The notes under the pieces were generated by a model, which was not told the origin of the DNA, ran no database searches, and worked only from the letters and a program-made list of their open reading frames with translations. Below are positions 1 to 34,752 of a stretch of 34,752 bases of DNA, in pieces (the first letter of the stretch is position 1; every line of letters begins with the position of its first letter). The stretch covers positions 1 to 34,752 of IMG/VR virus record IMGVR_UViG_3300023174_000402. The stretch is one strand, 5' to 3'. Both the position numbers and the translations under genes were made by a program. The DNA comes from a virus.

Positions 1-1028
1 CCGTAAATTGCATACCAAGCAAGAGCGTGCTCACGACCGAAGTCAAGAATACCGCCGTCACGAAGCTCAACTGGAAGTGAGATAGCGTGACCAAATGCGT
101 TGTCTCCAATAAAGATTGCAGAGTAGCGGTCGTTAGATCCGTTACCTGTCTTTGTTGAAGGAGTTGTGTAACCTCCACCAGTTGGGTAAACGATAGAAGC
201 TGGATCAACAGCTGTATCTGTGGTGTAGTTTGCACCAGCACCATTTGTTACCTTTTGGATTTGAGTTGTTTCGATGAATACTGTGTCATATAGACGACCG
301 ATTTCACCTAGCATGAAGTTACCTGGAGCTGCGTACTTTGTTACTTCGATAAACTCTGGGTTGTCACGAAGTTTACGGCTTTGGTGTGGATGCACGAATG
401 CAACGTATGTCTCACCAAGACGAGGGATGTTCTTTGTAGCAAGTGTCTCTACTGCATCCTTAACTGTCTTAGGAGTTAGGTTGAATGCGCCGGTCATTGA
501 AGCACGTGTTGTACCCTTTGTACCATCTGCATACCAGTTGTTAACTGCTGATAGGTTTGAACGATCCTCACCGTAGATGACTGAAGATGCAGCCATAAGT
601 GTGTCACGAGCTTGGCCATCAAGGTAGAGAGCCATGTTACGTCCAAGAAGACGTGAAGCTGATGCCATAACGTCATCAAATGATGCGTTAAGAAGAAGTT
701 CTGATACTGCGATTGCATAACCATGCTCTGCAACTGTGATTGAGAACTGTTGCGCTGTCAATGCATTTGTTGACATACGAACGCCTTCAACCAATGGAGC
801 TGCGAAGCCAAGGTTGTTGTAACGCATAAAGTTGATTTGAAGACCTGGTGCTACTCCTAGTTCTGTCTTCTTAACAGCGAACTGTTCGAAGCGAAGAATA
901 GGCATTGATTGGAAAAGAATTTCCTTAGACCAGATGGTCTGAATTGCTTGTGTAAGCTGGCTGTTAGAACCAGAATACGCTGTAGGTGCCGCGGCTAAAT
1001 TGCCGGTACCTGTTACGGCTGATGCCAT
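1..1028 (-). CDS. Major capsid protein, N4-gp56-like HK97 fold (C-terminus off window)
   Basis: Main shell protein of the phage head. Reading leftward from the ATG at 1026-1028, preceded by an AAGGAG ribosome site, the frame stays open to the window edge, giving about 342 residues; the C-terminus lies outside. The translation starts MASAVTGTGNLAAAP and contains LGVAPGLQINFMRYNNLG, APLVEGVRMSTNALTAQQF, a helical ELLLNASFDDVMASASRLLG stretch, and VAFVHPHQSRKLRDNPEF, followed by AIFIGDNAFGHAISL. This pattern (N-terminal arm, xxEGxxP-like turn, long spine helix, A-domain strand with a conserved HP) is typical of N4-gp56 family capsids. The order terminase, portal, scaffold, capsid supports the call. 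Family assignment is from recalled patterns, not a search. Confidence 0.87.
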   Translation of the reverse strand, partial: MASAVTGTGNLAAAPTAYSGSNSQLTQAIQTIWSKEILFQSMPILRFEQFAVKKTELGVAPGLQINFMRYNNLGFAAPLVEGVRMSTNALTAQQFSITVAEHGYAIAVSELLLNASFDDVMASASRLLGRNMALYLDGQARDTLMAASSVIYGEDRSNLSAVNNWYADGTKGTTRASMTGAFNLTPKTVKDAVETLATKNIPRLGETYVAFVHPHQSRKLRDNPEFIEVTKYAAPGNFMLGEIGRLYDTVFIETTQIQKVTNGAGANYTTDTAVDPASIVYPTGGGYTTPSTKTGNGSNDRYSAIFIGDNAFGHAISLPVELRDGGILDFGREHALAWYAIY

Positions 1029-1081
1029 GTCGGTGTTACTCCTTATTCATATATGTTAGGTTGATTTTAAAAGGTAATTGC

Positions 1082-1855
1082 TTACCCGAAGAGTCCCTTG
1101 TTTTGATTGTTTGCTCCTGGGAACAAACGATCTCTGTGCTTTGCGTATTCAGTAACCGACATTGCGGCAATTTGATCCGCGGTGAACTGTTGTTGTCCCG
1201 AGTTGTTTTCCATTGTTGGGGGCAAAGTAGTACTTGTGCCCTTCATATCACGACGAGCATTTTGCATTGCTTGCTGCGCCGATTCCAGGATCTTAGACGA
1301 ACGTTCTCTAAGTCCAGTAATACTATTTTCTATCTCGTCTACACTATTTCCTGAGATTAGATCTACAAGCTCAGGCATAATATTCTCTTGCTCTTCAGCA
1401 AGGCGACGATTACGGTAAGCGGTAAGTTCTGCATACTGACGCTCACGCTCTAGAAGTGCATCTTTACGAGCACCTTCTTGACGAATTTCTTCAAGCTGAG
1501 CTGCCCATTCTTGTTCCTTCTTTTCAAGAAGTGAACGAACATCCATTTCAGATTCAGCTAACTTACGTGCTGCTTCTTCTTTCTCTTTCGCAATTGCGGC
1601 GGCTTCTGCAAGCTGCGCTTCACGATCTTTCTTAAGTAGATTAATTTCTTCCTTGAGCGAATCAATCTGTGGGTACAGTTTTGATTTCTCTTGTTCCCGA
1701 ACTCTTTTAAGATCTACTTCTGTGTATCCTGTTTTTGAATCTGTAACAGGAGATTCTACTGCTTGCTGTGCTGTTGATGCGGTGCCTGTAACTTCAGAAG
1801 CAAATGCTTCTTGAGCTAGTGCACTGTCAACAACGTTTGATGTTGTTTCTGACAT
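1082..1855 (-). CDS. Capsid scaffolding protein
   Basis: Predicted internal scaffold that guides procapsid assembly and is later lost. The 257 residues have the classic layout: an unstructured acidic N-terminus (about 1-45), a long charged coiled coil (about 48-155, rich in E, K, A, R, including KEKEEAARKLAESEMD), a helical middle, and a short basic C-terminal segment ending HRDRLFPGANNQNKGLFG. A basic C-terminal helix binds the capsid protein in known scaffolds such as those of P22 and phi29. It sits directly between portal and major capsid genes, as expected. The start has an AAAGGA ribosome site. No protease motif is visible. Confidence 0.85.
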   Translation of the reverse strand: MSETTSNVVDSALAQEAFASEVTGTASTAQQAVESPVTDSKTGYTEVDLKRVREQEKSKLYPQIDSLKEEINLLKKDREAQLAEAAAIAKEKEEAARKLAESEMDVRSLLEKKEQEWAAQLEEIRQEGARKDALLERERQYAELTAYRNRRLAEEQENIMPELVDLISGNSVDEIENSITGLRERSSKILESAQQAMQNARRDMKGTSTTLPPTMENNSGQQQFTADQIAAMSVTEYAKHRDRLFPGANNQNKGLFG

Positions 1856-1962
1856 GCTTATTCCTTTAGGTTAAGAGGTCGTTGTCCGATTTAATGCCAC
1901 GATGACCTGCGGGTTTGTTTGGTACATAGCCTGACAAACTTTTTACAATTTGTCAGCCTAAA

Positions 1963-3678
1963 TCACTGGTTTTGTTCAGAATTAGGTGTATCAGTTTGGG
2001 TGTTCGCACTCTGTCGAGGAGTTTGACTACCGTATGCTTTTACAACAATTTCTTGCTGAAGTTCTCCAATTGTTTCTTCTTCAAATGGAGTAATAATTCC
2101 TGGCTGTCCTAGTGGACCAGGGCCAGTTCCATCTCCAGGAGCTGCTCCAGGAGGAAGAGTTCCATCAGGCATCATACCAGTAAGTGATGTGATTGCTGAA
2201 TTTATCTGTTGCTTAACAAGAGCGATAGCTCCATCGGCTTTTGCATCCTCAATGAGCTCTGCACGAATTTCTGCAAGTTTCTCATCTGGGAATTCTTCGC
2301 CAAGTTGACGAAGAGCACCTTCACGGCTTTCAAGCTGCATATTCATCTTCTGTTGGATTTCGTTGAGTACAATCAACTTATCTAATGGAAGTGGAGGTGG
2401 CATGTGAATAATTGACTCGTAAGTTATTGGATCTGCAAAATCAAGCTTTGTAAGTTGTCCTGGCTTGATTGGTCCGTTAACCGCTGGGTTATATGTAAAT
2501 AGTTCTGGTTCTTTAAATGCAAGAGTTAGGAGCACTAGCTCGTTAATACGTTGTAGACCCTCTTCGTACTGTACAAGCTTCTGGTGGTAACGATTCATCA
2601 AAGGCTGGTACTGAATAGCAAGTGCTACACCTGAGGTGTTAGAAATAGGTTGTACCTGACCAAGTGCGGTCTCAGGAACACCCACCATTTCATGCATGGC
2701 TGTCTTAAGTACCTTAAGGTACTCCATAGCCCCTTGTAGACCTTGTCCGCCGCCTTCTAAATTAAATACTTGTGCATCTTTAGGTAAACCTGCCCAGACT
2801 TTCTTAGGGCCCTTCTCAAGGCTTGAGGCTTTAGCCCCAGTAATAACTGTTACCGGTGCGGCGTGGTAGTTGATGATGTCCGCAATATCTGTAGCAACTT
2901 CATTGTAATTGCGGTTAAGCGTAATAACGTCGTGGCAATCACTAAGACCCCAAGGAGATCCTGAAACACGGACGTTAGGAATATGAATGACTGGAACTAC
3001 GCCAATTGGATTTGGACGAGAGTCAATAAGCTCGTCGTTAATGTATTCTTCGATACGATCATCAGTCAAGATTTCGGTGTAAGTGTATACCTGGCGTGTT
3101 CCCTCAACTGAAGTTCCCCAAAAGCGGTACTTAAGTTTAAAACGAATTAAACGAGAACGGTCATGCGGGTGAAACTCTGGAAATGCAAAAGAAGAGTTAA
3201 GGGGAAGGATACGTACACGTCCTGGATGAGGACGGCCGGTAGAGTCTTCATAGGCTTCTTCATAAGCAACTTTAACAAAGCAATCACCTGATACTCCGCC
3301 TTGCTGGCCCATTTCCCACAAAATACCGTGCTTGTCATTGTCAATTTCCCACACACGCTTTAATATATCTGGAACGATTGCCTCAGTTTGTTGTGGACTA
3401 CGGAACATAACGCCACGGCTAAAAGTAAAGTTAATAATAAAATCTGTAAAAGCACGGTAATAGTTATATACCATCTGTGACTCGCCAATTTCACGGCGGT
3501 AAGACCAGTGGTGTCCTAGATACATTGCCCAGTTAAGTGAATAACGATTTAGGCGTGGACCGTGTACTTCAAATTCTTCATCAGCAAGTTCCACTAAACC
3601 TAGTGGTGAAATGGAGATGGTTAAGTCAGATGACGCCGCCCGATAACTGGGAGGTGAAAAATCCATACCACCGCTCAT
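1963..3678 (-). CDS. Portal protein
   Basis: Dodecameric ring at the head vertex through which DNA is packaged and to which the tail attaches. The 571-residue length fits siphovirus or podovirus portals. Visible hallmarks are the N-terminal segment with YLGHHWSYRREIGESQMVYNYY, the central GVVPVIHIPNVRVSGSPWG region leading to a long helix (NRNYNEVATDIADIINYHAAP), and the stem and crown segment MHEMVGVPETALGQVQPIS followed by GVALAIQYQPL, a signature of SPP1-type portals. The C-terminal 70 residues are Pro/Gly/Gln-rich and probably disordered. It lies two genes downstream of the terminase in the packaging module. A weak AGGATG ribosome site precedes MSGGMDF. Confidence 0.9.
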   Translation of the reverse strand: MSGGMDFSPPSYRAASSDLTISISPLGLVELADEEFEVHGPRLNRYSLNWAMYLGHHWSYRREIGESQMVYNYYRAFTDFIINFTFSRGVMFRSPQQTEAIVPDILKRVWEIDNDKHGILWEMGQQGGVSGDCFVKVAYEEAYEDSTGRPHPGRVRILPLNSSFAFPEFHPHDRSRLIRFKLKYRFWGTSVEGTRQVYTYTEILTDDRIEEYINDELIDSRPNPIGVVPVIHIPNVRVSGSPWGLSDCHDVITLNRNYNEVATDIADIINYHAAPVTVITGAKASSLEKGPKKVWAGLPKDAQVFNLEGGGQGLQGAMEYLKVLKTAMHEMVGVPETALGQVQPISNTSGVALAIQYQPLMNRYHQKLVQYEEGLQRINELVLLTLAFKEPELFTYNPAVNGPIKPGQLTKLDFADPITYESIIHMPPPLPLDKLIVLNEIQQKMNMQLESREGALRQLGEEFPDEKLAEIRAELIEDAKADGAIALVKQQINSAITSLTGMMPDGTLPPGAAPGDGTGPGPLGQPGIITPFEEETIGELQQEIVVKAYGSQTPRQSANTQTDTPNSEQNQ

Positions 3679-3711
3679 TGATTACATCCTGACTTCATAG
3701 TTGCCCCCAAC

Positions 3712-3978
3712 TTAAACGACGAAACCTGATTGTTTCTTCTTTTTTTCTTCTAATGCTTTTTTACGTTTTTCTTTCTCAACTTCTTCTTGCTTAAAATCAC
3801 GTAACTTCGGATCTACTTGTTTAATAGAATCTACAAAGCCCCCACCTTGTCTTGCGTATTCATTACCAAACCATTTAGCACCTGGAAAACTTAAACCGTT
3901 TGGTTTATGTGAAGGATACTTTGCTTTAGCTTGCGCTAACAACATGTTGTACAACTTCGGATTATTCGGTTGTGCCAT
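3712..3978 (-). CDS. Small basic protein between terminase and portal
   Basis: The function is not recognised. The 88 residues open with a helical, basic N-terminus (MAQPNNPKLYNMLLAQAKAKYPSH), have a Gly/Phe/Trp-containing middle (FPGAKWFGNEYARQGGGFVD), and end in a strongly charged helix made largely of K and E (about 66-84) closing with GFVV. A strong AGGAGG ribosome site fixes the start. The gene lies in the packaging and capsid operon directly upstream of the portal. The charged tail suggests nucleic-acid or protein contacts, perhaps a head-completion or packaging accessory role, but this is inference from position and composition only. Confidence 0.72.
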   Translation of the reverse strand: MAQPNNPKLYNMLLAQAKAKYPSHKPNGLSFPGAKWFGNEYARQGGGFVDSIKQVDPKLRDFKQEEVEKEKRKKALEEKKKKQSGFVV

Positions 3979-4054
3979 GGTTTCCTCCTATATAAGTCTC
4001 CAGCTCCGGAGAAAGGGGTACAGAGCTGGAGACCAGTATAGTCTATCGTATGTT

Positions 4055-4462
4055 TTAGTCTAAGACTGAAGCTGGGTTCATACGTTCCTGGCGTGAGCCA
4101 TTGCGTACAACCTCTTCGATAACAACGGTTGAGTGATCCCCAAAATTACCTTGAGCAAATTCGCCTAAGTATGTTGGAGCTTCGACCCATGCAGCTGATC
4201 CAACATGAGCACGCTCACGCATTGTCTCATCTGCATATTTTTCCATGACGTTCATGTTGTGGTTAGGACGTCCTTCTGGAGTGTCATAACCTTGATCCAA
4301 ACCAAGTTGGAAGTCATTTGGTACATCTGTATCTGTTGCAATACCTTCTTCGAAACGAAGTGGGCCACGAAGGCCTGGTGTTGCAGGTGAAAACTTACGT
4401 TCGTAAGTTGCGCCGACTTTCTCAGGGAACTGAGGTGTTGGGGCGATATTTTCTACTGCCAT
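4055..4462 (-). CDS. Unknown structural-module protein (135 aa)
   Basis: No family is recognised. I chose the ATG at 4460-4462 (MAVENIAPTPQFPEKVG) over the upstream in-frame ATG at 4504 because it alone has a well-spaced AGGAG site. The protein is Pro/Gly/Asn-rich with few long helices. It has a conserved-looking central stretch (QLGLDQGYDTPEGRPNHNMN) and ends NPASVLD. It sits between terminase and the small basic protein in the packaging operon. A minor head or decoration component is plausible, but nothing in the sequence proves it. Confidence 0.75.
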   Translation of the reverse strand: MAVENIAPTPQFPEKVGATYERKFSPATPGLRGPLRFEEGIATDTDVPNDFQLGLDQGYDTPEGRPNHNMNVMEKYADETMRERAHVGSAAWVEAPTYLGEFAQGNFGDHSTVVIEEVVRNGSRQERMNPASVLD

Positions 4463-4549
4463 TTTATATTCTCCTATAGGATTGGGATTGAGGTCCTCAT
4501 GCATATTCTCGCTTCTATTTAGGCATTAGTCAGCCTAAAGAGGTACTTT

Positions 4550-6127
4550 TTAGAAGAAAGGACTTGCTGAAACTTCAATTGTTGGCATAACTAGTTCTTG
4601 AGTAAGAGAGCATGCTAATGCTAATGAGTCTACAAAGTCATCGTGGGCATGGACTTCATCTGGTGCAGCTACCAAAAAGTTAGGGCCTTTGTATTGAACT
4701 TCGGCATCCGTCATCTGTTGATAGAACTTTTTCCAAATACGTAGTCGACGAGTCTTAGCATGGGAAGGCCAAGAAACCATCTGACGTTGAATTAGCGCCT
4801 GAAGATGTTTCCAACGTTTTGATTGCTCTGTAGGGCTTGAGGTAACAGGAATTACTTCAGCACGAGGCATTAAGATCTTTAATCTTCCGGCCACCGCATC
4901 ACCAACACCATTGGCGTCGATTCCTATTGCAAGCACATCATAGGATGATAAGAACTGTTGGATCTGGAAATATTGTTCTTCCCAATCGTCTCCCTGCATT
5001 TCAAGCCAATTTAATACTCTATGATCATAGTAGCCGTACTCATCGGGACGATCCCAATCTACCCACACAACTGTTACAACCGTTGAGTCCATCTTACGTG
5101 CTGGGTCAATTCCAACTACAACTGGAGAACGGTGCCAGGATTTAACAATCTCCTGCGATGTATCACCTAAATCGTCCATGATTGAGGTTGTAACGAACAT
5201 ACCTCTTTCAAGCAACCATTTACAATTGTATGAGAGCTGGAACTCATCAGAGTCCTCACTAATGCGAAGCATTTCTTTCTTAATAAACTTTTCATAGTTA
5301 GGGTTGACCTTTGACACATCTTTCCAGTCCCATTGAAAATGGTTCTGTTTTGCATTACGGCTAGTTTGTCTACGTTTGTTAAATTGAATAGATTTATAAA
5401 AGTTATTTTTGTGAGTTGTAGGGGTGCCTGTTTTAACCATAGTAGCGTTGTAGTAAGCTCCCATAGGAGAAATAGACTTAGCTACTACAAAGTCATCAGC
5501 TTCTTGGCACTCATCAATAATGATGAGATGGAAAGACTTAGATTCAATTTTAGCTCTAGGGTTAGCTGTCATCATCATAAGGCTACTGCCAGAGTTTTTA
5601 AGACGAATGTTTCTTACTACGCCAGGAGTTTTAGCTACCATATCGTCAATCTCAGGATCACCAAGAACATCTAAGGCTGATTCACTTGTTAGGCGAGATA
5701 CTGTACGCCCGTATAGAGTTTCTACCTGTGATTGAACAGGTGCAAACATACCAACCATAATACCATCCCCAAACTTACCAAGAAGCTCTGGGTACATCTT
5801 AGCTAAGCGTGGAAGGATAACCATGAGGGTAGCTACTGTATTAGCAATAGTTTCAGACTTACCGCTCTGACGAGAAGCAAGGGCTGTTATTTCTTCACCA
5901 TCATTAATAATAACCGATTCAATTAATCTACGAGATAAAGGTTGCTGATATGGGTGAAGTTCGTGTCCAACCAAAACTTTCATAAAATCCATGATCTTTT
6001 CTACCAAAACTTTTACAAACTCTTTAGAAAGCTCATCTAAGCCATCGTCTTCAACTTCTTCTTCTAAAACATTACCAAACTCGTCAAAGTCTTCAGGCTC
6101 TAGTTCGTCAAACTCAAGGATACTCAC
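4550..6127 (-). CDS. terL: Terminase large subunit
   Basis: Motor of DNA packaging: an N-terminal ATPase that pumps DNA into the procapsid and a C-terminal RNase H-fold nuclease that cuts concatemers. The 525 residues show an acidic leader (1-35), a Walker A-type loop ASRQSGKSE (about 84-92), Walker B LIIIDECQEAD (about 201-211), a coupling motif around KTGTPTTHKNNF, and nuclease acidic motifs VVGIDPARKMDS, AIGIDANGVGD and HDDFVDSLALA. All key residues appear present. The start codon is GTG (6125-6127), overlapping the TGA of the upstream gene as GTGA, which suggests translational coupling. It heads the packaging and capsid block. Confidence 0.96.
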   Translation of the reverse strand: MSILEFDELEPEDFDEFGNVLEEEVEDDGLDELSKEFVKVLVEKIMDFMKVLVGHELHPYQQPLSRRLIESVIINDGEEITALASRQSGKSETIANTVATLMVILPRLAKMYPELLGKFGDGIMVGMFAPVQSQVETLYGRTVSRLTSESALDVLGDPEIDDMVAKTPGVVRNIRLKNSGSSLMMMTANPRAKIESKSFHLIIIDECQEADDFVVAKSISPMGAYYNATMVKTGTPTTHKNNFYKSIQFNKRRQTSRNAKQNHFQWDWKDVSKVNPNYEKFIKKEMLRISEDSDEFQLSYNCKWLLERGMFVTTSIMDDLGDTSQEIVKSWHRSPVVVGIDPARKMDSTVVTVVWVDWDRPDEYGYYDHRVLNWLEMQGDDWEEQYFQIQQFLSSYDVLAIGIDANGVGDAVAGRLKILMPRAEVIPVTSSPTEQSKRWKHLQALIQRQMVSWPSHAKTRRLRIWKKFYQQMTDAEVQYKGPNFLVAAPDEVHAHDDFVDSLALACSLTQELVMPTIEVSASPFF

Positions 6128-6363
6128 AGATTGTGTCTTTCACTTAAAGTATCTAAAATAGCGCTGAGAGATTCAGCACCTAAACGAGCTTCTTCTAAAT
6201 TATCTTTATATTGTGTTTTTTGCCAAGCAGATAAGTTACGGCCAACGGAATACATAATTTGATCCGTCCAGTTAAGAAGTTCAGGTGTAGGAAGAGATTT
6301 CACCCTACGTTGAATTTTATTTAATTCTTTTATTGTTTTACTTTTTCTTTTAAAGATCTTCAT
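6124..6363 (-). CDS. Small helical protein upstream of terL; possible small terminase
   Basis: Unrecognised 79-residue protein starting MKIFKRKSKTIKELNKIQ. The ATG at 6361-6363 is preferred to a TTG four codons upstream. The protein has a very basic N-terminal helix followed by predicted helices (LPTPELLNWTDQIMYSVGR and the segment after it, ending LSERHNL). Its position directly before terL, with a 4-base GTGA overlap, is where small terminase subunits are commonly found, and a basic helical protein would suit DNA binding. However, it is shorter than most TerS proteins and shows no clear helix-turn-helix, so this role is only a suggestion. Its start overlaps the end of the next upstream gene. 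Confidence 0.7.
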   Translation of the reverse strand: MKIFKRKSKTIKELNKIQRRVKSLPTPELLNWTDQIMYSVGRNLSAWQKTQYKDNLEEARLGAESLSAILDTLSERHNL

Positions 6364-6643
6364 AAGGAGCCCCAAATCTAATTACATCCCAATCAACTTC
6401 GTCTTGTTTCATACTACGACCATTAACAGCTATAGTTAATGCTTGACTTTCAGTATACCGTCTAACCCATTTACCTATAACAAGTGACTTTCTTGTTAAA
6501 GGCAATCTTATACACCAACCTTTACCAAAACGATAAGGTTCGTCAATTTCTTGAGTTTCTGCCCGTTCTATTACTACTGGAGGTTTTACTGGATAAGTCA
6601 TCGGGTGCCAATAAAACTTCCCAACATCATGAGTCTTCGCCAT
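6350..6643 (-). CDS. Hypothetical protein (97 aa)
   Basis: No family recognised. The start MAKTHDVGKFYWHPMT at 6643 is preferred over one 14 codons upstream because it follows a GAGGGA-like site. The protein has a beta-rich middle with many basic and aromatic residues (RFGKGWCIRLPLTRKSLVIG) and the segment GKWVRRYTESQALTIAVNGR, ending GAPYEDL. It overlaps both neighbours by 14-17 nt, indicating a coupled operon with terL. The compact length and strand-like pattern suggest a small single-domain protein. Confidence 0.65.
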   Translation of the reverse strand: MAKTHDVGKFYWHPMTYPVKPPVVIERAETQEIDEPYRFGKGWCIRLPLTRKSLVIGKWVRRYTESQALTIAVNGRSMKQDEVDWDVIRFGAPYEDL

Positions 6644-6908
6644 TAATTTCGCCCGTTCCCTCACACCAGTGGTCTGGTACTTCATGTTCTAATACTATCA
6701 CGGCACACTCTTTACAACGAAAAAGCTTAGGTGATTTAAAATCAGTTTGCGCTGTAGCGCCTCGTTCATGTTCTTCATCAAATGGAATATAATCTGTAAT
6801 TATCTCTGGATCTATAAATAACTCTGCTGGAAATGGTCCTCTAGGTGCATGGGAACTAGATGGTACTGCATGACCTTGTTTTGTAATAATTCTTTGTACG
6901 ATTCGCAT
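6627..6908 (-). CDS. Zinc-ribbon-like small protein, first gene of the packaging operon
   Basis: A 93-residue protein with a cysteine cluster near the C-terminus (FRCKECAVIVLEHEVPDHWC), i.e. CxxC followed 14 residues later by HxC, consistent with a small zinc ribbon. The N-terminal half is Pro-rich with no clear fold. A GGGG ribosome site precedes MRIVQRI. It is the first leftward gene after the divergent region and has a sigma70-like promoter 38-66 bases upstream. Function unknown; DNA or protein binding is the usual role of such ribbons. Confidence 0.7.
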   Translation of the reverse strand: MRIVQRIITKQGHAVPSSSHAPRGPFPAELFIDPEIITDYIPFDEEHERGATAQTDFKSPKLFRCKECAVIVLEHEVPDHWCEGTGEINGEDS

Positions 6909-6945
6909 TTTTACCCCTTTTTTAACATTCTGTGATCTATCTTAC

Positions 6946-6974
6946 ACTATATTTCCGTTTGGCGGTTGCACCAA
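6946..6974 (-). promoter_or_regulatory. Putative sigma70-type promoter for the packaging/capsid operon
   Basis: On the minus strand TTGGTG (6969-6974) and TATAGT (6946-6951) are separated by exactly 17 bases, matching bacterial -35/-10 geometry. It lies just upstream of the first leftward gene (ATG at 6908), in a divergent intergenic region. Prediction from sequence only. Confidence 0.5.
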
Positions 6975-6995
6975 CCCTGTATTTACTGCTAGGAT
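6966..6995 (+). promoter_or_regulatory. Weak candidate rightward promoter for the lysozyme-like gene
   Basis: TTGCAC (6966-6971) and TAGGAT (6990-6995) are separated by 18 bases on the plus strand, overlapping the -35 of the opposite promoter. If real, the transcript has a leader of about 130 nt before the GTG at 7137. The remaining sequence 7000-7136 shows no better pair. Low confidence. Confidence 0.25.
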
Positions 6996-7136
6996 AGATA
7001 TAGGGAAATAAACCTCCCTAACACTAACTACGTAACAAAAGGGTTGCAACTAGCTTGGCAGACAGACGCTGAGCTATTTTTTATCTAGTGACAGTAGGTA
7101 AAAGATTCGGGTTGGCCTTCTAGCCTAGGAGATAGT

Positions 7137-7652
7137 GTGATATTTGATGGAAAAAGAAAACTATTTGTAATAATAATGGCCTTCATATTGGTCTTAACAA
7201 ATACGTTCACTCAAACAGCTCAGGCTGTTAAAGCGAAGGTGACTCCCATGTGCGTGAGTCCCATTATGAAATACTCTAATCTACAAAAGCTTACCAAAGA
7301 GCAGCTTTATGACCTTCTACGCCTAACTGGCTTTACAGGTAATGGTTTAAAAACTGCTTGGGCTGTTGCTATGAAAGAATCCCACGGAAATCCTAAAGCC
7401 CATAATGGCAATGCCAAAACTGGTGATAGTTCCTACGGTATCTTTCAGATCAATGTATATGGGCCTTTAAAAGCCCGTATAAGCCAGTATGGGCTTAGTT
7501 CAGTCGATGACCTATATGATCCCGTAACCAATGCTCGGATAGCCTTTAAAATGTCTTCTGAAGGCAAAAATTGGAAACCGTGGAGAGCTGAGAACCATCA
7601 GAAATATGGTGAAGTAGTTCAATATTGGTTAAAAGCAGTACCCTCGGTTTAA
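7137..7652 (+). CDS. Secreted lysozyme / lytic transglycosylase-like muralytic enzyme
   Basis: Predicted peptidoglycan-cleaving enzyme, likely for host lysis. The 171 residues begin with a signal peptide: basic KRK, hydrophobic core LFVIIMAFILVL, and a probable signal peptidase site after AQA (about residue 29). The mature part has the goose-lysozyme/SLT pattern: TAWAVAMKESHGNPKAHNG with a candidate catalytic Glu in MKES, then SSYGIFQINVYG, and a helical end with IAFKMSSEGKNWKPWRA. The start is GTG at 7137 with GGAG five bases upstream. It is the only rightward gene in the left 15 kb. Export by its own signal would make it a holin-independent or SAR-like endolysin; no CwlM or LysB partner is seen. 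It overlaps the end of the convergent HNH gene by four bases. Confidence 0.8.
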   Translation: MIFDGKRKLFVIIMAFILVLTNTFTQTAQAVKAKVTPMCVSPIMKYSNLQKLTKEQLYDLLRLTGFTGNGLKTAWAVAMKESHGNPKAHNGNAKTGDSSYGIFQINVYGPLKARISQYGLSSVDDLYDPVTNARIAFKMSSEGKNWKPWRAENHQKYGEVVQYWLKAVPSV

Positions 7653-7948
7653 GACTTCTTGCCGGCCCTACGCTTGTTTTCTTTAGCGGTATTTTTACCA
7701 TGAGAAAGCGGGCGTAGGTTTCCGGTTGAATCATCATCATGATTATTGTTCTTGTGATCTACATCCACATTGCGTGGTAACTTTTTACCAGTCTTTTTTT
7801 CATACTTAGCACGAGCAGCATTCTTAGAAGTAGTATGCCACTTACCTGATTTATCTTTGTAATGCTCAACAATGATTTTACGACCACCATTAGCTGCAGA
7901 ACCTTTATATTCTTTACCGCCAGCCACTTCTTTTTTCTTAGTAGCCAT
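7649..7948 (-). CDS. Small HNH-type nuclease-like protein
   Basis: The 99 residues carry a Lys-rich N-terminus (MATKKKEVAGGKEYKG), a linker, then a compact HNH signature: NVDVDHKNNNHDDDSTGNLR followed by PLSHGKNTAKENKR. The DH, central N/LR and final N/H residues fit the beta-beta-alpha-metal fold of phage HNH endonucleases, though without zinc-holding cysteines. Such genes are homing endonucleases or packaging-associated nicking enzymes; here it is far from terL. It is translationally coupled (TAATG) to the 52-residue gene upstream. Confidence 0.75.
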   Translation of the reverse strand: MATKKKEVAGGKEYKGSAANGGRKIIVEHYKDKSGKWHTTSKNAARAKYEKKTGKKLPRNVDVDHKNNNHDDDSTGNLRPLSHGKNTAKENKRRAGKKS

Positions 7949-8106
7949 TATTTTTTCTTTTTCTTTGCTACAGCCATATTATCTATTAGATTTGGATATG
8001 GACGACCTGCAGCTTTAGCCCGTGCTTTAGCAGCAGACTTTTTAGCTGGTGAAAGTTTTTTATCTTTTTTAGATGGATCGGGAGTATCCCAAACTTTTTT
8101 TGCCAT
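7948..8106 (-). CDS. 52-aa Lys/Ala-rich basic protein
   Basis: A short gene read directly from the sequence: ATG at 8104-8106, TAA at 7948-7950, protein beginning MAKKVWDTPDPSKKDKKLSP, with a KSAAKARAKAAGRPYPNL middle and an N-M-A-V-A-K6 end. Extremely basic with Ala/Lys helices, suggesting nucleic-acid binding. Its stop overlaps the start of the HNH gene (TAATG), and its ATG lies at the end of the DUF6321-like gene, so it belongs to a tightly coupled string of small basic genes. Function unknown; a DNA-condensing virion protein is possible. Confidence 0.65.
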   Translation of the reverse strand: MAKKVWDTPDPSKKDKKLSPAKKSAAKARAKAAGRPYPNLIDNMAVAKKKKK

Positions 8107-8363
8107 TAGCAATCCCACTTTCGTAGAGCTAACGCTTTACGAGTTGGCTTACCATTTTTTTCCATAGCGCCAGGCATACCACCCATACGTGCACAAAAAG
8201 ACTTACGACGTGCTGCTTTTTTAGGAGATTTTTTTGCCTCTTTTGCAGATACTGGTGGTTTAAGATTATGCCCCTGTGCTTTAGCAGATGCACGACCCTT
8301 AGCGTTTAATCCGCCTTCTGGGTTTTTTCCTTCTTTACGTTGCCATGCTGGTGATTTAGCCAT
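8106..8363 (-). CDS. DUF6321-like small basic protein
   Basis: Starting at MAKSPAWQRKEGKNPEGG (ATG at 8361-8363; an upstream in-frame start at 8390 is less likely), the protein has the pattern KNPxGGLNAKGRASAKAQGHN-LKPPV, then RRKSFCARMGGMPGAM and NGKPTRKALALRKW. I recognise this as the DUF6321-type family of small basic proteins widespread in aquatic phages; the biochemical role is not established. Its start overlaps the stop of the upstream gene as TAATG. Family call is from memory of the pattern. Confidence 0.75.
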   Translation of the reverse strand: MAKSPAWQRKEGKNPEGGLNAKGRASAKAQGHNLKPPVSAKEAKKSPKKAARRKSFCARMGGMPGAMEKNGKPTRKALALRKWDC

Positions 8364-8650
8364 TAGTTCCACTCCTCTGTGCATCCGCACTCTTTGTTAA
8401 ATTTACCACATTGTATACAAGTCATACGCTCATTGGGTTTTAGACTTCCCGCAGATTCTAACCTATCCTCATGCGAGGCTACATCTTTGTGACTAGTTAA
8501 GTTTACACCATAGGACTCAGAAGCCTTAACTACATCAGGATGATTCCATGGGCGTGCAGATTTAGAAGTTCTATCTGATACAGATAGGCGAATACGGGGA
8601 GACCCGTTACCGCTTCTAGATCCATAGTAAAGTTCTTTAAGGCGTCCCAT
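8363..8650 (-). CDS. Small protein with C-terminal Cys cluster
   Basis: The 95 residues start MGRLKELYYGSRSGNGSPRI, are polar through the middle, and end in a Cys-rich motif MTCIQCGKFNKECGCTEEWN (CxxC-x6-CxC), a probable zinc-binding knuckle. Function not recognised. It is coupled by TAATG overlaps both to the gene before and the gene after it, so production of all of them is probably co-ordinated. The ribosome site lies inside the upstream gene. Confidence 0.7.
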   Translation of the reverse strand: MGRLKELYYGSRSGNGSPRIRLSVSDRTSKSARPWNHPDVVKASESYGVNLTSHKDVASHEDRLESAGSLKPNERMTCIQCGKFNKECGCTEEWN

Positions 8651-8832
8651 TAGTTACTCGATTCACCACTAGCACCACGACCATAGCGCTGGCGGGTGAT
8701 AACGTGTGAGTCATCAGCTTGATCAGGCTTAAGGCCTGTTAGATACTCTGCAGCCTCTCGTGCATTGTGGCGTAGATTCTTAGGAACCTTAACCTCACGA
8801 GGTTTAGATAAAAAAACCTCTGCGCGAGTCAT
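8650..8832 (-). CDS. Hypothetical 60-aa protein
   Basis: Short polar protein (MTRAEVFLSKPREVKVPKNL, then RHNAREAAEYLTGLKPDQAD) with one probable helix and a disordered RQRYGRGASGESSN end. No family recognised. Start and stop both overlap neighbours by TAATG junctions, which is the main argument that it is a real gene. Confidence 0.62.
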   Translation of the reverse strand: MTRAEVFLSKPREVKVPKNLRHNAREAAEYLTGLKPDQADDSHVITRQRYGRGASGESSN

Positions 8833-10937
8833 TACGAATCTTTTTCTTCTTTAAGGATTTTGTTAACAGGTTTTTCTCCTGGCTTTAAACCGACAGTAGT
8901 AGTGTCTATTACACGAGGTCCCTTTGAATCATCCAATCCAGGAACATTTTTTCTATTGCGAGCTTCTTGTGGACTAAACTCACGAATCTCTGCTGCTTCA
9001 GGAGGTTGTCCTACCTTACGAACAGCAACACGATTAGTTCCTGCAAGAGGAGCCGTAGGAGTTGCAGCAGTAGCACCACGAGCAATTTTAGGGGCTGCTT
9101 CAGTTTGAGCAGTAATTGCAGATGTAGTGCTAGCAATTTTTTGACGATTCTCACTAGAACCTGCTGCAATAGTTACGTTCTGACCATTAACAACAACATC
9201 GTTTGATTTATCATTCTTAATAGCACGTAAAGTCTGTTGTGGGCTTGAACCAGCATGAACCATGCCACGTAGAAGAGCAAACTCTCCAACAACTTTTTCA
9301 GGATTTCCACGTAAATTACGGTCAACAACTTTATACGCTGCTGCTAAACGTGACTTAGCTTCTAATGGACGTCCACCAAGATATTTAGCAAGATGATCAT
9401 CGTCAGTTCCTAAGGTATGGTGAACACCTAAAGCGTGTGCAACAGTTGCTTTTTGAATAGCTTCATGGGAAAGAAATCCCGGAGTACTCATATAGCTTTC
9501 ATCAAGATTATAAGCAGATGTGCGACCAAGACGCTTAGCGGTATCCATAACTTCTGGGGCTACAGTTGTCATTGTCTTACCTTCAGAAGCAAGAGCAGCA
9601 GAACGCTTTTCACGAATTGCGCCCAATACCATGGCACGTTCAGGTGTTTGACCACGAACGGGTCTAGCAGATCTTATGTTTGGATCAAATACTGTAGTAG
9701 TTACAGGAGTTCCGCGATTTTTGCGAAGACGCTTATTTTCTGCCTCTGCTTGCTTACGGTCTGTAGGTTGTGCCCCAAAGGTATCAATAGCTACTGGAGG
9801 AATTACATTCCCTGGCTTATTAACTTTTGGTTTTTCATATCCAGCTAGTTCACGAGGTGAACGAACAGGTATATGTCCTAATACCTTATCAGGACGGCCT
9901 GAAGGTACTTCACGCATTGTTGTACTTAAAATATCTGGTTCTTTTCCTGCAGTCATAGATGCACGAAGATCTTGTGCTGAGTCAGTTAACTTTTCTTCTA
10001 CAATATTTGTATCTGGCTCAGTAATTGCTTTACTACCAGTTACTTTAGAAGGTTCTGTATAACGGCTTTTCTTATTTGCTTCTGAAAGAGTTTTTCCCGT
10101 AGCAGCAGATGATGCATCCGAATCTGGATGTTCTTTTTCAAAATCGCTTATAGTTTTATCGCTATGTACAGTACCGCCTCTACGAGCTTTAATTACGTCT
10201 ACTTTTTTAAATATTGGACTCTTTGCAGGAGCTGTTGGAGTTGAAGCAATTGTTGAAGTTGATGTAGAAGAATTTATAGATGGTGTTGTTTTAGGTTCAA
10301 ATTCAGAAATATCATATGGACTAACTGCTTTAGAAATTTGATTAGCTGGCAGAGATGCTTTGTATTCTTTTAAGTCGTAAGTAACACCATTTAATGAACG
10401 TAGTGAAGAGCCTTTTGCTTTTTCACCTGTGTTAAATGCAATTTCACCTGTTGAGTCTTTTTCTCCAGATTGGTTATTACGTGCTCTATCTGCTTCAGTG
10501 CGTGCATCAAGATCTTCATTTTGTCTTTGAACATCTGCTGCACGATACTTAGGATTTGATTTACGTGTAGGCATAACGCGACCTGAAGGAGTTGGTTTAA
10601 CATCTTCTGTATCATATGCTTCACCGGTAGACTCATTAAGACGCATAGTAGTACTGCTAAGGTTAGCAATTTGGCGCTTGCGTGCATTTCTTCCATAATT
10701 TTTACGGTTAATACTTACATCTCTAGCCCGTAAATCTTCTCTAAAACCTTTAGCAACGTTTACAGCAGCCTGAGTAATATTTGTATCTTTACCATCACCA
10801 TTTACATCTGTATCTTTTGAGGGAACGTTAACATCTACAGGAACAACAATGTCTGGATTACCAGGGGCACCTTTAAAACGATCTGGACGTGATCCAGTTC
10901 CAAGAATTTTTACAAATTTATCAAACTGACCAGCCAT
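8832..10937 (-). CDS. Large, mostly disordered Ser/Thr/Pro/Lys-rich protein (701 aa)
   Basis: The second-largest gene candidate in the left arm, with no recognised catalytic domain. Most of the chain is low-complexity and polar (for example SINSSTSTSTIASTPTAPAK around residues 215-235). A more ordered helical segment lies at about 470-580, containing YMSTPGFLSHEAIQKATVAH and ALGVHHTLGTDDDHLAKYLG, followed by a helix rich in A, K, R. The C-terminus is again disordered. The reading frame is continuous over 2.1 kb and flanked by coupled genes. A virion-internal or tail-associated role is suggested only by its position among late leftward genes. It is not a tape measure: there is no long hydrophobic helical region. 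Confidence 0.75.
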   Translation of the reverse strand: MAGQFDKFVKILGTGSRPDRFKGAPGNPDIVVPVDVNVPSKDTDVNGDGKDTNITQAAVNVAKGFREDLRARDVSINRKNYGRNARKRQIANLSSTTMRLNESTGEAYDTEDVKPTPSGRVMPTRKSNPKYRAADVQRQNEDLDARTEADRARNNQSGEKDSTGEIAFNTGEKAKGSSLRSLNGVTYDLKEYKASLPANQISKAVSPYDISEFEPKTTPSINSSTSTSTIASTPTAPAKSPIFKKVDVIKARRGGTVHSDKTISDFEKEHPDSDASSAATGKTLSEANKKSRYTEPSKVTGSKAITEPDTNIVEEKLTDSAQDLRASMTAGKEPDILSTTMREVPSGRPDKVLGHIPVRSPRELAGYEKPKVNKPGNVIPPVAIDTFGAQPTDRKQAEAENKRLRKNRGTPVTTTVFDPNIRSARPVRGQTPERAMVLGAIREKRSAALASEGKTMTTVAPEVMDTAKRLGRTSAYNLDESYMSTPGFLSHEAIQKATVAHALGVHHTLGTDDDHLAKYLGGRPLEAKSRLAAAYKVVDRNLRGNPEKVVGEFALLRGMVHAGSSPQQTLRAIKNDKSNDVVVNGQNVTIAAGSSENRQKIASTTSAITAQTEAAPKIARGATAATPTAPLAGTNRVAVRKVGQPPEAAEIREFSPQEARNRKNVPGLDDSKGPRVIDTTTVGLKPGEKPVNKILKEEKDS

Positions 10938-11683
10938 TACTTATTTCCGCCTTTACCTTCATTAATTCCCATATTAAGATTATTTGTTCTTGGTCGTTCT
11001 CTTTCTAAATTTGCTTTTTGTTCAGGAGTCCAAGTTTGGTTACTTGGTCGAGTAGAATCATCAACTTCACGCATTCCCATAGGAGCACGTTGAGTTTTAT
11101 TTTTTTTCCCTAAAATATCGGTAGTAGTAATTTCTTTACGGCTAACTGTACCGTCTTTACCAAAACGAGCAACTGTTCCAGCATCTGGGTTATCTGTTGA
11201 TGGGATTGGTGCAAATTTTGTATTTTCGTCTACTTGATTTGAACGGCTAGTTTCCCAAGCCTTAGCAGCTTTTTCTGCTTTACTAGGTGTTCCAGGAAGA
11301 ATTCCCGATCTTGTAGAAATAATCCCGTTGTTAACTATTTGCTCTCTTAACTCTGGACGTAGATAGTCAGTAGCTTTACGCTTGCCAGAAATAACATCCG
11401 GGTGGTCTTCACCGTGTGTTTTATTAGCAAAATCAAAAACATTACCCATAACATGTGGGGCCATAAGATTTCCAACTAGGTCTGTTTTTAATTTTGAGGT
11501 ATTTTTGTAATCTTCAAAGTCTTTGCGTGCTTCGTAATCTTTTTCACGATGGTAATCACGTTCTTGACGTTTTAGTTTAGTATCAAGGAATCTTCCTAAA
11601 ATATTTCCTGCAGCACCCCTAAATACATTACCGCCGCCGTTACCGGCTTGAACAATGTTTTGTCCGCCTTTGCCAAAATTCAT
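10937..11683 (-). CDS. Gly/Asn- and charge-rich protein (248 aa)
   Basis: Not recognised. The N-terminus is Gly-rich (MNFGKGGQNIVQAGNGGGNV), followed by a charged helix with DTKLKRQERDYHREKDYEAR (about 34-60), a middle with NLMAPHVMGNVFDFANKTHG, and a disordered polar C-terminus ending MGINEGKGGNK. It is coupled to the 701-residue gene by a TAATG overlap, and the two share disordered composition, so they may act together. A Gly-rich start followed by a charged coiled coil recalls minor virion proteins, but this is inference. Confidence 0.7.
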   Translation of the reverse strand: MNFGKGGQNIVQAGNGGGNVFRGAAGNILGRFLDTKLKRQERDYHREKDYEARKDFEDYKNTSKLKTDLVGNLMAPHVMGNVFDFANKTHGEDHPDVISGKRKATDYLRPELREQIVNNGIISTRSGILPGTPSKAEKAAKAWETSRSNQVDENTKFAPIPSTDNPDAGTVARFGKDGTVSRKEITTTDILGKKNKTQRAPMGMREVDDSTRPSNQTWTPEQKANLERERPRTNNLNMGINEGKGGNK

Positions 11684-11695
11684 GTGATTTCCGAT

Positions 11696-11914
11696 CTAGT
11701 ATTTAGTTACAGACAAAAGTTTAGCAATTCCGCCCTGGTCTGTAAGTGCTTGAGCGTTTTGATTATAGTGGTGCATGCAAAAAGATAGCTCGCCATAAGG
11801 CAAAATAGATATGATCATTGCTCTAGCTGAGCAAGAATCACATTCCACCCGCTCCGTCGCCTGAATTTCCAGCTGCGTCTCCAGTTGCTCCGGCTCCGCT
11901 ATCTGTGTCATCAT
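11696..11914 (-). CDS. DUF7455-like zinc-binding protein
   Basis: From the ATG at 11912-11914 (MMTQIAEPEQLETQLEIQ), preceded by AAGGAA, the protein has 72 residues. The pattern VECDSCSARAMIISILPYGE followed by LSFCMHHYNQNAQAL (CxxC ... CxxH) matches small actinobacterial proteins of the DUF7455 type, with one zinc site. Such genes are very common in actinobacteria and their phages, so this is one of the host clues. A longer in-frame start at 11959 exists but lies deep in the overlapping upstream gene. Confidence 0.7.
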   Translation of the reverse strand: MMTQIAEPEQLETQLEIQATERVECDSCSARAMIISILPYGELSFCMHHYNQNAQALTDQGGIAKLLSVTKY

Positions 11915-12110
11915 TATCCGTTCCTTGATTTGATGGTGAGTCCATATTTGATCCGCCATAATTTCCTACACCGGTAAATCCTACACCATAAAGACTTCGA
12001 TACCAGTCTAATGCTCCGTATAAGGGATATCCGCCACCTAAACGACCTACCACAGCCACATCTTTAGTTTTGCGATGTTTATGGTGTTGGTGTTTCTTTA
12101 AGTGGGTCAT
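11838..12110 (-). CDS. His-rich / Gly-rich small protein
   Basis: A 90-residue protein with a basic His-rich start (MTHLKKHQHHKHRKTKDVAV), an aromatic/Gly middle (YPLYGALDWYRSLYGVGFTG) and an acidic Gly/Asp tail (SNQGTDNDDTDSGAGATGDA). It overlaps the DUF7455-like gene start by 77 bases in another frame, which is unusual, so one of the two starts may be wrong. No family recognised. It begins about 20 bases after a strong terminator, implying read-through or an unrecognised promoter. Confidence 0.5.
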   Translation of the reverse strand: MTHLKKHQHHKHRKTKDVAVVGRLGGGYPLYGALDWYRSLYGVGFTGVGNYGGSNMDSPSNQGTDNDDTDSGAGATGDAAGNSGDGAGGM

Positions 12111-12127
12111 GGGATTATTGTCTCACT

Positions 12128-12170
12128 AAAGCAAAAAGCCGGGAGCGTGAACTCCCGGCTCTTTTTATTT
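12128..12170 (-). terminator. Bidirectional rho-independent terminator
   Basis: Perfect 9-bp stem AGCCGGGAG (12137-12145) / CTCCCGGCT (12152-12160) with a 6-base loop. It is flanked by an A-run on the left (12132-12136, the U-tract for leftward transcripts) and CTTTTTATTT on the right. It directly follows the stop codon of the PASTA-containing gene, so its main job is to end that highly expressed leftward transcript. Confidence 0.88.
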
Positions 12171-12179
12171 GCTTTAAGC

Positions 12180-13163
12180 TTATGAAGCTGTTGCGTAAGG
12201 TGTGATTGTAATTGTAGCTGTTGTAGCGACTGAAGCTGTTCCAGCTGCTGTTGACTGAGTCTTGATTGTTCCAGCAACACCTGTAAGTCCAGCAACAGAA
12301 AGACCTGTTGTTGAAAGTGCTCCTGATGTTGTGGTTGTGAAAGAAACAGTGTTTGTAGCAGTTGCTGTAACTGTCCAAGTACCATTTAGTGCTGTATCTG
12401 GAGAAACAAGTGATGCAACTGTAATCTTTGTTCCAACTGGGTACTTAGCACCAGCACCTGATGAGGTGATTGTTGCTGCTGTACCTGTACGTGAAACTGC
12501 TGTGATTGTTGAAGCTGCGTTTGTAGCTGCTGTTGCAGTTGTAATATTAGCTGCTTCGTAGCCTGCATCCTTAAGAGTATCAAGAGCAACAGCTGTTGTA
12601 TTTCCAATTACTGAAGGCACTACGATGTAAGGAGCGCCTGAAACAATTCCTGCACCATCAGCTGCTGAAAGCGCAGTTGTTGATTCAACTTTACCACGTT
12701 GTCCTGTAATAAGACCAGCGTTAGCTGCGTTAGTAACTTGGAATGAAACCTTAGTTGGATTTACAACAGTTGCAGATGAAAGATTGTACGCTGAAGCTGT
12801 AAGACCTGTAATGTTTACAGTCTCTCCACCATTGTAGTAATTTTGACATGTGTATGTAACTGTTGTTCCATCACCTGATACTGCGCTAACCATGTAGTTA
12901 GGAGCAGCTTCGATGAATGAAGGATAGTTAGCCCATTCTGCTTCTGCAATAGCATGGCTATCAGCAAGAGCACTTAGACGAGCACTTGGATAAACTGAGT
13001 ATCCTGACCACTGCTTGTTTTCAGATGCATTAGCTGCAACCTTCTCAACTGCGGTTCCGTCTGTTCGTTCATCGTTTGGTTGCATAGGGAAATTTCCCCA
13101 TACGAAATCTACTGCAACGTTGCCTGATGTATCAAGCAAATTGCCATTGTTATTTACGGCCAT
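12180..13163 (-). CDS. PASTA-domain, beta-rich virion surface (decoration/fibre-like) protein
   Basis: The 327 residues begin with MAVNNNGNLLDTSGNVAVDF, which looks like an anchoring segment. A beta-repeat with GGETVNITGLTASAYN (about 100-150) follows, then a PASTA-like domain YIVVPSVIGNTTAVALDTLK (about 179-206, with the VPxVxG and xxA-xxxLxxAGY signature). A second Thr/Ala/Gly-rich beta-repeat with YPVGTKITVASL and NGTWTVTATATNTVSFTTTT (about 228-290) ends the chain. PASTA domains bind peptidoglycan stems in actinobacterial kinases and penicillin-binding proteins, so a host-surface contact role is likely. A strong terminator after the gene and a good AAGGT ribosome site suggest high late expression. 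It could be a capsid decoration or tail protein. Confidence 0.72.
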   Translation of the reverse strand: MAVNNNGNLLDTSGNVAVDFVWGNFPMQPNDERTDGTAVEKVAANASENKQWSGYSVYPSARLSALADSHAIAEAEWANYPSFIEAAPNYMVSAVSGDGTTVTYTCQNYYNGGETVNITGLTASAYNLSSATVVNPTKVSFQVTNAANAGLITGQRGKVESTTALSAADGAGIVSGAPYIVVPSVIGNTTAVALDTLKDAGYEAANITTATAATNAASTITAVSRTGTAATITSSGAGAKYPVGTKITVASLVSPDTALNGTWTVTATATNTVSFTTTTSGALSTTGLSVAGLTGVAGTIKTQSTAAGTASVATTATITITPYATAS

Positions 13164-13234
13164 TATTTTACCTTTTTCTATATAGAGGGTTTATCGTCTC
13201 GGTGCACTTAGAGACAGGAATATAGTATTAAGGA

Positions 13235-13801
13235 TTAGGCGATTTGTATGTGTGTAATAATCTTTCCACCAGAATAAATATCGTGCTTACAGGCAATCTC
13301 TACCGCTTTACGTAAGATTTTCTCTGCAGCTTCTGGGCTTTTAGCTTTAGAGTAGTCTAAAGCCTCAAGTGCTCCAAGAGCCACGTCTCCACCTGAACCT
13401 GCGTAATAAACGTTGCGGATTTCACGATCCCAAGAGTAGTCATTAAAAATTGGATAGAGAGTTCCTCTTATAGAGACAATCAGATTAGAGTCTTGCCATG
13501 CTGCATCGCCATCATCCTTTGCATCGTAGCCGGCTTCTTGAAACGCCTTACGCATGCTAGGAATAAACTTCTTAGTCATAAAAATATCTAAGTTTTCATT
13601 TGCACGAGGTTTTGGTGGCTTCCATCCAAATTGCGTAATGTTTCCACCACGGGATGCACCAGAGACAGCAATCAATACACCATTGTTATTTATAACTTTA
13701 TTTGTAGCAAGTTCCATAAAACGACCAGCTTCATCAGATGCACGACTATCACATCCAATAACAGACCAGCCATCACCTTGTATAGCTACTAAAGTTGTCA
13801 T
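13235..13801 (-). CDS. Proteasome-family (HslV-like) Ntn-hydrolase protease
   Basis: A predicted self-activating threonine protease. Choosing the second of two adjacent ATGs (13799-13801, better spaced from GAGAGG) gives MTTLVAIQGDGWSVIGCDSR: removing Met exposes Thr1, with Asp17 and Arg19 exactly where HslV and proteasome beta subunits keep them, and a Lys at 34 (NKVINNNGVLIAVSGA) where Lys33 is usual. The region YYAGSGGDVALGALEAL matches the conserved G-S-G loop near residue 129. Length (188 aa) is close to HslV. No HslU or proteasome ATPase gene is present in the window. Candidate roles are prohead maturation, host protein turnover, or interference with the host proteasome; none is proven. 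Confidence 0.85.
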   Translation of the reverse strand: MTTLVAIQGDGWSVIGCDSRASDEAGRFMELATNKVINNNGVLIAVSGASRGGNITQFGWKPPKPRANENLDIFMTKKFIPSMRKAFQEAGYDAKDDGDAAWQDSNLIVSIRGTLYPIFNDYSWDREIRNVYYAGSGGDVALGALEALDYSKAKSPEAAEKILRKAVEIACKHDIYSGGKIITHIQIA

Positions 13802-13828
13802 CATACCCTCTCGTAGAGACTTAGTGTA

Positions 13829-14254
13829 TTACAAGTATTCTTGAAAACCCATTTCGAATGTTTCTGAACGTGTTCGCGGCAATTGCCCAAAAGACGTAGT
13901 TAACCACGGTAGTCCGTTAAGAGCTTGCGTAACAAATTCATTTGTAGATGAACCGGATTTTAATTCTTGCCACATTTCTGGGATAACCATATCATACTGA
14001 ATCCAACTATATCTTGGTCTACCACCGGCGCCGGGGTCTGTCATTACAATAACTAACGTTTCAGTAGCGGGGTTATAACAGCACTTTTGGGCTCTAGGCC
14101 TTAATGGGTCAGATTGAGGGGCGTATATCTCTTCATAACCTGGACCACATAATCTACTGGTCTCACGGTCATGTTTTAGGGCAGCAGCAACGGCAGCATA
14201 ATTATCGGGGTCAACCATAGGCATAAACCTCTTAGCCCGATATCTATCTGACAT
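13829..14254 (-). CDS. KTSC-like domain protein A
   Basis: The 141 residues end in a region RYSWIQYDMVIPEMWQELKS then GSSTNEFVTQALNGLPW. This resembles KTSC-type domains (aromatic-x-Y-x-x-V/I-P-x-x-W-x-x-L followed by S-x-x-x-x-F). Upstream is CCYNPATETLVIVM, the usual strand of that domain, where a residue run is tested as a Y/N-containing hairpin. The same layout is found in the protein encoded at 14696-15196, making them probable paralogues. KTSC proteins are small phage or lysyl-tRNA-synthetase-associated domains of unclear function. The start overlaps the upstream stop (TAATG). Confidence 0.62.
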   Translation of the reverse strand: MSDRYRAKRFMPMVDPDNYAAVAAALKHDRETSRLCGPGYEEIYAPQSDPLRPRAQKCCYNPATETLVIVMTDPGAGGRPRYSWIQYDMVIPEMWQELKSGSSTNEFVTQALNGLPWLTTSFGQLPRTRSETFEMGFQEYL

Positions 14255-14415
14255 TACTTACCTCCCCAGCCTCCACCACGAAATATAGCAGGGGTAGCGG
14301 ACCAAATACGACTCATACTTTCTTGACAACAGATAGGTTGATGATCTTCACCAAAACCTCGTTCAACCTCTTGAGTTCCACCACACTTGTTACACTTGTA
14401 ATCGTATCTTGGCAT
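14254..14415 (-). CDS. FmdB-type zinc-ribbon protein
   Basis: Starting at MPRYDYKCNKCGGTQEVERG (ATG at 14413-14415), this 53-residue protein has CxxC, then PICCQESMSRIWSATPAIFR and a GGGWGGK tail. That is the pattern of the FmdB putative regulatory family: a zinc ribbon with a Gly-rich C-terminus. These are common in actinobacteria and their phages; the role is unknown, possibly transcriptional. It is coupled on both sides by TAATG overlaps. Confidence 0.82.
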   Translation of the reverse strand: MPRYDYKCNKCGGTQEVERGFGEDHQPICCQESMSRIWSATPAIFRGGGWGGK

Positions 14416-14522
14416 TAATCTGTACACTCCGGGCATTTAGTAGTTGGGTTACTGGTTTCAACAGGAACTTGATACATCACTCCACATCTATAGCAGAGCA
14501 CATCTAATTTTAATTCTTCCAT
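14415..14522 (-). CDS. 35-aa zinc-ribbon peptide
   Basis: Read from the sequence: ATG at 14520-14522, stop overlapping the FmdB-like start (TAATG). The protein is MEELKLDVLCYRCGVMYQ followed by VPVETSNPTTKCPECTD, i.e. CxxC-x17-CxxC, a complete minimal zinc ribbon. An in-frame ATG at 14600 lies inside the tRNA gene and is rejected. Function unknown; paired tandem zinc ribbons suggest a role in binding nucleic acids. Confidence 0.6.
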   Translation of the reverse strand: MEELKLDVLCYRCGVMYQVPVETSNPTTKCPECTD

Positions 14523-14570
14523 AATTTTCCAAACTTTCGGCGGGCAGTTACTGGTGTAACTACACGGTTG

Positions 14571-14643
14571 CTGGTCTTCCTGGATTCGAACCAGGGACAT
14601 CAGAGTTAACAGCTCTGCGCTCTGCCGGCTGAGCTAAAGACCA
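14571..14643 (-). tRNA. tRNA-Asn (GUU)
   Basis: On the minus strand a full cloverleaf can be drawn. The acceptor is TGGTCTT/AAGACCA (7 bp), followed by T8 A9, a GCTC/GAGC D-stem, and anticodon stem CAGAG/CTCTG with loop CTGTTAA (anticodon GTT). A five-base variable loop precedes T-stem CCTGG/CCAGG with loop TTCGAAT. The discriminator is G; the encoded end reads GCAA, so CCA must be added after transcription. The anticodon points to Asn. It sits between two leftward genes. Phage tRNAs commonly supply codons used more by the phage than by its host. Confidence 0.95.
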
Positions 14644-14647
14644 AAGT

Positions 14648-14676
14648 GCCCTAGCTGGGTGAAACTATACTAGGGC
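14648..14676 (-). other. Hairpin just upstream of the tRNA
   Basis: GCCCTAG (14648-14654) and CTAGGGC (14670-14676) form a perfect 7-bp stem ending 5 nt before the tRNA 5' end in the leftward transcript. There is no U-run after it in that direction. A processing or spacing element is possible. Confidence 0.4.
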
Positions 14677-14695
14677 TCTTTATAATTATAGCAGA

Positions 14696-15196
14696 TTATT
14701 TATTTTTTAAAGAATCTTTATATTCCTCTGTAAGTTTATCAAGTTTCTCTCTGCTTGTAGGATAGTAATTCCCATTCTCAACACCAGAGAACTTTAGCCA
14801 TTCCCCAGTCGAGTGGTAGCCCGCCAACTCTTCCCACATCTCTAGATCTACCTCTTCGTATCTATACCATGGCTGTACTGTTCCATAGAACTCTCTTGTA
14901 CCAGCAGGCTTACCGGTCTTTCTAGTCTTTGTACTGGTCTTAGTTGTAAAGACAACCACTAGCATCTGCATACCACGATGGTAGCCAATCCATAGGGCTC
15001 TCCGCCTCTTGCCAGTTGATGGAGCAGGCATCTGTTCCCACCCATCACCAAAGTAATCAGAGGTATAGCCATCAGATGGATCATCAACCGGTTCATCACG
15101 AAATGCTGGATCCTTGAAACCATACATCTCAGCACCGAGATTGAGAATCTTATTTCTCTCATCTGGACCTATGTTGTGACCTATATGTTTTGCCAT
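14696..15196 (-). CDS. KTSC-like domain protein B
   Basis: A 166-residue protein with an N-terminal part MAKHIGHNIGPDERNKILNL, a disordered acidic middle, then RALWIGYHRGMQMLVVVFTT followed by WYRYEEVDLEMWEELAGYHS and TGEWLKFSGVENGNYY. This is the same layout as the C-terminal domain of the gene at 13829-14254 (Y-x-Y-x-x-V, M-W-x-E-L, S-T-x-E), supporting common descent. A Lys-rich linker (TKTSTKTRKTGKPAGTREF) interrupts the sheet. It is the first leftward gene after the control region, so it could be transcribed first among the left-arm genes. Function unknown. Confidence 0.65.
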   Translation of the reverse strand: MAKHIGHNIGPDERNKILNLGAEMYGFKDPAFRDEPVDDPSDGYTSDYFGDGWEQMPAPSTGKRRRALWIGYHRGMQMLVVVFTTKTSTKTRKTGKPAGTREFYGTVQPWYRYEEVDLEMWEELAGYHSTGEWLKFSGVENGNYYPTSREKLDKLTEEYKDSLKNK

Positions 15197-15223
15197 GATG
15201 TGATTGTACAGCCCCCCGTCAAT

Positions 15224-15253
15224 TTTTACTCCAGTAAAACTATGATCATAGTT
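15224..15253. promoter_or_regulatory. Two abutting inverted repeats, probable operator
   Basis: TTTTACT-cc-AGTAAAA (15224-15239) is directly followed, sharing two bases, by the perfect 16-bp palindrome AACTATGATCATAGTT (15238-15253). They lie 28-57 bases upstream of the leftward gene at 15196, in the only large divergent gap between the left and right arms. Two dyads side by side are typical of dimeric repressor sites. No repressor gene is recognised in the window. Confidence 0.55.
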
Positions 15254-15455
15254 AGTTCAAGCCACTGCCTCAGTTATTGCAAGTGTGAGAAAAATCACAC
15301 CCCCAACTTTTAGGCCACTGTCTTACCCACATATGACCTACTAGTTCGTATCGCCTCGTCTCGCTCTGGGTGCGAAGTTTTTTAAGGGTGGGGTGGTCGT
15401 TATGTATTAAAACAAGGTTGTATCCCATCAGGGGCAAAAAGGCAAAAGGACTCCT
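15254..15455. other. Rest of the divergent control gap
   Basis: No gene is supported here. I see a short dyad GTGTGA/TCACAC with an AAAAA-type loop near 15282-15300 and several homopolymer runs. AT-rich TATGTATTAAAA near 15400 might be a rightward -10 element, but no matching -35 is convincing. Small reading frames on the minus strand in this interval lack ribosome sites. Confidence 0.4.
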
Positions 15456-15517
15456 TCTCCTGCGCCCGCTCTCATCTACTAGGCTTCGGTCTAGTAGGTG
15501 GGGGCGGTGGCAGGAGA
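15456..15517 (+). promoter_or_regulatory. Long leader hairpin with cUUCGg tetraloop
   Basis: TCTCCTGC (15456-15463) pairs with GCAGGAGA (15510-15517). Inside, CCGC/GCGG (15466-15469/15504-15507) and a 12-bp stem CATCTACTAGGC/GTCTAGTAGGTG (two G-U pairs) are capped by TTCG, a cUUCGg tetraloop. It ends 23 nt before the ATG at 15541. There is no U-tract, so it is more likely an RNA-stabilising or regulatory leader than a terminator. Confidence 0.7.
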
Positions 15518-15540
15518 TACTTGTCCACCGAGAAAGAGCC

Positions 15541-16089
15541 ATGTCACTTACCAAGTTGACACAAGGCACACAGGACCGCATAGATGCGCTGTGTGCTCGT
15601 TTCAATGACAAGAAGGGCTGGCACATCTCCGAGATAGTAGCGGAGTATGTGTTAGACCCTTCTGTTACCCCTGAGCACCTACTTGTAGGTCTTAAGGGTA
15701 AGCAGAACATAGGCACCGCCTATGCTGCGTGGTATGTCCATAAGTCCAAGGTTGACGCCAAGGCTATGAACATCACCTTCATTGCTAACAACTATGCCTC
15801 TATTCAGGTCCAAAAGACCCCAGAGGCAATGCGTGCTGAACTAGCCCGTGTATATAGCCTTGCTACTGACGAAGCAAAGTCATTAGCAATGGCAGACGCA
15901 TTGGCTGGCACAGCCATTGTTGCTCAACTCGAAGCACTTAGCGACCAGTTCGACAAGGTTGCTAAGACCATCATGGTTCCATCTGCTGCGTCTGACGCAC
16001 TAGTGATGAGCCTGAAGGTAAAAATGGAGAAGTTGCTCTCTCAGTATGAGAGCAACAAGGTGAAGGAGAAGGAGAGTATTAACGCTTAG
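15541..16089 (+). CDS. First rightward gene, unknown 182-aa helical protein
   Basis: Begins at the ATG at 15541 (MSLTKLTQGTQDRIDALCAR), preceded by GAGAAAGAG; a longer in-frame version would run through the leader hairpin and is rejected. The protein is almost wholly helical: a DNA-binding-like start with IDALCARFNDKKGWHISEIV (about 14-33), a middle with YAAWYVHKSKVDAKAMNITF, and two long amphipathic helices to the C-terminus. Codons here are noticeably richer in C and G at third positions than in neighbouring genes, which suggests either strong expression or separate origin. As the first gene under the elaborate leader it is likely to be abundant early in infection. No family recognised. Confidence 0.8.
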   Translation: MSLTKLTQGTQDRIDALCARFNDKKGWHISEIVAEYVLDPSVTPEHLLVGLKGKQNIGTAYAAWYVHKSKVDAKAMNITFIANNYASIQVQKTPEAMRAELARVYSLATDEAKSLAMADALAGTAIVAQLEALSDQFDKVAKTIMVPSAASDALVMSLKVKMEKLLSQYESNKVKEKESINA

Positions 16090-16107
16090 TTGATACTTCC
16101 TATAGTA

Positions 16108-16342
16108 GCAGGGGGCACTTATGTGCCTCCTGCCTCTATCTATGTCCATAGTTATACTGTGGATATAGATGGGGACTGCTATTGCCATGACACCTACTCA
16201 GCGAAGTAGCATTGTGGTATGTCATGCAGGAGGAGGAGTCTGAGTAGCCGCTATGTCCTGATAGGCCACTGGCCTCACAGCCGTAATGCTTACCTATCGG
16301 TAAGACCAGGTTGGGAGGCTAGTGGCTTATCTATTATCAGGT
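16108..16342 (+). ncRNA. Multi-hairpin structured RNA region
   Basis: Four consecutive helices fill the gap after the 15541 gene. 16108-16118/16123-16133 has 11 bp with one G-U; 16138-16151/16157-16170 has 14 bp with two G-U and a TTATA loop. 16186-16192/16220-16226 is a CATGACA stem enclosing CTACT/AGTAG. The last is a nested element: CCTGATA (16257-16263)/TATCAGG (16335-16341), GCCACTGGCCTC (16265-16276)/GAGGCTAGTGGC (16315-16326, one G-U), and CTTACC-TATC-GGTAAG (16289-16304). CTACTCAG (16194-16201) could instead pair with CTGAGTAG (16240-16247), a possible switch or pseudoknot. No coding signal is seen. Whether it is one RNA, a leader or a sRNA cannot be told from sequence alone. Confidence 0.6.
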
Positions 16343-16353
16343 ATATGGTGGAA

Positions 16354-16460
16354 GATACATAGGCAAGAGCATTGACTCGTAGCCTAGTTGGGTAAGCGCT
16401 TACTACAAGGGTGTCTATGTATCTCTCACTCTCTATCTGAGAGTGGAAAGGAGGAGGTGT
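16354..16460 (+). promoter_or_regulatory. Structured leader, copy 1
   Basis: GATACATAG (16354-16362) pairs with CTATGTATC (16415-16423); three bases later CACTCTC (16427-16433)/GAGAGTG (16439-16445) forms a hairpin immediately before GAAAGGAGGAGGT, the ribosome site of the gene at 16462. The same arrangement recurs at 16844-16940 with changes that keep the pairs. The second helix ends next to the Shine-Dalgarno sequence, so translation control is plausible. Confidence 0.65.
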
Positions 16461-16461
16461 T

Positions 16462-16602
16462 ATGTTTACAGTATCTATAAAGATAGGATTTACCCGCAAA
16501 GAAAAAGAAATTACTGATGTTGCTTGCCATCACTGTGGCAAGACATACAGTATTTCCATTAAGAATATCAGAGCAACTAACTATTGCACTACCTGCAACT
16601 AA
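16462..16602 (+). CDS. 46-aa zinc-knuckle protein
   Basis: Too short for usual gene finders, but preceded by an excellent GGAGGAGGT site. The protein starts MFTVSIKIGFTRKEKEITDV and continues ACHHCGKTYSISIK to a final NYCTTCN, giving CxxC...CxxC, a compact zinc ribbon. Its stop TAA overlaps the start of the next zinc-ribbon gene (TAATG), so the two are probably translated together, both under leader copy 1. Function unknown. Confidence 0.75.
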   Translation: MFTVSIKIGFTRKEKEITDVACHHCGKTYSISIKNIRATNYCTTCN

Positions 16603-16805
16603 TGGAGTGTATCAATTGCGGACAGCCTGTATCTCAGGCTAGATGGGATATAGGTAGGCACACCTGTCTATCTTGTGGCAGTTTACAGGCTAGACAGGCT
16701 ATACAAGATGAGTTCCGTCTTATCCTTATGCCTAAGCAAGGCTTTACCTATGTTCTCTCTGATAGTGATGACCTTAAGAATGGTAAGAGTTCTGGTCGCC
16801 AGTAA
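16602..16805 (+). CDS. 67-aa zinc-ribbon protein
   Basis: ATG at 16602 overlapping the previous stop. The protein MECINCGQPVSQARWDIGRH continues TCLSCGSLQARQAIQDEF and ends with a polar tail. Two CxxC pairs spaced about 18 residues apart, with a Q-A-R-W-D-I-G pattern between them, resemble DksA/TraR-like or IS1-type C4 fingers. With its neighbour it forms a tandem pair of tiny metal-binding proteins. Possible roles include modulating host RNA polymerase, as small phage zinc proteins often do, but this is inference. Confidence 0.75.
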   Translation: MECINCGQPVSQARWDIGRHTCLSCGSLQARQAIQDEFRLILMPKQGFTYVLSDSDDLKNGKSSGRQ

Positions 16806-16843
16806 TCCCCAAAAAATTTTGCCCTTTTCCATAGGTTGTGGAA

Positions 16844-16940
16844 GGTACATAGGACAACAGACTGAGGCTCCCGGTAGCGTGTAGGTCTTTACTTTCCCTA
16901 TGTATCTCTCACTCCTTATGGGAGTGGAAAGCAGGTAGAA
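16844..16940 (+). promoter_or_regulatory. Structured leader, copy 2
   Basis: GGTACATAGG (16844-16853) pairs with CCTATGTATC (16897-16906, one G-U); CACTCC (16910-16915)/GGAGTG (16921-16926) forms the second hairpin, followed by GAAAGCAGGT and the ATG at 16941. Compared with copy 1 the differences are pairing-neutral: A-U becomes G-U in helix 1, and U-A becomes C-G in helix 2, while TATGTATCTCTCACTC and GAGTGGAAAG are identical. Confidence 0.65.
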
Positions 16941-17078
16941 ATGACTGAAGAAGAACTAGATGAAACCCTCAAGTCACTACTGATGAAGGGTCTTATCTCT
17001 GTTTCATATAATGAAAACCTAGAGGCTATGTTCACACCTACGCCTAAAGGTATTGCTGTGGCTGAGGCATACAAGTGA
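16941..17078 (+). CDS. 45-aa winged-helix-like small protein
   Basis: The protein MTEEELDETLKSLLMKGLIS continues with VSYNENLEAMFTPTPKGIAV and ends AEAYK. The helix-turn-strand-strand order with a T-x-K-G-I-A end resembles the recognition part of winged-helix proteins, but it lacks a full domain. A GCAGGT ribosome site is just after leader copy 2, and the stop overlaps the following GTG start (GTGA). Function unknown. Confidence 0.7.
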   Translation: MTEEELDETLKSLLMKGLISVSYNENLEAMFTPTPKGIAVAEAYK

Positions 17079-17254
17079 TTGCCTCAACTACTGTAACTAC
17101 TATTAAGATAACTACCAAGTTGCCTTGTGGTCGTGTAGTTATCTTCTCCTCTACACATACTGCAAAGCGTGTAGTTACACAATTTGTCCCCGAAAAATTC
17201 CCCGAAAGTTTGGCAGTGGAATTGCTGAGAGAGGGGGAGATGTGTTCATTGTAG
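17075..17254 (+). CDS. 59-aa hypothetical protein with GTG start
   Basis: Read by hand: GTG at 17075 overlapping the previous TGA, stop TAG at 17252-17254. The sequence begins (M)IASTTVTTIKITTKLPCGR and continues VVIFSSTHTAKRVVTQFV, then EKFPESLAVELLREGE. It looks like a small beta-hairpin plus helix fold. A larger frame in another phase starting at 17125 has no ribosome site and is not used. No family recognised. Confidence 0.55.
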   Translation: MIASTTVTTIKITTKLPCGRVVIFSSTHTAKRVVTQFVPEKFPESLAVELLREGEMCSL

Positions 17255-17340
17255 GTCTTATTATAGGTATGGCTGTTGTTGCATACCTAATCAACAAGCA
17301 GTATCAAATTGACCAAGAAGATACAGATTGGAGGCAATAA
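17242..17340 (+). CDS. 32-aa single-pass membrane peptide
   Basis: GTG at 17242 preceded by the purine-rich GAGAGGGGGAGAT; the peptide is (M)FIVGLIIGMAVVAYLINK followed by QYQIDQEDTDWRQ. Residues 2-17 form one hydrophobic transmembrane helix, with an acidic polar tail probably in the cytoplasm or periplasm. It overlaps both neighbours. Tiny membrane peptides in phage early regions often alter host membrane or signalling; a holin role is less likely because no lysis gene is adjacent. Confidence 0.6.
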   Translation: MFIVGLIIGMAVVAYLINKQYQIDQEDTDWRQ

Positions 17341-17474
17341 TGCTAGAGCAAGAAAAACTGAATAACTTACTTGAGATATCAAATCAAGTAACAGCAATGC
17401 AAAAACAACTTGCTGCAATACAGGCTGAGTTACATATGCTCAGACTTATCTATGATTTATTGGAGACAAGTTGA
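17340..17474 (+). CDS. 44-aa coiled-coil peptide
   Basis: Starts with TAATG overlap at 17340 and ends with TGATG overlap at 17474. The protein MLEQEKLNNLLEISNQVTAM followed by QKQLAAIQAELHMLRLIYDL is a continuous amphipathic heptad-like helix, so a small coiled coil is expected. Function unknown; co-translated with the membrane peptide before it, it could associate with it. Confidence 0.62.
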   Translation: MLEQEKLNNLLEISNQVTAMQKQLAAIQAELHMLRLIYDLLETS

Positions 17475-17764
17475 TGGCAAGTATCTCTATTATAGAATGC
17501 ACACGCTGTCAATCCCCGCAGGTATTTAAGCCTAAACAATTAGACTCAGATATACCTGTGGCATTGCAGGTCACCATAAATGGTGGCTACATGATGTTCA
17601 TAGACAACGTATACTCTATTGGTGCAGATGATCCTTTTAACTTTATGCTGTGCCACAAATGTGCCCATGAATTTACTAAATTTATGGGTATATCAGAACC
17701 AACAGTAACTCGTTGGCATCCCAAAACAGAAGAGGAGTATTGCTATGGCTGGGAAATCAAATAA
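17474..17764 (+). CDS. 96-aa Cys/His protein, zinc ribbon with insert
   Basis: ATG at 17474 (a TTG one codon earlier is not needed). It starts MASISIIECTRCQSPQVFKP, has a beta-rich middle with YMMFIDNVYSIG, then FMLCHKCAHEFTKFMGISEP. The two CxxC pairs, one at each end of a strand-rich segment, suggest a split zinc ribbon. It is coupled to the preceding peptide and overlaps the next gene by 20 bases. No family recognised. Confidence 0.7.
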   Translation: MASISIIECTRCQSPQVFKPKQLDSDIPVALQVTINGGYMMFIDNVYSIGADDPFNFMLCHKCAHEFTKFMGISEPTVTRWHPKTEEEYCYGWEIK

Positions 17765-17984
17765 ACAAGACAATAAAGACCTGCGTGCTCATGGATACAT
17801 GACACCGGGTGAGTTTGTAGACAAACTTGTGCCTGGACTGAAGGAGTATCTCAAGCACAACTGGGGGTGCAAGCCTGATGAGTTGTATCACCCTGAAGAT
17901 TTATTTTCTAATGCAGAAATATATTTGGAGGTAGCACGCCACGTCATCTGTGACTTTGGCGTTGCACCTGCTGAGAAAGCCTAG
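17745..17984 (+). CDS. 79-aa hypothetical protein, last gene of the operon
   Basis: MAGKSNKQDNKDLRAHGYMT followed by PGEFVDKLVPGLKEYLKHNW and an acidic helix ending FGVAPAEKA. Largely helical after a polar start. It ends 17 bases before a strong terminator. No family recognised, but it resembles small actinophage proteins of unknown role. Confidence 0.68.
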   Translation: MAGKSNKQDNKDLRAHGYMTPGEFVDKLVPGLKEYLKHNWGCKPDELYHPEDLFSNAEIYLEVARHVICDFGVAPAEKA

Positions 17985-18001
17985 CCCGTTCGCTAGGCAA
18001 G

Positions 18002-18050
18002 GGGCCGGAGTAGAGAGTGTGAGGGTACTCTCCTCCGGCCCTTTATCTTT
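18002..18050 (+). terminator. Terminator of the 15.5-18.0 kb operon
   Basis: GGGCCGGAG (18002-18010)/CTCCGGCCC (18033-18041) with inner GAGAGT (18013-18018)/ACTCTC (18027-18032), then TTTATCTTTC. The long stem with a moderate U-tract fits a rho-independent terminator immediately before the large structured RNA region. Confidence 0.8.
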
Positions 18051-18795
18051 CTATACGATGCAGTATGGGCAGGATGGTCCTGCTCATACTGGATTGTATA
18101 GACAATCCAAGGAACACTACCGGACAACAGATGATGCAAGGAAAAGCAGATGCTAAGGATTCGAACGGTATTCCTATGAGAATAGGTAACCCTAATAGAT
18201 TACCGAACCCCTGAACTGGACCCTTCACACTCGATACAACTTCGTGGGTGTATCACTGTGATGGCTAATATCTAAACACCGAAAAAAATATGTAGTGCCA
18301 ATTAAAAGACACAGAACATGTGGTCTATAAAACATGTAACCCCACGACATATTAATCTGTGCAGTGATACAGAATATGGTTGGTCTGACGAGACCTGAGG
18401 TAAAACACGGCCCGTAAGCAACGGGGTATACCTGCTTCCTCACCTGAGTATGTGAAGGCTAAACTGCTCAACACAAACAATCCGCCCGCATAGGTGGTAA
18501 AAGACACACGGTATAGGTTTGTTATACCAATTGGATCTGTGTTCTGTATTTATTTGGATTTAGACGAATACAGCGTGCAGCAAAAGTAACAGTCAGGACG
18601 GACTATAGGGTTGAGATGCTCCGTTGAGATCTAAATTCCTCCTATAGTAAGAGCAGAGTATGTAGGAAAAGACGCGACTGTGCCTACGTACAGAATGAAG
18701 CGACGCAATAAAGCCTGTGAGCTGAGTCCTCCGGTATTCAACAAATAATATCGTGTGTCTCTTACTGTCTATGAACATAGATAGTGGTAAGGATA
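18051..18795 (+). ncRNA. Large structured RNA region, possible GOLLD/ROOL-like RNA
   Basis: No gene with a credible start is seen for about 750 nt, yet helices follow one another. 18061-18074/18078-18091 has 14 bp (one G-U, TGG loop), bounded by CTATAC/GTATAG (18051/18096) or alternatively GGATTGT/ACAATCC. GGTCT/AGACC lies at 18382-18395, and AGGT..CCCGT-aagca-ACGGG..ACCT at 18398-18433. GGTATA/TATACC follows at 18510-18528, CTGTATT/AATACAG at 18544-18573, and ACTATAGG/CCTATAGT at 18602-18648. GTATGTAGG/CCTACGTAC (one G-U) is at 18658-18691, and a final TGTCTATG/CATAGATA stem at 18766-18783. Size and the aquatic phage setting match known giant phage RNAs. The identity is an inference; no consensus was checked. 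Confidence 0.55.
18468..18480 (+). repeat. TCAACACAAACAA, one-mismatch motif copy 1 (in structured RNA)
   Basis: Differs from the exact motif only at the first base. It lies in an unpaired-looking stretch of the 18051-18795 region and is the leftmost member of the set. Confidence 0.7.
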
Positions 18796-18798
18796 ATC

Positions 18799-18954
18799 AT
18801 GACAACAATCAAACAAAATACAAAGATAGACAAATTACTTTTCTTACTTGAAGCCCAGTTGTTTCATGGGTTGACTCGTAAGGAAGCGTTAATGCTATGG
18901 AACGATGGCATTGATACGCTACACAGCATGGTAGAAAATATCTACCTTGACTAA
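18799..18954 (+). CDS. 51-aa hypothetical protein
   Basis: ATG at 18799-18801 with AAGGAT upstream; the protein starts MTTIKQNTKIDKLLFLLEAQ and continues LFHGLTRKEALMLWNDGIDT. It is helical; the LTRKEALMLW segment looks like a short helix-turn-helix half, but the protein is too small for a full domain. It follows the structured RNA directly, with the final hairpin 8 nt before its ribosome site. Confidence 0.65.
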   Translation: MTTIKQNTKIDKLLFLLEAQLFHGLTRKEALMLWNDGIDTLHSMVENIYLD

Positions 18955-18976
18955 TCTATGCCGGAAGGATAGATAA

Positions 18977-19255
18977 ATGGCAAAAAATAAATCAAGCGGT
19001 GGTCGTAATGATAACCGCCCAAATGGCAAGGCTTCAAAAAAGAATCCTGGCCCTGCTCAAACACCAAAGACTAACTTCGATCATATAAATGGTCGTAGTT
19101 CTGCAAACAATGCCAAGCGTGAAGCTTGGAAAGCTGCTGGCGGTCGTTGGAACCACAAATCAATTCCACATTGGAAGACCGGTAAGGTTTACCAAGCATC
19201 TAACATCGCACCTGCGTTTGATCCAAGTAAGTTAGAAGAATTAACTAATGCGTAG
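18977..19255 (+). CDS. 92-aa basic, polar protein
   Basis: ATG at 18977 with GGAAGGAT upstream. A disordered Lys/Asn/Gly-rich start (MAKNKSSGGRNDNRPNGKAS) is followed by FDHINGRSSANNAKREAWKA and GGRWNHKSIPHWKTGKVYQA. It is strongly basic, with Trp and His residues that could contact nucleic acid. No family recognised. It overlaps the next gene by 8 bases. Confidence 0.7.
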   Translation: MAKNKSSGGRNDNRPNGKASKKNPGPAQTPKTNFDHINGRSSANNAKREAWKAAGGRWNHKSIPHWKTGKVYQASNIAPAFDPSKLEELTNA

Positions 19256-19556
19256 GAAAAAGATAGTTAAAGTTCTTGAGCGTGCAATCATTGAGGCTCA
19301 AGAAGAACTGCATTTCGAAGAGCAACAAAATGCTCGTGCATATAACAGTGGCCTCATGGATGGTGTAGGACTAGCATTACAAATGTTAAAGCCAACTTCA
19401 TCTGTGATATCTCTCACATCATCATGGTGGGAGGAGCCAACACAAACACTCGAACGCACACGGGAGCGTGTCATCGAGTTCCAGTATGTTGACATGGAAG
19501 ATCCAGAACCTGTAGTCTCCAGCTCAATGTTATTTGAGACAGCGGAGGCAACATGA
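19248..19556 (+). CDS. 102-aa hypothetical protein carrying motif copy 2
   Basis: ATG CGT AGG start overlapping the preceding gene. The first half is a charged helix (VLERAIIEAQEELHFEEQQN) and then GLMDGVGLALQML; the second half is acidic and probably extended. The repeat motif CCAACACAAACA lies in frame at 19437-19448, encoding P-T-Q-T. The stop overlaps the next ATG (ATGA). No family recognised. Confidence 0.68.
   Translation: MRRKKIVKVLERAIIEAQEELHFEEQQNARAYNSGLMDGVGLALQMLKPTSSVISLTSSWWEEPTQTLERTRERVIEFQYVDMEDPEPVVSSSMLFETAEAT
19437..19448 (+). repeat. CCAACACAAACA motif, copy 2 (in CDS)
   Basis: Exact 12-base motif, in frame as P-T-Q-T within the 102-residue gene. One of a set of eight (one with a mismatch at 18468-18479, TCAACACAAACA) discussed in the findings. 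Confidence 0.8.
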
Positions 19557-20293
19557 GTTATTTATCTCATTATTCGTATGCTGATTGGCAGTCGTATTTA
19601 GCAGATGGTCGTAAAAAATATGAAAGACCATTATATGCTGCTCGTAGTTGGCGTATTGAATACGTCAACAAATTTAATAAACAATCAGATATACAAATAA
19701 CAAATAAATGGGTGAATAATCATCCAATTATTACAATTCATCCTGATAATACTAGAACATTATCAGTTCCACAAAATCTTGGAAATGGATGGGGTGGCAC
19801 ATGGAATCCATTAACTAGCACAAATGTTAAATTAACAATATGGAAATTTACAGGCGTTGATATTAAACAACGTAACTATAAACATTACATATATGAAAAA
19901 AATGCAAAGTTAACACCATCAAAAATACAAGGTTGCCGTATGTGTTCACAGACTGGCCTGGTAGATGGTTGGTGTAATGCAAAGTCATGTTGGGGTATAA
20001 ACACACAAATCAGTGGTTGTTCTATACACCCTGATATAACAATATCAGAGGTAGAACAACAACGTGGCAGACATGTTATAGCATGTGAACATGGAAGTAT
20101 GCATTCTCATAATGTAAAACGTAGTCAACAATGTTATTCATGCAATGGTACAAAAAAACGTGACTACGGAAACAAACGAGTTTCTGTGCCTTGGGATGGT
20201 TCCCCAATTAAGGTGCAGGATGGCAACATAGTAAGAAAACCACTAACCGATCTAGAAAGGATGGTAGCCGCGTATGCTGGACCTACATCTTAA
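19553..20293 (+). CDS. 246-aa protein with DnaJ-like Cys motifs
   Basis: The N-terminal 110 residues are beta-rich with many aromatics (MSYLSHYSYADWQSYLADGR). The C-terminal half holds CRMCSQTGLVDGWCNAKSCW (about 127-146) and CYSCNGTKKR (about 199-208), resembling the CxxCxGxG repeats of DnaJ zinc fingers, with further Cys/His between them. The DNA is distinctly richer in A and T, with long A-runs, than neighbouring genes, hinting at a different origin. It overlaps the next gene by 20 bases. The function is unknown; a metal-bound RNA- or protein-binding role is plausible. Confidence 0.7.
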   Translation: MSYLSHYSYADWQSYLADGRKKYERPLYAARSWRIEYVNKFNKQSDIQITNKWVNNHPIITIHPDNTRTLSVPQNLGNGWGGTWNPLTSTNVKLTIWKFTGVDIKQRNYKHYIYEKNAKLTPSKIQGCRMCSQTGLVDGWCNAKSCWGINTQISGCSIHPDITISEVEQQRGRHVIACEHGSMHSHNVKRSQQCYSCNGTKKRDYGNKRVSVPWDGSPIKVQDGNIVRKPLTDLERMVAAYAGPTS

Positions 20294-20774
20294 ATATGAT
20301 CCAAACATCTCAGTAGCATCACACACAACTTCAGGAACAACCGAACCTGTAGTCGCTGCTGAGTTACTCAAAGGTGGACATCTACCGGAGAATTTAATAG
20401 TAATCTCCGAGATATCCACTAACTTCAGAGATGCAGTCATTAACAGACTAGTAAAAACTAGTAACGGCGACGATGCAGAGCGAGTAGTGCAACTACTTTC
20501 TGCAGCAATCTCTTCTACTCCTGATGAAATGGTTAACACCATTAAAACATACAGCGAGTACCTTGCTCCGCTTTCATTTGCATGGGGCGAAACTGTTCTG
20601 GCTACACGTACAGTGTTACGTAATAAACCAGGCAACTCTGGGAACTTCTTAGCAACCATTGCTGATGCGTTGAATAAGAAGATGAACAGTGAAATGTTCA
20701 AGTCCCTCATAATGAACAGCACAGCCAGTGCTGAACAGGTAGTAGAGCTTGAAAAAGCTCAAGGCAAATACTAA
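20274..20774 (+). CDS. 166-aa helical protein
   Basis: The protein starts MLDLHLKYDPNISVASHTTS and is then mainly alpha-helical (for example ENLIVISEISTNFRDAVINR and MVNTIKTYSEYLAPLSFAWG), ending VVELEKAQGKY. A GAAAGGATGG sequence provides the ribosome site within the previous gene. The stop is immediately followed by repeat motif copy 3. No family recognised. Confidence 0.7.
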   Translation: MLDLHLKYDPNISVASHTTSGTTEPVVAAELLKGGHLPENLIVISEISTNFRDAVINRLVKTSNGDDAERVVQLLSAAISSTPDEMVNTIKTYSEYLAPLSFAWGETVLATRTVLRNKPGNSGNFLATIADALNKKMNSEMFKSLIMNSTASAEQVVELEKAQGKY

Positions 20775-20788
20775 CCAACACAAACAAA
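20775..20788 (+). repeat. CCAACACAAACAAA motif, copy 3 (intergenic)
   Basis: Begins at the base right after the TAA stop of the 20274 gene and precedes the ribosome site of the next gene by about 25 bases. Exact copy. Confidence 0.85.
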
Positions 20789-20812
20789 ACACACCCCGAG
20801 AAAGGGTAGCCA

Positions 20813-21106
20813 ATGTCCGAAGAGGATGAGTTGGACAATTATAACGCACCGCAAAATGGCTCAGTGCACGATATAAATGCATGCGGCAATTGTGGTCGTC
20901 GTATCCAAGCACATCAAAAGTACTTGGAGATTTACAACACACGGCGTAAAAACTACGAGCATTACCACGAGTCATATCTTGGTTGTTACGAGTCTACACG
21001 TGAAAGCGGTCGTAGAGTAATAATAGACCGTTGGCAAAGAAGTATCAATTTTGATACTTACGAACTTGATGGTCAAGTTCGTATCTCAACCGGATGGCAA
21101 CTATAG
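20813..21106 (+). CDS. 97-aa protein with zinc-binding CxxC
   Basis: ATG at 20813 with GAGAAAGGG upstream. The acidic start is followed by DINACGNCGRRIQAHQKYLE and a His/Tyr-rich stretch NYEHYHESYLGCYEST. CxxC plus later His and Cys could bind one zinc. The C-terminal third is beta-like (RISTGWQL end). It is the last gene before the closed RNA region at 21108-21337. Confidence 0.68.
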   Translation: MSEEDELDNYNAPQNGSVHDINACGNCGRRIQAHQKYLEIYNTRRKNYEHYHESYLGCYESTRESGRRVIIDRWQRSINFDTYELDGQVRISTGWQL

Positions 21107-21107
21107 G

Positions 21108-21337
21108 CTAACGACTGAGGTGGGAGTTTTGTAAACGAAAACCTCACTCCGTTAGTTAGTTAATACATCCAATGTTTGGTTGGCCAAGCTTACCTCAACC
21201 ATACTTGACCAATTCTAGACCCGAATAATTTATAGGCTCACGCATTAGTAGTACCAAGTAATTAATGTATGCGAGATGAGAAGATAAAGTGCGATGCAGT
21301 CCAGTCCCTGGAAGCAACGGGAGTAGGCCAACCAAAC
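21108..21337 (+). ncRNA. Structured leader RNA with 12-bp closing helix
   Basis: A first hairpin CTAACG (21108-21113)/CGTTAG (21150-21155), with TGAGG/CCTCA and TTTT/AAAA inside, directly follows a stop codon. Then GTTTGGTTGGCC (21174-21185) pairs perfectly with GGCCAACCAAAC (21326-21337), enclosing 140 nt that contain CTC-a-CGCAT (21237-21245)/ATGCGAG (21269-21275) and a TCCC/GGGA hairpin near 21304-21322. The closing helix ends 20 nt before the ATG at 21357. This riboswitch-like layout precedes the operon of the AAA+ ATPase and VWA protein. No known riboswitch class is recognised. Confidence 0.6.
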
Positions 21338-21356
21338 AGTTAGAGAAAGGAAACAT

Positions 21357-21593
21357 ATGTGTCACGAGTGTGATGATGAAGGAATTGAACCTCAAGAGTT
21401 TACTCTTGACATGATTCCAGAAGAAGAAAGAGAAGAATTCTTGGACTTTGCAGTTGATAAGTTCAGGAAAGTCATGGACAAAGCAATTAAACATGACGTC
21501 TTGTTTGAACTAATAACAGAATGGCCTGCACAAAAACAGTCCATGTTCACTCTCGCCACCGTTTTAGAAGAAAGAATTCTAGGTGACGATTAA
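21357..21593 (+). CDS. 78-aa acidic helical protein
   Basis: ATG at 21357 with GAGAAAGGAAA upstream. The protein MCHECDDEGIEPQEFTLDMI is strongly acidic with CxxC at its start, then helices containing EEREEFLDFAVDKFRKVMDK and a final LEERILGDD. It is first in the AAA+/VWA operon, so it may be an accessory factor of that pair. No family recognised. Confidence 0.7.
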   Translation: MCHECDDEGIEPQEFTLDMIPEEEREEFLDFAVDKFRKVMDKAIKHDVLFELITEWPAQKQSMFTLATVLEERILGDD

Positions 21594-21617
21594 ACCAAAC
21601 AAAGAGAAAGGTAACAA

Positions 21618-23027
21618 ATGGACATAGCAATGTTCACTGAGTCGTACAGTGAGAATCTTGAAGGCAAACGTCGTCAAGTTCTCATTACACCACATAATGA
21701 TAATGTGCGTGTGTACTCAAGGTTAACTGATGGAACGAAAGGTCCTCACAACAAATGGGAGGAAACTACGTTAGATGAGTTGACAACTGAGGTCCAAGAC
21801 GAAGAGATATTGACACGAACTCCTGTGGGTGTGTATGTCACACCACCAGATCAACGTGCAATGACTTCTAAAGGATACTCTCCAGTGTTGGGCACCAAGG
21901 CATGCGATAAGCATTCTAAGGCTGAACCAACAACAGATACCACACCATTAGTAGAAGTTTTATGTAACTTCTACGAAAAAATCAGTATAGGAGATGATTC
22001 ATTGGAAACATACGTAACAGATAATCGTGCTTCAACAAGCACAACAGTTCCGTTGGTAATTACTGTTCCAACACAAACAAACGAAGACGCTGCGCCTGTT
22101 CAACAGTCCGCATCTCCATCGTTTGCTGTGTCATTGGCAACCGTTCCTCCAATTGAATTAGCTGAACGGTATGTGCATCGTAAAGTTTACGGAGTCTCAG
22201 ACTTTGTAACGTTTGATGAAGCACGTGCTGATCACATCAATGTTCTTATCTATGGCCCAACAGGTCCTGGTAAGACTACAGCTGTTGAAGCGTGGGCCGC
22301 AGAACGTGGTCTTCGTATGGCAACAGTATCTGGTAACGCATCTATGGAATCTCGCCAATTATTTGGTGGCTTTATTCCTGATGGTATTGGTGGCTATGGG
22401 TGGATTGATGGCCCAGTCACTGATGTAGTTCGCAATGGTGGTGTGCTTTTACTGGACGAGATGAACTTCATCAGTCCTAAAATCTACACAACACTATATC
22501 CACTCACCGATGGTCGTCGTAGTATTACACTGCTCGACCACATGGGTGAAACAATCGTGGCCCACAAAGATCTTACAATCTTTGCAACCATGAATCCCGA
22601 TTATATCGGTACTACTCCACTCAACTTTGCTATGCGTAATCGTTTTGACATTCAATTGTCATGGGATTATGACGATGCAGTTGAGTCCAAGTTGGTTTCT
22701 TCTAAATCATTGCTATTGCTAGTCAAGCAATTGCGTTCTGAAGCAGCCAAAGGTCAATATGAAACACCAATCTCAACTAATATGCTCATGGAAATAGAAA
22801 AGTTCATTAATAATAAGAACTTTGGTTATGAGTTTGCAGTTGAGAACTTCATTGCTCACTTCTCAGCAGATGAGCAAGCATCTGTGCGTCTGGTATTCCA
22901 GACACACGAACACAACATCAAGACTGACTTCGGTATTGAAGTACCAGTTGAGCTAGAGAAGGAAGTAGATGTTGACATTGATACTCAGTTAGCACAATGG
23001 GTATCAGCACAATCCACCACAGTCTAG
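21618..23027 (+). CDS. MoxR/CobS-type AAA+ ATPase
   Basis: An ATP-driven remodelling enzyme. The N-terminal 185 residues are poorly conserved and Thr-rich. The AAA+ core then shows Walker A IYGPTGPGKTTAVEAW (about 211-226), a pore-like segment GNASMESRQLFGGFIPDGI, Walker B GGVLLLDEMNF (about 272-283), sensor 1 ATMNPDYIGTTPLNFAMRNR with the arginine finger (about 322-343), and a helical lid. MoxR-type ATPases work with VWA proteins on metal or cofactor insertion or complex assembly; phage relatives are often labelled CobS. The partner VWA gene follows 9 bases later. Motif copy 4 lies in frame in a Thr-rich linker (22068-22081). Confidence 0.88.
   Translation: MDIAMFTESYSENLEGKRRQVLITPHNDNVRVYSRLTDGTKGPHNKWEETTLDELTTEVQDEEILTRTPVGVYVTPPDQRAMTSKGYSPVLGTKACDKHSKAEPTTDTTPLVEVLCNFYEKISIGDDSLETYVTDNRASTSTTVPLVITVPTQTNEDAAPVQQSASPSFAVSLATVPPIELAERYVHRKVYGVSDFVTFDEARADHINVLIYGPTGPGKTTAVEAWAAERGLRMATVSGNASMESRQLFGGFIPDGIGGYGWIDGPVTDVVRNGGVLLLDEMNFISPKIYTTLYPLTDGRRSITLLDHMGETIVAHKDLTIFATMNPDYIGTTPLNFAMRNRFDIQLSWDYDDAVESKLVSSKSLLLLVKQLRSEAAKGQYETPISTNMLMEIEKFINNKNFGYEFAVENFIAHFSADEQASVRLVFQTHEHNIKTDFGIEVPVELEKEVDVDIDTQLAQWVSAQSTTV
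22068..22081 (+). repeat. CCAACACAAACAAA motif, copy 4 (in AAA+ gene)
   Basis: Exact copy in a Thr-rich linker of the AAA+ protein, in frame as P-T-Q-T-N. Confidence 0.85.
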
Positions 23028-23036
23028 GGAGGTTAC

Positions 23037-24890
23037 ATGTTTCAAGAAGACCTAAATGAACAGTGGTATATGAAAGAGAAAGATGAGGAAACACAGATTC
23101 GTTCTGTGAGACTTAATGCTCTCTGTCGTGTGTATGAGCAAGCTGACCGTGTTCTCTCCGGAGATCCGGTTACTATTAATGTAGTAGATGATGGTCCAGC
23201 ACCTGCGTGGTCTGACGGTCAGTCTATTACCTTTAATGCTAATGAGATTGAGGATATGGATCTTGAGACACTAACTCAAGTAAACGGCCTTAACTATCAT
23301 GAGCTAGCCCATCACCTGTATACGCCTCGCAAAGGCACAACGTTCATAAAATGGGTAATGGAAAATGATTACATAGAGTCTGCCAATATGTTAGAAGACC
23401 AACGTATTGAGACTCTTTTAATTGCTCGTTATCCATCTATTACACCGTATCTAACAGCCACAATTGCTAGGTGGTTGTCAAGCACACCCGATGAGGCTAT
23501 AGGTAACTATATGCTGGTGCGTGGGCGTAGATACTTACCAATTGAAATCAGGCAAGCATTCCGAGATATGTTTGCTAAGCCTGAACTTGTGCCAGTCATT
23601 GCAGATATTGTAGATCAATATCGTTTACTGGCATTCCCACGTGACTATGCCAAAGGTCAAGAGTTAATCAAACGTTGGAACGATGAGGTATTGCAGAAGC
23701 TAGACTTTCCTAAAATGCCTAAAGGTCCTAACGGTTGTACTTCACGTGACCCAATAGGTAAAGGTCGTCCTGAACCTGGTAAAGCACAAGAGAAAGATGC
23801 ACAACGTGCTACCGGTATGGGTAATGCTGAGTCTACAAATATGCAGACTAAACCTAATCCAACTACCAACACAAACAAACCACCGCAACCACAGACTGCT
23901 GAAGAAGCTCTAGCAATTAGAGAGCAAGCACAGCAATCAATACAAGGACAAGAACCTGGTGGATTAAAACCTGGTACAGGTCATATAGAAAGCGTTGGTG
24001 GAATACCTAACAATATACAAGAACTGCTTGAGGATACCATCCAGTTAGTGTTAGAACGTAAAGACGTTCAACAGGATGTTAAGACGAAGCAAAAAGTAAT
24101 TGTAGGTGGTGATGGTAAACACGATGATGTTTTACGGAAAGGTAAGTTTGACATAACTACCGTTCCTACAGCATCTATGGTTCTATATCGTAAGTTTGCA
24201 CGTGAACTACAACGTTTACGTGATGACTGTGAACCTATGTGGCATCGTGAAGAAGCCAGCGGTAAACTTAATGTTCAACGTGCAATCAGAGGCTGTGAAG
24301 TTGATGAAGCCTTTGATCGTTGGGATGAAGGTAGCGATGGTGCTGATGTAGAAGCCGTAATCATGGTTGATAGATCAGGTTCTATGTCCGGTAATCGTAA
24401 CGATATGCATGCATCTATTGCATGTTGGACTATCAAACGTGCTCTAGAACAAATTGGGGCACCGGTTACAGTATATGCATTCGATGATAAAGCTGAAGTA
24501 GCTTATGGTCGTAATGAACTAGCAAGTAAAACACAATACAAGTTCATATATGGTAGTGGTGGAACTAATCCGTACTCAACACTACTTGCTGCTGAACAAC
24601 TTCTAATGTCTTCTCGTAAGAAAAATAAAATGTTGTTCATGATTACCGATGGTGCGTTTGATGCTAGAAAAAATGATGAAATAATTCAACGCATCTCAAA
24701 ACGAGGTATCCTAACAGTCATGACCTTAATCATGGATGATAGAGATATGGCGTATTACACAGAACGTGGTGAAGAAGAAAAGTCTTGGCGACATGAAGCG
24801 GAAGTTTATGGCCGTATTAAAACAGCCAAAGACTTACTGCCATTCGCTAAGTCTGTAGTAACAGGTGCAATCAAAAAGCGTGGACGCTAG
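23037..24890 (+). CDS. VWA protein with HExxH metallopeptidase-like domain
   Basis: Partner of the AAA+ ATPase. At residues 86-93 lies NYHELAHH, a zinc-protease HExxH motif (His88, Glu89, His92), followed 24 residues later by ANMLEDQRIE, the N-x-x-E-D-x-R pattern of the metallopeptidase-like domain found in front of VWA-like domains (DUF2201 type). A disordered Pro/Gln/Asn-rich linker spans about 245-335. The C-terminal VWA domain has a complete MIDAS VDRSGSMSG (Asp445, Ser447, Ser449) and a later GSGGTNPYSTL threonine. A GGGAGG site precedes the ATG. CobT-labelled phage proteins have similar order. Motif copy 5 falls in the linker in a different reading phase. Confidence 0.85.
   Translation: MFQEDLNEQWYMKEKDEETQIRSVRLNALCRVYEQADRVLSGDPVTINVVDDGPAPAWSDGQSITFNANEIEDMDLETLTQVNGLNYHELAHHLYTPRKGTTFIKWVMENDYIESANMLEDQRIETLLIARYPSITPYLTATIARWLSSTPDEAIGNYMLVRGRRYLPIEIRQAFRDMFAKPELVPVIADIVDQYRLLAFPRDYAKGQELIKRWNDEVLQKLDFPKMPKGPNGCTSRDPIGKGRPEPGKAQEKDAQRATGMGNAESTNMQTKPNPTTNTNKPPQPQTAEEALAIREQAQQSIQGQEPGGLKPGTGHIESVGGIPNNIQELLEDTIQLVLERKDVQQDVKTKQKVIVGGDGKHDDVLRKGKFDITTVPTASMVLYRKFARELQRLRDDCEPMWHREEASGKLNVQRAIRGCEVDEAFDRWDEGSDGADVEAVIMVDRSGSMSGNRNDMHASIACWTIKRALEQIGAPVTVYAFDDKAEVAYGRNELASKTQYKFIYGSGGTNPYSTLLAAEQLLMSSRKKNKMLFMITDGAFDARKNDEIIQRISKRGILTVMTLIMDDRDMAYYTERGEEEKSWRHEAEVYGRIKTAKDLLPFAKSVVTGAIKKRGR
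23866..23879 (+). repeat. CCAACACAAACAAA motif, copy 5 (in VWA gene)
   Basis: Exact copy in the disordered linker of the VWA protein, but in a different reading phase (T-N-T-N-K) from copies 2 and 4, showing that the DNA sequence rather than the peptide is preserved. Confidence 0.85.
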
Positions 24891-24891
24891 T

Positions 24892-24905
24892 CCAACACAA
24901 ACAAA
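24892..24905 (+). repeat. CCAACACAAACAAA motif, copy 6 (intergenic)
   Basis: Starts one base after the TAG stop of the VWA gene and runs into the AAAGGAG ribosome site of the next gene. Confidence 0.85.
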
Positions 24906-24915
24906 GGAGAATAAA

Positions 24916-25107
24916 ATGCACGTTATATTCGACAGTCTCACTGAGACTTTGATAGGTCCATTCAATGACTACGAGAGCGCTCAAATGTGGCTCTTGTACG
25001 CATCAGATGAGATAACAGATGGTGGAGCTAACCTTACTATCGAATCTATATCTGAGCCAGAAGAATGGGCACAAGATAACCAAATCACAATGGCATCTTT
25101 TGCATGA
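24916..25107 (+). CDS. 63-aa hypothetical protein
   Basis: Start MHVIFDSLTETLIGPFNDYE at 24916, preceded by AAAGGAG; a longer frame from 24865 would run through the VWA gene end and is rejected. Small alpha/beta protein resembling the DUF-type single domains common in phages (strand, E-x-A-Q helix, strand). Its stop overlaps the next ATG (ATGA). Confidence 0.7.
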   Translation: MHVIFDSLTETLIGPFNDYESAQMWLLYASDEITDGGANLTIESISEPEEWAQDNQITMASFA

Positions 25108-25214
25108 GTGAAGAAGTTATTGATATAACCGCTTGGCGTAATCAAATTAAACTCCGTAAGCTTTTAGAAGAACATGAGGCTGAGGATCTTATCCCTATGT
25201 TGTTAGGAGACTAA
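25104..25214 (+). CDS. 36-aa helical peptide
   Basis: ATG at 25104 overlapping the previous TGA, stop TAA at 25212-25214. The peptide MSEEVIDITAWRNQIKLRKL followed by LEEHEAEDLIPMLLGD is one amphipathic helix with an acidic end. The tight overlap supports translation. Function unknown. Confidence 0.55.
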   Translation: MSEEVIDITAWRNQIKLRKLLEEHEAEDLIPMLLGD

Positions 25215-25346
25215 ATGGAAATACATGCACTTATATCTTGCTACAACTGCAAAGATATATTGTCAGATGATGGGTATGAAATAACTTACCCAGATGGATG
25301 TATCTATACAGTGTGCAAAACATGTTCTGAGGTAAAACTATGGTAA
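25215..25346 (+). CDS. 43-aa zinc-ribbon peptide
   Basis: ATG at 25215 one base after the previous stop with TTAGGAG upstream. The protein MEIHALISCYNCKDILSDDG ends IYTVCKTCSEVKLW, i.e. CxxC...CxxC. It overlaps the next ATG by 7 bases. Another member of the unusually numerous tiny zinc-ribbon genes of this phage. Confidence 0.62.
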   Translation: MEIHALISCYNCKDILSDDGYEITYPDGCIYTVCKTCSEVKLW

Positions 25347-25828
25347 ATACATTTCTACCGTGGCCAGATGAACAAAAGACAGCTAAATCCTTAGACAACA
25401 AGAGACTAGGTAAGCAACGTGTTGAAGCATTGCAAATACTTAGGGCCAACTTGGGTTTAACTAAAGGATGGCGTAACCACCCAGCAGCAGTTATGTGGCG
25501 TGGGCACGAAGGTGCACTTGCTCAATATATCTGTGCAATGTGTGACGAATGGGAAAATCGTGGGTACACAGACAATGTGCGTGCCCAAGTACTAGAGTTA
25601 TGGAAAGCTAATACTTTCCCCAACTCTTCATTTAATCAACCATGGTGGTGGGGTAAACGCCAGTTCCATCGCTCACACAAATCTAATCTAAAGCGCAAAG
25701 ATCCTGATTACTACAGTTTCAATGTGCCAGACGATCTGCCATACCGATGGCCTACGCCAGACGGTACTTTCCGTACAACAGAGAAAAAGGAGAAAAAGAA
25801 TGATAGTGACACGCAAACAAGCCTGTGA
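25340..25828 (+). CDS. MSMEG_6728-like / pyrimidine-dimer DNA glycosylase family protein
   Basis: The opening MVNTFLPWPDEQKTAKSLDN with KRLGKQRVEALQIL, then GWRNHPAAVMWRGHEGALAQ, and FHRSHKSNLKRKDPDYYS is the conserved skeleton of the MSMEG_6728 family, related to pyrimidine-dimer glycosylase/AP-lyase (endonuclease V of phage T4 type). It probably acts in repair of UV damage, a sensible trait for a phage of sunlit surface water. The catalytic N-terminal residue cannot be assigned with certainty: here Val2-Asn3-Thr4. The charged tail (TTEKKEKKND) lies where the next gene's ribosome site begins. Confidence 0.75.
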   Translation: MVNTFLPWPDEQKTAKSLDNKRLGKQRVEALQILRANLGLTKGWRNHPAAVMWRGHEGALAQYICAMCDEWENRGYTDNVRAQVLELWKANTFPNSSFNQPWWWGKRQFHRSHKSNLKRKDPDYYSFNVPDDLPYRWPTPDGTFRTTEKKEKKNDSDTQTSL

Positions 25829-26282
25829 GTTCATCACAGAGTCACTTAACAATGACATAGAGTTAACTGGTGAGAAACTGGAAGCAGTTATCTTAGCAGT
25901 TAACTCAGACCTACAAGTGCGTGACTGGCTTATGGGTCTACCTAACCGGTGGTCTATAGATGAGGGTATCAAGTTCATGCAGTATATGTGTGTGCATGCT
26001 CCCACTGAAGACTTGGTGCCATTTGTAACGTTGCAAGCTCTTTACTACTATGAGCTAGGCGATACAGAGAAAACAACCAGCTTATTAAACTATGCACTAA
26101 GACTTAATAAAAACTATGAATTAGCAAAGTTGTTATTAAGAGTGTTTAATGCGGGTTGGCCTGCAGACCAATTTGCAACCATGCGTAACGAACTCGATCC
26201 TCAGATTCTTGAGAATTGTTACGGACCAGAAGGAGCAACAACTATCAAAGAAAATGGAGAGCTACAGTATGTTAAAGTATAA
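25800..26282 (+). CDS. DUF4192-like protein
   Basis: True start ATG at 25800 (MIVTRKQACEFITESLNND) after AAGGAG inside the preceding gene's end. The segments VRDWLMGLPNRW, then LVPFVTLQALYYYELGDTEK and YELAKLLLRVFNAGWPADQF match the C-terminal half of actinobacterial DUF4192 proteins, which have a repeat of about two helices followed by a small-residue turn. The family is found almost only in actinobacteria and their phages, so it is a host clue; its role is unknown. It is a shorter form than the usual DUF4192 of about 350 residues. Confidence 0.75.
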   Translation: MIVTRKQACEFITESLNNDIELTGEKLEAVILAVNSDLQVRDWLMGLPNRWSIDEGIKFMQYMCVHAPTEDLVPFVTLQALYYYELGDTEKTTSLLNYALRLNKNYELAKLLLRVFNAGWPADQFATMRNELDPQILENCYGPEGATTIKENGELQYVKV

Positions 26283-26463
26283 AGTAACAATACACGATCA
26301 TATAATCTATGACTATATAGTTGAAGCAGACAGTATGCAAGAAGCTATCAACAGGGCAGAAGACACCATCACTAATGATGAGTCTCACCTATGGTTAAAA
26401 GATGAACAGGCTGGTTGGACAGAGATTGGATCCGTGTACAACGAAGACGGAGAAGAGATTTGA
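26269..26463 (+). CDS. 64-aa hypothetical protein
   Basis: Start MLKYKVTIHDHIIYDYIVEA at 26269 after GGAGAG; the earlier in-frame starts lie in the DUF4192-like gene. The strand-strand-helix pattern (ADSMQEAINRAEDTI) is typical of tiny phage single-domain proteins with an A-x-x-A helix. The stop is directly followed by motif copy 7. Confidence 0.7.
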   Translation: MLKYKVTIHDHIIYDYIVEADSMQEAINRAEDTITNDESHLWLKDEQAGWTEIGSVYNEDGEEI

Positions 26464-26464
26464 C

Positions 26465-26477
26465 CCAACACAAACAA
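26465..26477 (+). repeat. CCAACACAAACAA motif, copy 7 (intergenic)
   Basis: Starts one base after the TGA stop of the 26269 gene. It continues with TCCCGC, similar to TCCGCC after the copy at 18468. Confidence 0.85.
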
Positions 26478-26511
26478 TCCCGCTAGAATGTAATATAACG
26501 AAAGGGGATAA

Positions 26512-26700
26512 ATGGAGTACGACCTACGTGTTACGTTCAGAGTCAAACTCAAAAAATGGAGAATAGACGACCAAAGTGATCCAGCTAATAGGGAATGGAG
26601 CTTAAAAGTCTATGATAGAAATCTAGGTGAGTGGACTCACATCAATTATCTTAATAGACCTGGTGAGGAAGCTTATCTAGAATCAGTTGAAGAAATATAA
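26512..26700 (+). CDS. 62-aa hypothetical protein
   Basis: ATG at 26512 with GAAAGGGG upstream. MEYDLRVTFRVKLKKWRIDD followed by REWSLKVYDRNLGEWTHINY: beta-rich, with a basic first half. The following sequence is a strong terminator, so it ends a transcription unit. No family recognised. Confidence 0.7.
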   Translation: MEYDLRVTFRVKLKKWRIDDQSDPANREWSLKVYDRNLGEWTHINYLNRPGEEAYLESVEEI

Positions 26701-26729
26701 AACCCCGGGGCGCAATATCCCGGGGTTTT
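26701..26729 (+). terminator. Rho-independent terminator
   Basis: AAAACCCCGGG/CCCGGGGTTTT stem (7 bp GC-rich core 26703-26709/26719-26725) with a 9-base loop and TTTTG tail immediately after the stop at 26700. Confidence 0.85.
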
Positions 26730-26749
26730 GAGGGTGTGAACTCTGTTCT

Positions 26750-26778
26750 TTGAGAGCTAACACTCATAAGTCTACACT
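26750..26778 (+). promoter_or_regulatory. Putative sigma70-type promoter
   Basis: TTGAGA (26750-26755) and TACACT (26773-26778) separated by exactly 17 bases, placed just after a terminator and about 20 bases before the ATG at 26799. The position between terminator and gene supports it. Confidence 0.55.
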
Positions 26779-26798
26779 AAGAAAGGGGAAACAATGTA

Positions 26799-27035
26799 AT
26801 GCTGTTCGCATCATTTCCAATAAAAACTAAAGAAATAAGAAAATTGGTAGATGCTTTAGAGATAGCTGGCTTAGAAGTCAGTATTACCTCAGGTAAACAC
26901 CATATAAAGGTAGTAAACCCAGAGACAAGAAAGGTGGTCTTCTTTGGACCTCAATCTTTGGGAGATCGTAGAGCTGGCAGAAACATACTGCGAGATCTTA
27001 AAAAGGTTGGATTCAACAAAGACATAAAACTATAA
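26799..27035 (+). CDS. HicA-like small dsRBD-fold protein
   Basis: The protein MLFASFPIKTKEIRKLVDAL, then ITSGKHHIKVVNPETRKVVF and GDRRAGRNILRDLKKVGF has the alpha-beta-beta-beta-alpha order of HicA/YcfA toxins with the catalytic-type His in SGKHHIKV. Known HicA proteins are mRNA interferases neutralised by HicB. No HicB-like neighbour is recognised: the next gene has no HicB pattern. An AUGUAA start-stop sits at 26794, between the GGGG ribosome site and this ATG, which may lower translation. Confidence 0.68.
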   Translation: MLFASFPIKTKEIRKLVDALEIAGLEVSITSGKHHIKVVNPETRKVVFFGPQSLGDRRAGRNILRDLKKVGFNKDIKL

Positions 27036-27045
27036 GGAGAAATAA

Positions 27046-27333
27046 ATGGCTAAAATAACAAAAACACTAAATGCAGCACTAACCAAGAACACAGCAGTAC
27101 CAAAAGGCGGAGCATGGCTCTTGACTATCACTGAAGGTGTTAGCGGAGCTATATCCGAAGGTCCAGGCGTGCACTCTGCATGGGCTAATCCATCAGCAGC
27201 TAAACGCTATCTAAAAGACTACGTAATCAATAACACTCCACGTAAGTCAATTAAAATGGTAATTGGAGCAACAAATGATGCAGGAAAACCTACACATCTA
27301 TCAGGTGAGTTAAGTTGGAAGGCGGATGCTTAA
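27046..27333 (+). CDS. 95-aa basic beta-rich protein
   Basis: ATG at 27046 after AAGGAG. MAKITKTLNAALTKNTAVPK continues GGAWLLTITEGVSGAISEGP and PRKSIKMVIGATNDAGKPTH. Basic overall, with a WLLTITEG strand. No family recognised. It follows the HicA-like gene by 10 bases; it could be an antidote in function but does not look like HicB. Stop overlaps the next ATG (TAATG). Confidence 0.68.
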   Translation: MAKITKTLNAALTKNTAVPKGGAWLLTITEGVSGAISEGPGVHSAWANPSAAKRYLKDYVINNTPRKSIKMVIGATNDAGKPTHLSGELSWKADA

Positions 27334-27467
27334 TGGATATGGAAACAGTACTACCGTTTAAAACCGTAAATGATGTAGTCAAAGAAATAAAAGAAACCAC
27401 AGAACTATCGTTATTAGAAACAAAACAATGTGGCTGTAATAACTGCAACTGTGAAGGAGAAATATAA
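27333..27467 (+). CDS. 44-aa Cys-rich peptide
   Basis: ATG at 27333 overlapping the previous TAA, stop at 27465-27467, one nucleotide before the next ATG. MDMETVLPFKTVNDVVKEIK and a C-terminal TKQCGCNNCNCEGEI with four closely packed cysteines (CxCxxCxC), metallothionein-like or a zinc cluster. Function unknown. Confidence 0.6.
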   Translation: MDMETVLPFKTVNDVVKEIKETTELSLLETKQCGCNNCNCEGEI

Positions 27468-27677
27468 ATGCCAAAGTTCAGAGTAATGTTTAGTGTGCAA
27501 AAAACTGGCACATTAATATTTGACGCTGATACAGCAGAAGATGCCAAGGATATATATGAACAGCTTCTAGCTGGTGATACATATCCAGACGAGTTGGAGA
27601 GCCATGAAGATATAGAAGACTCTGACACTCAATACTTTGAGTTAACCGATAACTCAGGTCGTGTGTTAGCTAGTTAA
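27468..27677 (+). CDS. 69-aa hypothetical protein
   Basis: ATG at 27468 after GAAGGAG. MPKFRVMFSVQKTGTLIFDA followed by DTAEDAKDIYEQLLAGDTYP: strand-strand-helix with an acidic second half, resembling the small protein at 26269-26463 (both have a V-strand, then A-D/E-S/T helix). They may be distant paralogues. It is the last rightward gene of the segment. Confidence 0.7.
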   Translation: MPKFRVMFSVQKTGTLIFDADTAEDAKDIYEQLLAGDTYPDELESHEDIEDSDTQYFELTDNSGRVLAS

Positions 27678-27692
27678 TTAGGACAAGCAAAA

Positions 27693-27750
27693 GGCCCCTG
27701 ACTCTTAATTGAGTCGGGGGCCAAATGTTTGTGTTGGCGTTTTTTTTACG
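27693..27750. terminator. Bidirectional terminator between converging genes
   Basis: GGCCCC-t-GACTC / GAGTC-g-GGGGCC around 27693-27722 with a 6-base loop. On the minus strand the stem is followed by TTTTGC, so it ends the acidic-protein transcript; on the plus strand a T8 run lies 18 bases further on (27740-27747), flanked by GGCGT/ACGCC. It separates convergent units. Confidence 0.75.
27726..27737 (-). repeat. CCAACACAAACA motif, copy 8 (minus strand)
   Basis: Exact copy on the minus strand, eight bases past the stop of the acidic 48-residue gene and therefore in the direction of that gene's transcription, just before its terminator stem. Confidence 0.85.
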
Positions 27751-27892
27751 CCTCGTTTACAGGCTCGTCATCTACAAGGTCTGCTTCAAGGTCTTCTAGA
27801 TCTTCTTCATCAAGGTCTAGTTCATCAAAACCATCTTCAAAGTCTTCTTCAAAGTCTTCGTCAAATAGGTCTGGGTTTAGATCGTCTGACAT
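27746..27892 (-). CDS. 48-aa extremely acidic protein
   Basis: ATG at 27890-27892 preceded by AAGGAGAAAAC. The sequence MSDDLNPDLFDEDFEEDFED continues with GFDELDLDEEDLEDLEADLV and ends DEPVNEA. Of 48 residues 26 are Asp or Glu and none is Lys, Arg or His, with Leu/Phe spaced every three or four residues, so a negatively charged amphipathic helix is expected. DNA-mimic inhibitors (Ocr, Arn, DMP19 types) have this composition but are usually longer. It might also be an anti-sigma-like or RNA-polymerase-binding peptide. Confidence 0.78.
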   Translation of the reverse strand: MSDDLNPDLFDEDFEEDFEDGFDELDLDEEDLEDLEADLVDDEPVNEA

Positions 27893-27901
27893 GTTTTCTC
27901 C

Positions 27902-28354
27902 TTAGGCGTTATTAGTGCATGTGCATGTTTGGCAGTGTTGGCGGTTCCACGCTCTCTGCGTGTTTACAGAGAATGATACAGCCTCTAAGTGTTCTGGATT
28001 AACACAAAGTTTTACACTACATAGGTGGTCTATAACCGACCCTTTTGGTATTTCTCCTTTAGATAACTCATAAATAACTCTATGGGCTACCGTTGCCTTA
28101 CCCTTCCATTTTACAGTTCCATATCCTGAAGGATGAATTGCACCCGACCAAATATGGCACCCCTTTGCATTAACTGTATGCCTTGTAAGAGGATCCATAG
28201 GTACTGGACCCGGAGGCATACCATTGGTTAGACAATTTTTGCATTTAGACCGACGACCGTCTTTAACACGAAAGTCGGTATAATAATCTTCTAATGGTTT
28301 ATCTACTTTGCAACTACGGCAAAGACGGGTTGTGGTTAATGTTTTCATACCCAT
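27902..28354 (-). CDS. HNH homing-type endonuclease with zinc fingers
   Basis: 150 residues. The N-terminus has a zinc-finger pair TRLCRSCKVDKP and RRSKCKNCLT (CxxC x2). The nuclease core includes GCHIWSGAIHPSGYGTVKWK, then AHRVIYELSKGEIPKGSVID and HLCSVKLCVNPEHLEAVS: the H-L/C...C-V-N-P-x-H-L signature of HNH enzymes. Free-standing phage HNH genes beside ribonucleotide reductase genes are typical homing endonuclease sites. A second start two codons on (MKTLTTTRL) is equally possible. Confidence 0.88.
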   Translation of the reverse strand: MGMKTLTTTRLCRSCKVDKPLEDYYTDFRVKDGRRSKCKNCLTNGMPPGPVPMDPLTRHTVNAKGCHIWSGAIHPSGYGTVKWKGKATVAHRVIYELSKGEIPKGSVIDHLCSVKLCVNPEHLEAVSFSVNTQRAWNRQHCQTCTCTNNA

Positions 28355-28388
28355 ACTTTACCATAGTTTCACAAAGATTAGTTACCAT

Positions 28389-30443
28389 CTAGTTAGATGC
28401 GATAGTCTCCCCTGGTTTTAAATCTTTAATCATTTTTACCTCACAAGCGTCTGTGCTGCAAAAGGCTTCACCTACAGCATCAAATGCCATACCCTCATAT
28501 ACACCTGTTAAGTCAATTGGAAACAGGGTCATTCGGGATTCTTCGTATTCCTCAGCAGTACTATGTGTGTACGGCATTTGGGGATAAAGCGTATCATCCA
28601 TGGCAAGAAATGACACAGTCTTTAATTGACCATCGTACATGTGTAGTACGGTGCCAATAGCTTCGGCTTCTTTCTTTGGATCAAACGATACCGTTACAGA
28701 TACAGAGTTATCTGACCAGTAACGTTGAGCAGTAGCAGCAAGTGCCATCTTCTCATAGATAGATACATCCTTTTCAGAACGCATTGCCTCTGATTTAATT
28801 GGGAAGTACACAACCGAGGTATTATCTGGGTCAGTACTTGATGGTTCAATGCGATAATTAGCCAACTTAAATAGTGGCAGCATAGGGTCATTGTTTGCAA
28901 ATCTAATAGTTCTTAGGAAGTATTTACCTCCTGGAGTCCAGTGAACACCTGGGGATTCACCGGCAAGAATAGATACAGTTCCAGATGGCTTTACGGTTGT
29001 CATCTTGATTGACTCACGAATACCTAGCCATTCAGAATAACTCTTGTCATAGTTAGTTACTACTTCATATCCTTCATCCATCCATGTGCGAAGAAGAGGG
29101 AGACCCTTTGTATCGGCAAAATTTGCGATACCGGAGATAGACGTACCAATGCGTCGATTACGTTGCATGATAGCGTTGGTCTCCTCCCAGTGAGTTGGAA
29201 TCAAAGTTACCGTTTTAGCATAAAGGTATGCAAATTTTAGGGTGCGTTTGAAATCATCTAGATTGTCATGACGATTGATGTATGTTTCAACCAAAGTACA
29301 GCATTCCATTGACTCCAAGGACTGTTCAGCGCAAGGGTTGTACCCAGCGGCTCTCCAGTCTTTATTGTTCTCAGGATCTGATAGACGACCGTACTTACGG
29401 GTTACGTCCATCCAAATAACGCCAGGCTCACCGTTACGGGCGATACCCTCAATGATGGGAGTTAAGTCTTGACCTACTGATACCTCAACAGAGTTGTTGG
29501 ACATCCAACCCCAACCAGGAGCTGCAGGATCATAAGAGTTACGTTCTGGGAATGCTTCTGAATTCTTTAAGTTCAGAAAGTCTTGATCATCAATACGACC
29601 AATTAGTAGCTCAGCTGAACGTCGAACATTTCCGGATACTACACATACGCCAATTAAGTTACCAAGGTCTGCGATGTCACGGCGGGTAAGTTTTTCCCCT
29701 GCACGATTTCCAAAGATCTTAGTTATGTAGTCATGCAGTTTAATTAACGGTTCTGCTCCGGCTGCGGTTCCACCAAAGGTTTTAATCGGAGTTCCGGCTG
29801 GTCTAATTTGTGAGTAGTCAAATATAGGGCACTTCGTATCTGGTTTAAGGTAGCTATTGATGAGGGCTTCAGTGCTTTCGACCCAGCCTTCTCTGGTATC
29901 TGGGATGACATAGGTTTCTCCTTCTTGATAAGGGTAAATAGTAAAATCTTTGTCTGCTCCCTTATCATCAAAGCCAACGCCAACTCCCAGCATAGATGCC
30001 TCCATAAGGAAGGCAAATGGTTTAGCCGGGTCAATCTTGGTCATAGCGTTTGTAGATACGAAAGAGCAGTTCTGCAATGCTGCGGAGTTCTTTTGAACAT
30101 TAACAAGTGGTGTACCCATCATCCAAAGCCCACGGCCTGGTGGAGTCCACTTTAGGTTGAATAGGCGGTCAAAGCCTTCCTTTGCTGAAGAAGCAGCTTT
30201 AGAGTCTGACCATGGGAGACGTTGGGTTTTAGCATGGTCTTTCTGTAGAGAGTACATGCCATTGATGACACGCTCACATACATCCACCCAAGTCTCTTTA
30301 GTGCCATCCTCTTTAAGACGAGAGTATGTACGCAGAAAAGTAATTTCCCCTACAGAGTTACCGGCAGCATCTTGATAGCCCCATGGGACTTTCTTTGATC
30401 GGTAGGCACTGACGAATTCTTCTGTTAGTTTAAACGAAAACAT
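28389..30443 (-). CDS. nrdJ: Class II (adenosylcobalamin-dependent) ribonucleotide reductase, monomeric
   Basis: Makes deoxyribonucleotides for phage DNA synthesis by reducing ribonucleotides; it needs a B12 cofactor and works with or without oxygen. The 684 residues fit monomeric Lactobacillus leichmannii-type RTPR. Cys126 (QNCSFVST), Cys371 and Glu373 (YNPCAEQSLES), and Cys382 (ECCTLVE, the same 11-residue spacing from Cys371 as Cys408-Cys419 in RTPR) are visible. The C-terminal redox pair is Cys662/Cys667 (CSTDACEVK). Full catalytic set present, so probably active. GAGGAT precedes the ATG. Phages of planktonic bacteria often carry this gene. It lies next to an HNH endonuclease, whose preferred insertion targets include such genes. 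Confidence 0.95.
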   Translation of the reverse strand: MFSFKLTEEFVSAYRSKKVPWGYQDAAGNSVGEITFLRTYSRLKEDGTKETWVDVCERVINGMYSLQKDHAKTQRLPWSDSKAASSAKEGFDRLFNLKWTPPGRGLWMMGTPLVNVQKNSAALQNCSFVSTNAMTKIDPAKPFAFLMEASMLGVGVGFDDKGADKDFTIYPYQEGETYVIPDTREGWVESTEALINSYLKPDTKCPIFDYSQIRPAGTPIKTFGGTAAGAEPLIKLHDYITKIFGNRAGEKLTRRDIADLGNLIGVCVVSGNVRRSAELLIGRIDDQDFLNLKNSEAFPERNSYDPAAPGWGWMSNNSVEVSVGQDLTPIIEGIARNGEPGVIWMDVTRKYGRLSDPENNKDWRAAGYNPCAEQSLESMECCTLVETYINRHDNLDDFKRTLKFAYLYAKTVTLIPTHWEETNAIMQRNRRIGTSISGIANFADTKGLPLLRTWMDEGYEVVTNYDKSYSEWLGIRESIKMTTVKPSGTVSILAGESPGVHWTPGGKYFLRTIRFANNDPMLPLFKLANYRIEPSSTDPDNTSVVYFPIKSEAMRSEKDVSIYEKMALAATAQRYWSDNSVSVTVSFDPKKEAEAIGTVLHMYDGQLKTVSFLAMDDTLYPQMPYTHSTAEEYEESRMTLFPIDLTGVYEGMAFDAVGEAFCSTDACEVKMIKDLKPGETIASN

Positions 30444-30484
30444 TACATATCCTCTTTCTTATAGATTCTCACTGTTATCAGGTA

Positions 30485-31963
30485 CTATCCCTCTAATTGT
30501 TCTTTGATTATTCTGCTGGCATCTCCCTCAGATAAGCCATTGTTGGGCAACTCTCTAAGAGTGTTTGCCCTGTCTCCGAATAGTGCTGACATGACTCCTC
30601 CAGAGGTTTGACGCTCCACGGTCATGCGAAGAACTTCTTTGTTCTCCTCTAACTTCTTAATTTCTCCTACGATCTTAAAGAGTCTATCAATCTCTTGACC
30701 CGTATTTGGGTCTGGGTATCCGCCGTTTAATTCTTCTGCAAATCTAGCAAAACCTACTCTAGCGGCCTGCATTTCGATAATTGCGTTCAATAATCCCTTT
30801 AGTTGGTCTTTAGTTTTAATCTCAACCGGGAGGCTGAAGGCACAAGAATTGTTCGGTTTGAAAGCTGGACAGTTGCTTGCAACGAAGCATGTATTACATT
30901 GACGAAAAGAAGTAGTGGTACTTTCTATGACTGGAGCATCACGAATTACATCTCTTCCATCTACATCTTTTTCAAAAATTGTCTTGGTTGTAACCCCAAA
31001 AACAGGCAAAGTTTGCATGTCTTCAGGCTTGCGGTTGGTCAAATCTTTCCGCACCTCAATACCTCTGTTATCAGGACTGACCCCACGTGTTTCCGCAGAA
31101 CCTACATTGTCTAATGGGTCACTGTGATCAGATAGCATTGGCTTCCTTTGTTTGTCTAATGATTTCTCGAGCTGCAAATAACTCCAAATAGCAAGGCGAG
31201 TAACCTCGTTACTATCGTCATTCATAATCTTGTCAAAGTCTAAGCCAGCCTTCTCGATAACCGCTTTGTAACGGGGACGAGCCTGGTCTTTTTGTTTTTT
31301 CTGATAACGCACTAGTCTAGTGCCATCCCATACAATTGTCTCGCCTCTCATCATAGGACTTAGCCAAGATAAGGTAGCAGCAGTGCTAACAGGTACTTGC
31401 CTCAAATTATCTGGCTTAGCACATGCAATTCCGTGAAACTGCAGGTCTGGGAACTGTCTTAAAAGGGCCTTAGAACGGGCTGAAAGGCTCGTATCGTCCT
31501 CAATAGTCTCACCTAATATAGAAACGTTGGGATATTGTTCAGCAAGGCTGTATAGACCAGTATGGCCTGTTTGTGAGTGCCACACCATAGAGGCACGTTC
31601 TACGCCATAGTCTGCCCAAAAGGTACGACGCTGATGATTGATCCAATTAGATCCGAGTACGGCAGCATCTAACTCTGTAGCAAGGTGAATTCTATCCTCA
31701 TTGATAGTTACAAAATCTTGATAGTCAGCCGCATATTCTTCCAGCTCTCGCTGTGTAAGATTCAGATCATTAATCTGATGGCCGCCACCATCTACATAGA
31801 TGAGTACATCATCAGGGAACCTATCTTTAAATAGATAGTCTTTGGTCTTTGGGAGTCCACGCTTAACTAACCTAAAGTAATTGACGCTTATGTGTTTTAC
31901 TCCGGCGTTAGCCAGAAGAGTTCTGTGTGAGGGTACTTCTCCGCCCATGAAGACTATGTTCAT
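30485..31963 (-). CDS. TGT/DpdA-like N-terminal domain protein with Cys-rich C-terminus
   Basis: 492 residues. Residues about 1-260 look like a TIM-barrel relative of tRNA-guanine transglycosylases and phage DpdA enzymes, especially FHGIACAKPDNLRQVPVSTA followed by TLSWLSPMMRGE. That resembles DpdA's HGFG...SVDSTSWL...G, but the Asp of SVDS appears replaced by Ala. The C-terminal half has CNTCFVASNCPAFKPNNSCA (possible metal cluster) and then charged helices to GVMSALFGDRANTLREL. If catalytically dead, it may bind DNA or RNA with 7-deazapurines rather than make them; alternatively the resemblance is false. It overlaps the HAD-like gene by four bases. Confidence 0.5.
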   Translation of the reverse strand: MNIVFMGGEVPSHRTLLANAGVKHISVNYFRLVKRGLPKTKDYLFKDRFPDDVLIYVDGGGHQINDLNLTQRELEEYAADYQDFVTINEDRIHLATELDAAVLGSNWINHQRRTFWADYGVERASMVWHSQTGHTGLYSLAEQYPNVSILGETIEDDTSLSARSKALLRQFPDLQFHGIACAKPDNLRQVPVSTAATLSWLSPMMRGETIVWDGTRLVRYQKKQKDQARPRYKAVIEKAGLDFDKIMNDDSNEVTRLAIWSYLQLEKSLDKQRKPMLSDHSDPLDNVGSAETRGVSPDNRGIEVRKDLTNRKPEDMQTLPVFGVTTKTIFEKDVDGRDVIRDAPVIESTTTSFRQCNTCFVASNCPAFKPNNSCAFSLPVEIKTKDQLKGLLNAIIEMQAARVGFARFAEELNGGYPDPNTGQEIDRLFKIVGEIKKLEENKEVLRMTVERQTSGGVMSALFGDRANTLRELPNNGLSEGDASRIIKEQLEG

Positions 31964-32424
31964 TCGTAGCGTTTAATCTGGCTTCCAAGATGGGCTTCAA
32001 GCAGGGCATCCCTTTGGCGTTCAATCTCAACTTTCAAGTCTTCCCAAGGTTTTACCATACGGGTAGTACGTACAAATTTAGGTTCAGCAAACATAAGAGT
32101 AGTTACGTTCTTAGATAAAGCATAGGCACAACGGTCAGCATCAGGATCTATGAACATTGCTACTTTGCCACGAGATAACGCTAAATCAAGATGTCGGGCC
32201 CGCAAGTCCTGGCCCTCAAAGAAGTGTCGGTTATCATATACATCTGCATAACCAACAATCATATTACTACGAAGCCAATGTTCTGTCAACTCCTCGGATA
32301 AATCGGAGCAGATTACAACACGGTACTGTTCCGCAAGAATACGGTAAAGACGAATACCCTCTAGAATAGGGTCTCCACCTTCAGTTTTCATTACGCCCTC
32401 AATTGAGATTAGCGCTGTAGCCAT
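31960..32424 (-). CDS. HAD-like fold protein
   Basis: 154 residues with the order of a small HAD hydrolase: strand ALISIEGVMKTEGGD at the position of the usual DxDGT, a helix with RLYRILAEQYRVVICSD, and late motif KVAMFIDPDADRCAYALSKN. The first Asp pair is not seen (ISIEGV instead), so catalytic activity is uncertain. GGAGGA precedes the ATG. It is coupled to the TGT-like gene and adjoins a nucleotidyltransferase-like gene, forming a group of possible nucleotide-processing proteins. Confidence 0.6.
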   Translation of the reverse strand: MATALISIEGVMKTEGGDPILEGIRLYRILAEQYRVVICSDLSEELTEHWLRSNMIVGYADVYDNRHFFEGQDLRARHLDLALSRGKVAMFIDPDADRCAYALSKNVTTLMFAEPKFVRTTRMVKPWEDLKVEIERQRDALLEAHLGSQIKRYE

Positions 32425-32437
32425 TTAATCCTCCGAA

Positions 32438-33352
32438 TTAGTTACGTAATGTTCTCCGGACTAGTGTTGCAGCATCTGGCAACTCCACCCCATAGGTTTG
32501 TTTCTGAATCTCTGTATCTAATGCGTCTTTATGTTCTTTGATAGATCTTAAAGCTTGAATTACACCGGAACGTTTACCGGCTTGCCAACGATAGTTGTTA
32601 AAGTCAGCATAGCCTGATCCTACCGTACTAAATGCAATGTTACGATTGTGGTGAATATCGTCATAGAAAGCAACCGCTTGCTCCGCTGCAAGTCGTAGCT
32701 TACGCTCTGCGTTTACACGATAAGCAGGGTTTGAAGTGTTACGTACTTCAGTTAAAGCATCAGAATACTTACGAAGCATTTCCTGAGTCATGTCTTCGTC
32801 TCTCATAGTCTTTTGTTCCCAAGCACGGCTGTATGGTGGTTGAGGATTTTTCTCTGGGTATACAGTCCAAGTGTCAGCTGTTAAATCATAAGCTGCGTAT
32901 GGATTGATATCCCGGATATCTGACTGTGGGTTTACATAGTATGTAAGTTCATAGCCTTCCCAGTTACGGGTGTTAGGCATTAACTCATCGTGAAACCCCT
33001 CATTAAATGTCTTAGAGATTTCCACATCAGAGTAACCGATGAACTCTGGATTGCTTTGACGGAATTTGACGTAATTAATTCCAATCAAGCAATCCAGGTC
33101 ACCAGGATCTCTTGATGCTTCCCATTGAAAAGAAACGCCAGATCCTGCAAGCCATGCATGTGTCCAAGTATGTGGTTCAGCATATTGCTTAGCTAAATGA
33201 TCAAAGAGCATAGTTAGAATTCCAGAACGTACCCACTCATTAAGGTGGTCAGCTTGAAATAACTTCGGATCTAACTCAGAAGAAGGCGCACTGAAATAGG
33301 ATGTAGCCCCAGGTGTAATGCTGGGTGCGTCTCCATAATTATTAAAATCCAT
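32438..33352 (-). CDS. Nucleotidyltransferase-like protein
   Basis: A 304-residue protein with WLAGSGVSFQWEASRDPGDLDCLIGINY: a G-S motif followed about 13 residues later by D-L-D, typical of the polymerase-beta type nucleotidyltransferase fold. A tail-ward Asp may be in the PEFIGYSDVEISKTFNEGFH segment. The N-terminal 30 residues are disordered. Many phage genomes carry such proteins; the substrate cannot be told from the sequence. An alternative is a catalytically altered homologue. The string is broken here to stay short; the key residues are Gly70, Ser71 and the DLD near residue 85. Confidence 0.6.
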   Translation of the reverse strand: MDFNNYGDAPSITPGATSYFSAPSSELDPKLFQADHLNEWVRSGILTMLFDHLAKQYAEPHTWTHAWLAGSGVSFQWEASRDPGDLDCLIGINYVKFRQSNPEFIGYSDVEISKTFNEGFHDELMPNTRNWEGYELTYYVNPQSDIRDINPYAAYDLTADTWTVYPEKNPQPPYSRAWEQKTMRDEDMTQEMLRKYSDALTEVRNTSNPAYRVNAERKLRLAAEQAVAFYDDIHHNRNIAFSTVGSGYADFNNYRWQAGKRSGVIQALRSIKEHKDALDTEIQKQTYGVELPDAATLVRRTLRN

Positions 33353-33403
33353 GCGCTTATTCTCCCTCTTCTTAGTCGTTACGTCTCGGCTTGAATGGAG
33401 CAG

Positions 33404-33685
33404 TTATGCGCTAGGTGTTACTTCGTCTTCTGCCTTAACCTTGCCTAATCCAGATAAGCGCAGAGTTACATATTCTGCTGCGGATTGTGCTTGCAAATCC
33501 ATTAAAACTTCAGAGGCATAACGGCGAACTTCTAAAAGTGTTGCGTCACGGTTTACTGGTAAAGCAAAAGCTTCCTTATTACGTTCAACGAATACGTTTC
33601 CGTCTTCATCTACTAATACTGCAAAGCCAAAATTAATAGTTGGCGCTTCAGGTGTTGTTACTTCAGTTGTTTTTTTGTCTGACAT
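33404..33685 (-). CDS. 93-aa hypothetical protein
   Basis: MSDKKTTEVTTPEAPTINFG begins a disordered start, then beta strands FAVLVDEDGNVFVERNKEAF and a helix with LLEVRRYASEVLMDLQAQSA. A compact alpha/beta protein with a disordered N-terminus. No family recognised. An AGGATATGACATG ribosome region precedes the start. Confidence 0.68.
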   Translation of the reverse strand: MSDKKTTEVTTPEAPTINFGFAVLVDEDGNVFVERNKEAFALPVNRDATLLEVRRYASEVLMDLQAQSAAEYVTLRLSGLGKVKAEDEVTPSA

Positions 33686-33693
33686 GTCATATC

Positions 33694-34275
33694 CTATTCG
33701 TATAGTCCGGATTTTTTACGGTTTTGTTCTACTACATAGGTCTTAGCAGGGCAGAAGTCGCAAAGGTAAACCTTTGTGCTAGCAGACTTTGCTGCGCTTT
33801 CCAAGCCTAATTCTTTACGAGCTTCAGCGGTACTCTTTGGTACAAGACGTTTACTTTCATTCTTCCAATCATAACATCCTTCAACAGGACGAAGATGCAG
33901 ATTAAAACATTTCATGGCATCATCAAAGAACGTTGCCTTAGTAGTATAGTAATCAGGGTCAATATCTGCAAGTCCGCCACCTACTTTGTTGCGTAGGTTT
34001 TCAATTACTTGCTTGCGAACCTCAGGACGAGAGTATAGTTTTACACCGATACTGGATAGAAAACCGGTATGTTTAATACCAGCAGATTCATGGCGATCTA
34101 CCAATACTTGAAGTGTTACATCGTCATCGGGATGGCCTTGAAAATCAGGGAGTTCTTCAATAGTTTTACAGTTGTAGCAATATAGTAAACGGATTTTAGG
34201 ACCGTCATCTTTAATCTCAGTGTAGGTGCCTTCATCGGCAGGATTATTACCTTGCCCAAGAATAGGAATACCCAT
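33694..34275 (-). CDS. 193-aa protein with two Cys clusters
   Basis: Cysteines occur near residue 33 (LLYCYNCKTIEELPDF) and near the C-terminus (KVYLCDFCPAKTYVVEQNRK), each a CxxC, consistent with a zinc site joining the ends. Between them are helical and acidic parts (RKQVIENLRNKVGGGLADID). AAGGAGA precedes the ATG. The same arrangement is common among actinophage proteins of unknown role near the head genes, but no function can be assigned. Confidence 0.7.
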   Translation of the reverse strand: MGIPILGQGNNPADEGTYTEIKDDGPKIRLLYCYNCKTIEELPDFQGHPDDDVTLQVLVDRHESAGIKHTGFLSSIGVKLYSRPEVRKQVIENLRNKVGGGLADIDPDYYTTKATFFDDAMKCFNLHLRPVEGCYDWKNESKRLVPKSTAEARKELGLESAAKSASTKVYLCDFCPAKTYVVEQNRKKSGLYE

Positions 34276-34329
34276 GTTGCTCTCCTTAATCGTCTCTATT
34301 ATTATTATATACGATTATTGAAGAGAATG

Positions 34330-34752
34330 CTAATTGTTGGGTTTCATTAACCCTTCAATTTCATCAAAGCTGTTAGGTGTTCTAGTACTAGGGTTTCTAC
34401 GCATTTCTGTATCTGCTGCTTCAATTTCTTGGTCTTGAGTTTTTGGTGCTCCGCCTACTTTACGCTTATGCATTAAAGCTGCGGCATCTACGGCAGATAA
34501 AGCTGGAAGATTTCTTCCACCACGCTCAACCGCATTATTTATGACGGGAGTTACATGATCTGTTGGAAGAATTTCAGCTTCTGGATCTGTAGCTTCTCGT
34601 GGATTACCTGGGCCACGAACAGGCATATGAATACCGGTACGAGCAAATATCTCAGCTGCGGCCTCACCACGAGTACGTTGACGGGTTACACGATCTTCAC
34701 CACGGATTTCTTTACCAAATTCAGGTCGAACTATCATCATAGTATCTTTATC
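34330..34752 (-). CDS. Hypothetical protein, probably extending past the right edge
   Basis: The frame shows MMIVRPEFGKEIRGEDRVTR from an ATG at 34740, but no stop occurs before the window end and no ribosome site precedes this ATG, so the gene may begin outside. It is polar, Pro/Arg/Glu-rich and mostly disordered, with a short helix VDAALMHKRKV-like (ALSAVDAAALMHKRKVGG). No family recognised. Confidence 0.55.
   Translation of the reverse strand, partial: DKDTMMIVRPEFGKEIRGEDRVTRQRTRGEAAAEIFARTGIHMPVRGPGNPREATDPEAEILPTDHVTPVINNAVERGGRNLPALSAVDAAALMHKRKVGGAPKTQDQEIEAADTEMRRNPSTRTPNSFDEIEGLMKPNN

Follow-up and report, generated by a model that had tools for sequence, protein, structure and literature searches.

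A near-invariant, one-way 12-base repeat along a single operon of a family of about 100-kb phages: a possible transcription-elongation control site

To our knowledge, dispersed one-way elongation sites are documented mainly as the stoperators of temperate mycobacteriophages. The stoperators of cluster A phages (L5, Bxb1, TipsytheTRex; PMC6550527, PMC9283540) are numerous asymmetric sites of 12-13 bp that are oriented with transcription and often located in short intergenic gaps. Their consensus changes from phage to phage along with the repressor (PMC6550527), their dependence on orientation has been published on the basis of reversal (PMC9283540), and an action on elongation has been proposed for them, as it is here for the repeat described below. 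The start-associated sequences of cluster K phages (PMC3203893) are likewise asymmetric repeats of 13 bp, mostly in one orientation and with a lone opposite-strand copy in some genomes, but they lie directly upstream of start codons, whereas the copies described here lie after stops or mid-gene. The omega repressor/ParB of pSM19035 (PMC9499535; PDB 2bnw), which is the nearest solved sequence relative (E 0.0013) of a candidate reader protein discussed below, reads non-palindromic heptads and requires contiguous arrays of them at promoters and centromeres (PMC9499535); here, in contrast, no ParA was found and the 12-mers stand singly, at distances of about 1.2 kb. The Actinomycetia phage DSL-LC01 (OQ999401) resembles the present phages in its RNR (77% identical) and in having an ATPase gene paired with a cobalamin-type gene in a rightward operon. 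It lacks the 12-mer, however; in the region of its ATPase gene (17000-45000) two other repeats, a TATAAT-containing one and a GAAAGGACA one, occur instead in up to 17-18 oriented copies.

The window, i.e. the whole stretch of DNA that was analysed (34,752 bases), is a 34.7-kb fragment of a phage of about 100 kb and not a whole genome. When both strands were scanned, the 12-mer CCAACACAAACA was found in seven exact copies and one copy with a single mismatch, each at the position and on the strand reported in the initial annotation. As reported there, no copy lies outside 18.4-27.8 kb: a scan of all 34,752 bases at up to two mismatches returned nothing beyond these eight. The rarity that had been claimed for the motif also holds under a second-order Markov model, which predicts 0.008 exact copies on both strands (seen: seven); none of 60 windows simulated under it contained one. 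The count at two mismatches alone (8 found against 4.6 expected) masks the signal, because nearly all matches are exact. The features of the locus are as follows.

18468..27737, plus strand: the part of the rightward operon that holds the array, with gaps of 969-1798 bp, coefficient of variation (CV) 0.20 against 0.83 expected
18468..18479, plus strand: motif copy 1, TCAACACAAACA, the tolerated C1>T variant, in a gene-poor leader
19437..19448, plus strand: motif copy 2, within the gene at 19248-19556, phase 0, read as Pro-Thr-Gln-Thr
20775..20786, plus strand: motif copy 3, 0 nt past the TAA of the gene at 20274-20774
21618..23027, plus strand: AAA-ATPase gene (phrog_249 / phrog_16448), the bait for relatives
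22068..22079, plus strand: motif copy 4, in the AAA-ATPase gene, within a linker rich in indels, phase 0 (CCA ACA CAA ACA)
23037..24890, plus strand: CobT-like gene (weak phrog_17276 match)
23866..23877, plus strand: motif copy 5, within the CobT-like gene, phase 1
24892..24903, plus strand: motif copy 6, 1 nt past the CobT-like stop and ahead of the next ribosome-binding site
26465..26476, plus strand: motif copy 7, 1 nt past the TGA of the ORF at 26149-26463
27693..27722, no strand assigned: GC-rich hairpin at the convergent junction, with a 12-pair stem usable by both transcripts
27726..27737, minus strand: motif copy 8, reversed, 8 nt past the stop of a leftward acidic-protein gene and 3 nt ahead of the terminator hairpin

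Several other features of the window were recorded. The rightward operon has a leader (16100-18970) with few genes and many hairpins, among them a strong terminator-like one near 18000-18059, ahead of copy 1; the only Rfam match was the tRNA, and the leader had none. Within the array operon, a terminator-like hairpin (26701-26730) is followed by a sigma-70-like promoter with 9 of 12 matching positions (26750-26778), and the last three genes may therefore have a start of their own. The leftward gene immediately preceding the minus copy encodes a small, very acidic protein (27746-27895), and similar acidic proteins precede the minus copy in relatives too. A tgt/DpdA-like gene (30485-31963, phrog_887) may indicate modified guanines in the DNA. 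A palindrome, CTATGATCATAG, is found where the late genes and the array operon diverge (window 15240, G017 44938, G002 94467), with a few additional copies at other places; as a linked operator it was rejected, being lost in distant genomes.

Relatives were retrieved with the ATPase gene (21618-23027) as bait, giving 57 loci in total, namely the window and 56 relatives with ATPase identities of 52-94%. The initial annotation had named a chance-level frequency, or loss at homologous positions, as grounds for abandoning the motif; copies are present in all 57 loci (56 of 56 relatives selected by ATPase), homologous sites persist although their flanks diverge, and most loci carry a full array. 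All 25 first-round records had the motif at up to one mismatch and the second-round loci were likewise positive. Some distant loci hold few copies (two or three in L173-L179, four in L023), and L190 shows one in the stretch covered. The motif was absent from DSL-LC01 and from bases 1-50000 of BRock. The family, known from environmental samples, probably of fresh water, consists of myoviruses of about 100 kb with their own replication genes; their hosts are probably freshwater bacteria of the actinobacteria.

The consensus is YCRACAYAAACM followed by a tail of about 10 nt that is C-rich and T-poor. In dereplicated plus-strand sites the 12-mer is followed by A, by A or T and then by about 8-10 C-rich, T-poor positions, and sites within genes do not differ in this from intergenic ones. 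Few changes are tolerated (C1>T, which is the commonest variant among relatives, C7>T, A12>C and A3>G), the other single changes occurring once or twice each; a reversed-motif control gave 17 matches at up to one mismatch in 1.1 Mb. The core, which consists purely of A and C and is predicted to be unpaired, is unchanged across the 57 loci, even at 52% ATPase identity, with the sole exception of G139, which has mainly shifted to CCGACACAAACA. Four of the six G139 copies, including the minus copy, have this form, and the copies of that genome therefore drift jointly.

The motif is selected at the nucleic-acid level, as had been proposed because the in-gene copies do not share one reading phase (19437 and 22068 are in phase 0, 23866 in phase 1). 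The ATPase-linker codons ACA CAA ACA do not vary among 12 phages despite insertions and deletions nearby, whereas at other invariant columns of the same 12 ATPases Thr is encoded by 2-4 codons each and Gln by two codons each. The copy at the 20774/20775 boundary is likewise retained in relatives while both flanks diverge.

In G002, G017 and G025, whose genes were called approximately, with a simple script, the copies follow a single rightward operon of about 13-14 kb, transcribed against most of the genome, and hardly occur outside it and its convergent end. G002 and G025 each have a shorter rightward run as well, which contains none. The first copy lies about 1-3.4 kb inside the operon, the copies of the array are all co-oriented with transcription, and the last copy, which is reversed, lies immediately past the convergent junction. 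Some stray copies beyond the array in distant genomes are located within genes and may be due to chance. The typical spacing is about 1.2 kb and is far more even than random placement: the gap CV is 0.18-0.30 in nine of 11 arrays (p <= 0.001 each; expected 0.83-0.89) and about 0.5 in the other two (L008 and L011), these 11 arrays being kin and not 11 independent trials. Exact TATAAT on the plus strand is absent or, in the window, present just twice (window, L017 and L025), so internal promoters are not obvious.

The copies that had been described as starting 0-8 nt after a stop codon do so at 0 nt (20775), 1 nt (24892), 1 nt (26465) and, on the minus strand, 8 nt (27726). Of all plus copies, 21% have a stop codon no more than 2 nt before their start (control positions: 4%) and 37% have one no more than 10 nt before it (control: 9%). 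The minus copies that were inspected lie between a stop codon and a strong hairpin, and such a hairpin follows 49 of 52 minus copies within 45 nt, compared with 12% of control positions; the order stop, motif, hairpin recurs at another four leftward copies, in distant records. In L192, two minus copies 53 bp apart (17698 and 17751) are each followed by a hairpin of their own. Hairpins follow 10% of plus copies against 12% of control positions, i.e. without enrichment, and the need for one, suspected by eye, was rejected because folding scores equalled background. The motif as a generic terminator element was also rejected: across the window and three near-complete genomes it is missing from most strong terminators, and of the 5-14 strong ones that point leftward in each genome just one carries it.

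The reading we favor, at a probability of roughly 0.4 and on sequence comparison, is that the repeat is a phage-specific, orientation-dependent site controlling transcription elongation. RNA polymerase that enters the site in the direction of the motif would be halted or paused by a factor specific for the sequence; this factor is most likely a conserved protein of the phage and probably binds double-stranded DNA. With one site about every 1.2 kb, polymerases in the operon, presumably an early one, would in most phages reach a site within about 0.5-1.8 kb, and such serial sites could shut off or pace the entire long operon at once. The reversed copy, jointly with the opposing operon's terminator, would keep leftward polymerases from antisense entry into the array operon. 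Elongation control, and its stopping side in particular, is suggested by the orientation with transcription, the even spacing, the lack of obvious internal promoters and the terminator that accompanies the reversed copy. Several points count against it: under constitutive stopping, the messages of the ATPase and CobT-like genes would be truncated at the copies within them; hairpins are not enriched after plus copies; few of the strong leftward terminators carry the motif, one per genome; and a C-rich, T-poor tail is an unusual feature for a protein-DNA site. Antitermination is also a possible action of the plus copies. The repeat may even belong to an elongation-pacing system of lytic phages that has not been described before, in which a conserved phage protein acts on even, one-way duplex sites along one operon, could thereby stop all of its polymerases together, and a mirror site guards the far end against convergent transcription; this we regard as rather doubtful.

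The same tail, together with the pure A/C core and its predicted unpaired state, fits a site on nascent RNA, an unstructured A/C-rich element at which an RNA-binding factor of the phage or the host (of the NusA, Rho or antitermination type) would be reloaded about every 1.2 kb, or which would serve message processing or stability. This is a possibility to be taken seriously, as the excess of plus copies within 10 nt past a stop places them in untranslated RNA and the minus copies lie in a 3' UTR directly ahead of a hairpin. The motif may resemble the mycobacterial NusA boxC site, but no known element was matched by sequence. Ribosomes, however, would cover the in-gene copies, the near-chance frequency in candidate-host genomes (see below) makes a general host factor unlikely, and copies at the extreme ends of leftward transcripts are not what simple antitermination would lead one to expect. 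The even spacing of about 1.2 kb and the fixed orientation could instead reflect sites of DNA maintenance or replication (centromere-like parS, primer/Okazaki sites, fork barriers or nick sites), and the ribbon-helix-helix candidate described below resembles omega, which is also a ParB (PMC9499535). This is improbable, as no ParA (PF13614) was detected in 12 near-complete genomes (controls positive), the array is limited to one operon of about 10-14 kb, the minus copies are tied to terminators, and omega sites are contiguous heptads and not single sites 1 kb apart.

The parallel with the immunity stoperators of temperate phages, drawn when the motif was first noticed, stands as far as form is concerned: both are asymmetric, dispersed, 12-13 bp long and oriented with transcription, and often occur right after stops or in short intergenic gaps (PMC9283540). 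It fails as to membership, and that the repeat is itself a set of stoperators of the cluster A type is very improbable. Tyrosine and serine integrases (PF00589, PF00239) were, like ParA, absent from the 12 near-complete genomes, and no lysogeny genes of these families were found in this group of myoviruses with their own replication genes. Cluster A sites are spread genome-wide and include the early promoter, whereas those of G002, G017 and G025 hardly leave one operon and its convergent end; the spacing here is over-regular, and the motif is near-invariant across very divergent phages, unlike that of stoperators (PMC6550527). A promoter or translation signal comparable to start-associated sequences is likewise very improbable. 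Some copies do lie immediately ahead of a ribosome-binding site (24892; L018 13295), but many are located mid-gene, hundreds of bases from any start, and the distance to the next start varies from about 10 to more than 1000 nt; the promoter reading was rejected on these grounds.

In 101 Nanopelagicales (acI) genomes the motif had 18 matches against 9 for the reversed control, which is near chance; a candidate-host sequence signal was thus rejected and a phage-encoded reader is the likelier one, the order being a plausible, unproven host. A host search with the ATPase bait gave no match in genome contigs, and the phage tRNA-Asn matches two acI genomes at just 83%. The literature matches listed for CCAACACAAACA or its complement were unrelated. 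A candidate reader, linked to the motif circumstantially by association, is a 53-aa ribbon-helix-helix (RHH) protein present in 24 of 24 motif-bearing records, and not found in the motif-less DSL-LC01 or in the approximately 89% of BRock covered. Its residues 7-14 (T7-V14) are invariant while the remainder varies. The predicted model is of the RHH type; its nearest folds are those of Arc and CopG, with all matches weaker than E 0.001, and the nearest sequence is the omega repressor (E 0.002, under the Pfam cut-off; PDB 2bnw, E 0.0013). Several other small proteins are distributed similarly and many core proteins are common to these phages; in G139 the RHH arm is unchanged although the copies have drifted to CCGACACAAACA, which counts against this reader. 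A second candidate is a SpoVS-like (Alba-type) protein (L153:12382-12660, from G017), which is 83-91% identical across five motif phages and also occurs in BRock (57%).

The 12-mer is a signature by which this phage group can be spotted in metagenomes. Its design is that of stoperators, here in an apparently non-temperate myovirus family and with a near-invariant motif, even spacing and a mirror copy. If confirmed, the reading as elongation control would mean serial control of elongation in the lytic cycle, and would provide a clean system (one 12-mer, one operon and a 53-aa candidate) for the blocking of RNA polymerase in one direction by a bound protein.
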